DNA of 64,000 bases from Chrysaora quinquecirrha (taxonomy: Eukaryota; Cnidaria; Scyphozoa; Semaeostomeae; Pelagiidae), in assembly GCA_014526335.1 (NCBI GenBank), contig JACTAT010000316.1, positions 124,001 through 188,000 on the forward strand, in the 5' to 3' direction. The notes beneath the pieces are model-generated. The model was not told the origin of the DNA. It saw only the letters and a list, made by a program, of their open reading frames with translations, and did not search any database. Numbering within the stretch: the stretch's first letter is position 1; every line of letters starts with the position of its first letter. A program made the position numbers and the translations under genes. Below, in pieces: positions 1 through 64,000 of this stretch.

Positions 1-563
1 GTATTTCGTGCTGTAAAGTATCTATACATTCGTTCTTTTAATGTTCTGTTAAATTGTTCAATAATTGCTGCCTTTACTTCATTATTTGCAGTGTAAAACC
101 CAATATCGTTTTTCTTCAACAAAGCTTGGAATTCTTTGTTTATAAACTCGCTGCCTTTGTCGGATTGTACCTTTTTAGGTTTTCTTTCAGATAAAATTTC
201 TTTAAACGCATTGACAATTTCTTTTGCAGTTTTTCTTTTTAGGGGCTTTACCCACGCATACTTGCTAAAAGTATCAATACAGCATAAGAGGAATGTAATG
301 TTGTCGTTTTCTTATTACAATTGCATCATACCAACAAGATCACATTCCTACAAATAATCAATGTTATTGGTTAGTATCCATTCTCGTCTAAAGTTCCTCC
401 TACTTGGTTTGTGCAGTGAATATGCAAGACTAGTTTTACTCCACTCTTCAACATCTTTCCTTTTCAAATTAGGAATCAATTTTTTGAATTCCCTATACGC
501 TTTATCCAAACCCCCCAGAGAGCCCGGAACAGAAGGATCAGAATATAACTTTTCTAAACTCAT
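1..563 (-). pseudogene. Polinton integrase (rve), broken and cut by the window edge
   Basis: The ATG at 563 opens a reading frame whose start (PSVPGSLGGLDKAYREF) is typical of Polinton integrases. The same frame continues below 348 into the integrase core, with short recognisable pieces such as FSKYAWVKPL, QSDKGSEF and EQFNRTLKERMYR. Three in-frame stops interrupt it, at 348-350, 315-317 and 312-314, next to the expected first catalytic aspartate (CDLVG). The enzyme would join element ends to host DNA. The downstream part lies outside the window. The stop cluster makes it inactive unless these are assembly errors. Confidence 0.85.
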
Positions 564-648
564 AATAAATCAATTAACAATTCTAACACTTTAACAGTTG
601 TACACTTTTTTCTTCGTCGCTTTCTTTTCTTCTTTTCTTACACTTTAT

Positions 649-729
649 TTATGATCTTTTAGGCTTTTTCTTCACTGGTTCATCATCAGATTTGCTTGGC
701 TCCATGACTATCTTTTCAAAAGAATCCAT
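649..729 (-). CDS. Very small lysine-rich ORF between ATPase and integrase
   Basis: A 26-codon frame runs from the ATG at 729 to the stop at 649-651. It is acidic then basic, ending in a KKKPKR stretch that resembles a nuclear localisation signal. It sits in the gap between the packaging ATPase stop and the integrase start. I do not recognise it. It could be a real small protein, a leftover tail of a neighbour, or chance. Confidence 0.2.
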   Translation of the reverse strand: MDSFEKIVMEPSKSDDEPVKKKPKRS

Positions 730-757
730 TTTTACTGTCTTATAGAATTGTTGATCT

Positions 758-1456
758 CTATTGATAACCTTTCCTAGACTTGTACACCACTAAAGGAGCT
801 TCATTAGGGAAAATATTAGTGCAAAATCTCATATCTTCTGCAATCGATTGTGTGAAATCACAAAGTAAGTAGCTGTACATTCTTGCCGTTGCATCATTGT
901 AAATGTCAAGGAATGTTTTTGGAGATGAGGGCATAATTTGTCGTGCAAGAAATCTAATTTGACTTCTATCATGAGGATTCTTGAAAAGAACTTGATACTG
1001 AGTATTGAGAGCTAAATTTCTCATTTCTGTTCCTCTTGGAAAAGGGTTTTGCATCATAACAATTACATTGTTGTTTAGATGAGATCTTCCTTTTGTGAAC
1101 AATTTTCCCAAATCTTTAAAGTTGGCAATTTCATGCATTAAATCATAGACAACAATAGTTAATCTTTTGTCCGATCTTTCGATTTCTTCGTACAAGTTTT
1201 CAGGTAGCTCAGTAATAAACCTACAATTCCCATTAAAACTTTTTTTAACGCGCTCAAACAATTCCGGTTGATTTAATCCCGAGATCCACATAAGATCGGG
1301 ATATTGTCTGCCATTATCAATTTTGTTATAATTTTTCAACAGATTTTCTACCCAAGTCGTTTTATCGCTTCCGCTTACTCCAGATAAAATCAAAGAACAA
1401 GGTGCTTTAAATCTCAAATCGTAACTCATATTTATAACAAATTTTAAACATCTCAT
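758..1456 (-). CDS. Polinton packaging ATPase (FtsK/HerA-like), possibly impaired
   Basis: A 232-aa protein starting at the ATG at 1456. Near residues 23-33 it has a P-loop-like GVSGSDKTTW, and near residues 97-107 a Walker-B-like RLTIVVYDLMHE. It continues with the family pattern KLFTKGRSH, MQNPFPRGTEMRN and FKNPHDRSQIRFLARQ, typical of the ATPase thought to pump Polinton DNA into capsids. Two key positions deviate: the P-loop glycine before Lys is Asp (SDKT, not SGKT), and the acidic pair expected before LM is YD rather than DD. The frame is otherwise full length, so this may be an intact but catalytically damaged copy. Confidence 0.85.
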   Translation of the reverse strand: MRCLKFVINMSYDLRFKAPCSLILSGVSGSDKTTWVENLLKNYNKIDNGRQYPDLMWISGLNQPELFERVKKSFNGNCRFITELPENLYEEIERSDKRLTIVVYDLMHEIANFKDLGKLFTKGRSHLNNNVIVMMQNPFPRGTEMRNLALNTQYQVLFKNPHDRSQIRFLARQIMPSSPKTFLDIYNDATARMYSYLLCDFTQSIAEDMRFCTNIFPNEAPLVVYKSRKGYQ

Positions 1457-1576
1457 ACAACAGGTAACATCTATTTATAACAAATTCTTAACATCTAGCT
1501 ATAACATCGAACTAATATCCATAACATCTAACTAATGTTCATAAAATCTAATTTTGAACATCTCACGAATAACAGT

Positions 1577-1834
1577 CTAGGCAAATGCCATGATTAAATT
1601 GTTTATTATTCTGCTCAATATTTGCAGCAGATACATCAATGTGAAGAGACTTGGATGAGATAATTCATCATGCAGATTTTCAACTCTGGATTTGATTGTT
1701 TGATTTAGTTGACCATTCTTCTTCTTCAGCTCATCAACCATTGATTTCTTAAACGATTCTTTCCCTTCAGATAGCATGTCGGTGTTGACATAACTAACGT
1801 GAATTGATAGAAATCTGAAAGCATTATGTACCAT
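1577..1834 (-). CDS. Unknown 85-aa Polinton protein
   Basis: An open frame from the ATG at 1834 to the stop at 1577. It lies between the 219-aa protein and the packaging ATPase in the same orientation. The middle is charged and helix-prone (KKSMVDELKKKNGQLNQ), and the last 25 residues are hydrophobic (LFTLMYLLQILSRIINNLI), which could be a C-terminal membrane anchor. I do not recognise the family. Position and strand suggest it belongs to the element. Minor virion or membrane roles are only speculation. Confidence 0.45.
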   Translation of the reverse strand: MVHNAFRFLSIHVSYVNTDMLSEGKESFKKSMVDELKKKNGQLNQTIKSRVENLHDELSHPSLFTLMYLLQILSRIINNLIMAFA

Positions 1835-1898
1835 ACAATCTTGCTTATGATCAGCAGCATCAATTTATTTTGTCCACATCTCTGTAGTTGCACATTTT

Positions 1899-2558
1899 TC
1901 ACAATACTCTTTTGGTTTGTTGAAAATATATTTCAGGAGAACTTCCCCATATGCTTCTTGCACTTGTTGGATCTTGTTCTTCTTGTTTCTTTTTCTTCTT
2001 TTGAATCTGCTCATCATCACTCGCTGGTCTTTTCTGTGATTGAGGTTTAAGCATTTTCAGATCAGCAAGCTTTCCATGTGATGCTTTTAGCATTTCTTCT
2101 TTTAGATTTATTCCCGTCTTTGATGGCTTGAACAGGTTCATATTCTCAATTTTCCATCTTCGGATTCCAAGACAGAGCTGTAGAGGGAAATCATCATTTT
2201 TCTGCAGATAGATTTCAATCTTATCTTCATACGCTTCTTCTTTACTCAAAACTTCAGTGTATAGTGTTAGAAACTGTGTGATCCTGTCAAAATACTGTTT
2301 TGATTGAATGTGTACTTTGTTCTTCTCAAACAGACTTTCAACATCTTCTCCGCAGAACTGGAATTGATCGTTTATGTTTTCATCAACTATTTCCAAGAGA
2401 CGAGACAGCGCTGCATGAGAAATACCCATTGATTTTACAGCTAATGCATCTTTAATTGTATCTTTCACCCCTAACAACCATTTGTTAGAACCAGACTGAA
2501 CAGCTAATGATGATGTGATTAGGCCCTCTTCATCTCTAACTTCATAAATTGTAGCCAT
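1899..2558 (-). CDS. Unknown 219-aa Polinton protein
   Basis: I place the start at the ATG at 2558 (MATIYEVRDEEG); the frame is open further upstream but without an ATG. The first 150 residues look globular. The C-terminal 60 are low-complexity with a lysine run (QIQKKKKKQEEQ), possibly a nuclear signal. There is no motif I can name. Its place between the ATPase side and the small basic proteins matches the structural-gene block of Polintons, so a minor virion protein is possible but unproven. Confidence 0.5.
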   Translation of the reverse strand: MATIYEVRDEEGLITSSLAVQSGSNKWLLGVKDTIKDALAVKSMGISHAALSRLLEIVDENINDQFQFCGEDVESLFEKNKVHIQSKQYFDRITQFLTLYTEVLSKEEAYEDKIEIYLQKNDDFPLQLCLGIRRWKIENMNLFKPSKTGINLKEEMLKASHGKLADLKMLKPQSQKRPASDDEQIQKKKKKQEEQDPTSARSIWGSSPEIYFQQTKRVL

Positions 2559-2732
2559 GAATTTTAAGCTCTGCACTCTGCGACGACTTGTTACAACTGA
2601 ACTGATTTGGTTTTGCACATCGATTTTATAGATTGATCGAACGTGACTTGCAAACCATCATGAAAACCAGTTTTAGCTAATTTTTCTCTTCTTTCGCCTG
2701 TGTTTTCTGGTTGTTTTCCTACCACCATTAAG

Positions 2733-3086
2733 TCACTTTCTACGCTTTCTTCTCACACCACCACCAGCTAATTTTCTTAAACCAGTCTGAACACCTAAAC
2801 CAGTTGCAGCTATGGCACCACCTTTGGCAGCTTCTTTTGCGCCTTTTAATGCGAATTTTTTTACGGCTTGTTTGCTAATATTTCTTGTCACTGCTCTTCC
2901 TCCTTGCTTAATTGCTTGTCTAACTGCTTCTCGTGCTAATGCGGGTCCCATCTTTCTAGAATTTTCTAATACTTTCTTCCTTTTATAGCCACCTCTCATC
3001 AACTCAGTTGCTTCCTGACCACCATCATTTTTTAACATATTATCAATAATCATTGAAGCTATACTAGTTCCTGTCATTGACACCAT
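2733..3086 (-). CDS. Small basic Ala/Gly/Lys-rich protein
   Basis: A 117-aa protein from the ATG at 3086. It is rich in Lys, Arg, Ala and Gly, with long amphipathic stretches (ALAREAVRQAIKQGGRAV) and a strongly basic end (GGGVRRKRRK). Such small basic proteins are common in Polintons and related adenovirus-like elements, where they may condense DNA or act as minor capsid components. No motif gives a firmer assignment. It lies 43 bp upstream of the next gene, consistent with compact packing. Confidence 0.5.
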   Translation of the reverse strand: MVSMTGTSIASMIIDNMLKNDGGQEATELMRGGYKRKKVLENSRKMGPALAREAVRQAIKQGGRAVTRNISKQAVKKFALKGAKEAAKGGAIAATGLGVQTGLRKLAGGGVRRKRRK

Positions 3087-3129
3087 TATTTGAAATCAGA
3101 TTTTTTAGCATACGTGAATTTATTCAGCG

Positions 3130-3363
3130 TTATTTTGGTACCCCATCAGCTCTCCAGACTTCTCTACGGATAAACTGTAAAGGTTTATCTTTTTTCCACC
3201 CCTTTTTTCTAATTCTCGGTTTCAATTCGCGTTGTAAGCCTGGTAATGGTGTAATGCCAATCGCTGTTTTGACGATCCAATTTTGAAGGTTTTTAAAAAG
3301 ACCTTTACCTCTAATTCTTTTTATGTGCTGTTGCTTTGTAGGTTGCCTCTTACACTTACCCAT
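3130..3363 (-). CDS. Small basic protein of 77 aa
   Basis: Runs from the ATG at 3363 to 3130, starting two bases after the Fic gene stop on the same strand. Very basic at the start (GKCKRQPTKQQHIKRIRGKG) with Arg/Lys/Trp-rich ends (IRKKGWKKDK). The central segment LFKNLQNWIVKTAIGITPLP could be a short amphipathic helix. It is typical in size and composition of DNA-binding or minor virion proteins of Polintons. I cannot assign a family. Confidence 0.45.
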   Translation of the reverse strand: MGKCKRQPTKQQHIKRIRGKGLFKNLQNWIVKTAIGITPLPGLQRELKPRIRKKGWKKDKPLQFIRREVWRADGVPK

Positions 3364-3365
3364 CT

Positions 3366-3848
3366 TTAATTACTAGGTGTATGCATTGTATTTATAAGAG
3401 ATTTGAGATGACTTAGATATTCTTGTAAACTTTTGCCAGATTTTCTTAGAGCCTTAATATACTTTTCTTGATCTTCCCATATTACGCATTTATTAGACAG
3501 GAAACAATACAAGAGTTTTCCCAGTCTACCATTACCATTTGGAAAAGGATGTATTTGTAAAAACTTTCGAAGAAATTCATGAGGTTGAATATTTCTATTA
3601 TCTAAGAGTTTAGCAAGTTCTTTCTCAATATCTTTAGGTTTACAATATTCAAAGTATTCTTCCTTGAAACATGTTATTCGCCGTTTTTGCGCAAATTCAC
3701 CATAGTTCTCGTATATGATAAAGGAATGCGCTTCTTTTATTATACTAATTGTTAATCTGTTGGTATATTCTCTTATAGTTTTTAAATAGAAAGAAGCATC
3801 TTGTAAATCACCAACTTCATTTTCTGTTTCATTAACTGAATTTAACAT
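3366..3848 (-). CDS. Fic/DOC-domain protein (putative AMP-transferase)
   Basis: A 160-aa protein starting at the ATG at 3848. Near residues 109-118 it has the complete Fic signature, seen as IHPFPNGNGRLGK. This matches HPFx(D/N)GNGR, whose His is the catalytic base and whose GNGR loop binds nucleotide. The upstream helices (SIIKEAHSFII, GEFAQKRRI) fit the usual Fic layout. Fic enzymes transfer AMP or related groups onto hydroxyl side chains of target proteins. No clear inhibitory (S/T)xxxE(G/N) helix is visible. It sits tightly between the RING gene and the small basic genes on the same strand, so it is cargo of the Polinton. Host-modulating or anti-defence roles are inference. Confidence 0.85.
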   Translation of the reverse strand: MLNSVNETENEVGDLQDASFYLKTIREYTNRLTISIIKEAHSFIIYENYGEFAQKRRITCFKEEYFEYCKPKDIEKELAKLLDNRNIQPHEFLRKFLQIHPFPNGNGRLGKLLYCFLSNKCVIWEDQEKYIKALRKSGKSLQEYLSHLKSLINTMHTPSN

Positions 3849-3916
3849 TTCAACAACTATTAATTAACATGAAACAATATACAAAATGAAACAAATAGAA
3901 TCAATCACTAAGGGTT

Positions 3917-4843
3917 TTATAACTGATTTCTTCTTTGAATGATGTAAACAGTTAGCGTCCAGATGATTGAGTTACACTTAGCATTATTCGCCCAGGGAAA
4001 TTTACTCGCCACTCTGTCTATCATTTCTTTAAATTCCATCATACGAATTAAAAAGTCAACATTCTCATTACTATCATTTGCAAACCTTATTATTCTTGTC
4101 AACATAAAAGGATTGATCTCTTCATCTAGCGTATTATAAGATCGTTGAACGAATGCATTGTAGCTCTCTTCAGAAATATCATCATCATCATCATTCAGGC
4201 TATCTTCACTATTATAATCAGCGATAAGTCCATAACCATCAGTACCACTGGTACCTACATCGACATCATCGGTAGTATTGAATGCTCTGTCTGTTATCTC
4301 TTGAAGTGCTGTTTGCACCATTACATCACACACCATTATAGGTTGTGCTAACGCAGATTCTGAAGGTTGTAATATTATAGGTTCCGAAGATTGTGTTGAT
4401 GCTTGAGCAGCAATCTAATAATAAAGAGAATATTTATATGAGAAGATCTTTCCAGTCTTATAAGTGTATTTAAATGAGTATAAATTATACTTTTACAACT
4501 TACCTCTAGTATATCAGCATTGTACGGTGTGAGTCTGCATAATGGACATGAATTCATTCTTGAGCGCCATCTGAAATAAAAAAGAAAGAAATAAATACTT
4601 GAAATAATTAGTATAAGCAAATGTTTGAAATAATTATTATAAGCCTAAGTGAATGCTTGAAACAACTTACTGGTTTATGCATCTCAGATGAAAAACTTGC
4701 TCACACTGTCGGCACCTCGAGTAGTAAGCATCATCCAACTCAGTTGTTAGACAAATGGAGCAGTTGTTCTGAAATACTGCCTCTCCTGGTTGCAGCCTGG
4801 TAATTGGCTGCAAGCTTACAATTGCTCTTCTTGCTCCAATCAT
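3917..4843 (-). CDS. RING-finger protein, three exons
   Basis: Exon 1 is 4671-4843 (ATG at 4843), exon 2 is 4504-4570 and exon 3 is 3917-4414. The splice sites are strong: donors GTAAGT at 4670 and 4503, acceptors tttatttcag before 4570 and tattattag before 4414. The phases agree and give 245 aa. The RING cysteines are split by intron 1: CSIC, CRQC and FHLRC are in exon 1, CPLCR in exon 2, with the usual Trp between them created at the junction. Exon 3 is acidic (DDDDDISEE) and of unknown function. RING proteins of this type usually act as ubiquitin E3 ligases. It is the outermost gene of this Polinton end. An upstream in-frame extension has no ATG. Confidence 0.8.
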
Positions 4844-4942
4844 CTTTTCTCTAAGATGCACAACTAAACACACAACAGACTGAAGTAGGCTGAAGCAAAA
4901 TAAAAACAACAAACTCAACGGTTTTGAGAGTTTCTAGAAGCC

Positions 4943-5160
4943 TTCGAAGAAACCTTGGAAACAAGGGTTTTAACCAATAAAATCGCTGTAAGTTTGAAAA
5001 ATAACCAACCAACCAATCTGATCTAGCCTTCTTCAGAACTTCCTAGAACTTTTTGAAGTCTTTTCGAAGAAACCTTGGAAACAAGAGTTTTAACCAATCA
5101 AATCGCTGTAAGTTTGAAACATAACCAACCAACCAATCAGATCTAGCCTTCTTCAGAAAG
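4943..5160. repeat. Tandem duplication, 120-bp period, near Polinton end
   Basis: The stretch beginning ttcgaagaaaccttggaaac at about 4943 recurs 120 bp later at about 5063, with only a few differences, through to cttcttcagaa. It lies just upstream of the RING gene and may be part of the Polinton terminal region or the promoter of that gene. No matching inverted copy can be tested because the other end of the element is missing. Confidence 0.7.
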
Positions 5161-5639
5161 TCATTCGATGACGACACGTTACGTGACAAGGGTTTTATAG
5201 CGGGAAAATCTAAAATTGGTGTCACGTCAGCAAAGGTAAATCCTTGGAAAATTTCTTGGACTTTTGGTAAGCACCTTTCACTTCTCCCTACTTTTTCTCG
5301 GAAAAGTGTTCGAAATGTAGTTTTCTTATCATTTCAACTTATAATAACTATTTCTTGCTTATTTAAGGATGTTTCATTTTTATTTGTTTGACTATAACTT
5401 ATTCTAAAAGCCGTGAAACTTACAAAGTTTCAAGATTCGGTCAAGCCTAGAATCTCTCACTTCAATTCTTCCTTCCAATTCTTTCAACTAAAATTCTAAT
5501 TCTTTATTTTTTAGCGGTTCATCAAAGAAAGTTCAGGTATGCAATTTTTACTAAAGCTTTGTATAGTTTTATATGAGCACTCAAAGCACTAGAACCATTC
5601 AATTTCATAAAACTAGCAAGATTAATTAATGTTCATCTT

Positions 5640-5944
5640 ATCGCCTAATTAACACCACCTCTCTCAAACTCGAAAGGCTATTGACGAATGCTCTGGCCAA
5701 TATCATGAGAGACAGTGTTTAGCCATCGTGCAGCATAGGAAGAGTAGGCCGTTTGTTGCAATAGCTGTTTGGTGAGCTTCAGAACAGGTGGCTGAAGACT
5801 TTTCCATGTACGAGAAATTCTTGGACTGGGGAGACCCTTGGTAGACAGATAATGCTGCTCATCAAGGCCCTGTTCTGAATCAAGTCTGTGTTTTATTATT
5901 CGATCTTTTTGATGAACTAGGGAAGTAAACACGCTTTGAACCAT
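5640..5944. repeat. Dispersed repeat sharing ~75 bp with 15700-15775 (inverted)
   Basis: The 75 bp at 5640-5715 reappear in reverse complement at about 15700-15775, with few mismatches (shared core gaatgctctggccaat on this strand). Read on the minus strand here and the plus strand there, both copies encode a similar stretch (LARAFV.SLSSLR), so this is probably a relic of one repeat family. The minus-strand frame 5678-5944 has no recognisable domain. Confidence 0.45.
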
Positions 5945-6012
5945 AAAAACACTTCTAGCAAGTCCATTTCAAGCACTTCTTAACGTCTTTTATTCTACCT
6001 TTCTATTCTAGA

Positions 6013-6432
6013 ATGCAAAGAATAGCTCTACTCGACGTTGAATACATCCAGACGGAAGGTAAACATAAATGCATTAAAAAACTGGCTATTTTGTTAAATG
6101 ATGGGAAAACTAGCTTTGAGAGAGAGTATATCCCCTGTACTCCATACGAAAATATAAAAGATGTACCTATAAATGGTGTCTTTACAACATTCACAGATTG
6201 AAATATGAGCCTACTGGGGCAGTGTTAAAATTCCAGGAATCTATAACAATTATAAAAGACATCTTATAATGGAACAATATCGATGTAGTTCTGTATAAAG
6301 GTGGTGACATAGAAAGAGAATTTGTAGACAGATCGGAATAGCCAGCCGAAATATTAAAGAATTTGGGGCGCCAAAGGCATCGATGCACAACCCTCTGGAG
6401 GAATTACGAGAACATTATGACTTTTTAAAAGG
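6013..6432 (+). pseudogene. Exonuclease-like (DEDDh-type) pseudogene
   Basis: Opens with MQRIALLDVEYIQTEG and continues to about 6200. Two further frames then complete it: one with FQESITIIKD and VVLYKGGDIEREF, one with HNPLEELREHYDFLK ending at a possible splice donor (aaag|gtaata). In-frame stops lie near 6270 and 6338, with frameshifts near 6200 and 6370. The order D-x-E (LDVE), a central Asp (GGD) and a late H-x4-E resembles DEDDh 3'-5' exonucleases. Similar proteins occur as multicopy repeats in invertebrate genomes, to my recollection. The exonuclease identity is inferred from motif spacing only. Confidence 0.4.
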
Positions 6433-7039
6433 TAATAATTTAATTTAATTAATATTGTTTTATTATCATATTGTTAATATTGTTATAATGTTCTTGTAAT
6501 TCTTCTATTTTAGTTGTGTAATGTTGCTTTCGATGCCCCAAATTCTTCTTTATTCAAAAACAGCATGACAATCTGCTGGTAGATTCCCGGCATGATAACG
6601 CCACTTCAATAGGTAGATAATTCAATCTGTGAATTTTATATTTACAGAAGTTGATAGACACTCGAAGCAAAATTATCATAGTCTAATCGTTAAATTTCGA
6701 ATATATAATATCCCTAGAAAACATATTCATGTTTGAAACAAATTTCTCCATTATCTTCCCCGTCTTTTTAGTTAACTATTCCAACATTGTTCCACTCCTA
6801 GATGTTCATAATCATTTTTACCGAATCTCAACATGATAAAGTATGTTGTAACTATAATTAAATAATTCAAGTAAATAGTAATTCAATTCAATAATACAAT
6901 TGTTAGCTTGTTGTTTTTCATGTTGTAACAAGAATTGAATAATTCAATTAAATAATAATTCAATTCAATTTAATAATACAATTGTCAACATATTGTTTTC
7001 ATGTTTGAACCTCTGATATCATTTAACATCCGTGTGTTG

Positions 7040-7260
7040 CACTGTAAGAACTCTTGAAAACGAGGTTGGAGAAACCAGCACGCTAGATCTATAAAACTGT
7101 CACATTATAGCAAGACCTGATGACATCACTGTGTTTGGAGACCCATTGATGACGTCACTGGAGTCGGGGGACTCTTGAGGTTGGAGAAACCAGCACGCTA
7201 GATTCATAAAAACCGTCGCACTATAGCACGACCTGATGACATCACTGATGACGTCACTGT
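7040..7260. repeat. Tandem duplication with CRE-like palindromes
   Basis: gaggttggagaaaccagcac appears at about 7060 and again at about 7175, followed in both copies by ctaga...cataaaa...acctgatgacatcactg. Each copy contains the palindrome TGACGTCA within gatgacgtcactg (near 7150 and 7245). This is a two-copy degenerate repeat. The palindrome equals the CREB/ATF consensus, but no gene start is evident nearby. Confidence 0.6.
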
Positions 7261-7639
7261 GCTAGTACGCCCTACTGCGCCCTACTGGAGAAGCCTTTAG
7301 AGAAACTTATAGAAACTTTATTTGCTATATTCTACTTTTTGTTCAAAATTTATGTCTTGAAGTTCATACAATAAACAATGTTATCCTGCTGTACCCAGTG
7401 CAGTCATCTGAGATGTTATTTGGCATTGCTCCTAATTAAGTTGTATGCCATTCCAAAACGCTGACAACTCCTATTGAAGATGATGGCACTGAGTTTCAAA
7501 GGAACAATTGCGAAAGATTTGTCTCAACAGAATTTTCAGCAATAACATTGTAGCCTTCACTCTGACTAGGCACTGCATGGACATAAATGACAGGACCTGG
7601 AATGACAATGCACCAGAGTGCATGTTTTTGACAGCAATA

Positions 7640-7826
7640 TCTCTCTAACTGTATTTCTGAATTATGATTATGTCATTTTGGCAACCTGGCAACACAGAAA
7701 CCCAGCCACTGTGTCAGACTCGGTAACTTTCTTTCTCTCTAACTGTATATCTCGGTTATGATTATGATTATGTCATTCTGGCAACCCAACAGTCCAGAAA
7801 CCCAGCCACCTTGTCGGATTATCTCT
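7640..7826. repeat. Tandem duplication, ~95 bp units
   Basis: ctctctaactgtat, ttatgattatgtcatt, tggcaacc and agaaacccagccac occur in the same order at about 7642-7712 and 7735-7810. Two diverged copies, no coding content. Confidence 0.6.
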
Positions 7827-10800
7827 AACTGTTTATATTCACTCTGGTATACCAGAAGGCCTGCAACTGTTTTATATATATTGTTATATATTATATTGAT
7901 TGACTGTTTCGGTTTCATTCTGTATACCTATTATTTGGTCCCTCTTTTTTAGCATAAAGGAGAGGCTTGGTTGGACGAAATTTATCTTTGATAGAAATCT
8001 ATATACCACTATGTGTATTCATTTTTTCATCCTGATACATCGGGGAACAGCCTAAATCTCGATCTTTCAGAAGGTACAATTGATCGCATAGAATGTTAAC
8101 CCGATCATGCAGAGTGTAGATCTCCATAGCAAAAAGTGAAAAATCTCAATGGTGAAAAATTTGAATGTTGATCAAGCAGAATGTAGAACTCAATCTTGCA
8201 CAACGTTTCATTGTAGATCTATGGTGCCGAAACTAGATACTCTTAGCTGAATCTTGGTCTTCTCATTCTGAACTCGATCCATAATTATACAACTTGATTG
8301 CTGTGTTGTCATTTTGACAGTAAACGTATTCTGGAATACCTTTTCACAGTGACCACATGCCATAGTAAAAGTACTACAAATAACAAACTCATCCACAAGT
8401 CATGCCAGTATGGGAAAATGATGTCATTTTTAAGCAAACTGAAGAAATACAGAATTTAGCCTGCCAAAACAGCTTGTTTGTGACAGATGTGAAACCTTTT
8501 TGATTGCCTTCACCAATCTTGTATTATTTTTAGTGGTCTTCAGGTTGTTTTATGGAACAGAACCTAATATATTTTGAAAAAACGTGTTGGTTAAATATGA
8601 TATTAAATTTATAAAACTCAAATGCAAATTCTACATCATTTTAGATCAAGGCCAAAAAATTCCCTAAACACACAACAAGTATACCTTCCAAAAGACTTGA
8701 AATTGACTTATTCTTGAAATTGGGATTTTAATATTTACAATAAAAACAGAAAGACTAATCTATAATTGAGTTAAATGAACTTGCATTTCTGTACATGCCA
8801 AAGGTCATATAAATGAGTAATATCCTTGTAACTGTTAGCCATCTTACAGTCAATAGATACACGTCTATGAGAGAAAAAAGGTAGATATTGGTATATTGGC
8901 TTTGTTAGTTGAATATTCCATTTCTCATCGAGATCCTAGAAGCTTCATCCCACTACCACTCCCTGCTTCATTTCTCGAAAAATAAAAGAATAAAGCAAAC
9001 AAAAAAATGGAAAAAGAATGATAAGTAAAAAATTTTACAAAGCTTTTGTATAAGGAATTTAAAGTATTAGGAGTCATTAGAGGAGGAAGACAATCAAAGA
9101 CCTACAAAGGCCTAGTTACAGATATGGCCTAGATATCAAGCAGAACAAACTGTTGTTTTCAGTGAATGTATTAACACTATACTGTAGTGACGTTATTTCT
9201 AACATTTATTCTATGTTTATTATGAAAACAAAGCTTACTTCATTGTATAAATGGTGCTTTTCTTCTCTTCATCTTTATTTGCAGGGGTATATCTACAAGT
9301 AGATACGCTGAAAACAAATTTCATGAATTCGTGCCATTTCCCTGACAGCTCTGTTTCCTTTAAGTGTTGCTATTCTCGAGACAAGTTTCAGCTACATGCA
9401 AGAATCTTTAAAACTGATTTTGCTAACACTTCTTCTATGCCAGTTTCCTGCTGGCCATGTAATTCTTGTGAGTTTTACCTAGCTTGAGTGTGTAACTGAA
9501 AATCAATTAAGTCTGAACTAAGATCTTTGCAAAGAGTAGTAGATTTATTCATACAGTGTATGTTTGAATGTTTATGTATAAGTGACGATTTAAAATGGTA
9601 GCTGTAAAGAGGGATACTGACGTTCACATCTAACAAAAATGTGTTCTTGCCCTAATTTTCCTATTTTCAATACTAATTTTATGCTTAATAACGGTCAAAT
9701 CTTTTCAATCTAAAGTTATTTCTGATTTATTCATAGTTATGAACAAATTTCAGCTTCAAGAGTCTTAAGAGATTATGTATTGCATATTCGCTCTTTCCAA
9801 TGCCAACCCTCCTAATTATCTATTGCCAATTTGACCTATTCCCTATTTAAACAATGGCAAAGGTGTGAACGATTCACAGTGGCAATTATCATCAGGAGGA
9901 ATAGAATTACATAATTTCTCAGAATCAATCCATAAAGTTTTAAAATCGCAAAATAAATGATTGTCAACATCCAAAAAGACGGCAAAAAGAAACCAAAGTG
10001 GGCAATACTAATTCAATTTTTCAATGTTCAATTTCTATTTCACCATTGTTCAATTTGTATTTCGTCATAAAGATATTATCAATGTCATAAATATATTATT
10101 GACATTATAATATATTTGTTTATTGTTTCATTTTCATTTTATCAGAAAGCTATTTCTTATATTTGCTATATGTTTCATTTCAGAAAAATTACCATACAAA
10201 GATATAGAACATTCAAATCTAAGGTTGCGAGGAAGCTCAAGATTAACAGGAAACATCATTCTGTTTTGTCACACTAGTACAATGACCAAAAACATTGTGA
10301 TAAAAAAATTAAAGGTGAAGAAAACATTATTTTGCTGCTCTGTCATTGAAGAAATCGTTCTGTAGTCTTTAATTTTGTTTTTACAATGTTTTCAGTCATC
10401 CCTAAAAGTCAACACATTCTGTGCTGTGGATAAAAATGAACAGAACTTAAGAAACAAGCTTCATTGTAAGGTTTCACCTACAGTATCTATTTTTGTTATT
10501 ATTTATTATACTACTTCTCTAACAATTATATTCAAGAATTAGTTCTCTAGCAGTGATCTTCAAGAATTGCTCATGACTGGCAATTTCATTTTGTATAAAT
10601 TTCTGTATAGTGAACACCAAGAATCATTCATAAAGATCACAGGAAATAAAAGAAATATAAAAAAAAGAAAAACCAATAAAAGAAACATAAAAAGAGGCCT
10701 GTCACAAAGCCGCTGCAAGCATTGCTGGAAATTCTGGGAGAAATGGATATTGTATTTGTAATCAATGGACTTTTGTGTTTGTAATCAAAATCTACTTTTG

Positions 10801-10959
10801 TCTTTCTTTTTAATGAGATTTTTAAAAATATAAGTGGAAAAAATTCTGTTGTGCTACTACATCAAACCTTCAAACATATATCCTCTGCAGAAATGTCAAC
10901 TTTCCATTCTTCTTCTACAGCGTCAGATGTTCCAAGGGATTTTCCATTGCTTCATTTCA

Positions 10960-11713
10960 TTACTTTCTCTCTGATTATCAAAAATTACTTGATAATCAGC
11001 ATTAGTAGCAATATCGCAAGCTAAACGTCCTTGTGGAAATGGTGATTGTCATAATACACAAGCAGAAATCGATTTATAGTGAGAAGCTTTTGTGAACAAA
11101 GCGGCTACTTCTTTATTGTCCTTTATTTCGCTCATCAAATCGTCCATTATAACAATGCAATTTGCCGCTTTATTCAGTTTATTTATATTTATTCGTTTTA
11201 TAATTTCTATATTCCCTTCTCCATGTCTCGGTTTCAACTTTTGAAAAAACTCTGGCTGTTCAACTCCATAAAACCATAATATTTTTTTAATAATTTCCCT
11301 TCTTTATCTGAAGTGACATTTCTCCAATTTTGTAATAATTTTTCAACCCAATAAGTTTTGCCACAACCAGATTTGCCAGTTAACAAAAGTGTAAAAGGAT
11401 TTTTTATTACAGTTTCCACTACTTGTGGTTTATGATCATAAATCGATTTAAGCTTCGTTCTATATTGATCATATAAAACACTGTCAATATGATTCAAAGA
11501 CGATAAAATATCTTGACGAGATTTTTCTTCTTTAGACACTCCCATTGTCATGCCCTTGCCGTATAAATTTTGAAATTCATCCCCATATCTCATGCGCTTA
11601 TGTCCTTGTCTTCGAATTTCATAATCATCATCATCATCATTTTCACTTTCGTTTTCAGAATGTTCCGATTCAGATTCAGGCAAATAGACATCAAATTTTA
11701 GTTTTCTCTTCAT
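10960..11713 (-). pseudogene. Second Polinton packaging ATPase, broken
   Basis: The ATG at 11713 opens an acidic N-terminus (SENESENDDDDDYE), then a canonical P-loop LLLTGKSGCGKTYWVEK. After a frameshift near 11275 the second frame gives KLKPRHGEGN and a canonical Walker B, CIVIMDDLMSE, then ALFTKASHYKS. A TGA at 11049-11051 stops it. Below that, QSPFPQGRLACDIATNADYQ continues the family down to about 10960. Unlike the copy at 758-1456, both nucleotide-binding motifs are intact, but the frame is broken. It marks a second, decayed Polinton in the same orientation. Confidence 0.75.
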
Positions 11714-11885
11714 TATTATTAACTAAATCCTTATGATAAAAGCCCTTAAATATATACAAAACAACTAGCAAAACAGAAAAACAAAAAAACAAAACTAATT
11801 ATTTAGTAATTTATTCCTTAATTTTATTCTATTCTTTTTCTTCTTTTCTAATTCCTGTTTTCTTTTCTTAAATAACAAAAACTCC

Positions 11886-12311
11886 TTAAACTCTTCTATT
11901 TCTCTCCCTCTCTTTTTTCTCTTTACTTCTATTTACTCTCTCATCCACACTTTCACTCTCACTCACATCTTCCTCACTCATGCCCTCTCTCACACCCTCA
12001 TTTACAATCTCAATTTCACACTCTTCTTCTCTCTGCACTTCACTACCCCGTCCTATTGATTCTATAGGTAAATTTAGTTCTAAATCTTCTTCTAAACTAT
12101 GCTGTTTCACATCTTCTCTCTTTTCCTGCTCCTCCCGCTCTTTCCATCTTATCTCCATGTCTTTTATACTTATCGGTTTTCTAGCTACTCCGCGAGGCGT
12201 GAGCTCGATGCTTATAGGTAATATCTTTTTCTTTTCTGTTGTTGACAAGACACGTTCTTCTTCTTTTTGTAATTTTTCAGCTTCGACAATATTTTTTGCC
12301 AATTTCGCCAT
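11886..12311 (-). CDS. Charged low-complexity protein, unknown
   Basis: A 141-aa frame from the ATG at 12311. It is dominated by Glu, Lys and Arg (KLQKEEERVLSTTEKKK, VNRSKEKKERERNRR), with one less biased part (PISIELTPRGVARKPISI). It is likely disordered or coiled-coil. It lies upstream of the broken ATPase on the same strand, so it may belong to the second Polinton. No family recognised. Low complexity could also produce such a frame by chance. Confidence 0.3.
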   Translation of the reverse strand: MAKLAKNIVEAEKLQKEEERVLSTTEKKKILPISIELTPRGVARKPISIKDMEIRWKEREEQEKREDVKQHSLEEDLELNLPIESIGRGSEVQREEECEIEIVNEGVREGMSEEDVSESESVDERVNRSKEKKERERNRRV

Positions 12312-12548
12312 TGGAGCCTTTAATTCCTTAAATTTTCTCCATATTATCTATGGCTGCTTCTATAAACTCTAAAAATACAAAATAGAACTAATATATTAAT
12401 TAACCTGTCACTCCAACATTTTATTATTAATTTCCAAATTATACAGAAATAAAATAAATAAAAGATATGAGTTCTATAAAATCACATACAGTTTCCTATT
12501 CTTATAATTTCTCCATTAAATTTTAAGGCATGTATATTCACAATGTGT

Positions 12549-14213
12549 GTTTGATATCCACAGCCCCGGCCCTCGGGGCCCTCATTTTGGAGCCCCGGGG
12601 CCCTTGGGGCCCCCTATATTTTTTAGTGATATTTCAGGTCAAGGTCTCCAAATTTCATTAAAACAAAGAAAAGTAGACGTTTTTATGGTGAAAGGCAATT
12701 AAGTACACTTTTTTATGCGAAAATTTTATAAGAAACCTAGATCTAGCCACTTAAAATTTTAGAAACTTACAGAACTAAATAAAAAATAATTAAGAAACTG
12801 GTGATATTCAACGCGAGGAATTTTACTCTTTAAAAAAGCGTACAAGATTCCTGTTGAAGATAATTGATTTCTTAGGGATTTCCAAAAAATCAATACAATT
12901 TGCGGCAGGGTGTGTATGATTGCAAACTCTGTTTCTATCAAGTTTTCAGACGAAACAACTCATTTCCAACATATTCTTGTGTTGCTCTTAATAAGTTGGG
13001 TGATTGAAGGGCATTATTGTCTTGCATAAAGAGATTTCAAGTGGAAAAATTGTTGAAAAGTTTGTATTTGTTTTTTCATTCCACGACATGTAGTTTACAA
13101 AATTTGTACTGTAATATTATCACAGTAAATCAAATCTGTGCTTTGAAACTTGAGCTTCTTCGGTATTCAGATTACAAAATTCTGGAATGATGAGTGGTGA
13201 CCGCATGCCGCACAGAGAGCAAAAACATGTACATTCAGTAAATCCTATTTTTGTGGTAAGTCCTCGAAAAAAAAACGAAATGTTAAAAAACTGCAGGCTG
13301 ATCTTTTCGTTAAAACAATGGCTAAAACAGGAGCAAATTGGAGCAAATTGGATGGGAGCGGGGATGCATGGTAAAGCTTGATACTTTGATGCTACTTCTA
13401 AAAAAAAAACAATTTAAAAATGCCCTTTCTGTGAGACTTTACCATAAAAACCTCTTATATGAATTGTTTCGACAAACTTTTGTGGACTTGACAACATTTT
13501 ATCATTACATCATCATTATACAGAATATGTACTTGAGTAAGAAATGGATTTTGAGTATTGCAGATATCGAGGGGCAATTCACTCCTAATCACACACACCC
13601 TGCCGTAAATTCTATTGATTTCATGGAAAATCCTTTTTTCAACAGGAATCTTGTACACTTTTTTAAACAGTTAAATGCCCCTCTTTGAATATCACCGATT
13701 CTTAATTATTTTGATACAGAGATGTTGTTGTTCTACAAGTTTCTTAAAGTTTATGAGTGGCTACAATCATTGCTAGCAACATTGGGGACGCTACTGTATG
13801 TTATAAGTATATTTTACCTTGAAAACCCCATCCCATTATAATATATTTAGGTAATTAGACCCCCAACCCAGTGACGGGACCACTGGCAACATCAATTTCA
13901 CCAACATTGAATTGGGGGAGTGGGTATGCGTCTTTAGGGTGAGAATTTTGAAAATTGAAATTTTTGGCAAGGATCGTAGACATATTGTAGATCAAGGTTT
14001 CTTATAAACATTTTCTCATAAAAAAATGAACTTTGATGCGAATTCTAGGAATATAAAATGGCCCTTCTGCTCGGTTTTGCCATAAAAACGTCTACTTTTC
14101 TTTGTTTAAACGAAATTTGGAGACCTTGAACTGAAATATCACTGAAAATATAGGGGGCCCTGGGGGCTCCAAAATGAGGGCCCCGAGGGCCGGGGCTGTG
14201 GATATCAAACACC
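12549..14213. mobile_element. Fold-back DNA element with long GC-rich inverted ends
   Basis: The left end starts gtttgatatccacagccccg at about 12549. The right end is its reverse complement, ending near 14213 (cggggctgtggatatcaaac). The inverted similarity continues inward over several hundred bases (for example agtagacgtttttatgg against ccataaaaacgtctactttt, and the region around 12820-12930 against 13570-13680), so the arms are long and the unique centre small. The tips have stacked palindromic GGGCCC/CCCGGGG blocks in an AT-rich setting. No transposase is encoded and I found no clear target duplication. A diverged partial copy lies at 58320-58540. Confidence 0.65.
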
Positions 14214-14255
14214 CATTCGCAATTTCATCTTTAAATTTTTTAATTGTCAAATCCA

Positions 14256-15294
14256 TTATAATAATAATTCACCTTCTTCAGGCTCCAACGACATCGAACT
14301 TATGATTTCAAAACAATCTTCACGACATTTTTCTTCAGCAATATTATTATTTTCTATAAAAGAAAAATATAATTAATAAATTTTAATCTATCTAAATAAT
14401 TCAACCTGACTTAAAATTAGCAAAAAACGTTAGACCATCTTTTTCTATTTTCTTCAAAATATTTTTTTCCATTGCCGCATAAACTTCCTTTCATCTTTTC
14501 TGTCCCTGCAACCAATTACTAGCATAAGACAAATGCATTCTATTAAAATAACTTAACTCTTACCTAATTCCTCAGCATTTTGCAACACCTCGTCTTCTTT
14601 CTTTTTATCACCTTCCTCCTCTTCATCATGGACATTGACTACTACAAAAACATAAAATTGACAAAGGCATTTTACTATATTATTAAAATACATGTTCAAT
14701 AACTGAATTTAAAAATAAACTAAATTACCTTTACCTTCAATTTCTTGTTCAGCTTCAAATTCCGAATATGTAAATACTTTTTTAGACTTCATATAAAATC
14801 GTGTGTTTTCTTCAATAGATTGCCGATGTTTACGTTGTATTCGAAAACGCCGATCATTTGACTTCTCACGTCATCTTTCTTCCAGTTTAATTTTGTCATG
14901 AGTAACTTATTTAATTTGCTATCTAAATCCTATAAAAGAAAACAAAACTTTTAATAACATAAAAACTTTTTAACAATATTTGAAGAATTAAAGTCAAAAA
15001 AATTAAACTTACATAAAAAACTCCATCTTTGAATACTTCTCCCTTGGTTATTTTGAAAGATAACAGGCTCAATGTGTGTCTTCTCTTTTCAAAGCCGAAA
15101 GGTAGCAACATATCGGACTCTCCAAAATTAAGTATTTCACTAGTGACATTGTAAAATAGACATTCAATTAGATTTTCCTTTTGGCCAATATTACAAAATA
15201 TGAGCATCTTTGGCTCTTCTGACATTTTGAGTAATTTATTGTATGGTGACTCCTCTTCTTTCAGAATCTTTTGAAGCTGAGCATCTCTTGACAT
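14256..15294 (-). CDS. Spliced small gene of unknown function (second Polinton region)
   Basis: The first exon starts at the ATG at 15294 (MSRDAQLQKILKEEE...) and ends at the donor tat|gtaagttt near 15012. Further exons are suggested by good splice sites: ttcttttatag before ~14930, a small acidic exon (VNVHDEEEEGDKKKEDEV) between tttttgtag and gtaagag near 14570-14640, and a last exon (NNNIAEEKCREDCFEIISS) after tttcttttatag ending at 14256. The second exon needs a frameshift near 14870, so the copy may be broken. No domain recognised. A strong similarity to any Polinton protein is not evident to me. Confidence 0.4.
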
Positions 15295-15699
15295 CTCCGT
15301 TCGATGATAACTAAACCTAAAACTCAAAAACTTAAGTTTAAATACTTCAATATGATTGATTGACAGCTGACATATTTGAGATCCAATTACACATGGGTAT
15401 TATAAAAAGCATGCAAATATATCAGAAGCTCCATAATAATTTTTTCAGTGCAAGAAAGAGAGAATAAGTCATTTTATCAAAGATCAAACATGCAAAACAA
15501 CTGGGATTGTGATGTTATGTTAAAAAATGAAGTCGCCTCACAATTCATTCACGAAAAAATTTAGGACTTGAGGAGCAGAGCCATACTAATATGTAACTAT
15601 GTGCAGTTAGATGATGGGCATCAATGCTGTAGAAGGGTAAATATCAAAAATTAATTTTTTTAGTTAATGTTGTGTTTACTATCCTAGTCCATCAAAATA

Positions 15700-15775
15700 A
15701 CGAATCTCATGACATTGGCCAGAGCATTCGTCGATAGCCTTTCGAGTCTGAGAGGGGTGGTGTTAACTAAACGAT
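15700..15775. repeat. Inverted copy of the 5640-5715 repeat
   Basis: Contains attggccagagcattcgtcg and ctttcgagtctgagag. It is the reverse complement of the block at 5640-5715 with a handful of mismatches. The 10-kb spacing and opposite orientation could mark ends of one larger element or two separate insertions; the sequence does not decide. Confidence 0.5.
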
Positions 15776-15839
15776 TATATGATCGACATCTTAGTGAATC
15801 TAAATTAATTAAAACTTTTTGATCTTTCCTTATCTAGTT

Positions 15840-16850
15840 CACCCTCAGAATACTGAACAGGATTTGCACATGTCCTCTGTGGTGGATCACTTCCCCAAAT
15901 CTTTGATGATTAAGAAGATGCGAGTTCTGAGGCACTGCCATTGACTGAGCCATCATCTGCATATTTTTTGTGCAATTGTATGCCCACATGCATCATAAAT
16001 TGGATAATGCTTGATAAAGCTTGTGCCATGGAATGGGTTGACTTGTTTCTGTCAGCTGTTTGTGACAAAGTTTCTCATCTTTATTTTCTTCAAGGAGAAA
16101 AGCATCCCCCTGAGTAGCTGAACGTCTGTGATCAAGATGCTTCCTCTTGTTATCTATCAGTGTGGGTACAGCTGAAGTTGAATCTCAAGTATTTGAAACA
16201 TCTTTATGAGAATCAACATCAGGAGCGCTCTCTCTAAGAAATATCAGGGCTTGATCCCCCGATATCTTGTTTTTGCAAATAATTGGAGGAATTTTGATCA
16301 GAGTCACAAAATTCTGAGAAGCTACTGTCTTCATTGATTTCTGAAGAATGAATTCCTGTGGGCAATGGGTTTGTGTTGCACGATCCTCACCAGATCTTTT
16401 TTAATGTATCATAATGTCCATAGACCAGCTTACGAGTACCAGCAATGAGAGCTTTTGAAAAACCCTGACACAGCCACTTAACTTTCTCTTGCACCCTATT
16501 ATACCCTGTGCTTATTTGTTTTTGCTCATTCTTCCTTATTGCGTGATATTTCTTACTTTCTTACTTCCTTGGTGACACATCAACGGGTCCAAATGGATGA
16601 TCATCGTCAGTTGTTTTGTTATAGCGTTTTGCCATTTCCACTCTTAGTGATTTGTACTGGGCTGTCTTGTCAGCATCAAAGTCGACATTGTTGTTACTTT
16701 GTAACCAGCCAGGAACTCGATAAGTGAGGCATGCATGTCATCTATCAACCTTAAAACCTTTTTCTTACCTTCTTCTTTCCTTTTCTTGGCTTTTTGGGGG
16801 AGGAAATTGTCTTCACAGACATAAATTTCAGCTAGGGAAGTTGGGGCCAT
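15840..16850 (-). pseudogene. Myb/SANT-like multicopy repeat protein, decayed
   Basis: From the ATG at 16850 the frame reads MAPTSLAEIYVCEDN and KRKEEGKKKVLRLIDDM. It then continues after frameshifts with DADKTAQYKSLRVEMAKRYN, GPVDVSPRK and EKVKWLCQGFSKALIAGTRK down to about 16390, and further pieces (KRKHLDHRRSATQGDAFLLE) to about 15950. Several stops interrupt it. The alternation of basic helices resembles the trihelix/Myb-SANT DNA-binding partner proteins found in many invertebrate transposon families. The family name is my inference, and no intact domain remains. Confidence 0.4.
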
Positions 16851-16869
16851 GATTGTTTCAATGTCAAAT

Positions 16870-17115
16870 GCTTCACAGTATACACAAGCGCTTTTTGTTC
16901 ACTTTTGTCCCAGCTGGCTGAGTGACTCAACATTTTGCGTTTATATGAGGGACAATCTCGCATTTTTGGCTGGGATCCTGGCTAGTCAAGTTACTCGTTT
17001 CTCTCATATAAACAGGCAGCTGGGATAATGTTTATTTTGAATACATGGCGGGTAACTTGGACTGCTGAGTAACTCGGCTAGCCGGGTAACTTGGTGCCAT
17101 ATAAACAGGCCCTCA
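16870..17115. repeat. MITE-like repeat
   Basis: Ends with ccatataaacaggccctcag and contains two internal copies of tttatatgag and repeated gagtaac/gttactc motifs on both strands. Short non-coding elements beginning GGCCTGTTTA are common non-autonomous DNA transposons. The left boundary is unclear. Confidence 0.3.
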
Positions 17116-18643
17116 GCCTATCTTTCCTTTTCCTTGTTGACTCTGATTTGGACAAGACAGTTTGATTGCTCAGCTGTTGATCTTCAGTAAGTTCTTCGTT
17201 GTCTGCAGACATTTCCATGTTTTTCTGCAGACGCTTTCCAGACTACGCTCAGAAATACTGACGGGTTACAGAGTGTAGTCTGGTTATAGAGCATGTTATT
17301 GTTCTTTTGTTACTATTGGAAGAGGGGATTGAGACAGCCACTCAGTCTCATTCTTATCTCCAATTTGAAAGAATGAAACTGTGCTTTCCACAGTTATCTC
17401 AGTGCAAAGAGGAGGCAAGGAAGAATCAGTTATTCTTGTACAGAACATTGCTGTATAATTACATTAGTGGCGTTGCATTGCATGACATGCTCCCAGATAA
17501 AAGCGAGATTTGATTTCAAGCTGACAAAAAGAACCACATGATTGTAGCTTTCAAGCTGATTAAAATCTCCAAATAATAGTAGATCAAGTAGAGGTACATT
17601 AGTTTTCAAAAATTTGTGGACACTTTTAATTTAGGACGATTTTTGTCTGAAAATATTAATGTCCGAAATTTGAGGTAGTCCAAAATTTAAAATGTCCATA
17701 AATCATGCCTATCAATAATATGCATACTATATATTATGTTATTGGAGATTGGAGGTCCAAGGCACTAACTCTGCTCCTGTGAGTGAACACAGAAAATACT
17801 GTAACCTCTAAAACGCAAAGAACTCATTGTTCCAGCAGATCGATCAAGCAAAAATCCACCACAGCAAACCATTATGTTTATGTTTTCGTTCTGCCAAATC
17901 CAACAAATATTTTAGACCTAAATATTTGAAAATCAGTCTCAAAATCGAAAGTTTTGGTCCTGGTGTGCTAATTAAGTTACCCAAGAATTGAGAAGGGATG
18001 TGAGTGTGATAAAGTCTATTTTAATTCAGTTAGTTTTATTATTTTTAAAAAGAAAAATTCTAAGCACCGTGCTTTTTCTGCTGTCCAAAATCGAAATGGC
18101 AAATCATCCAAAATAGGAAAAAACTGATCAAAAACCTTTTGGTCCGAAAATATTCTGTCCGAAATATATGGGTCCGATTATTTTCAGAACTAATGTAAAC
18201 TCAAAAGCCAAGAGCAAGCTCATTAGCTTGTGGAACATTATATCCATTATACTAATCAAGAAGACACTACCTTACTTGACGAAAATATGTTTGCTGGCAG
18301 GAGGTCCAATTCTGGACATCTTTCTTATTTACATCATCATCATGCAGCCCATGAATATGTGGACCAAACACTTCAATTACTTGAAGTAAAAAAATTCTAT
18401 GAATGGGATAATGTTGTAGATAAAGATTACAAGCTTGATGGGCTAAATGCCTATCCAATTTTTTATGATTGTGTTTATTGTCCTGGTCAGATAGATTATG
18501 TATGAGACCATCATCCCTAACAGATAGATTATGTATGATACCATCGTCCCTAAGAGCAGCAGAAAACAAAAACCATTTCCAATCGGGATGGGTTTGAACC
18601 TGACTTCAGCATTTGTGTCACAACACGTACAATCTCCATCAAT
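17116..18643. other. No recognised gene
   Basis: Short open frames at 17307-17513 and 18230-18505 have no identifiable domain. Around 17610-18170 the words gtccgaaa and gtccaaaa recur, suggesting an old repeat. The inverted motif agatagattatgtatgagacc / agatagattatgtatgatacc is duplicated in tandem near 18490-18545. Confidence 0.4.
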
Positions 18644-18852
18644 CTCCTAGCCTTAAAATGTTCTTTTGCTTCATTACGCTAACGTAGGCAATTTCCTGTA
18701 CTCAAATTCATGTCGAGACATTTACGCAAATTATGAGAAAATAAAGAACAATTCATAAGTAATATATTTCTAAATATCAACCAACAAGGAAAAGCAATAA
18801 ATGAATGCGGAGACAAGTGTCGCTGCACAGAAGCATATGGAAAACCCCAACA
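18644..18852 (-). repeat. BEL/Pao LTR (3' copy)
   Basis: On the minus strand it starts TGTTGGGGTTTTCCATATGC at 18852. It matches 29460-29675 base by base except for scattered changes and the missing 7 bp near 18674. The outer boundary is set where similarity stops (ctcctagcc). Flanking target duplication was not found. Confidence 0.75.
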
Positions 18853-19189
18853 CACTATCCTCCTTGACTCAGACTGAGTGAAGCATAGAGCGAGTTTTCC
18901 ATTGCGAGTCCTTAGCTGCAGCCTGCTGCGATTTAGCCCATACTAATTCCCCGTTTTCCTTTAGTGCCATTCCTTCCTCACATCTGACACTCCGTTCATC
19001 TTTCTCATTCTCATTCCCTTCACATTCCTACACATCCCTACCATTCACCTCAAAAGGAAATAATTTCTGCAAAGGTCTATTCATAAATTGTGGCTTACCT
19101 CTTGCCATTGTTCGTACCTTTGCTCCTCGCACAATTCCATCTCTTCCCTTGATCAAATCCTAAACCCGACCCATCTTCCATTGACTTCT

Positions 19190-21309
19190 TTAAACGTTGT
19201 CTTCTTTGCCCAGTACGAGGTCCCTAACGCCTATCTCAATCTCCTTTTCTGCACTATTTCTGTGGATTTGTCTTAAATCTATAAGATATTCATGTCTCCA
19301 ACGAGACCAAAAATGATCTAATTTCTTAATTAGATAATGAAATCTTCTGGTATATGCTGTAGAATCCTCAAGGTCATCTACCTTAAAATCCACTTCATCT
19401 GCAAGTTGATTCAATCTTCTTCCATGCATTAAATGAAAGGGGGTTAAGGGTTCATATCCCACTTCATCATATATATATGTCAATGGCCTAGCATTAAGGG
19501 TTGTTTCTACTTTGATCAAAACTGTCAATAACTCACCATATGCCTATCTTGCATTTACCAATGTTTTCTTAAGGCAGTGTTTCACTGTGCCAACAATGAA
19601 CCCCACCAGGGGCTTCTTTCCTGATTAAATTTTTTCTTCTTGCCTGCTAAAAGGACAAGACAGAACAATCATGTGCAAGACTGTCTAAGAATTTGTTGGC
19701 AAACCTGAAAGTCTTAGCATTGTCCGAATTAATCATGGCTGGTGTTCCTCTCCTTGCTGTAAAACGCCTTAGGCTTAGGATAAACGATGGTCCAGATAAG
19801 ACCTTGACTAAGTCTAAGTGAATCGCTCTTGAATTACAGCAACTGTATAACACTATAAACATTTATCCATATCTCCTGTATCTCCTTTGTAATACAGTGG
19901 GCCAGCAAAATCTATCCCTACAAAAGTAAATGGTGGTACTTCTTTAACCTGAAATCTGGCAAATCTGCAACTTGTGGGGATCTAAAGGCCTTGCCTTGAA
20001 TCTTCTTGTAAACAATTCATTTACTCAACAATTTCTTAATTGCCTGCCTTTGACTATCCAGAATCTGCTTCTGAATTCTGCAAGAGTTGTCTTCAGACCT
20101 CCATGGTGTACCTAACTATGAGTGGAAAGGATGACTAGATCTGAAAATCTGTCATCTCTTGGCAAAATGATTGGAAATTTGCAATCTAAATCTAGCTCTT
20201 TATTACTTAATCTTCCTCGGCATCTTAGCAATTGATCTTCCTCTACGATTCCTAGATTCTGAGAGAGTTCCTTAAAGCCTGGTACCCGCTTCATTCTATC
20301 TTGAGCTTCAATAATCCACTTCCTTTCAGCATTGTTAATCTCTTCAACACTCAACACTCCCTCAGTCTTTTCTAAATTTCTTTTCTTTGCCTTAATATTC
20401 TTGAGAAATCGTAATACCCATGCAGTTACTCTGAGAAGACTGTCAATAGAGCTAAACCTTTCCTTATCTATGATATTTGACAATCCTTCATTCTTTCCCT
20501 CAGCTATGGTCAACAAGGTACTTATCTTCTTTCTCTCTTGTTCTATTGCCTGAGAATCCTTCAACAGCACTTCTTTGGGCCAATGCTCTTTCCCCATAAG
20601 AAGCCAGTGAGGACCCTGCCACCACAACCTACTTTCCTTTAAGGTGCTTGCTGTGACCCCCCTTGAGCCTAAATCTGCTGGATTGCACATTCCAGCACAA
20701 TGACCCCAATTGTCCTTATTGGAAAGCTTGAGAACTTCATCCACCCCATGTTGCACAAACTGTCTCCATTGCCCATTGTTGTTAATCCAAAACAAGGCGG
20801 TCTTGCTATCAAGCCAGTATCTTATGCCATCTATCCTAACCTGTGTACTTAAAGCCTTAAGCACAACATCCATCAGTGTAGCTAATACTCTGGCCGACAT
20901 TAATTCAAGCCTGGGAATACTTAATTCCTTGAGAGGGGCAACCCTTGTCTTAGCAGCAATCAAATTAGAACACCCTTTTCCTGCTTCTGCCTCGTACACC
21001 AAGTAGACCATGGCGCAATATGCCTTTTTGCTGGCATCAGCAAAGCCATGTAAATAACATTTCTTAATCTCACCCTCACTTTTGTCATAAAGGCATCGTG
21101 GCAATGAAATCTTTCCCACATCATTCAAGTTACTCACCAAGGCACTCCATTTAGCTAACTGACTAGCTGGTAGCTCATCATCCCAGCCTAGGTTCTGCAC
21201 ACAAAGTTCTGGAACAAAACCTTGGCATTCACCGTTACAGGGCTAATAAGACCTATAGGGTCAAATATCTTAGCAAGCGAACTCAAACTACTTCTCTTGG
21301 CAATCCTAT
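19190..21309 (-). pseudogene. BEL/Pao pol, 3' part: RNase H, integrase, DUF5641-like end
   Basis: The 362-aa frame 20112-21200 has Pao RNase H landmarks (FADASKKAYCAMVY, SIPRLELMSA, DSKTALFWINN, NPADLGSRG). Upstream of it, SLAKIFDPIGLISP at 21210-21300 joins it to the RT across the gypsy insertion. Below 20112 come integrase pieces (NSRAIHLDLV, INSDNAKTF) at 19647-19862 and the C-terminal part (TTLNARPLTYI, TPFHLMHGRRLN, HFWSRWRHEYL) at 19190-19528. Several frameshifts separate these pieces, so no full polyprotein can be made. Confidence 0.85.
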
Positions 21310-21313
21310 CATT

Positions 21314-21543
21314 TGTAATGGTTAGCACTCGAGATTTAGAGACTGCGTAGGAGCGGAAGTATTGCAATATAATGTTTTAAGTCTAGGTAGACTAGAATCT
21401 TTTTATTGTGTGCGGTACTGTAAAAGAGATTAAGAGTTGATTTTCTTTGAGTAAGAGTTGAGTAAGTTGAAAGAGAATAGCCGGAGAATTATTTTGTTTT
21501 ATTTGCTTTTATTACTCGTAATCGTTGGATACACTTCGTGACA
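21314..21543 (+). repeat. Ty3/gypsy 5' LTR
   Basis: TG...CA boundaries, target duplication CATT immediately outside, and a primer-binding-site-like TGGAGGTCTTACC seven bases after its end. It differs from the 3' LTR at gactgcgtag/gactgggtag and gattttcttt/gattttattt. Confidence 0.95.
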
Positions 21544-21613
21544 TAAATTTTGGAGGTCTTACCGAGATCTAGATCGTTCTTTTTTGTGAGTGTTTGATTT
21601 GGGAGTAACCAAG

Positions 21614-24600
21614 ATGGCGCATGGCCAGGCCGCAGCAGGAGGGGAAGCCCAAGAAGAAACGCCTTCTGAACGGCCGTCTATCCAAAGTATTTATCGAAGA
21701 CCGGAAAAGTACAAAATTGGGGACGATTTCGATTTGTTCTGGAGAAAGACTCTGCTGTATTTCGAGGCACTCGATTTAAAGGATGACAAAAAGAAGCGTT
21801 TGGCTTTTCTGTTTAATTTGAGTGAGGACGCATTTCGAATTGCAGAATCCGTTGAATTCCAAGACGATTTCACAGCATGGGGCAAAGTATTGTCTCAGAA
21901 ATTTGAGAAGAATACGACTGTTACTGAAAAAGGTATACTTTTGCCAAGAGAATGCAAGAACAAGGTGAAAGTGTAGACAATTTTGCTATCTGTCTAAGAG
22001 AACTTGCTGCTAAATGCAATTTTCAAGGAAGTGAATTTGAAAACCGTTTGCTAGATCAATTCATTGTTGGCCTAAGGGATCTAAGCATTCAAAGTAAATT
22101 GTTACAAGAGCCCAAAGACAATTTGAATGAGGCTATTGGGCTAGCAAGACGTTTTGAAGCTGCCAAGAGTACAGTTGGAGTGTTAAAAGGGAGAAATCAA
22201 GAGATGACAAGTTTAGTAGCCAGTGTTCAAAACAAAAAGTGTTATGTATGTGGCAAACTGGGCCACATTGCAAAGAATTGTGCTAACAAACCTGGTTTTC
22301 AGTCAAGGCAAGGGCCTAAGCAGTCTGTTGTTTGTTTTCATTGTAAACGCCCAGGTCATCTGATGAAAGATTGTCATGCACTTCAAGCTGTTGGTAGAGG
22401 TAGTGAAGCCATTCATCAAAGAAGTTTTACTTGTAATCGTTGTGGAACACAGGGCCATATTGCAAGGTACTGTCGTGCAAATTTAAACGAGCAGGATGCT
22501 GCAGAAAGTGCAAAGGACACTCAAGAGAAGAGGGTAGAACCAAAAACAAAACTTTCTTCTATCATTTCAGCAAATAAAAGACAAGCTTTGGTTATTGAAG
22601 CTGAAATAAGTGGCCAACCAACTCTCTGTGTGCTAGATACAGGTGCATCAGTTTGTGTAATGAGTCAATCCAAATGGGAAGCAGTTAAAACAACTGAACA
22701 GCTAGAACCATCTGACATTGTGGCTGAGGCTGCAAATAATATGCCTCTGGGTATTTTAGGAAGAGCTGTTTTGAAACTTGTTTGTGCAGACAAAACATTT
22801 GATGTTGAATTTTACATTGTTGACAATATGTCACAAGACATTTTACTTGGTCTGAATTGGATGGAAGAGTTTGGGCTAACACTAGTTGTGAAGGACAGAA
22901 AGTTGATATTTGCAGATGGAAATGAAATGAAATTATTCATGTTGGATTCCAGCTTACTGGATTCAAGTGTTGCTCTTTGTGAAGATATTGTTGTAGCCGG
23001 AAAATATGAAATAGTTAGTAGAGCTAAGTTGAGCAACCCTAGTATTTCTGATGCTTTGCTGGAACCAAATGAAGCATTAGTGAGCAAAGGAGTCATGGTC
23101 GCAAGAGTTATAGTTAGGCCTAGAAGTCAGACAGTACCAGTGCAAATTATAAACCCAGGTGACAAAGAAATCAAGCTATTTAAAGGAACCAAGTTGGGCT
23201 CATTGCAAACTTTTCAAGAAGATTTTAAGGATCCAGGAGTAGCTGTATTAAACAAAGAGGACAGGGACATAGAGTTTCAAATGGGTGAGCTAGAAGAAAA
23301 TGAGAAGAAGTCTTTAAAGGCATTTTGCTTGGCCAACAGGATATTTTTGCAACTTCAGTCAAGGAAATTGGAACAACCGATGTTACCAAGCATGTTGTGG
23401 ATACAGGGAATGCTAAGCCGATAAAGCAGTTACCAAGAAGATTGCCACAAGCTTTGAAACCCGTTGTTGAGAAGCAGGTACAAGAGATGCTTGATGCAGG
23501 AGTGATTCGTCCAAGCACTTCACCATGGGCTAGTCCCATAGTACTGGTTCGTAAAAAGGATGGTTCGTGGAGGTTTTGCATTGATTTTCGGAAAGTGAAC
23601 GACGAAAAAGTTAAAGATGCATATCCACTTCCTCAAGTGAATGATATAATTGATTCTTTGAATGGCCAAATGTATTTTTCTACCTTGGATTTGACTTCTG
23701 GTTACTGGCAGGTGCCTGTTGAAGAAGAAAGTGTTCCAAAAACTGCATTTGTGATCCCAGGAGGAGGACATTTTGAGTTCCTGAAATTACACTTTGGAAT
23801 GTCTAATGCAGTGCCAACATTCCAACGTTTGATGGCAACAGTGTTACAAGGAATGTTAGGGAAGAAATGCCTTGTTTATTTGGATGATGTACTTGTTTTT
23901 GGGGCTTCTTTACATGAACGTTTAGAGAATCTAAAAGATGTTTTTGAGGCTGTTAGAAAGGCTGGATTGAAGTTAAACCCAAAAAGTGTGTTTTGCAAAA
24001 CAAAGGTTAAATTTTGGGTTATGAATTGTCAAGTGAGGATTGGCTCCTGATTCTGATAAAGTTGCTGCGATAATGGACTTTCCAAAACCTGTTGATGTTA
24101 GTTCATTGAGGACATTTCTTGGTATGATTGGTTACTACAGAAGGTTTATTGATGGCTGTAGTGAAATTGCTGTTCCTTTACACAAGCTTCTTCAGAAGGA
24201 TGTCAAATTTGCTTGGGATGAAAGTTGCCAGAAAGCTTTTGATGATTTAAAAGAATCATTGACTACAGCTCCAGTGATGGCATTTCCAAGATATGATAGA
24301 GAATTGGTGTTGTATACAGATGCGTCTGATGTTGGAGTTGGTGCTGTACTTGCACAGAAAGATGATGCAGGTGAAGAGAGAACTGTTGCATTTGCTTCCA
24401 GAGCCTTTTCGGGTAGTGAAAGAAATTGGACTATCACAGAAAAAGAGGCTTTTGCAGTCGTATGGAGCCTGGAACATTTCAATGCTTATGTTTATGGACA
24501 TAAGGTGAATGTTTTCTCTGATCATCGTGCTTTGCAATGGCTGAGGAAAATCAAGAACCCCAGTGGAAAACTGGCCAGATGGATTTTGAAACTAGAAGAA

Positions 24601-26224
24601 TTTGACTACAGTATTACTCATAGAGCTAGTTCCTTGATGGGCCATGCAGATGCCTTGTCAAGAGCCCCAGTTAATGGTATCAAGGTTGCTGGTTTGTCAG
24701 CTGAAGAGTTCGTTGATGCACAACAGTTAGATGAAGACATTAACACTGTTTTTGGGTGGGTTGCAGATGGTGTTCGTCCTATCAGTCTTGAAACAGAATC
24801 CCAGGTATTAAAGATCCTTCATAAACTTTTTGATAATCTTGTGATTGATGAACAGGGTTTACTTTGTCGAAGGTGGTTTGATTATAACAATGAGAAGATC
24901 AGAATGCAAATTGTGGTACCTGAGAGTTTGCAAAAGAAGGTTGTTACAATAGCACACTCTGTGGTCACATGGGTGTGGCAAAAACTTTTGATCAAGTACA
25001 ACGTGAGTTTTATTGGCCCGGATTCAGTAAGTCGGTTGAGCTGTTTTGTAAAACTTGTGACAGTTGTGCTCGAAATAAAGTAGTACCAAGGCCAAAGTTT
25101 CCTATGAAGCCTATCGAGGTAATTCCAGTACCATTTCATATGATCGGCATGGACATTGTTGGTCCATTGATTCGCACAAGGTCAGGAAATTGATTTATTT
25201 TGACATTGATCGATTATTTTACAAAATATACGGAAGCCGTTGCGTTACCTGATCAGAAAGCGGAGACTGTTGCTCGAGCTTTGGAAGACATTTTTGCTAG
25301 GCATGGGATGCCGTCAGTCATTTTGACAGACCAAGGTTCAAATTTTGAGTCAAAGATTATAAAGTCAATTTGCGCGTTGTTTGGGATTGAAAAGAGGCGA
25401 ACCACGCCCTATCATCCGCAGACAGATGGACTGTGTGAACGTTTTAATGGAACGTTAAAAGCCCTTTTGAGGAAAAGAGTTAATCGTGATTGTGACAATT
25501 GGGACGAGCAAATTCCAGCCGCTTTGCTTGCTTATAGGAGTTCAGTTCAGGCTACAACGGGCATAAGTCCATTTGAATTGTTGTATGGTCGTGAGGCTAC
25601 ATTACCGCTCTCAATAAGTCGTGATGAGAACACAATTAAACCTATTCAAGGGTCTGCCAAGTATTTATCAGAGCTTAAGGATCGTTTTAGTTAATTGAAT
25701 GATATAGCTGGTGCCAAGCAGAAAGTTGCTCAAGAAAAGCAGAAGAAGCTATATGATATTCGCAACCGGGTTTCTTCAAAGAAAGACTTTAGTGCTGAAG
25801 ATTTTGTTTTGCTGCGAAACGAAAAGGCAAGAAGTTTAGATGATAAGTATTTGGGACCATTCGAAATTGTGCGTACTATGGATAGTAGCTGTTTAATTCG
25901 TTCGTTGGATAATAATAAATTGAAAACTGTACATTTCAATCGATTGAAGCGTTATTTTGCTGATGCTGACAAAGTGAAACAGGAAGTTGCTACCAATGAT
26001 GCTGACAAAGTAGTGCTTGAAGAATTGCCGTCGGATGAAGAAGAAGATTTCTACATTGATACCTACGTTTCGGCGAGAGCTCAAGAAGCTGAGCCTGAAA
26101 TCACAGTTGATCCGGAAGCACAAGAACAGTTTGTCGAAGCAGATGAGAGACAACAAGAAAGGAGGAACCCTGGAAGAGTTAGACGACCACCAGACCGTTA
26201 TGGGGTCTGGGTGAGTGACTTTTG
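21614..26224 (+). pseudogene. Ty3/gypsy gag-pol, all domains present but frame broken
   Basis: The start is the ATG at 21614. In order: gag, three CCHC zinc knuckles (CYVCGKLGHIAKNC, CFHCKRPGHLMKDC, CNRCGTQGHIARYC) at 22240-22480, aspartic protease (LDTGAS) near 22640, reverse transcriptase (RFCIDFRKVN, YLDDVLVFG) 23450-24010, RNase H (LYTDASDVG, FSDHRALQWL) 24300-24560, integrase zinc region (CKTCDSCARN) near 25050, and integrase core (LTDQGSNFES, HPQTDGLCERFNG) 25140-25560. A C-terminal chromatin-tether-like end follows (KYLGPFEIV). Frameshifts lie near 21945, 23330, 24040 and 24960, with stops at 25191-25193 and 25692-25694. The lesions are surprising beside nearly identical LTRs and could include sequencing indels. 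Confidence 0.9.
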
Positions 26225-26398
26225 ATTCTATTGAATTTTCAAACTGTGATTTACACGAAACTTAGATCTTGTATATAGCTTTGTTTTGAACTTTTAATTA
26301 AAAAAAAAAAGAACACAAAAAGTACAAAAAGAAGTTTAAAAGTATCGGCAGTTTATTAGAATTTGATTTAGGGGTAACTGTTGTTTTGGAGGGGGGAG

Positions 26399-26628
26399 TG
26401 TAATGGTTAGCACTCGAGATTTAGAGACTGGGTAGGAGCGGAAGTATTGCAATATAATGTTTTAAGTCTAGGTAGACTAGAATCTTTTTATTGTGTGCGG
26501 TACTGTAAAAGAGATTAAGAGTTGATTTTATTTGAGTAAGAGTTGAGTAAGTTGAAAGAGAATAGCCGGAGAATTATTTTGTTTTATTTGCTTTTATTAC
26601 TCGTAATCGTTGGATACACTTCGTGACA
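26399..26628 (+). repeat. Ty3/gypsy 3' LTR
   Basis: Same 230-bp unit as 21314-21543, preceded by a purine tract and followed by the CATT target duplication at 26629-26632. Confidence 0.95.
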
Positions 26629-26632
26629 CATT

Positions 26633-27201
26633 CTAAGTCGCACTCCCAAGTTTAGATAAGTCAAACTCAAAGGTATCCTGTCTTATGTCCCAATTTATAC
26701 CCAATACCTTAGTCTTTCCTCCAACATTGCTAATCTCAGCATTAGTACCATTTTTCTGATCACTTGTCAAAGTCTCATTGAATTCCTTAGCTAGAATAGC
26801 ATCATTGGTCTTCCTTTTTCTCAAGTTAAATCCACCCTCACTCATTCTCTCTTTAGCCTTGACATACATTTGTTTAGCATCTTGCAATTCAGAAGCTCCA
26901 AAGACCAAATCATCAACATAGAAGTTTAATGCTAGCCTATTTGCAAATTCTGGGTCTTCTTCCTGGTACTTACTTATGTGGTACCTAAGCACAGCATTCA
27001 ATAAAAATGGCGAACAATTCACTCCGAACACCACTCGATTGAAACGGTAAACTTCTATCTCTGAATTTTCTGCTCCTATATCTTTGACCCAAAGAAATCT
27101 CAAGCAATCTCTATCTGACGGATCAATCTCAACGTTCAAAAATGCTTTGTCGATTTTGGCGACCATGGCTATCTTATTTTCACGAAATCTAACCAATATA
27201 T
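26633..27201 (-). pseudogene. BEL/Pao reverse transcriptase core
   Basis: Reads KIAMVAKIDKAFLNVEID, CLRFLWVKD, VVFGVNCSPFLLNAVLRYH, and the catalytic NFYVDDLVFGA. This is typical of BEL/Pao RT. A stop (TAG at 26633-26635) lies just before the gypsy insertion. Upstream it is cut by a retroposon insertion at 27202-27487, beyond which the RT reading continues (CLHVGPPLTP) at about 27500-27540. Confidence 0.85.
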
Positions 27202-27487
27202 TTTTTTTATATGCCATTAAAAATTTACAAAACGAATTGCGGATTACACTACCTACAAACTACATTACAATACTACAAGGACGATACCGTGAGGAGCAAA
27301 ATACTATGATTACCTCACGGCCTTACATAAAAAAAGTTTTAAACTACATAAAATTACAAAAGGAACTAAAAAGGGGGACATGGTGGTTGAGTGGCTTTTA
27401 TAGCGGAGTTTAACATTCCTAATCAAACCGACCTGTGTTATGGATGAATCGTCGAGTTAACAGTAGTATATTTCCATTAACCTCATA
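27202..27487 (-). mobile_element. Short poly-A retroposon (5'-truncated LINE or SINE)
   Basis: A 286-bp insert in the BEL RT region, flanked by an 11-bp direct repeat AACCAATATAT (27191-27201 and 27488-27498). On the minus strand it ends ATATAAAAAAA directly at the duplication, as expected of target-primed reverse transcription. It encodes no protein. The 3' family is not identified. Confidence 0.75.
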
Positions 27488-27546
27488 AACCAATATATCA
27501 AAGTGTAGGGGTGTAAGTGGTGGGCCTACATGCAAACAATCATTAA

Positions 27547-28488
27547 CCCTTTAGCAGCTGAAAGGATTTTTGAAGTTTTGTTGTACTTTCAAAAAGTAAC
27601 TTATAAACAAACATAGTTGTCCAAATACATCAAAACTATGTATCATTATAATCTTCAGAAGATTCTCTAAAAACTCATTCCAAAAAATAACCAATTAGTT
27701 TCCATGGTAACGTATTAACTATTGTTTAACTAACAATGAAACATAAAAAATAACAATGAAGCCAGGAAAACAGTGTTCTGTTCCTCTGAATAGCATCAAA
27801 TTGATGAGAAAATTGCATGTAGATGTTTTCCACATCTCATTTTCAATAATTTGTGAGTTTTATTTCCATTGAACCTGTTGTAATGAGAAATATAACAAAA
27901 ATCAGCTGATTGCCTGATGGCTAGGCCCCACTTAGGCCCAAACCAAAATGACACTAAAATTTCAAAAAACAAATACAAATACAACTGAAAATCAAAAGAT
28001 AGTTAGTTTATTAGAGTAGGAGTGATTTAAGATAATATAAAAAGTACTTACTTCGATTTCTGGATCCATTTTTCTTTTTCATTGCTCAAGAGCAAGGAGA
28101 GAAAAATTCGATGACTATCATCCTCAATCAAAAGCTTCTAATAAACAGGGTGATGCGCCCTACCTAACACATTTTACTTCTCAAATGTTTTTTAGAACAT
28201 GTTCAAAGGAATCAGAAGCTATTTTTTACCCAAAAGGCAAGTTTTGTTCTGTTTTTCGGTGAGTTAGGCTCATTTCTGCCAAAATGTCCTCCATCTTGGA
28301 TTTTCGGGAAACAAGAACTGCTGTTTTCAGCTCTAGAAGTGCCAAAGACAGGCTCAAAGTAGCTAAAAACAAAGGTTTGTTTGTCCTTTTGTAGACTACA
28401 AAAAACGGGAAGGCTAGAAGTTGTTTCTGCCGAGTTATCATTGGTTTATTTAGGGGGGTCGTTAACGACCCCCTTCGCTGCTAAAGGG
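27547..28488. mobile_element. piggyBac-type MITE (942 bp)
   Basis: Ends are CCCTTTAGCAGC and its inverse GCTGCTAAAGGG, each flanked directly by TTAA (27543-27546 and 28489-28492), the piggyBac target duplication. A second palindrome (gggggtcgttaacgaccccc) lies near the right end. There is no transposase frame. It sits inside the BEL RT: reading on both sides continues the same protein (KDGKTGISL before, CLHVGPPLTP after). Confidence 0.85.
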
Positions 28489-28492
28489 TTAA

Positions 28493-29170
28493 GTGATATA
28501 CCTGTCTTGCCATCCTTTGAAGAAGCATCATAAACTATTGTTACTTTTGTAGTCTCTGCATCACTATGAATCACTGCTTAATGTGGAAGCATGTGGACTT
28601 TCTCAGGGACTTCTAGCTCAGCCACTTTCTCAATGATATTTTCTGCCAACTGATCTTTGATTATCGTATCATAGGCTGCCAAAACTGGTGGATCTCTTTT
28701 AAATCTCTTACTCTCCTCCCTGGAGCAACAATTGACGTGGATGAGGCAACACTTGACGTGGATGATTCATGACTTGCAATCGATGCAACTGAACTAGGTC
28801 TGCTTAAACCTGAATTCACCACAGTGTCTCGTTTAAAAATATCTTCAATTGATAACAAAGCTAGATTTACCTTCTCTTCAAAGGCACCAGCTTCCTCTAT
28901 TTCAATGTGACACATCTCTGCTATCGAATCTTCAGCTTTGTCTTCATTTTCGTCCCTTTCTTCTTCTTCTTTGGTAACATCTAATGTAGCAGGGAGACTG
29001 ACGATTTCCGCATCCAGATTCTCCAAAAGTGCCAATTTCTCCTTCAACTGCATCTCTATTTGGCGAATTTTCCTCTCATCTTCCTTATTCTCTTCGATCA
29101 ACTGAATAAGTTTGGTTAAATAGGCTCGATTTCTGCCTCTTACTCTCTTAAGTTTTGTTATTTCATCCAT
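28493..29170 (-). pseudogene. BEL/Pao gag N-terminus fused by deletion to RT N-terminus
   Basis: The ATG at 29170 starts a coiled-coil gag-like N-terminus (GRNRAYLTKLIQLIEE, KLALLENLDAEIVSLP). Near 28720 it switches to reverse-transcriptase upstream sequence (IKDQLAENIIEKVAELEVP, then DAETTKVTIVYDASSKDG). The rest of gag and the protease are absent, so an internal deletion joined distant parts. A stop near 28580 breaks the frame. Confidence 0.7.
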
Positions 29171-29459
29171 TCTTCATGCAGAAGCTCTATCCTTGGTTCG
29201 GTCGACCAGAATTTTGAAACTAAAATTCAATTCCTTCAGCACTGCTTCTAGGATATTTAGAGCAGAATGATAAAACAACAAAAAGAAACCCGTTTGACGT
29301 TTTCTGAATACGAATATTAAAATCTCACATCTTACTACCTTACTCTGCGCATCTAGGTTGTCGTCTGACGATAAAAAGAAATGAAAATACATAAAATTAT
29401 TTAAAAGGATGAATAATTCTAAAAACCAACCAATCAAAAATAAGAATAACAGGATATTA

Positions 29460-29675
29460 CTCCTAGCCTTAAAATGTTCTTTTGCTTCAATACACAACAC
29501 GCTAACGTAGGCAATTTCCTGTACTCGAATTCATGTGGAGACATTTACGCAAATTATGAGAAAATAAAGAACAATTCATAAGTATTATATTTCTAAATAT
29601 CAACCAACAAGGAGAAGCAATAAATGAATGCGGAGACAAGTGTAACTGTGCAGAAGCGTATGGAAAACCCCAACA
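29460..29675 (-). repeat. BEL/Pao LTR (5' copy)
   Basis: Partner of 18644-18852 in the same orientation, with the minus-strand TGTTGGGG start at 29675. Carries 7 extra bases (acacaac) near 29492. Confidence 0.75.
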
Positions 29676-29811
29676 GGTGGAGTGAAAACTTTTGACTTTT
29701 CTAACAAGTTGTGGCCTAGGTGCTTTTAGGGAAGCGGCCTGGAGTCTGTAGTTGACCAGACAAGGATCAGATTTTTCAAATTTTAAACACTGTTTTTTGT
29801 TTATTTCAGAT

Positions 29812-30078
29812 CAAAAATGGAACTTTTCAATGTGCAGCGTGCAGTAAACGTTATAAGACAAAAAATGCTCTGAAAAGACATGTGGGTTCAAAGCATTCTG
29901 GAAAGGAAAAAGGTCAGAAACAAAATTTGAATTCCAGCAATTCAACAGTTTCCAGCCTTATAGAACAGTGCTCAAAAGATTTGTCAGAGGATCTATGTTT
30001 TCCTTCAAATATCTCCAGCTGCTTCAGGTCCTTCAGATTTACCTTGGCGGATTTGAACTGTGAGCAGGAATTAATATT
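29812..30078 (+). CDS. C2H2 zinc-finger exon
   Basis: After the acceptor tttgtttatttcag the frame reads FQCAACSKRYKTKNALKRH, then VGSKH. This is one classical C2H2 finger (C-x2-C-x12-H-x4-H), probably a DNA-binding finger. It continues with Ser/Asn-rich sequence to a good donor (att|gtaagtaa) at 30079. The upstream and downstream exons are not identified. It may belong with the transposon-like remnant at 30160-30560. Confidence 0.55.
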
Positions 30079-30099
30079 GTAAGTAATTGCACTGCTCTA

Positions 30100-30560
30100 T
30101 AACATCTTGACTGGCAAAGGAGTATGGGAAAAAATTCAAGTCTATGAATCTTCAAGTCTATGCAACATAAAACTGAATCTGGACAACAACACATTGCCAT
30201 TTTGCAAGCTGGTCGCAGCTTTGATATAAGCAATCAACACAGATTAGTGGACAATGTACCCCGTGGTGGACTATGGAAAATGTCCAATATTGCAGAGAAA
30301 ATCTTCATGAGTGCTGAGTTATATTTCCATGCCAATACTGTAAATTTACAAAGTTCATCAAACCTGGAGTCATTGTTGACAAGATTTTGGTGATTGGACT
30401 GTTCTAAACTTGGACCAAATCTTGTGCCCTACTGATTGATAATGAAGTGGGTCAAGCCTCACTTAACAGCATAATAATGCTGTATATGAAGGTAAGCTCT
30501 TTCTTGTATGCAAAACATGTCATTAACAAATTGAAGTCCACTCAAGGAAAAACCAAAACA
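30100..30560 (+). pseudogene. Degenerate transposon-like coding remnant
   Basis: Pieces in two frames: AGRSFDISNQHRLVDNVP and GGLWKMSNIAEKIFMSAEL at 30200-30320, then a frameshifted KFIKPGVIVDKILVIGLF to about 30400 and YAKHVINKLKSTQ near 30520. The composition looks like an old protein-coding repeat downstream of the C2H2 exon. No domain can be named. Confidence 0.35.
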
Positions 30561-31157
30561 AGATCACTGACGACAAAAATAAAAAATTAGACAAGCCAGT
30601 CATGCAACAATAACTTCAAACTTTAAACCAAAACATAGGTATTAGCTGTACGATAATTTTTATGACACTGATTTAAACTATGTAAATTACAGTATTCACT
30701 CTAATGAGTGCCTGTTAGTCTTGCACTCAATTTATTGTGCAAGGGACACTTATTTTAGGAAACTATTATTTAAGTGATGAGTTAATATTATCAAAAATCA
30801 TTTTCAACATTCTTTTTTGTGTTTAATCAAAACCTGGGTAATCCCAACATTTTTTAAACAGCAATAATTTGTATTTTCCTCTTGAATAAATATTTACCAA
30901 AACTATCTTTTCATACCTGTTGGGGGTGCTCAGTGGAGGGTGGAGCCCATTTGCGTAAATACAATTAATTGTTAATCAATCCTAAAAAAGTTACAGTAAA
31001 CAAAAAGTTTATTACTGAATCAAGCTACAAACAGTATTTCATATTTGAACTATTTCTTATTTAACTTGGACACTCTAACATTTCAATGTTGCATAGTTCG
31101 AAGAAAAAATCACCTGGAGTTAAAAATTTAGGTAGCTTCTTTCTTTTGAGCGGGGTC
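30561..31157. other. No recognised feature
   Basis: AT-rich, no long open frame, no clear repeat boundary. Confidence 0.5.
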
Positions 31158-32046
31158 AGTAACGTTACCTGACAAATACGGGCCTGACAATTACGGGCTT
31201 TTCTGACAAATACGGGCTTTCAAAGTGGGCGCCGAATGAACAATGGATTCTTTCAAATAATAAAGAATAAATAACTGATATCGTGTTTCAATTGTTTTCT
31301 TTCACAATAATGCAAATAACAGTGAAATAAAAACTTAATTTTAAGTTTGTAGAAAAGACAACAAAGTATGAAACTAATCAGCATAAAGAGTATCAGAGTT
31401 TCATAATCCATGGAGTTCCTATACTATGTATAATGGGAAGGAGACCTGGCAATAACAAGTCTTACCATTGTGGGCACCTGTATGATTTAAATGATGTTAA
31501 CACCAAAAACGGGGTTCTGATTTTATCTTACAAATACGGGCCTTTTTTCGAAACGACAAGAACACCAAAAAGGGGGTTCTTATTTTATCTTCCAACTACG
31601 GGCCTTTTTTCGAAACGGCAAGAACGCCAAAAAGGGGGTTCTGATTTTATCTTACAAATACGGGCCTTTTTTTGAAACGACAAGAACGCCAAAAACGGGG
31701 TTCTGATTTTATCTTACAAATATGGGCCGTTTTTCGAAAAGACAAGAATGCCCAAAACAGGGTTCTGTTTTATCTTACAAATACGGGCCTTTTTTCAAAA
31801 CGGTCATTTCTATGAATGATTCGAACGACCCTCTTTAGGGGATTTCAGCTATTGTTATTGGGCACAAATTAATTCTGATTTCGGTAATTGTTGTTAACAT
31901 GTCGCATATGAATAGAAATCATTGAAAGATAATACAACTCGATTGTTAGGAAGAAACCTATTGTAAATTCGGCGCCTGCTTTGAAAGCCCGTATATGTCA
32001 GAAAAGCTCGTATTTGCCAGGCCCGTAATTGTCAGGTAACATTACT
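31158..32046. mobile_element. MITE with iteron-bearing inverted ends and internal tandem array
   Basis: Left end AGTAACGTTACCTGACAAAT; the right end is its inverse with few changes (ending ...caggtaacattact at 32046). The inverted repeats extend about 75 bp to ggcgccgaa. Each arm holds three copies of a word like acaaatacgggc. The interior holds about five tandem units carrying the same word. No protein is encoded. The superfamily is not assigned, and I did not find an unambiguous target duplication. Confidence 0.8.
31508..31802 (+). repeat. Tandem array, about five copies of a 63-bp unit
   Basis: Units of the type ggttctgattttatcttaca, aatacgggccttttttcgaa, acgacaagaacgccaaaa repeat from about 31508 to 31802 with light divergence. 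The core acaaatacgggcc equals the iteron in the arms of the surrounding MITE. Confidence 0.9.
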
Positions 32047-32766
32047 AATAGGGGTGTTTCTTTTTGTGACAGGTTCATTTGTGACACTATTTCATTTTGT
32101 GTCTTTTTTTGTTTCTTTTGCTACGTTGTGTATTGCCCTGTATGTTTGCTGACAAGTACATTTGAATACTTAGCTTGTTTGCATTATATCCAAAATCTCT
32201 TATCCAAAATCTCGAACAAAACCAATACATGAGAAAAACACTAACATTGAGACTTTCATGGGTTTGCTAAGAGATCAAGATCTTTGCGTGTGCACTGTAA
32301 TTGAATGGACCTTCTCTATTTTGAACACTCTCTTTCCAGGCAGAAAAATAACCAAGAAAATGTTCTTCTAGCCATCACAGTCTGTCATCTGTTACTTCTT
32401 TGTATGGGGAGAGATTGTAGTTTCTCTTGAAGTGACCTTCGTTTATGCTAATGCTGATAAAATGCAATTTTATCACAGTTAATTGCACGAGGAGCGTGTG
32501 TTGCTTTTCTCGTAAGAATTCGACGGGATTCAAGCGAATTCTTATGGGATTGTTTAAGGATCGCATAATTGATGAATTTAGTGTGTTTGTATGAGATGCT
32601 GGAATTCAACTGTGGTTTGTATAGATTCTTTATTCTCTAATGCCAACTGGGGATTTGTGGTATGTCTTTGAATGTGCAGTTTATCATGTCTCGATGCCGG
32701 GTTTGGGCATCATTTGAGTTTCCTCAAAGCCGAAGGTGGTTGTAAGTTTTTTCGCTCTCTAAAGTC
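32047..32766. other. Probable 5' region of the DIRS-like element
   Basis: No open frame. It ends directly before the ATG of the DIRS-like first ORF, so it may hold that element's terminal repeat and promoter. I could not match it to a repeat at the other end. Confidence 0.3.
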
Positions 32767-33319
32767 ATGATGGAGAATCAAAGTTCAAAAGATACTTCTT
32801 CATCTGAGGATGTGAATTTGCGAGTGAGTAACCTGGAAAGGTCAGTCTCTATTATTCAAGAAAGCGTTCAAAGTTTGGTTAATTTGTGCTCTCAACAAAG
32901 CTCATCAGGTACGAATTCTACCGCTAGTGTAAGCTCTCAGCCTACTTTGCCTACTTCTGCTCCACCATTTGTATCTGTTGCTGCTAATGAACAAGTACAA
33001 CTGGTTTCTGGTGTTTCGTCGCAGCCTGCTCTCGGTAGCAATTTGCAAAGTGTCTCGGTATCTCAGTCAGTCACGCCCTCCTTAGTATTATCCAAAGATT
33101 GGCTGGGTTTTACGTCGCAGCTGTTTATGACTCAAGCAGGGTCTTCTGGCCTCTCTGTTGCGAGTGTGCTTCCTCCCATTCCAAATTATTTGGTGCAGAT
33201 TGTTTCAAAAAACGTATTTGTTGATTTCGTATTGCTGAGACCTTGCAATTTGATACATTTACCTCCAGTGGCGCACAGTTGTCAAAGCTAGTCAAGTGTG
33301 ATTAGAGCAGCGAGTTGAA
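32767..33319 (+). pseudogene. DIRS-like retrotransposon ORF1 (gag-like), N-terminal half
   Basis: The ATG at 32767 starts a coiled coil (VNLRVSNLERSVSIIQESV), then a Ser/Gln/Pro-rich linker, then PPIPNYLVQIVSKNVFVDFV, as in gag-like ORF1 of metazoan DIRS-type elements. A 1-bp deletion near 33264 shifts the frame; in the other frame GAQLSKLVK follows, then a TAG near 33302. The reading stops at 33319, where the KDZ transposon begins. It resumes in phase at 51327. Confidence 0.75.
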
Positions 33320-33371
33320 CAGGAATGAACCGGTCCAAAATATGGTACTTATCCACCCAGCCGTAAATGGA
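33320..33371 (+). repeat. Left terminal inverted repeat of the KDZ element
   Basis: CAGGAATGAACCGGTCCAAA followed by ATATGGTACTTATCCACCC and AGCC. It pairs with the right end at 51275-51326, about 41 of 52 positions identical by eye, the block TTATCCACCCAGCC being perfect. Confidence 0.8.
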
Positions 33372-33505
33372 TATAAAAAGAATACCGACCCTGCAAAAGA
33401 GGCCAGTTGGAAATGGTATGGGTTAGAGAATAAGAGAAAAAGAGAATTGCCAAGCTCAAGCACAGATTGCCTACTTTTTGCTGGCTCCAGCTCCAAAGCA
33501 AAGCT

Positions 33506-36500
33506 ATGGAGGAATATGATGATGATGAAGATGATAATAGTCTTGTTGTGGGAAACTTTCGACAAGTTGTAGAAAGACCAGAGCTTCGATCTTCTATTGG
33601 CTCTTTGCAGCATTTTCGACCGATCACAGACGTAGGCCTACGCCAACCAGTTGGAAGGATACAAATAGAAGCATCTACAAGTGTTGTTGCTCCTGGAGAA
33701 AGAGTGCCAATTTATAGCACATTTTCAAAACACCCGAAACTTTCTTTCAGAAGACCACCACAACGAACAGGAATCCCGCCATCAGCTGATTTCGATATTG
33801 AAGGTAGGTAGGCAAAATGCAGCTAATCAAATGTCACTAGTCTATTTTATGCTTCTCTACCATAGCATGGTTGTGCTAAGACAAAGGCAAATACCAAACC
33901 CTGAACTGACTGATTGTTGCTAATTCTGAACACAGTGAGCCTATAAAAGTTTAGAAATCAGTCTCTGCTTTCTGCTTAGTTGTACTGTTCTATTCTAACT
34001 ATTACCCATTTTTATTCAACAATAGTTAATATTACATGTCTAGACTGCAGTTTGCTGAATAAATACAAACGTGCCTGAAGAACAATGACTGGAAACCAGT
34101 CATTTTCACTGTCATTGTCATTCCCAATATATACAATTGCAGGTGAGACTGGTTGCCCTTTGCATTCTTACATTTAATGCAATTTCTGAATTTTCTTTTG
34201 CTTTTGATTCATGAAAGATTTGTTTTGTTTCATTTCTAAAGATAGGTTTAGCCATGGGAAACACGGAGAGTCCTTCTAGGGTTCATTAATAGCTAAACAC
34301 TGAACTTTTAAAGGCAGATCTGCAGTCTGACAAACTTTGTATGACTGACCCAAGACCCAAGTTAAAGTATTGTTGCTTTTGGCTTCATATACTGTACTTG
34401 GGTATTGGGTCTTGTAACTGAAGAAATCAATCAAGATGTCTTATTTACTCTTATTGCTGTATCCTTGTGGTAATGGTAAGATTGATTTCTATTTTATTAA
34501 GCAATGATCTTATTTGTAAAATGATCTATAAAAATGTTCTCTGCATAATAGTTAAAATATTTCCTCTCTTTTCTGCAAATGTATGCATAAATACCATCCC
34601 TCAAAATTTTTGTTCTTGAACACAACTTTTCTCAAATTTTATCATAGATGAAGTCCAAATGGATGGAGGTATTATTGAAGATGATGACCTTGAACAAATC
34701 ACGGATAGTAATGATAATGGAAACAATGCTGCTCTGGATACTTATAGTCTAACAAAAATGTAAGATATGGTGGTGTTGCTGAAGTAAATGTGTTGAATGA
34801 CTTAGATGGTGTATGTATAGCTTTCTTTTATTCAGAAATCTTGGTCTCAAAATCATTTAGGCACTGGGCGATAAGAGACCAAATTTTGGTACAAGATTCA
34901 GTCCTCTCAGTTTAAGGCACGCGCGCGCCTCCACACGCTCCTCGTCTGGTCAAGACGCGCGTAATTTCACGCACCTCGTTTCTTGTGATTCCTTAAAATC
35001 ACGCTTCTCAAAATTTTTTAGTGATCTTTGAATAAAAAATATCTTGATTCTGGTAATCACATAATTGATATTTAGTAGCTGTCATTGAATAAAAACAGTC
35101 CAACCGCTGATAGATTGATGATGTTAATCATCTGCGTTGTGTGTTTACGTGGTTTGCGTAGTGATATCCGAGTTATTTATATAATATCTCCTACAGTTAA
35201 GCTTTATTTGCAAAAACGAAGAAAATCTGGCCTTATTCGGTGTCGTCATGCTGCAGGCGCTGGATCTCAAGTGTGGAGAAGCGACAAGAAAAAACGATTC
35301 GAAGAAACTTTTAGGAATAATTCTCGTCGATTTTTCATCATCGAATCCCAATTCTTCTGATTCTCTGTGTGATGTTGAAACTGATTAATTGGAACTGTTT
35401 AGATGAACTGGGTCATTTGTTAAAAACATCTTATAAAAAAGTCAAATAATGCGTCAATGTGAGAATATGTCAAAATCACCGTTTCTAAAAAACGCGCGCC
35501 TAAATATATCAAGGTGCGTGATCTTCCACGCACCCTCTAAAATTCTCACGGAGAGGCCTGAAGATTGCCAATATAGACAAAATACCATATTAAATTTTAT
35601 GTACAATCTAATTCATTAGCTAAGCAAGTAAACAACATTAAAATAGTTCAATCTTTGCCATTTGGAAGAACTATAATTGCTTAGGTTGGGTGAGATTGAT
35701 AGTATGGGCGATTAGAGACCAAATTTTGGTACAAGATTGCCAATATAGACAAAATACCATATTAAATTTCATGTAAAATCTAATTCACTAGCTAAGCAAC
35801 TAAACAACATTAAAATAGTTCAATCTGCGCCATTTGGAAGAACTATAATTGCTTAGGTTGGGTGAAATTGATAGTATGGGGGATTAGAGATCAAATTTTG
35901 GTACAAGATTGCCAATATAGACAAAATACCATATTAAATTTTATGTACAATCTAATTCATTAGCTAAGCAAGTAAACAACATTAAAATAATTCAATCTGC
36001 GCCATTTGGAAGAACTATAATTGCTTAGGTTGGGTGAAATTGATAGTATGGGGGATTAGAGATCAAATTTTGGTACAAGACTGCCAATATAGACAAAATA
36101 CCATATTAAATTTTATGTACAATCTAATTCATTAGCTAAGCAAGTAAACAACATTAAAATAGTTCAATCTGCGCCATTTGGAAGAACTATAATTGCTTAG
36201 GTTGGGTGAGATTGATAGTATGGGCGATTAGAGACCAAATTTTGGTACAAGATTGCCAATATAGACAAAATACCATATTAAATTTTATGTAGCATCTAAT
36301 TCATTAGCTAAGCAACTAAACAACATTAAAATAGTTCAATCTGCGCCATTTGGAAGAACTATAATTGCTTAGGTTGGGTGAAATTGATAGTATGGGGGAT
36401 TAGAGATCAAATTTTGGTACAAGATTGCCAATATAGACAAGATACCATATTAAATTTTATGTACAATCTAATTCATTAGCTAAGCAAGTAAACAACATTA

Positions 36501-39500
36501 AAATAGTTCAATCTGCGCCATTTGGAAGAACTATAATTACTTAGGTTGGGTGAGATTGATAGTATGGGCGATTAGAGACCAAATTTTGGTACAAGATTGC
36601 CAATATAGACAAAATACCATATTAAATTTTATGAAAAATCTAATTCATTAGCTAAGCAACTAAACAAGATTGAAATAGTTCAATCTGCGCCATTTGCAAG
36701 AACTATTATTGCTTAGGTTGGGTGAAATTGATAGTATGGGCGATTACAGACCAAATTTTGGTACAAGATTGTCAATATATACAAAATACGATATTAAATT
36801 TTATGTAAAACCTAATTCATTAGCTAAGCAACTAAACAACATTAAAATAGTTCAATCTGCGCCATTTGGAAGAACTATAATTGCTTAGGTTGGGTGAAAT
36901 TGATAGTATGGGCGATAAGAGACCAAATTTTGGTACAAGATTGCCAATATAGACAAAATACCATATTAAATTTTATGTAAAATCTAATTCATTAGCTAAG
37001 CAACTAAACAAGATTGAAATAGTTCAATCTGCGCCATTTGGAAGAACTATAATTGCATAGGTTGGGTGAAATTGATAGTATGGCAATTAGAGACCAAATT
37101 TTGGTACAAGATTGCCAATATAGACAAAATACCATATCAAATTTTATGTATAATCTAATTCATTAGCTAAGCAACTAAACAACATTAAAATAGTTCAATC
37201 TGCGCCATTTGGAAGAACTATAATTGCTTAGGTTGGGTTGGGTGAAAATGGTAGTATGGGCGATTAGAGACCAAATTTTGGTACAAAATTGCCCATATTG
37301 ACAAAATTCCTTATCAAACTTTCTATTCCTTTTTTTTGTCTTACACAGCGATAACGTTCTTTTATTCTCTTTGTCACTCTATTTTTTCTAAGTTGAATAA
37401 TTTTTTATAGGAGAAAATCATTGAAGAATTGTAACTCTTTCAAGCACTTCAAGCAAAATCAATTTTTTTTCTTCATGGCACACAGAGATTCTCATTCAAG
37501 ACTTTGACGCTTCAACCAAATCCTTAAAAGTATGGGACGGAAATCATTTATATGAAATTTCCGTATTATCTATTTAATATGGAAATTTATTTTCAGTTAA
37601 ATGTTGAGAGGAATAATGCATCCTTTTACTTTTTACATTATTAAAATTGCATCCTTTTTACATTTTAGCAAAATCAATTTTGCATAATCAAGAGAATTTC
37701 AATGAAATTCACAGATACTGTAGGTTGGCAGTACAGCTGCTCATGTAATCAGGCCTTGTGTGATTTGCTAGACAGGTTATCTAGAGAGATTAGTCAGAGC
37801 TCAGATGGTAATTTTGTTTCTTTATTTTCATTTGTTCTTGAAATTAATTGTCAATTTATATCGCTTTCATCAAATGCAGATAGATAACCAAATACTGATA
37901 TTCCACAGATTTCCAGTCCATGTTGCTGCGGAGATACCAAGAATGTTTGCACGTCAGAGTCTGCAAAAAGGTCGTTCGTATGTGGGATTTGCAGAATGGT
38001 ACTCTGCCAACAACAGATGGTGGTACGGCTGCATGAATTGCTATTGCTTTATTTTTAGCTTGATAAATTTTTATATTGATTTTGGTGAGGTAAATAACTT
38101 CTTACTATAGCTTCTTACTTACTTGTTACTTAGCTATAGCTTCTTGACCTTCTTGAAAGGGGTTTTGTTTCATGTTGAACATATCTAAATCAACGTGAAC
38201 ATCAATATCAATATTAATACAGCATCCTTTCCCCTTTCCCCTCTCCTTGTCCAATTCTGCTGCATATTTATTAAATGACAAACACTTGCAATGCTATCTC
38301 ACCTAAGTTGTATCTTTTACATCATAGATGATATTCACTGGAACTATCAGGTTTGTTGCAATGTACTCTGTACTCTACCAATCGATTTTCTCTACAGCAT
38401 TTTCACCTTAAAGTTATTGCAACTTCTCTAATGCTTTCTATACCTTTGCCGACGGTTCACCAGGAGGCATATTCGCATATAGTTATAATTTGTAAACTGA
38501 AATGTATTATTAGAACATGTAGCTAGTTAAAAAGAAAAAATTGGCAATTCTATTTAAATCTAAGAAATATGTTCAGCCCATGTTGTCGAGAAGGGTCCTT
38601 CCTGTGTGACATCTTCAACACAGTGTTATCTTGCACAAAATTGTAAACTTGCGTTTATGATTAGTTCGTTTGCAGTTGTTTTGTTCCTGCATGTTAATTG
38701 CAATGTTAGCTATTATTTTTTTCTTGAAGGAGCTCCCTACTGCTGTCAACTTACCATTTTCTAGCAAGTCACTTGTTTGTGTCAGGCAACCAGATCGACA
38801 ATTTGGGGTCGTTGGAGTTGACAGACGGGGTTTTAAATGTTTATCGTGTTCAGACGGACGACGCTCTTGTCAGCACATTGCAGGAATACAAAAGCTCCTT
38901 GATATGGAAACTGTACCATCCCCCGACTGTCTGGTTGACATGGTTGCCGCCCATGAGTCTCTAAAGTCTTCATTCCCTCAAACATACATCCGACAAGCTG
39001 TTTCTACAAAACCTATTCATATCAACCCTCTTCGGTCACAGCGCTTTATTTTCAGTGGAATGTTGAGAGGAATAATGGAAGAAATCAATCCAGATGATTA
39101 TAGACTAGTGCCAGATTTTTCTAATGCAGTATGCCCGTCCTGTAACAGCGAGTCTGTTGTGCAATGGAGCCAAGACAGCAAAAAGCTTGTCACTCTAAAA
39201 AACATCATAGAAGTCTTTGGTAGGTTTCCGTTTCAGTGTTTCGCTAACCACTAGGAGTTTGTCATATTAAGAATACCTTAATGATTCTTTTCACTGCTTT
39301 GTAACAGTTGTAAAGTAAATGCAGTGTCTAGGAAATGTCAACTTAATTTCAGGAAATGTAATTTTTACACAATGACCAATAGATAAGTGTTTCAGATCGT
39401 TGAAGAAAAAGTGCTGTGAATTTCCTAGACCTCTGAACTGGAAAATAATTAATGATCCACACCAAGAAGAGATAAGTGTATATCATCGACCTGTTCTGCG

Positions 39501-42500
39501 CCTGCTATCCTTCGCTAACGTCTTGAGTTCTGTTTAGTAAATTGTTGGTCTTGTTTTATGTACGAACAGACACAAATGTCTTTTTGATACTACAATTTAT
39601 GTTAAATGTCTGTTTATCAAAATTTCAATAGCGATGAGAAACAATTAACTTTGTTCATCCAATCAGTTCCCTTCAGAAAATGCGGTAATCTGCAATGTTT
39701 AAGAATTGAAAACTACGATGGCTCTTTGAAAGGAATACTTAACATGGGAGAGTTCCTTGTTGGACATGATGTTCTGCGCGACTATTTGCATCATTTCATA
39801 TCTGGCGACAGGTTTGCAGATAAAGTTTTTAGAAATGTTATGTTTTCCGGAAGCGTTTACCAGCTTAGTGGAAGCTCATGAAAGAGGTACAAATACTGAA
39901 TAGATAGTTGAATCCGAGGAACCTGTATGCTGGAGTCTTCTCTGTCCAAATCCAAGATTTTTTTTTCAAAAACACATATGATAATGTATGCCTTGCCTTC
40001 TTACTTAGAACAAATGAGCCCAGGGGATACTCCCTATTTTTCTATAAGGGTGGTCAGTGTCTATATTTTATTAGTTAGAGTTTGGAACAAGCATTAGAAA
40101 TCCCATGTGACTAGATCCCCTAGATACGTGATACGTTTAGAATTAACATCATTGCTCCAAAAAGTCACGTCACCGGTTCAAAATTGTCGAAAACCTTCTT
40201 GTTATCACCTAGTACTGTTAGTAGCGTTAAAGTAACGAAAGTGAAAATAAAATACCTGCTGAACTTTAGATGAACATTTGCAATATTCTTTCCTAGTCAA
40301 AGCTTGAACAGCCACCTCAGTGCTTGGAAGTTGAACCTTTCAGCTGCTGGCTATGAGACAAAGCTCTGTCTTAATAATCAGCAATGGAGAATGTGTTGGT
40401 ACTCGTTCCTCAACCTTTTGGATATAAATGAGGTAGATAGCTTTATGTGTGATAAATGTTGTCAGTATCCAGAAGTCATACTGTGCGATGCAACATCTCT
40501 TGCCTTTCGAAGAATCTATGCAAGACAAATCGAGCTTCAAGAGCAAAGTCGAGATACTCAAACATTGACTGGAAGATAAGTATTTCTGCGAATATATAAT
40601 CTGTCGTCAAATAAAAGGAAATGTTATTCGCCTTATGAATACGTAATAAGTATCTATTGCCATGATGGAAGCTCAATTCAGCTGTAGCAAGCAAGCGCTC
40701 CCCTGGGGATGTACACAATCATGAGCATGGCAGGGGGTTCAGCCCCGACATTTGCAGACACTCACTAAAATATACCCAGGGGGGTACTCATTAACTTTCA
40801 ATACGGGGGGGTCCATGCCAATATTTGGGGTCCAAAATCTTAAGCTTATTCAATATTTGGGGTCTGTGATTTATAACATGGACAAAAATTCAATATTTGG
40901 GGTCCACAAATCTGAAGGAAGAATCTTGCGATTTTGTGCGATTCATTACAATGACCCATCCAACTGGCAAGAGCTTATAAATTGTAAATTGTCACGAAAC
41001 TGGTCGCCAAACCCGAAAAAATGTTTTAGGTGTCCAAAAATAGATACCAATATTTGGGGTCTCCAAAACATTAAACTCAATATTTGGGGGTCTGCAAGGA
41101 AATAGTGGCATGGACCCCCGGTATTGAAAATAAATGAGTAACCCCTGGGAAAATATATATCTGCTAATCTGCTAAAGTTGCACCCAGTGCCAAGAAAAAG
41201 TTACGGTCACACGGTCATATTGAATGGAGGAAAGTCAACCAGAGCAAAAGAAAATCTAATGCCACGCCCAAGACACGCCTATTTTTCATTGTCTAGTGAG
41301 GAAGGTTTTCAGCTAGGGGTATTTTTGTCTGGAGGAAGGTTGGCCACTTTTCTGGACTCTGGTTGCACCCAAAAAGTAAATCAACAATAATTACAACATC
41401 AAGTCATTGACAGTAAGAGCGAGATTTTTCCAAAAACCCAATCAAATACATGAAAACTGAAAATTTCAATAAGCGAAGCCCCCAGTCAAAATATCATGCA
41501 CTCCTCGGGGGCGCTTGAATAATGCAATGCGAAGGGCCACGTGTTTGCTAACAGCAAGCGATTGTGAATTTTCATACGTACTCTTAGGTGCCTAATTGCC
41601 GTCCCCCGCTTATTATTTTTTTGAAAAAAACTCCAACCCCCCGCTCTTATTAGACCCCCCCGCTTATTAAAGTTGGCATTGCTATTGATGTGGATATTTT
41701 TCATTTAACTTTCTCTGACGTTCTTGGTGTGAAATTCCACTTGTTTTCTCTATTCGTTTGGTTAGAACCATGGATTTCCTTAGCCTATAAGTACTATAGG
41801 GCCCCTCACACTGCGTTTCAGCAGTTCCTTTACAAAGTTTGTCAAGCAAAGTCCGACCCTCCTGTTTATTCCGACGACCCATTTTGATTAGATGCTGACT
41901 GCAGTTCCAGCCCCCCGTCTATTCCAACCCTCCCCCAGCAATTAGACACCTAAGAGTATCTGTAAGAACTTTTTTGTTGCTTGTAAACCCGATTTCTGTA
42001 GTGCGTGTTTTCATTGTTGTAGAAGTGCGTGTATTTTCTAGATTATATCTTTTCTAAACGTCCAACTTTCCATTCTACTAAATTCAGGGCAAGAGTTTTC
42101 ATTGGCAGTCCAGAAATTAGAAGACTGTTGTTCAAGTTCTCCAACTGCAAAGAATTAAAAAGAGACGACCGGGAAAAGCTTGATAACTTGCTTGAACGAG
42201 AATATGGCTGTCTACAAAAGGTCTTTCTCGAATGTGAAGAGATGTATGCCGGTGCGGTCCATATACCAACCGGTGTATGGGCATTTTTTCATTGTTTAGC
42301 TTCCGTATCTCCTGTTTGTTCATATTTCCCATTGTCAGAAACACTTCGCAGGATCATTGCCAGAATCAGTAACGGCTTTTTGATACGACAAGACCCGGAA
42401 AGCTTGATCCAGTTGCAAATTTGTGCACCGATCATTTTTGCTGCAATTACTGCCTTACCTTCTGTCTCATTGTCACAAAATTGGCATGAGCTATTTGCCT

Positions 42501-44163
42501 TATTAATTAGCAGATCTGAAGTGATTTACCTGCGAGAAAAGCATGACCTTGGGCCCCCAGCTCAAGAAGATGAAAGTCAGAGGTTCTCTTTTTTCCCTGC
42601 TTGGCCCTCACTCTGTCAAAGAGGAGTGTACATAAAGGATAATGCCAAAAAGAAGCCCAAAGGTTATTGCAACAAAGCTTACCCTGGGCATCCTAATTTG
42701 ATGCCTGGTCTTTTCACTTTTTACTGCGAGCATGGTAAGCAAGTAGCTTCTTTGCCTTGTGTAAACACGGCATTGCCTTGTGTAAGCAAGCTAGATTTTT
42801 GGTATGCTAGTTATGTCTTACAATGTATGAAGTTTTTGAAGGGTTTGATTTTTTCATGCATGTTGGCCCAGACTGATGTGTTTTGCACTTTGTACCCTTT
42901 TTGTATCGATCCGGCACACATTCTGACACTCCCGTTTATTTCGACCCCCGCCAATTAGATCCTGAATGCAGTTGTAGCCCTTCGCATATTTCAATTTCAT
43001 GCATTCAGGTACGTAAGTACTATGTCCGATGTTCATTGCTTTATCCTGCTCGATAGTTTGTAAACCAACATCCAGTACCACATTTGAAACAACAAAAGAT
43101 TTTTCTCAATTTCTTCATCTTCTTGTTCTTATCGTTCTTACAGGGATATGCTATGGCTTTGAGATAATGGAATGCCAAGAGTCTCCAACTATACCCTTTA
43201 GTGTACTAAGAACAAGACTTCCTTCAGGTTAGCTGCTTTCCTATGATATTCCTGTATGAGTAAAAATTAGAGAGATGTTTCAGTCAATGTTTGCAGCCGT
43301 GTGGAATTTGCTGTTACCCCTGATGTATTGACGTGCGTGTTATACTAAGTAACTCTTTCTTACTCTTCTTATTAACTTTTCCTTGGACACTGTTATGACA
43401 AGATAAAAACTCTATTCAATACTGTATTTTAGCGCCGAAAGCAATCATCTATGACAACTGTTGCAATCTGCACCAATACTGCCTTAACAGAGACCCTGGC
43501 TTCTTCAAAAGCTGCAGCTTCTTAGTTGATCGATTTCATTGGAAAAATCACACAGGTGCGTCTTTTTTGCTTTTAAGATGTGACCAATAGTAAAGATGAA
43601 GAAAGGGTCTGCAAATAGTTGCAGATGAGGCTTGACCGTTTCGCTGGTAATGTACTTTAAGATTTTGGATAATCCAGGGTGGTAGGAAGTAAGGGCCTTG
43701 GTATAATTTGGCTAGTGTACGGCGTCTGTAGCGTTTGCTAATATCTAGGGAGAGAAAGGGGGGGGCAAGAGAAATAGGCTAATCGGCCAAAAATAAGATT
43801 GTTGCATAATTACAATTTCATATTACAGCAACATTGTATTATAACAGTAGCAGCTAATCAATAGAAAATAAATTTATGTGTTAATGCAAACAAAGAATTT
43901 CATATAGGGTTCTCTTATCGTTTAACTTCCCCAATACTGCAAGAACTTGTTTGCAACAGGCAATTTAATTTTATTTCTCAGGTTGCGAGGATTGTTACAA
44001 CATTTCAATCCATCCAGAATATGAAAAGCTGAATACTCAAATCAACGAGCAGCAAAATTCAGCTTTGAAAGCCTTGAGGAATCAGCTTTCCTACATGGCA
44101 CCAACAAATTTTATAAAGCACTGCATGCTGTTCATGTTGTTCCGCAACAAAAGCAAAAAATAA
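33506..44163 (+). CDS. KDZ-type transposase, about 11 exons, one damaged splice donor
   Basis: Exons: 33506-33803, 34648-34759, ~37672-37807, ~37904-38025, ~38733-39219, 39667-39811, 40297-40575, 42088-42734, 43144-43227, 43433-43555, 43982-44163; about 870 aa. Exons 6-11 join in perfect phase; borders of exons 3-5 are uncertain. Landmarks: a SWIM/CxC-like cluster (CLSCSDGRRSCQH) in exon 5, NMGEFLVGHDVLRDYLHHF in exon 6, MCDKC and CDATSLAFR in exon 7, YPGHPNLMPGLFTFYC in exon 8, IYDNCCNLHQYCLNRDP and VDRFHWKNH in exon 10, and INEQQNSALK in exon 11. CDATS, IYDN and NEQ are the likely acidic catalytic residues. The exon 7 donor reads ATAAGT instead of GTAAGT (40576). The human HMGXB3 protein contains a domesticated relative. 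The enzyme should cut and paste this element. Confidence 0.8.
34860..37300 (+). repeat. Left ~172-bp satellite array (about 11 units)
   Basis: Units begin gggcgattagagaccaaatt, ttggtacaagattgccaata and end caattgcttaggttgggtga-like sequence; starts near 35706, 35878, 36050, 36222, 36394, 36566, 36738, 36909, 37081 and 37257. The first unit (34860) is split by a 662-bp insert. The array fills the intron between transposase exons 2 and 3. Each unit holds the palindromic word ACCAAATTTTGGT, close to TCCAAAATWTGGTA in the terminal inverted repeats. Confidence 0.9.
34899..35560. mobile_element. 662-bp insert within the first satellite unit
   Basis: Starts CAGTCCTCTC and ends GAGAGGCCTG (inverted), with direct repeats AAGATT at 34893-34898 and 35561-35566. 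The interior carries unusual CG-rich words (cacgcgcgcgcc, cacgcacc) in opposite orientation near both ends, suggesting subterminal inverted motifs. No transposase is encoded. The superfamily is not assigned. Confidence 0.65.
40775..41149. mobile_element. hAT-type MITE in a transposase intron
   Basis: A 375-bp insert with ends CCCAGGGGGGTACTCATT and the inverse AATGAGTAACCCCTGGG-like right end, flanked by a perfect 8-bp duplication AAAATATA (40767-40774, 41150-41157), as for hAT elements. The interior repeats caatatttggggtc several times. It lies between transposase exons 7 and 8. Confidence 0.85.
41581..41956. mobile_element. TA-flanked MITE in the same intron
   Basis: Ends CTCTTAGGTGCCTAATTG and its inverse CAATTAGACACCTAAGAG, flanked by TA on both sides, consistent with a Tc1/mariner-like non-autonomous element. 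Internal C/G-runs (cccccgcttatta) are also seen in a diverged relative near 42905-42965. Confidence 0.75.
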
Positions 44164-44204
44164 CTACATGAAACCTGGGTGGACGGAGCTTCATTATAAT
44201 GTCT

Positions 44205-45000
44205 TAGATTTGCTAGACATACAGTAATTACCGTCGTAATAACAGATTGAACTATTTTAATGTTGTTTAGTTGCTTTGATTATGAATTAGATTTTACATA
44301 AAATTTAATATGGGGTTTTGTCTATACTGGCAATTTTGTACCAAAATTTGGTTTCTAATCGCCCATACTATCAATTTCACCCAACCTAAGCAATTATAGT
44401 TCTTCCAAATGGCGCAGATTGAACTATTTTAATGTTGTTTAGTTGCTTAGCTAATTAATTAGATTTTACATAAAATTTAATATGGTATTTTGTCTATATT
44501 GGCAATCTTGTACCAAAATTTGGTCTCTAATCGCCCATACTATCAATTTCTTCCAACCTAAGCAATTATAGTTCTTCCAAATGGCGCAGATTGAACTATT
44601 TTAATGTTGTTTAGTTGCTTAGCTAATGAATTAGATTTTACACAAGATTTAATATGGTATTTTGTCTATATTGGCAATCTTGTACCAAAATTTGGTCTCT
44701 AATCGCCCATACTATCAATTTCTTCCAACCTAAGCAATTATAGTTCTTCCAAATGGCGCAGATTGAACTATTTTAATGTTGTTTAGTTGCTTAGCTAATG
44801 AATTAGATTTTACATAAAATTTAATATGGTATTTTGTCTATATTTGCAATCTTGTACCAAACTTTGGTCTCTAATCGCCCATACTATCAATTTCACCCAA
44901 CCTAAGCAATTATAGTTCTTCCAAATGGCGCAGATTGAACTATTTTAATGTTGTTTAGTTGCTTAGCTAATGAATTAGATTTTACATAAAATTTGAATGT
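44205..45000 (-). repeat. Right ~172-bp satellite array (about 4.6 units, inverted)
   Basis: The same unit as at 34860-37300 but in reverse complement, with ccaaaatttggt.tctaatcgccca at about 44333, 44505, 44685 and 44858. It begins about 40 bp after the transposase stop, so it lies between the two convergent genes. The last partial unit fades near 45040. Confidence 0.9.
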
Positions 45001-45039
45001 GGGTATGATGGGCAATCTTTGACCAAATTTTGGTCACAA

Positions 45040-46579
45040 TCAGAAATCCCGCCAAGAAATATTGATAGCTACCTGAAATTGCTGAAATGTAAAATTAAAA
45101 CCATCTGCAGTAAAGCGGTAACAAAGAACATGTTACAAAAATAATACAGTTTACAAATCAAACATGAAATTATTAGTCTGTTTTAAATATGGGCTTCAAA
45201 AGCAACTATTCTTCTCGCGAACATGATTGGAACCCTATCTTCCACGTGTAGTAGGAAAGCTAAACACTAGAAAAGAAAAGGAAATGAAATAAACCTATGC
45301 TCCTTTTGATTTCGCTTCTAATTTAATGAAAAAATTACTGTACAATGTCCCTGATGAACGACGTTTAGAAAAAATTAGTTAAACAATGTTTGGTCTTCTT
45401 CTACCAATGCTTCAAGAAACGTTTTTTGAAATATTTAATTCAGTTGCAATACTCTTTTGTTAATCTTTAGTTTTAGTATTACAACTAGCAAAGAAAATGA
45501 TGTTAATCATCAAGTAACCTGTACAACATGTTCAAGAAATAATAGTGAGGTATAGTTGTAATCACATTGAAGCAATTAACATAAAATCTAACCTCTGGAG
45601 ACAAGGCATTTGTATTAAGCGTCGTTCGAGCAGAGATGCTGATTGCTGAATATTTTGCAATTTTAGAACTGCGTTGCATTATAAATTCTCCAAGTTTCTG
45701 TTCCTGTTGAAGGAAAATATTGTTCAGATTTCAAGCTAAGAAAGTCAACCGCTAGTGCTTACAACAAACACAAAGCACAGAACGGAAAAAGTGTTACATT
45801 GGTTCTTTAACAGAATGTTCACCACGGAAAATCGATTTAACAGATCCTTAAACAAGAAGCAATGAATCAATATTATCAACAAATTTGAATTTACTCAAAT
45901 TACATACCGTAGTTCAACTTACCGTATCATCTGTGAGAAGCCACATAGCATTAAACGAGATATCTCTCAGGGCAGCATATTTGTGGCAGTCAAACAGCTT
46001 CACTCTTGGAGAAAATATGGACCCCGCTACTATGCTTGCAAAGTATTTCTACGAAAAAATCAAACACGTTATCTTGTGTGTAATTAAAAAATCTTAACGT
46101 AATACAAACAGAAACACTATTTTATCGAATTTGTTTAACCCTTTTTTAACGTCAATGCATATAAAAATAACGAAAATTGCGGGGGCGTAACAGCACTGGA
46201 GGTTCTGCCATCCATCTTTACGGCGTTAGATGAAATTTGAATGACACCGCACACAAAATTGAGATAATATTTTTCACCTTACATTGAGACGTTGTTGGCA
46301 ATGGCATATGAAAGGGAGGGCTGGAAGGTGCAAGTGCCTCCGGGAACCAAAGTACAGAAGACACAAAATTGTGAGATATAGTAGTAATAAAATAGTTCAA
46401 AAAATCAACGTTTGACTGTAAAAAGAATAGAGAGGGCACAATTCTATATCATTCAAGCATAGTTTATCGCAGACATTTTGCTCATTTTCGCAAACAAACT
46501 CTTATGCCTTGTTGGTGTCCAGAACCAGGATTCTTTACTAGATCAGCTGTAATACAATAATATATTAACAATTCTTACT
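45040..46579. other. Spacer between right array and OTU gene
   Basis: No convincing coding or repeat structure. It contains the 3' flank of the minus-strand OTU gene. Confidence 0.5.
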
Positions 46580-49500
46580 TCAATAGCCTTCTCGTGCTTC
46601 TGAAGCATCTTCTTCAGTGTTCTCTTTCATTCGAATGAAGTCAGGCTGTTCACCAGCGCAATAAACATGGTAATCTCGTAAACAATATTTGCAGCAGATC
46701 TTCTCATCACATTGAACACCAAAGTTTCGGCAACAAAGCTTTCCAAGAAGGCAAAATCCAAAAGCATAAGTAGCTGATCGATCCACAGGTTCAACTAGCG
46801 GCACAACATGATTTACGGGACCATTTGGCGTAGAAGGCACCCAAAGAACAAAAGCTTTCGATTCAAATCTTTCATTGACATTATGAGGTACCTCTTCTCT
46901 ACTTGAAAAAGATCTGATGTTGACTTCCAGAGCAGCAGAAATTATAAACAAATACATTATGGCTGCGTAAAAAAGGCATAACAAATCAGAATAAAAATCA
47001 ATATAATAGCAATAATGTCATCTTATGGTAATGGAAATGAAAGATATCTTCAACATACAGGCATATCTGTAGACATTCTTTGCATTTTGAAGCAACTCTT
47101 CACGCAATGTTGCCTTCAGTCGCTCTTCCGAAGAAATTACACCCTGAAACTGAGCTGCCACATCATCTGTGGTGATGTGGTATGCCAGATTTGTCTCATG
47201 TGTACTCAAGTCATGTAGCTAGAGGCAGAAAGCAGATATGTATCAATTATCTTCCAACTTACAATTTTGTATAATATTGTAAATAGAGTAGTTTCTTTAG
47301 TTTAAGCTATGATTTTTGTTTGAAAAATATTTCATTCATGTGTTCAATGAAAAGTTCAGTGATGAAATATTATCAATTGTATCAACAGATTAATGGTAAA
47401 ATCCAAAATATTGAGATCAGCATGGTTTTCCTGTTTGGACAAAAATTATTGTAATAATAGCAGATAACAAGAAACAAAATTGCAATGAAATGTAGCTTAT
47501 TCATGTACAACCAGCTGCAATCCTTGTTACACAAGGTTTTTGCCAACTGCTTTGAGCACGTTAAGCTTTCAAATAATTTAAGAATGATACCATTCCGAGA
47601 GTTTCATCCTCAGGGTTTACTCCGTAGCGCAAGGCAGCTAATTTGATCCATGCCCAATTCTTCTCACTGGAAAACAAAGTGACAGACAAAGATCTGTACA
47701 GGCATGTTCCATCCCCTTTGACTCGCACTGGCTCTTTTCCCATTGCAGCAATCTCCTCTGGTACTAGATGCCGATACCTTAAAGCAAGAGTAATTTTCAA
47801 GAATCTATCCTTAACAAAGTGTCGTAGCTTACAAACACAACACATTTAATGTTGAGATGACAGGGACTGGATGGGACTTGAACCCATAACTCATTTCCAC
47901 ATTTAGAAATGTGTGTTGGCTTTACACTACCAGCCTTTACCTTGTCATCAGTTTCGAAAAATTGCATAGCTACTCCTGATGTATTATGAATAAGAAAACA
48001 TTAGCATATTTATGACATGAATAGGTAACATATCAAACAACTGAATGGCAATTAGCTTGATATGAAATGTGCTTTGTAAAGGAATACGCAATGTCTCAAA
48101 ATGGGAAAGTAACCAAATCTATATGTTACAACACTAAAATCTTATCCAAAAGACACCCAGTTATTTTTATCGCCAATTATATAACTCAGGGTCCAGAGAG
48201 GATTGATACATAAATCAATATACAGTCTTATGAACTATGAATCAGAAATTCCATTTCCGAATGCTAGACATTGCTTTTCTCTTCGAGTTAACTAGTGGTA
48301 GAGCTGAAACGGCATCTCCTGATCAAAGAATGTGACACTGATGAATTGTTGTGCGATAAAGTGACAAAGTTTCCAAATGGAACAACAGGAGAAAATGAGA
48401 AATCTTAATTTTTACAACTCACCATTCTTCTACCATCTCATTTCTAATTTCACCAATCACCAGATTCATGCAGGCTCTTGGACAGACATCCAGAGCTTTC
48501 TTCAAGTCAGCATAGCTCTCTACTTCAGAGACTTCACCCAAAAAATGCTCACACTCTTCTGGGGTCCAACTGTAGTTCTAAATTCAAAAGATCATTTTTC
48601 ACCAATTTAATTTTGTTCATAATGGCTAATTAACTCTGCTGTGTTACTCAACGTAACACAATCATTCCAAGTTAAACAGCCTCAGGGCATTTCCAAATTT
48701 ATCAAAATAGGATAAAAATCATTGATTGAAAGTCAAGAAATAAGTCGAAGAAAGAATGCGAGTTGAAGATCAAGGGCCAGCTTGTGTTGATCTATCATTG
48801 TCTAAGACCATTACAAGAATTTACGATTGACTTCACATTCAGCACAATTGTAATGTTTAGACCAAAAGTTGCTTTATGTTTCGGAAAAGCCTGCAAGGCC
48901 CACGTTTCTCAGTTTACAATAGATCAAAGTAAAAAACATAGACTTTATCATGGACCTTTGGCTACGAAAAGGCAGAGAAATCAGCTATGTCTGTGGCTTT
49001 CACCTGTCAGTAGCCAAAGCATGTTGCCTCATTCTCGCAGGGAAACTTACCTCAGACATCGATATTAAATGCTGTAAAAGCACACTGTCTCTAGGGTTTT
49101 CTTCATCAAAGACACTGCTTCCTTCTCCACTGTTATCCGCATCTGCGCTTCCAGGTCTTTCATTTTCAACATCTTCTTCCTCTGGCAAAGCACCACCACT
49201 TTCTGGATCAGTACCAGCATTCTCTTCATTTGCCTCTCCACTACCAGCGTTATCCCTCTGCCTAGGCTGCTCAGCTTTCTTTTGCTTTGCATAATCCATA
49301 CAATGAGAAAGAATCGTATCTAGGGTGTCCACGTCAAAGCGTGGCCTTTTATTGGGCGATTGAAAATTGACTGACTCTGGTCACCATACTGGACGGATGG
49401 AAGCTGTCCATGTTTTATTTTTGATCAAGTCTTGATAGAAATTTAAATAACATTTATCAGCAATATTAAAACAAAGGCATCATGCACTTTCGACACAACA

Positions 49501-51129
49501 TGGCAATAGGGTATAGGGTGAAAGGGTATAAACTTGGTACAATGTTTCCACTCATTCTTCTTAGCTAAAAAGAAGTTTTTTAGCAATCAACATGCAATTC
49601 ATTAAATAATGAACATAACTGACTTAAACAATGATAACTTGTAAGAAGGGAAAAAAGGATTTGCTATACAAGAACATACCATTTCCCAGAACTGCTTGAC
49701 AAATCAAGGTCCTTTTCTCGTCTACAGGACATTCATTAATAATGTCATGCCGAAGAAGCTTTTGCATGACAAATTCATCAAGATGTATATTGTAAAAGCA
49801 CAATCTCAAACACATGATAGCAGCTTATTCTAAAATTTTCTTGACAGAAGGCAAAGGAGAATTTCATGCAGAATAGTCAAAAACAGAAAGAAGCTTTAAG
49901 AGACTTGAACTTCAAATTTGGTTGGGAGAAACCTTTTTTGGATTTTTACAAAGGGGGAGGTTGCCTGTAGTAAAATGGTACAATGATATTTTCCAGGTTA
50001 GAAAGATTTCTCCATTTAACTCCCCTTTTCCCCTTCATCTTCTCTAGTTTCTTATGTAAAATACGTGTGAAACGATATAAATTATGTGTGAGTTATATTT
50101 AAAGCACAACTACCCATGATCTAAAATAATTTATAAATTAACAAAGCTCAACAAATTATTCGAATTGTGTTAATTTTCTAGTATTTCAAATACAATACAA
50201 TTAGTCAGGCTACCTTTTTCTAATGATTCTTCAGCAGGAGTCATATTTTGCTGTTGTTGCATTGCAGCAATGGCTGCTTTTTTGAATTCAGCCTGTACAA
50301 CAGGGTTATCTGCGAATTCTTTGAATGCAGAATGACCTGAAAGGCAGAAGACAATACAAAATAGAAAATATGTAATAATGGAACACTCTACATGAATAAG
50401 AAATTTTATTGACTGAATGGGATTGAAAAACAAATCTTACCTGTCCATCGCACATGCACATTACCATCTCTGTCATTCAGCAAAGACAAAGCAACAGTTG
50501 GGGTGTGTGTCTTTACCATCCACTCGTTTAGCTGGAAATTAAGATTTACAAGAAATAGTCCTCCATAGAATAAAAAATGCAGCTATTTAATAAAAGAGCA
50601 TTGTCTCGGAATGTGGCAATTAGGAAAACTTATCAGTTGAATGAAGATTTTTATGACAGGGATAACATATTCACATCAAGTATGAAGAACTAACCATTGT
50701 TTCCATTCTTTTGAGAGTTCTTGCATTTGTCCTTGTTCTCTCTCTCCCGTCCTTCAAAAATTCTTTTCTTTTAGCACCACGTTTACGCTGAGAAGTATAG
50801 AAATAATTAAAAAAAAAATTTTAATTATCACATATTGGCTTAATGGATTACAAATTATTGGACGATCTTGTACCAAATTGGGTCTCAAATCACCCAGACA
50901 TCCTATTTTGCATGACTTGCATGATTTTTCAGATTTACTATGGAGATTGAAATAAAGTAATGTTGTTCAATTGTTTAAAAACATTTGTAGATTGTAAGAC
51001 GTTACCCACTGATATTCCAGTAGGCCCATCCTCAGCAGCAGCAGCTGCAGCTCCTTCTCCTTCTTCATTTACCAACTCTTCCATTACTTCATCTATATCT
51101 GGGTTTACTATTTGCTCTTCTAAATCCAT
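46580..51129 (-). CDS. OTU-domain cysteine peptidase, ten exons, intact
   Basis: Exons from the ATG at 51129: 51010-51129, 50695-50787, 50441-50531, 50214-50336, 49680-49823, 49051-49319, 48423-48577, 47591-47777, 47059-47218, 46580-46923. All junctions agree in phase and give 561 aa with no stop. Exon 8 has the OTU nucleophile motif VKGDGTCLYRSLS (Cys catalytic); exon 10 has GPVNHVVPLV, placing the catalytic His. A Cys-rich end follows (CDEKICCKYC). The N-terminal half is acidic and Ala-rich, then charged; it is unassigned. OTU enzymes usually remove ubiquitin. The gene starts inside the right TIR and converges on the transposase, so it is cargo of the KDZ element rather than host sequence. 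Its intactness suggests selection or recent activity. Confidence 0.8.
47855..47945 (-). repeat. tRNA-derived fragment (SINE or tRNA pseudogene)
   Basis: On the minus strand ATGGGTTCAAGTCCCAT forms a perfect T arm with a B-box-like GGTTCAAGTCC. It is preceded by an anticodon-arm-like hairpin (CACATTTCTAAATGTG) and a D-arm-like GGCTGGTAGTGTAAAGCC. The anticodon loop is not standard length and the acceptor stem is unclear, so a functional tRNA is unlikely. It lies in the OTU intron between exons 7 and 8. Confidence 0.4.
50858..50905 (-). repeat. Lone copy of the satellite head in OTU intron 1
   Basis: Read on the minus strand: tctgggtgatttgagaccca followed by atttggtacaagatcgtcc. This matches the head of the 172-bp unit (gggcgattagagaccaaatt...). 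It is a single, diverged copy about 420 bp from the right terminus. Confidence 0.6.
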
Positions 51130-51274
51130 TTTAAATCGCTGTCAATTTGTAACTCGGTATTTTACCTGAAAGCAAACTAGTTAGCTGGTTCTTAGTAAGA
51201 AATCAAATTCACGTTGATGGGATGGGAAGCCCTGTCTCATAAGCCTCGTTCCAATATGAAAATTGTAGTAAATG

Positions 51275-51326
51275 TCCTTTTTTGGCTGGGTGGATAAATA
51301 CCAAATTTTGGACTCATTTATTCCTC
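51275..51326 (-). repeat. Right terminal inverted repeat of the KDZ element
   Basis: On the minus strand GAGGAATAAATGAGTCCAAA, then ATTTGGTATTTATCCACCC and AGCC. Partner of 33320-33371. Followed on the plus strand by the AGTTGAA duplication. Confidence 0.8.
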
Positions 51327-51841
51327 AGTTGAAGCCCATTCGTTCTTTTGTGGATTGGGCAGAAGCATGGTGTGTTTACGCTAGCATTATCAATCAGGTT
51401 AACAAAATTAAGTTGGGGGATCTTCTGTCATATTTTTTGTTGATTGCAAGAATGACCAGAGACACCCAACATCTTGGTCTCAGCTGGTTGGAATATGACC
51501 GCCACTTTCGTAAGAAGGCAGCTGGTAATGGCAACGTATTGTGGGGAGAATATGACCTTTCTCTCTATATGGGACATGTTTTCCAGTCAAGCAAGCCAAC
51601 GAATTCGAATGCCTCCACTAGCGCTAGTAGTGGGTCTGTTAGAATCTGCTATAGCTGGAATTTCCGTTCCTGCAAGTATATGCCTTGTAGATTTCGTCAC
51701 GTATGCTTGCGATGTCAGGGTCGTCATCCTGCTAAAAGCTGTAGTACATCGCTGGCCGTGAAACCGGATTCTGATGGAGCTCAAAAAGGTCAAGATCTCC
51801 CTCTCCTCCTTCCTCGAAGAGTAAGAGAAATAAATGACTAG
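51327..51841 (+). pseudogene. DIRS-like ORF1, C-terminal half
   Basis: Resumes with LKPIRSFVDWAEAWCVYAS and GLSWLEYDRHFRKKAAGNG. It ends in a Cys/His cluster (CYSWNFRSCKYMPCRF, RHVCLRC, then HPAKSC) like that closing ORF1 of metazoan DIRS elements. Directly continuous with the half at 32767-33319 once the KDZ element is removed. Confidence 0.8.
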
Positions 51842-51864
51842 AGACGGATGCAGATTTTTGTTCT

Positions 51865-52650
51865 GTGACTAACTTTGATTTCCCTCAGATTTGTTACATT
51901 ACTCCATTGAAGTTATACATGTTGGAGTATTATTTGGGCCTTTTCTCTCATATGGATAGTAATTGGCTTTTGCAGGGTTTAAAGGACGGCTTTAGGATAG
52001 GTATTGAAGCTGATCACCTGGAATTCTCTTCAAAAAACTGTCCTTCTGCGTTAAGACAACCAGATATTATAGATAAATATCTGTTGGTTGAGTTAAGTTA
52101 TGGATCAATTGCTGGGCCGTTTAGTGAGCCACCTATTGATGGTTTGGTTGTAAATCGTTTCGGAGTAATTCCAAAATCAGAGCCCGGGAAATGGAGACTT
52201 ATAACTGATTTATCTTATCCACATGAAAATAGTGTCAACAGCCAAATTCCATCTGCTCTGCTAAAATGGAGATTTCGTTTCCGGAGGAAAAGATTATTAA
52301 AGTTAAAACTTTATTAGAGGAATGGCATAACCGTAAAACTGGGACTAAAAGAAAACTCTTGTCTTTAGTTGGCTTATTGCAACACTGTTCGCAAGCTATA
52401 CCCTTGTGCAAGGTATTTTTGCGTCGTCTCATTGATCGGGCACATTCAGTGAAGGAATTACACCATTTTGTTCATCTTACCCTGTGGGAGAGGGACGATT
52501 TGAACTGGTGGAATCTTCTGTTCCAACGATGGAATGGGCGTAGCCTGTTTATTCTCGCTGGTTTGGAGTCTGGAGTCAGCAGAGAAGCCAATGTTCCGCA
52601 AGCAAGTGCCAGCAGATTGGCTGAGACACTTGGTGTTTCCACCTTGGATT
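51865..52650 (+). pseudogene. DIRS-like reverse transcriptase / RNase H, internally deleted
   Basis: The RT start is clear (VVNRFGVIPKSEPGKWRLIT, DLSYPHENSVNSQIPS), ending near 52255. The next residues (MEISFPEEKIIKVKTLLEEW) belong downstream of the RT palm, so the catalytic core was deleted at about 52260. RNase H-like sequence follows (LLQHCSQAIPLCKVFLRRL, ERDDLNWWN) with a stop near 52650. A non-autonomous copy. Confidence 0.75.
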
Positions 52651-53500
52651 AAAAGTGGCAGCAATTATTAAAAGAATCGTTAGCTAAGACGACGCAAAAA
52701 ACTTATTCATCTGCACAGAAACAGTTTTTAAACTTTTGTGTTAAATTCAACGTGGTTCACGAGAATGGCTCACTGCTCCCGTCTTCAGAGCTAACTATGC
52801 TTCGCTTTATATCATCGTTAAGTGAGTCTCATCAAGCGTCCACTATTCGGGTTTATCTTTCTGCTGTAAGATCGTTGCACATTATGCATGGTTATTCTGA
52901 TCTGATGATTAATTGTTGCCGCATACCTATGGTGTTAAAAGGTATCAAAAGATGTGGGTCAAGCAACAGGCAGCCTAAAATGCCGATTACTCCTTTAGTT
53001 TTAGCTGCTGTTAAGTCTCAACTTGATTTTGATACTTATGAAGATAGAATGTTTTGGGCTGCTTGCTGTACAGCGTTTTTCGGTTTTTTAAGATCTGCGG
53101 AATTTACTACCACAAAACAGAATTTGAGTGATAATAGGTCAGCAGCCATTCCCTTCGAAAATTTTTCTTACTCTGTGTTTTTCTAAGACGGATCAATTCG
53201 GACAAGGTTGTAGGTTAATTTTAGCCCGTTCTGAGTCTTTATTTGCCCGGTAGAAGCGTTAATGTCTTATTTGTGGCGGCGGGGTAACAAAGAGTCTAAG
53301 TTTTTTCAAAAGTCTAAGTTTTTTCATAAGCTTAAATCCAATTTGAAATTGTGTGGCTTTGCTGGTAATTATATGTTACATAGTTTTTGGGTAGGAGCGG
53401 CTTCAACTGCCGCAGCTTTAGGCTTTCCGAAAATATCTTTTAAAAGCATTGGGTCTCTGGTCTAGCGACGCTTACAGCTGCTATATAAAGTTGCCAGCAC
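52651..53500 (+). pseudogene. DIRS-like tyrosine recombinase
   Basis: Starts LAKTTQKTYSSAQKQFLNFC and continues with STIRVYLSAVRSLH and FWAACCTAFFGFLRSAEF (catalytic Arg region). After frameshifts near 53180-53260 the C-terminal part appears with HSFWVGAASTAAALGFPK near 53380. The usual HxxR box is HSFW, so the second catalytic Arg is lost. The terminal Tyr region is frameshifted after 53460. It would integrate the circular cDNA of the element. Confidence 0.75.
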
Positions 53501-53699
53501 AAAGTCTTTTTGTGGCTTCCAAATCATTAGGACAGCTCAACGCATTTAAATGAGTGATTATATATGAATTATTGTATTGAGTTGCAATGAATGTCTGCTT
53601 TTTTTTGCAATGCTTTAAGGGATATCCATATTAGGGATGTTTCTTAAGGGTGTGTACCTGGTTCAAAAAGGATTGGTTGGGAAAGCTCTGTTACCCATG

Positions 53700-54150
53700 C
53701 TTGGGTAGGGTTTACTTTAATAAGTCTCTCCAGCTTGGAGAAATGAGAATGCGTTTACCCAGCTTGGGTACGCAGTGATTTAGCAAGTCTCTCCAGCTTG
53801 GTGAGATGGAAATGCGTTACCCAGTTTGGGTGTGCAGGGATTTAGCAAGTCTCTCCAGCTTGGTGAGATGGAAAGGCGTTACCCAGCTTGGGTGCGCAGT
53901 GATTTAGCAAGTCTCTCCAGCTTGGTGAGATGGAAATGCGTTACCCAGCTTGGGTGCGCAGTGATTTAGCAAGTCTCTCCAGCTTGGAGAGATGGAAATG
54001 CGTTACCCAGCTTGGGTGTGCAGTGGTTTAGCAAGTCTCTCCAGCTTGGTGAGATGGAAATGCCTTACTCAGCTTGGGTGCGCAGTGATTTAGCAAGTCT
54101 CTCCAATTTGGAGAAATGAAAATGCATTTACCCAGCTTGGGTAGGCAGTG
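53700..54150 (+). repeat. Minisatellite, about seven 61-bp units
   Basis: Units like tttagcaagtctctccagct, tggtgagatggaaatgcgtt, acccagcttgggtgcgcagt repeat from about 53710 to 54150 with minor variation. Each holds two inverted words (cagcttgg/ccagcttggg contexts). It lies downstream of the DIRS recombinase and could be part of that element's 3' region. Confidence 0.9.
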
Positions 54151-54606
54151 ACAGACAGTATCCTGGAGGAAGAAATCAACTTGAAAATGGGTTTCTTTTG
54201 ACGTTCTTCACGCTTTGATTTGTAGGTAATAAAATTGGGTAAGCTTTCATGGTCGAGGCTGTGTTCTCAAGATTACATCGGGAGTTCGGTCGGGGAATGG
54301 GGAACCTCTTCGAGTTCTATGGCGGGAAAACATGGATTTTCCTGTTCATTCCCTGTCCTGATTTCCCAATAATAGGTTTTAGGTGTTTGGTTTTGCTGCA
54401 AACCTAATAATCATTGGAATTGTCATTAGGTTAAGCGAATTTGGGCTGATGCACCAAAAGCCCAAAATAGCTCCCTATGATGTGAGAATATAGCCTCATG
54501 CCTGATATTTACATAAATGATGAATGAGCTATATGTCTGAGGGTGCTTTATTTCTAAGGAAGTAAAGTAGCATTTTTGTTACATTGTTTTGCTCTGAATA
54601 CAGCAA
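54151..54606. other. No recognised feature
   Basis: Possible 3' part of the DIRS-like element. No open frame, no clear terminal repeat. Confidence 0.4.
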
Positions 54607-54895
54607 TTAACTGACATTAAAGCAGTGAAAAAATTTACTCATCATTTCACAGAATTTTGCTATTCCTGAAGTGTTATTTCCGTAATCTCTAAGTACTATA
54701 GCCATAGTCTTGCTTAAGATTTGGGCAGCAAGATTGATTTTCATCACAGAGTACGGGTTTAGTTCCACATGATCTGATGAAAGCCTTGGAAGTAGATGGA
54801 GGCCATTCTCTTGGTCCTGATAACAAGCATTGGCTATGTGGGTCCAGAGTAGATCCTGGCCATTATTCCACATATATCAGCTATGGAGACCTGAG
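54607..54895 (-). pseudogene. P-element/THAP9-like transposase fragment
   Basis: The minus-strand frame reads NGQDLLWTHIANACYQDQ, RLSSDHVELNPYSVMKINLA and AKFCEMMSKFFHCFNVS. This pattern (W.H, L...H..L.....MKV..A, F...FNKFFDCLNV) is that of the central part of P-like/THAP9 transposases. Only one exon-sized piece remains, truncated at both ends. Confidence 0.55.
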
Positions 54896-55600
54896 CCTGA
54901 CTTGAATAGACAGTTTTTGCTTGTCTCTAAAAGATGTGGAGCATCCCTGAAGAAAAAAATATCGCGGTCCTCTGCATAAAGATTTCTTAATTTGTGGACA
55001 ACATTCTTTTTGTTAATTTCGATCATAACCTCTCGATTTAAAAAATCGCCTGTTTGGTTAGGCCCTATCTGCAGTTGCTATAACCACTGCCAATTTGCAA
55101 CACATTTCCAGCATTGCAACATCTCTCCAAGAGATCAGAATTTTACGAAAATCACACCCTAGCACAATTTTGAGGTGAAATTTTCAAAAATCGAACTCAT
55201 TTTCAAAAATTTTTCGATTTAGGGGGACAAAATTGGGGGCAAAGTTGGATTATAAGGGGAAAATCAGTGTAAAAGTAAACCTATACGAATTTGATGAAAA
55301 TTGCAGACTAGCCTAATTTTGAGGCGAAATTTTTAAAAATGTATTTTGATATGAATGTGTTGTTTTTGTGTTATACCTTGCATCAAATCACATCGGCAAC
55401 ATACCTTGATCTGCTTACATTATTTGTCATTGAAAGGATCTAGGCGGGCTTGGGGGCTTGGAACGAGGCATTTTATAAAATGGCAGGAAATACAAAGTTG
55501 AAAGAGTAACTAAACGTCATTTCATACAAAAATTAGTCAGCATTACTCTATACAATTAATTCGCCTAGTGTCTTCTAGTATTCGTATAAAACTTTTTGTT
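54896..55600. other. No recognised feature
   Basis: AT-rich. The word ttttgaggtgaaattttcaaaaa recurs near 55170 and 55318 (tttgaggcgaaatttttaaaaa), a small local duplication. No gene. Confidence 0.4.
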
Positions 55601-55605
55601 GAGAG

Positions 55606-57050
55606 CATGGATACCGAGTCTGAATCTGATGATGACAAGTCAAGTGATAGCTTTTTGTTTGATTCTCTTCTGATGAAGAATTTTGTGAGTTTAGCAATGA
55701 CACTACAGAATCTGACGACGCATCATACAATCTTGATGGAATAGACAGTGATGATGATGAAGGTGGCTGTTGCCACTGGTCTAAGCATGTTCCAGGTGTT
55801 TTTAATAACATACAAGAAGATGAAACCTTATCAGAATACGGCATTCCGCAAATCAATTTTGAAGATGGCACAAAACCACATGCTATCATCGAGACAATCA
55901 TGGATAACACGTTTATTGAGCGATGTATCGATGCAACAAACGAACACGGGTCGTCCAATCCAAAATACCTTGAAAAAATAGGAGAGATCCCAAAAGATGA
56001 AAAAGGCATCAATTTTCTTCGGAGTTTCTTTGCAATTAAATGGCACCTCGGTCTCCTGAAATACCCTCAGATGAAATGGGCCTGGAGTGAAGACCATTTG
56101 AAGTCTTAGCCGGAGATCAAGAAGATAATGCCTTTAGATGTATATTCTCTCATATTGAAACACTTTCGTGTTGTCAAGAAGTCAACTTTGCCAGCAAAAG
56201 ATGCACCTGACTACCATGCGCTGCAGAATATTAACAAGGGTGTTGAGTATCTGCGAGAAAAATCTTTGTCTCAATGGTCAATGGGCTCAAAACTTTGCAT
56301 CGACGAAGGAAGAGTGCGAAGCAAAAGTAAACGTAACCTAATAAAATTAGAAATCCGGATAAGCCAATAAGAATGTGCTGGACCATTTGTAAAGTAAGTG
56401 CCAAAGGTACGAAAGGTGGAAACTTTATCGCAAACCATGTTGTGAAGTGCGGAAAGAAAACCTACAAGAATGTACAAAACGGTAAAAACTATGACATTGT
56501 CGATCAACTTCTAACGGGTTTCAAAAACGAAGGAAGACTAGCAGTTATGGATAGCGGGTTTCCGACAATAAAGTTAATGGAAGATGCGAAGACGTTACGG
56601 GGTACAAAACTGATGGCAACGCAGCGAGGTAACACTGCATATCTACCTAAGACCCACAAAGAGAATTTGAAGACAGCAAAGTCATTTGTAAGGGGATTTT
56701 CTAAATCATTGAATAATGGATCCTTGACGCTCAGTTATTGGAATGACAACAATGTAGTTATATTCTTAGATAATGATATACCATCTGGTAGGGAGTGCTG
56801 GGATGCAACTGAAGTGAACCAAGGACAAGATAAAGTCGTGATTCATGTGCCAGAAGTTGCAAGATTATACCGTGAAATGTATGGATAGGTTGATAGGTCT
56901 AACCAGCAACTAGCTTATTACAGAACCGAATGTCGCAGTATTAGAAAACAAAACAGAATCTTTGATAATTTATGCGAAATGTATGTTTTAACAAATGGTC
57001 ACACGTTGTGGAGAAACTGCAGAAATCTGAGTGAAGGAATGTCAAAAGAC
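55606..57050 (+). pseudogene. piggyBac-like transposase, broken
   Basis: Starts at the ATG at 55606 with an acidic N-terminus. A frame change near 55670 leads to FEDGTKPHAIIETIMDNTF and NFLRSFFAIKWHLGLLKYP, a stop at 56107-56109, then GSKLCIDEGRVRSKSKRN, another shift near 56340, MCWTICKVSAKGTKGGNF, AVMDSGFPTIKLM and LSYWNDNNVVIFLDND. CIDEG, MDSGF and YWNDN are the likely DDD catalytic positions and are kept. A stop at 56886-56888 precedes the C-terminal part (QLAYYRTECRSIRKQNR, LTNGHTLWRN). Flanking TTAA ends were not found. Confidence 0.8.
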
Positions 57051-58030
57051 GCAATTTCACGTTGGAAAGGCTGTTGGAAAGGCTGTTGGAAAGCCTGCTT
57101 ATGCTGTCGCCAATTGCCACTATAATTATTGGCACCTTGAAAATTGTTTGGCCCACTTTGTTGAAGCATTTGTGACACCATTGCAAAACCTTCGAGCATA
57201 GTTCTTGACATTGTCATTGAAAATTGATGCATTGATTCATGAAAAGCTTTCTCTGAACTCTCAAACTGCTCTATTTGTCTTCTATTCAGCTCTAAATATT
57301 CCTGTCTTGCAGCAGCATCTTCGTTTTCAATACTAACCAATTGATCTTGCACAGATACTTGTTTAATCGATGTGCCATTTCTTCTGTCTTTCAGTTTCTT
57401 TGCAAGTTCTTCTCTTTTAGTTTTCATCTTTTTTTTTAGGGCTCCACAACATTTCCATCTGCTGATTCCTTTGATGAATCCCTTTTTGGTGTTGAGGATT
57501 TACTCTCACTGTCATTTGAAAATAAATCATTTCCGTCAGGCTCCAAAAGCTCAAAACTGGAGGAAGAAGGATCATCTCCAGCAGCGTCCTTTGTTTGTAT
57601 TGATGAAGTTTCTACTCCATCATAAATGCTTTCCACTGCTGGACAACCTGCCCATATTTCGTAGCACTCACTATAAAGCGCCATCACTACTCGCCCTCCT
57701 CCACTTTGGCGGCCACTATCAACTGTTTTTCTGGAGCTCGTTTTTATTTTTTTTATTTTGGCTCCCAATCTTTCCTTTGTAAATTCGTCCTTATTTTTAG
57801 ATTGAGGGAATTCCTCACTTTCTTCCTCTGGATAAAGAGCTTTGAATATTTCTTTGAAGTCTTCATATCTTGATCGGATAGTGTCCCAATTTTGTCCATT
57901 TGATAGTTTTGTTGTTTTGTAGCCATGGACAGCTTTCAACCGGCCATCTCTTCTTCTGTCCATTTGAACAAACTCATTTAAATGAAGGTGCAGAAGATGT
58001 AGGCCTCGATCATAAACAGAAATGGCGCCA
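57010..58030 (-). pseudogene. Myb/SANT-like DNA-binding protein of a Harbinger-type element
   Basis: The upper frame (57436 to about 58030) has NGQNWDTIRSRYEDFKEIFK, then SGGGRVVMALYSECYEIW, which is the pattern of the Myb-like partner protein of PIF/Harbinger transposons. An A9 run near 57432 shifts the frame. The lower frame (57427 down to about 57060) continues with MKTKREELAKKLKDRRNGTS, a helical segment RQIEQFESSEKAFHESM and a Gln-rich end. This partner normally helps bring the transposase to DNA. The matching transposase is not in the window. Confidence 0.6.
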
Positions 58031-58034
58031 ATTT

Positions 58035-58230
58035 TCAACTTCCCCTGACACATGCGCAAATTGTGTGATTCTGTGATCAAACACAGATGGATCCGATCCT
58101 GTGTGAACACAAGCAGTTTTGGATTCGATCCCGTGTAAATGCTGTATAAAACTTGATCGGACCCAAAGCTATCCTGATAGCTTTTGGATCCGAACCCTAT
58201 CGGATCTCGTGTAAACAGGGCCTTAGTTAA
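58035..58230. repeat. MITE-like repeat
   Basis: Contains ggatcggatcc-type words and ends gtgtaaacagggcc, with repeated gatccgatcc/ggatcggatc motifs. Typical of short DNA-transposon derivatives starting GGCCCTGTTTACAC. The left end was not resolved. Confidence 0.4.
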
Positions 58231-58319
58231 CAAAAGGATCTAACAAAAGAGACAAAGAGACCCCCTGTGCAGTTGTCAGACCAGAGTATTTCTATTGACT
58301 AGTATTTCTATATCAGGTT

Positions 58320-58540
58320 TCTTGTAGAAATTTTCTTAGAAAAAAGTGTACTTAATTGCCTTTCTGCTTGCGTTTGCCATGAAAACATCTGTTTTGCTTT
58401 GTTTTTACAAAGTTTGGAGTCCTTGACGTGGAATATCGCTAAAAAATATTGGGGGCTCTTAGGGCCATGGGGGCTCCAAAATGGGGGTCTCGAGGGATAT
58501 TGAATGTTCAATTTGGATATCGAACACCACTGATGGAATG
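58320..58540. repeat. Diverged partial copy of the fold-back element
   Basis: tgccatgaaaacatctgttt, tttggagtcctt, gggggctccaaaatgggg and tggatatcgaacacc follow in the same order as the right arm of the element at 12549-14213. One arm only. Confidence 0.7.
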
Positions 58541-59335
58541 ATGAAGGAGGTCAAAAACCACTTTAGTCATAGAAAAGAGGTTAAAATCTAATTAGCAATA
58601 GGGTTTGAGTTACAAAATCAAACAATACTGCTACAGAATATTTGGTAAAATTTTGGTACAAACCAAAATTTCTTTGCCAAAATTTTAACTCTTACTGTTG
58701 CACTGTATATCTTTTCTAATTTCTGTCATAAGTAAGGGGCTATTTTGAAGTGTTTACAACAATGAAAATTTTGACATGATAATATGGTTGACCCACCCTG
58801 GTGCAAGACAATTAATAACTAAACGAAGCTCAAGAATAATAAACTTCAATCCCTGTTTGACATACCTGCCATGAACTTTCTTTCCAAAGATTATTTGAAA
58901 TTGTTTTAGTAGATCCAACACACCTTCTCGACCACATTTATCCTTTTTCACTTTTAGTGTTTTAATAACATTATATGCAATAACAATATACTCGGCTTTG
59001 CTTCGAAGCTCCTACAGCTCAATTCTTAAGCTATCTTTTGAGCTGTCTCTACTACCACTCAATTTATTTGCTAACTGTTCATGGGTTAAGTATTCAAAAT
59101 TTACAGATGGTGTGTTATCTGACTCTAAAAGTTCACCCTCTGTTGGTCCATTCAGTATTGTTGAAGGTATTGAATTATCATTTACATTATTTTCTTCATT
59201 TTCTTTGTTTCTTTTTGGCATACCTGAGAGCACATGCCCAGAGTGTATGCAGCTTGTCAATTTATTTACAGTGTTCACATTTGATTCTAAAACATCCCTT
59301 TGTGAGATGCGCTTAAACATGTCTAAATGTTCCTT
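58541..59335. other. No confident gene
   Basis: Minus-strand frames at 58754-58951 and 59012-59320 (KRNKENEENNVNDNSIP) are open but unrecognised. They may be remnants of ORF1 of the DIRS-like relic below. Confidence 0.3.
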
Positions 59336-60233
59336 TTATAGATCTGTCTTCAAAATATGGTTCAGGGTATCAGTCACAATTGCTGTCTGATTTACATAAA
59401 TAGGTTTTAAAAGTTTGGTAAATTGCCAGGGACACGATGCCAAACCATTAGGGTAGGCAGTATAGGCATACATACTTTCTTTGAAAGTGAATTTTAAATA
59501 CCACTGATAACCAGGAAGAATTTTGTCACTGTAATATGTGTCTTTCAAATCGAGTGAGGCCATCCAACAGTTAGGGGTTATCATTGGGAGAATACTTTGG
59601 ATAGTTTCCGTTTTGAAGTCGTGATTGGTACACAAAAGATAGGGGAGATGAATTTAAGTTGTTCGGGAGTGGAGTGTCTCAGAACCTGTTTGAAAAGTAA
59701 ATCATCACGTTTCCTTCTCAATAAGAGGCTCTTGCTAAGATGAGATGCACTTACAAGGATACTGAAAGGGAAGCTTGTGCAAATCATCAAATTTAATTAC
59801 GTCTCACAAAACAATTTGTAGGATGTATGGGTCTGAAGTTATACTGGCCCAGTTTGGTAAATATTCGGAGATTTGACCTGCGGTAAAATTGTGTACTTTT
59901 GATTGCAAAAATGGCTTTAAGATATTGCTAAAAATTGTGAAAAACAAGATACAAATTTACATTTACATTCGCTAATTCTTCATAGACTTCTTCCCTTGAA
60001 GTGATTGTTGCTGTGATTGGTTGAAAAATCTGCGAGAGGGTAACCCCTCCCCCACTGCGATAAAAAAGAGGAGGACTGGCTTGATTGATTACGATCATGA
60101 TGAGATGCAAAGCCCTTTTTGGGCTGTTTTGCAGAAACATTCTGCATAAGGCGACTGGCAGCTTTGGCTTCTTGCATGGTTTTTTAGAGGTCATTGCTGA
60201 AAAGAAGGGTTGTAGGCTTTTTTGTATGGTCAC
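59336..60233 (-). pseudogene. Second DIRS-like element: ORF1 end and reverse transcriptase pieces
   Basis: At 59336-59635 the frame reads WMASLDLKDTYYSDKILPG, LKFTFKESMYAYTAYPNGL and WQFTKLLKPIY, the RT fingers/palm start of DIRS-type elements (first catalytic Asp in LDLKD). Above it, 59581-59790 has FKQVLRHSTPEQLKFISPIF, but about 20 expected residues are missing at the join. 59928-60233 looks like the basic end of ORF1. All minus strand, with frameshifts. Confidence 0.6.
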
Positions 60234-60611
60234 AGGCAGGTTTAAAATGGGAACTTATTGTAGGCTGCAAGGCTTCTTTGCGACGATAAGATAAATCTTT
60301 GCAAACAAAGCCAAGAAGAGTTATCATGTCAATTTGGTGCGAGATGATAGCCTGATAGTCAATGTCAGATTTTTTTCTCCCTTGACTTTAGCAGGTCTTC
60401 GATGAACATTGCAATTGCACCTGATGCATTCAGAAGTGCATCTTGCAATGCTGCAAAAGTCTTATCTGAGGCCTTAACATCAGAATTAGCAAGGCCGATA
60501 TTTGCTGATTAACACAGGGCCGGTATAGGTTGGTGCAGTTCTCAGGAACCTGATATTTCTAAAAAATTTGTTTATGTTAGACAGGTTCCAGCTCATATTG
60601 AAATTTGGCAT

Positions 60612-61073
60612 TTAAAATCTTTGCAAATGGTCTGAGACAGCCAGACCATGTGGAGTGGCAATTGCTGTTGCGGTGTCTATAGAGTCCAGAAAATCATCCT
60701 GAGACTGGGAAGATGTATTTCCCTCATCCAGAACACTTTCTGAAATGTTGAGGTCATCGTCAAGGTCCTGCTCACCAAAGAGGCTTACGATATCGTCTGT
60801 TAAAGGAGAAGCCTCAGCATGATGCCCGGATGTAGAAGGGGCTGGTGAGCATATATTGTCACCCTCAGCAACTAGTTCCTGATGGGCACGCCTTGGTGGA
60901 GCAACTAACTCCTTACGTGGACGCTTACGAGAAGGCGCATCATCATGTTCCGACGAGAATTCTAGAATTTCCTCGGTTAGCAACAAAAGGCAGGAATAAG
61001 AATTTCTCTGTTCCTGAAGAAGCTCGACAACCAGCTTATTTGATGACATTATATTTTTGTTCCTTTTATTCAA
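60612..61073 (-). pseudogene. DIRS-like ORF1 (gag-like) N-terminus
   Basis: A frame of up to 153 aa; the most likely start is the ATG at 61049 (MSSNKLVVELLQEQRNS), followed by an acidic linker and the end VSDHLQRF. It is a putative gag-like start of the DIRS relic that continues at 59336-60233. The right arm of the inverted duplication carries a second copy of this start on the plus strand at 63797. The family call rests on position and composition. Confidence 0.45.
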
Positions 61074-62367
61074 TATAGTTGCATTACTAGGATCTTGGGG
61101 GGCTTATCGGTATCAAGAGCAGCCTGACTCGCATCTTGGCCAGGCTCTAGAGGGGTTATTCCACTCGCTAACCCCCAAAGAAAACAGAAGAAATTGAAAG
61201 TAACTTATGTTTATAACGCAACAAAGGATGTTCAAGAGTATCAAGACAAATGCCATGAGGCGATGCCAAAAGTAAAATCAAGCCATGGAAAGCTAGCATA
61301 ATGTGGAGATGGCAGGATGGATTCCCCTGGTCATAGTGCCATCAAGGTACTTTTACATTCATGGATTATGTCTCAAATAAGCTGCTCGCTATGGAATGTG
61401 GAGACAAGAGAGAGATCAGCATATATTACTCCAATTTAAATGATATTCTCAACAATCATACTTACATTATGCACAAGCCTTGCAAAAAAATATTAGGAAC
61501 CATTGTGTTATTAATATCCTTTCACTTGAATAGCTGGTTCCATTATAATTTATATTGATGATTAAACCCATACCTCTGATGAAATGTTGGGACAACAGAC
61601 AGCATCAATGTTGCCAGGTATGCATATTTAATTATGACAATTAGCAAGCCTTTTTTGCAGAGATTGTAGTTATGAATCTTATTTAGTAGCATCAGTCCTT
61701 TCGTGTCTCAGCAAGCGAATTGTGCTGACATCAAATGCTTCACATTTTATCCATCATATGTTCAGTTAAAGTTAACTTGTTTAGAAGTTCATTTATTCAT
61801 GAAGGCAATGTCTGCAGTGCTTAAAAGTCTTGAAAGATATGTTGATGATGCACATAGTCTGCACAGATGCACATACAGGAATAAAAAAATTAATGATTAA
61901 CTTTGCATTACCCTTTCTTTTTCATTCTAAATATGACTACACTTCACAACGTAAACCAACAATAAAGTTTTACTACATTAATATACAATATCGAGATCTT
62001 TTTCTAGTTGTTCTCCTACTCATTAGCTCGGTTAACCCTATTTCCCAAAGATTGTTTTTTTAGAAAACAATCCTAATTTAAAGCCAATGCATCACAGTAT
62101 GTCTGTATGGCACAAGGCTTCAAACTTGTTGAAAAAAACTTACAAAGGTATGTGTTCTTTCATTTGTCCCATCCCCTGCATAGACACAGCTATATTATTT
62201 TTAAATACTTTTTAGCAATGTCTTTGCTAGTTGTTATTATACTCTCTCAGTTTGCAAAAAATAAAATAAATGAGGATATGTTGCCCTGACTCCCATCAAC
62301 CAGGAATCTCTTTTGGTTTTGCTGCAAAGAGAGCCATGGAAACGAGCTGTTCTGGTCAAGAGTGCTA

Positions 62368-62867
62368 NNNNNNNNNNNNNNNNNNNNNNNNNNNNNNNNN
62401 NNNNNNNNNNNNNNNNNNNNNNNNNNNNNNNNNNNNNNNNNNNNNNNNNNNNNNNNNNNNNNNNNNNNNNNNNNNNNNNNNNNNNNNNNNNNNNNNNNNN
62501 NNNNNNNNNNNNNNNNNNNNNNNNNNNNNNNNNNNNNNNNNNNNNNNNNNNNNNNNNNNNNNNNNNNNNNNNNNNNNNNNNNNNNNNNNNNNNNNNNNNN
62601 NNNNNNNNNNNNNNNNNNNNNNNNNNNNNNNNNNNNNNNNNNNNNNNNNNNNNNNNNNNNNNNNNNNNNNNNNNNNNNNNNNNNNNNNNNNNNNNNNNNN
62701 NNNNNNNNNNNNNNNNNNNNNNNNNNNNNNNNNNNNNNNNNNNNNNNNNNNNNNNNNNNNNNNNNNNNNNNNNNNNNNNNNNNNNNNNNNNNNNNNNNNN
62801 NNNNNNNNNNNNNNNNNNNNNNNNNNNNNNNNNNNNNNNNNNNNNNNNNNNNNNNNNNNNNNNNNNN
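62368..62867. other. Assembly gap (500 N)
   Basis: Exactly 500 undetermined bases, a typical scaffolding placeholder, at the centre of the inverted duplication. Any open frame spanning it is meaningless. Confidence 0.99.
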
Positions 62868-63796
62868 TAATGAGTAGGAGAACAACTAGAAAAGATCTCG
62901 ATATTGTATATTAATGTAGTAAAACTTTATTGTTGGTTTACGTTGTGAAGTGTAGTCATATTTAGAATGAAAAAGAAAGGGTAATGCAAAGTTAATCATT
63001 AATTTTTTTATTCCTGTATGTGCATCTGTGCAGACTATGTGCATCATCAACATATCTTTCAAGACTTTTAAGCACTGCAGACATTGCCTTCATGAATAAA
63101 TGAACTTCTAAACAAGTTAACTTTAACTGAACATATGATGGAGAAAATGTGAAGCATTTGATGTCAGCACAATTCGCTTGCTGAGACACGAAAGGACTGA
63201 TGCTACTAAATAAGATTGATAACTACAATCTCTGCAAAAAAGGCTTGCTAATTGTCATAATTAAATATGCATACCTGGCAACATTGATGCTGTCTGTTGT
63301 CCCAACACTTCATCAGAGGTATGGGTTTAATCATCAATATAAATTATAATGGAACCAGCTATTCAAGTGAAAGGATATTAATAACACAATGGTTTCTAAT
63401 ATTTTTTGCAAGGCTTGTGCATAATGTAAGTATGATTGTTGAGAATATCATTTAAATTGGAGTAATATATGCTGATCTCTCTCTTGTCTCCACATTCCAT
63501 AGCGAGCAGCTTATTTGAGACATAATCCATGAATGTAAAAGTACCTTGATGGCACTATGACCAGGGGAATCCATCCTGCCATCTCCACATTATGCTAGCT
63601 TTCCATGGCTTGATTTTACTTTTGGCATCGCCTCATGGCATTGGTCTTGATACTCTTGAACATCCTTTGTTGCGTTATAAACATAAGTTACTTTCAATTT
63701 CTTCTGTTTTCTTTGGGGGTTAGCGAGTGGAATAACCCCTCTAGAGCCTAGATCCTAGTAATGCAACTATATTGAATAAAAGGAACAAAAATATAA

Positions 63797-64000
63797 TGTC
63801 ATCAAATAAGCTGGTTGTCGAGCTTCTTCAGGAACAGAGAAATTCTTATTCCTGCCTTTTGTTGCTAACCGAGGAAATTCTAGAATTCTCGTCGGAACAT
63901 GATGATGCGCCTTCTCGTAAGCATCCACGTAAGGAGTTAGTTGCTCCACCAAGGCGTGCCCATCAGGAACTAGTTGCTGAGGGTGACAATATATGCTCAC
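63797..64000 (+). pseudogene. DIRS-like ORF1 start, right arm, cut by window end
   Basis: ATGTCATCAAATAAGCTGGT opens the same protein start as on the left arm (61049, minus). One clear change is a His for Arg codon in the basic patch (KHPRKE against KRPRKE). It runs off the window. Confidence 0.45.

Follow-up and report, generated by a model that had tools for sequence, protein, structure and literature searches.

The element and its genes

The window analyzed here, a stretch of 64,000 nucleotides from Chrysaora quinquecirrha (contig JACTAT010000316.1, positions 124,001 to 188,000 of the forward strand), contains a DIRS-like ORF1 disrupted into a 5' part (32746..33312, + strand) and a 3' part (51334..51841, +), both delimited by comparison with the copy of this gene at locus C211. 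Between the two parts lies a DNA transposon (class II) with terminal inverted repeats (TIRs) that spans 33320-51326 (18,007 bp); the TIRs, a target-site duplication, an empty site and several further copies were all found. The imperfect 55-bp TIRs are identical at 44 of 55 positions, the outermost base included, and the ungapped alignment of 33321-33374 with 51272-51325 gives 81% identity over 54 bp. The left TIR (33320..33374, +) begins with CAGGAATGAA at the first base common to six left ends, and the right TIR (51272..51326, -), delimited by the inverted-repeat comparison and the right ends of other copies, terminates in TTTATTCCTC. The duplication AGTTGAA, to which no strand applies, occupies 33313..33319 on the left and 51327..51333 on the right.

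The transposase gene, on the + strand, is multi-exonic. Exon 1 (33506..33806), an open frame followed by GT, encodes the N-terminal part (MEEYDDDEDD...), which by eye resembles the N-terminus of P0001, the closest relative of the protein (RPEL, VPIYSTF). Exon 2 (34648..34759) carries in the window copy a 1-bp frame disruption that is absent from the four other copies aligned there (the C320 duplicate, C105, C442 and C387). The alignment to P0001 recovered exons 3-11 in order, with one stray match (E=0.81). Exon 3 (37669..37808) encodes a CSC cluster and is followed by exon 4 (37909..38003, 3' end approximate), exon 5 (38731..39219, 5' end approximate) with a SWIM-like CxC...CxH cluster read by eye, and exon 6 (39667..39814, 3' end approximate) with a CxC4-like cysteine cluster. 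The first putative catalytic Asp (CDATSLAFRR) is encoded by exon 7 (40297..40575), which in the copies aligned is followed by ATAAGT. Beyond exon 8 (42088..42734, boundaries approximate) and exon 9 (43144..43227, ICYGF...ESP), exon 10 (43433..43555) encodes the second putative catalytic Asp (AIIYDNCCNLH), and exon 11 (43982..44163), which runs to the stop codon, the putative catalytic Glu (NTQINEQQN). An initial 751-aa concatenate that included 39376-39534 and a joint after 39841 was replaced by a 680-aa version because splices from 39219 to 39667 and from about 39814 to 40297 fit P0001. Across the transposase exons, pN/pS was 0.40-0.56 in four comparisons that are mutually non-independent, with aligned stop-bearing codons set aside (C105, 1; C192, 0; C320 duplicate, 1; C343, 2).

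The second gene is convergent to the transposase gene and contains OTU-like blocks. On the - strand, it starts with MDLEEQ in exon 1 (51008..51129, 3' end approximate) and continues through an acidic exon (49003..49380, boundaries approximate) and an exon encoding YSWTPEEC... (48422..48577), both placed by comparison with locus C386. Next come the exon at 47590..47800, whose block GDGTCLYRSL would contain the catalytic Cys (from profile and PDB matches), an approximately placed exon (47041..47190) and an exon at 46586..46930 with a cysteine cluster and the motif NHVVPL, read by eye as bearing the putative catalytic His; this last exon has a homolog at C386. A tRNA call at 47863-47936, inside the element, was not accepted as a working tRNA.

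Tandem arrays of a 172-bp unit lie in the intron between transposase exons 2 and 3 (35561..37322, +; 10.2 copies) and, inverted, after the transposase gene (44243..45002, -; 4.4 copies). A box within these units occurs ten times in the first array, always on +, and four times in the second, always on -. Single subterminal boxes are located near the left end (34865..34898, +; 34 bp, from the box scan) and near the right end (50865..50896, -; a gapped match), the latter being kept in all five copies whose right end is preserved.

Ends, empty site and other copies

The first-pass annotation of this DNA had proposed inverted repeats of about 50 bp at 33320 and 51326, flanked by AGTTGAA on both sides and giving near base-precise ends, and all of this was borne out. 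When one 8-kb block per end was scanned for matching ends adjoined by a perfect 7-bp duplication, the pair 33320/51326 with AGTTGAA came first (18 of 24 end bases matching), and a single further pair was returned (15 of 24). Moreover, the terminal bases are identical in six left and five right ends across copies, and the joined DIRS flanks match the uninterrupted copy at C211 (95%) with an exact empty site, as well as a more distant uninterrupted copy at C171 (82%). The two DIRS halves thus correspond to one element at C211 rather than to two different ones. The ORF1 was also thought to resume in phase once the transposon and one duplicate are removed. This holds for the joint, through which the C211 ORF1 reads (...KSSELKPIRSF...), but not for the ORF1 of the window itself: 10 bp present in both C211 and C171 are missing upstream of the insertion and the reading frame of the joint contains a TAG, so that no open frame reaches the insertion.

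Both ends are present at three sites, with 7 of 7 (C320), 8 of 8 (C105) and 6 of 7 (C343) duplicated bases, so that a 7- or 8-bp duplication, a feature of the KDZ superfamily, was found at all three; its length varies by site, from 7 bp in the window to 8 bp at C105. The first of these is the site with the empty counterpart at C211. The C320 duplicate lies inverted on the contig of the window element itself, the C105 copy (15 kb) is flanked by the duplication GTTTCTTA, and the C343 copy extends over 38 kb. These three, which could be followed to both ends, share termini and interior with the window element, as anticipated for a genome search with the element ends; no copy with different termini turned up among them. 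The C105 copy, of which the C192 copy is probably a haplotype, holds the left array and transposase exons 3-9. The segment corresponding to 43430-48275, with the OTU Cys and His exons, is absent from C105/C192, as are transposase exons 10-11, and C105 keeps both ends. For the C442 and C387 copies, no right end was found in the stretches examined. Every copy that could be followed is damaged, and the window element, described as complete, is so in structure, with both ends and both genes, but not in function, given the frame disruption in transposase exon 2.

The OTU-like gene

Both blocks expected of an OTU cysteine peptidase, GDGTCLYRSL and NHVVPL, are discernible by eye as known motifs and kept at C386. 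In profile searches, the Cys-block fragment produced subthreshold hits to Peptidase_C65 (E=0.098) and OTU (PF02338, E=0.18, short of the family cut-off), and the concatenated protein had no OTU match. The same block matched PDB entry 6dx5_B (E=4.5e-4), which the PDB table names RNA-dependent RNA polymerase and which we take to be a viral OTU domain. A homolog search with the OTU concatenate yielded no protein at E<=0.001 among 8000 candidates scored.

At C386, five of the six OTU pieces tested are collinear with the window gene (29-52% identity), the piece O2 being without a match there, and transposase matches of 39 and 42% identity lie 19-24 kb away in convergent orientation. This recurrence of the convergent two-gene order at a diverged locus supports a two-gene unit, although the end scan revealed no convincing TIRs around the C386 pair. 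OTU matches also adjoin transposase matches of the same family twice at C713 and once at C343. Outside same-family copies they occur at C179 and eight more diverged places, of which only C386:2182940 has a transposase within 25 kb among the best 60 of 429 candidates scored. Together, the copies at two further sites, the empty site and the C386 gene order support the earlier view that transposase, OTU-like gene and satellites belong to a single mobile unit, inserted in the DIRS-like ORF1.

It is conceivable, if rather unlikely, that transposition does not involve the OTU-like gene and that this gene was captured as a passenger. Both ends persist at C105 although the C105/C192 copy is devoid of the exons for the OTU Cys and His; this loss says little, however, because transposase exons 10-11 were lost there too, and five OTU exons persist next to a transposase with only about 40% identity. 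The pN/pS comparisons for this gene involve 3-7 changes each and gave 1.78 against C343.

DNA transposons carrying an OTU-like peptidase, Hydra families among them, have precedents: according to PMC2836005, OTU domains occur in Ginger1 and in some Helitrons. As described there, Ginger1 has its OTU as the C-terminal domain of a transposase resembling Gypsy integrase, whereas here it is encoded by a separate convergent gene next to a KDZ-like transposase.

Affiliation of the transposase

Four homologs of the transposase were found among 7787 candidates scored: one from Rhopilema (927 aa, 43% identity over 98%, E 2.8e-204), two Clytia proteins and one eukprot protein. The closest named relatives, from Rhopilema esculentum (LOC135681910) and Clytia hemisphaerica, are uncharacterized, 35-43% identical and compared as proteins alone. 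A further search with a five-row alignment retrieved nothing beyond P0004 and P0005, the latter a 302-aa fragment. In this alignment, CDAT and INEQ are aligned in all five rows and the YDN block in four; by eye, the three are read as the putative catalytic acidic triad. The SWIM-like assignment in exon 5 likewise follows the CxC...CxH spacing as read by eye, and no profile matched the cluster.

The first-pass annotation had called the element KDZ-type and ascribed to KDZ transposases SWIM/CxC clusters and duplications of about 8 bp. Relatives of the protein hit the profiles of KDZ and CxC4, but the window protein itself falls below them. P0002 from Clytia, homologous to the window transposase at E 2.7e-93, hit KDZ (PF18758; E=7.5e-6, 26.2 bits against a cut-off of 26.6) and CxC4 (E=6.9e-6), in each case 0.4-0.5 bits below the cut-off; P0003 hit CxC4 (PF18717) below the cut-off (E=0.0012), and neither P0001 nor P0004 matched any Pfam family. 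In the Pfam search, neither the 751-aa nor the 680-aa concatenate matched KDZ; the 63-aa fragment of exon 10 gave KDZ at E=0.045, and the exon-6 fragment gave CxC4 at E=0.015, outscored by the unrelated DUF3537 (E=0.0037). No Pfam cut-off, that of PF18758 included, was reached by the window transposase. As evidence on an RNase H-like fold, which a KDZ transposase should have around its acidic triad, the structure model of P0002 (pLDDT 35) was unusable. As for the clusters and duplication attributed to KDZ, the former are visible by eye without a SWIM profile match, and the latter measures 8 bp at C105 and 7 bp here. These matches partly support the KDZ label, with the profile signal carried by relatives of the protein.

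Whether the protein might instead represent a separate superfamily near KDZ has to be considered as well, since neither it nor P0001 reaches any profile cut-off, and 55-bp TIRs with mixed 7/8-bp duplications fit neither Kyakuja nor Zisupton as portrayed in PMC12730594; given the near-threshold KDZ and CxC4 hits of P0002, we regard this as improbable. According to that paper, Zisupton and the Dileera-type Zisupton-1_PGr generate 8-bp duplications, and PMC9297572 describes Pristionchus Zisupton with 18-31 exons, TIRs and no duplication detected. Compared with Zisupton and Dileera as so described, the Chrysaora element shares the multi-exonic transposase, the TIRs and, at C105, the 8-bp duplication, but differs in the 7-bp duplication at the window site, the OTU-like gene, the satellite arrays and a profile match obtained via relatives only. 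Kyakuja, as described in PMC12730594, has 7-bp duplications, CA..TG ends and no TIRs; the window element resembles it in duplication length and 5'-CA start but differs in its 55-bp TIRs and its TC terminus.

Arrays, boxes and proposed mechanism

The box of the 172-bp units recurs near both ends of the element and is oriented by side: at up to 11 of 34 mismatches, all 11 boxes on the left are on + and all 4 on the right on -. The inverted arrays border the transposase body much as long inverted repeats would, which could mean that the transposase with both arrays (about 35.5-45.0 kb) landed inside a separate OTU-bearing TIR element; this is very improbable, given that exons 1-2 of the transposase are found beyond the arrays, adjoining the left TIR, with exon 1 resembling the P0001 N-terminus by eye, that the copy inserted elsewhere, at C105, combines these ends with a left array and exons 3-9, and that C386 keeps the OTU/transposase order.

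We consider 33320-51326 to be, with high probability, a two-gene, TIR-bounded, cut-and-paste transposon allied to KDZ, inserted in ORF1 of a retrotransposon of DIRS-like type and mobilized along the following lines. A DDE transposase, with the triad read by eye as CDAT, YDNCC and NEQ, would bind the TIR core CCAAAATTTGGT...CACCCA via its cysteine and SWIM-like clusters, excise the element and cut the target with a 7-8 bp stagger. The boxes that resemble the TIR core, of which each end has one nearby and the 172-bp arrays contain many, would serve the transposase as additional binding sites and would have expanded since. The OTU-like protein would remove ubiquitin either from the transposase or, at the break, from factors of repair or chromatin. 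More tentatively, the OTU deubiquitinase may be a conserved partner of the transposase in a KDZ-allied animal lineage whose binding boxes were amplified into mirror-oriented intronic and 3' arrays, the element seeding satellites from its own recognition sites.

Here an animal-type KDZ-allied element that carries its OTU gene separately has both genes, an empty site and ends defined to the base, which makes it possible to test how these ends are recognized, the length of the duplication and what the peptidase does. The element also provides a concrete case of repeat arrays within a transposon that resemble its terminal sequence. The box resembles the right TIR, whose score against the satellite unit (25) was matched by none of 200 shuffles (one of 200 in the other orientation); the likeness of the left TIR to the unit is weak: of 200 shuffles, 18 and 4 reached its scores. 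When the core was shortened and 5 mismatches in 25 were tolerated, two matches on the right side (45009 and 51287) fell on +.

Element boundaries and the empty site

The element occupies positions 33320-51326, and the near base-precise ends proposed in the first-pass annotation are supported by terminal inverted repeats (TIRs) with 81% identity over 54 bp (44/55 when the outermost base is included) and by AGTTGAA flanking the element on both sides. A scan of 8 kb at each side for perfect 7-bp duplications with matching ends ranked the 33320/51326 pair first of the two pairs listed.

The joined flanks of the interrupted DIRS-like ORF1 produced six genome matches: four halves at two insertions on C320, the contig whose positions 124001-188000 form the window, and two uninterrupted places, C211:601429-601758 (95%) and C171:352695-353011 (81-82%). 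The empty site that had been sought is thus present at C211, where the sequence reads AGCAGCGAGTTGAAGCCC, the duplicated bases occur once and ORF1 continues across the junction (...KCDKSSELKPIRSFVDW...). Both halves therefore belong to one DIRS-like element, which rules out an origin from two different elements. The claim that ORF1 resumes in phase holds at the C211 joint but not in the window's own ORF1, where 10 bp seen at both C211 and C171 are missing and a TAG stands ahead of the joint. By eye, 51838-53186 resembles a DIRS reverse-transcriptase piece, in which the frame 52653-53186 weakly matches Phage_int_SAM_4 (E=0.0029), and 21928-26225 (plus strand) contains Gypsy-like gag-pol frames.

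Copies of the element in the genome

As anticipated, searching the 328-Mb, 740-contig assembly with both ends revealed further copies with the same termini. The left end yielded at least seven matches, of which six are left ends and the other is a cross-match to a right end; among the at least six matches of the right end, five are right ends and the sixth is again a cross-match. Both ends are present at three sites, with the duplications AGTTGAA/AGTTGAA (C320, window), GTTTCTTA/GTTTCTTA (C105) and TTCAAAG/TCCAAAG (C343). The inverted duplicate at C320:203150-224518 includes the DIRS flanks, and therefore the two C320 copies represent a single insertion seen twice. The copies at C105:63320-78456 and C192:720569 are probably two haplotypes of one site because they have a common flank, with 99.2-99.4% identity over two long pieces. 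The third both-ended site is C343:632097-670573; at C442 and C387, which have about 1 kb of flank in common, left ends alone were located.

The inverted duplication on C320 is large (C320:190001-229359 versus window 28705-58959, 97-99% identity over the longer pieces), spans the DIRS element together with the transposon insertion, and could reflect either genuine segmental duplication or the head-to-head joining of two haplotypes; in the duplicate, the transposase stretch corresponding to about 38543-42929 occurs as a tandem repeat. An insert of 5 kb (C105:64431-69435), with frames that by eye appear Gypsy-type, is present in the C105 copy and absent from C192. Inside the 38-kb C343 copy lies a 6.4-kb array (C343:660750-667141; 83/340-bp unit) that the 172-bp satellite unit of the window element does not match.

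Transposase gene and family

We propose an eleven-exon transposase gene, with splice sites chosen by eye. Exons 3-11 match, in conserved order, the Rhopilema protein P0001; exons 1-2 were assigned to the gene because exon 1 resembles, by eye, the P0001 N-terminus and because of the phase that exon 2 has in sister copies. In the window, exon 2 carries a 1-bp frame disruption absent from all four other copies aligned there. Exon 10 is missing from the C320 duplicate, exons 10-11 from C105 and C192, and exons 3-7 from C343. In the window (40570-40580), the C320 duplicate, C105 and C192, exon 7 is followed by ATAAGT rather than a GT donor, perhaps marking an unusual AT-AG or AT-AC intron. Four comparisons with shared history gave pN/pS of 0.40-0.56. 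An early 751-aa exon concatenate had at least 67 matches in its own genome (best 60 of 429 candidates scored); among the matches listed, two more are on C713, and those beyond the same-family copies show 30-46% identity.

Introns and retrotransposons mark the host as a eukaryote. The nearest named protein relatives are from jellyfish and hydrozoans, and the host may be a medusozoan. The KDZ type proposed at first pass is partly supported through relatives but not by the window protein as a whole, which matches neither KDZ nor CxC4 profiles: of the four relatives, P0002 (Clytia) matches both just below the cut-offs, P0003 weakly matches CxC4, and P0001 and P0004 gave no profile match. Short fragments of the window protein do match profiles, and on one of these CxC4 is outscored by an unrelated family. 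Given the sub-threshold P0002 matches and these fragmentary hits, 'KDZ-allied' is the safe label.

The OTU-like gene

An OTU-like gene on the minus strand converges with the transposase gene. Its concatenated exons match PDB 6dx5_B over the Cys block (E=4.5e-4); the tabulated molecule name is RNA-dependent RNA polymerase, and we take the chain to be a viral OTU domain. Gene pieces O3 to O7 are collinear at C386:2181887-2183992, where O2 has no match; transposase matches of this diverged locus are 19-24 kb away and run on the other strand. OTU matches near the transposase also occur at C713 and C343, and this repeated proximity supports the suggestion of a mobile two-gene unit comprising transposase and OTU-like peptidase. 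OTU or Ulp1 domains are already known in Ginger1, Helitron and Mutator DNA transposons (PMC2836005); in the open-licence literature, we found no paper joining KDZ or Zisupton with OTU. The element also contains a tRNA-like match at 47863-47936 (minus strand; Rfam, 40.2 bits), to which ARAGORN assigned no clear amino acid.

Satellite arrays and recurrent boxes

Part of the intron that separates exons 2 and 3 is filled by a 172-bp array (10.2 copies); the unit recurs in inverted orientation in a second array (4.4 copies) just downstream of the transposase stop. Copy number differs among element copies. The right TIR resembles the 172-bp unit more than do all 200 shuffles in one orientation and 199 of 200 in the other; for the left TIR the likeness is weak in this comparison. 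A 34-bp box occurs ten times in the left array and once at 34865 (11/11 on the plus strand), and four times in the right array (4/4 minus). A gapped box at 50865-50896 (minus) is kept in 5/5 copies retaining the right end, and a shorter core with looser matching also detects two plus-strand sites, one at 45009 and one in the right TIR (51287). These boxes are putative transposase-binding sites.
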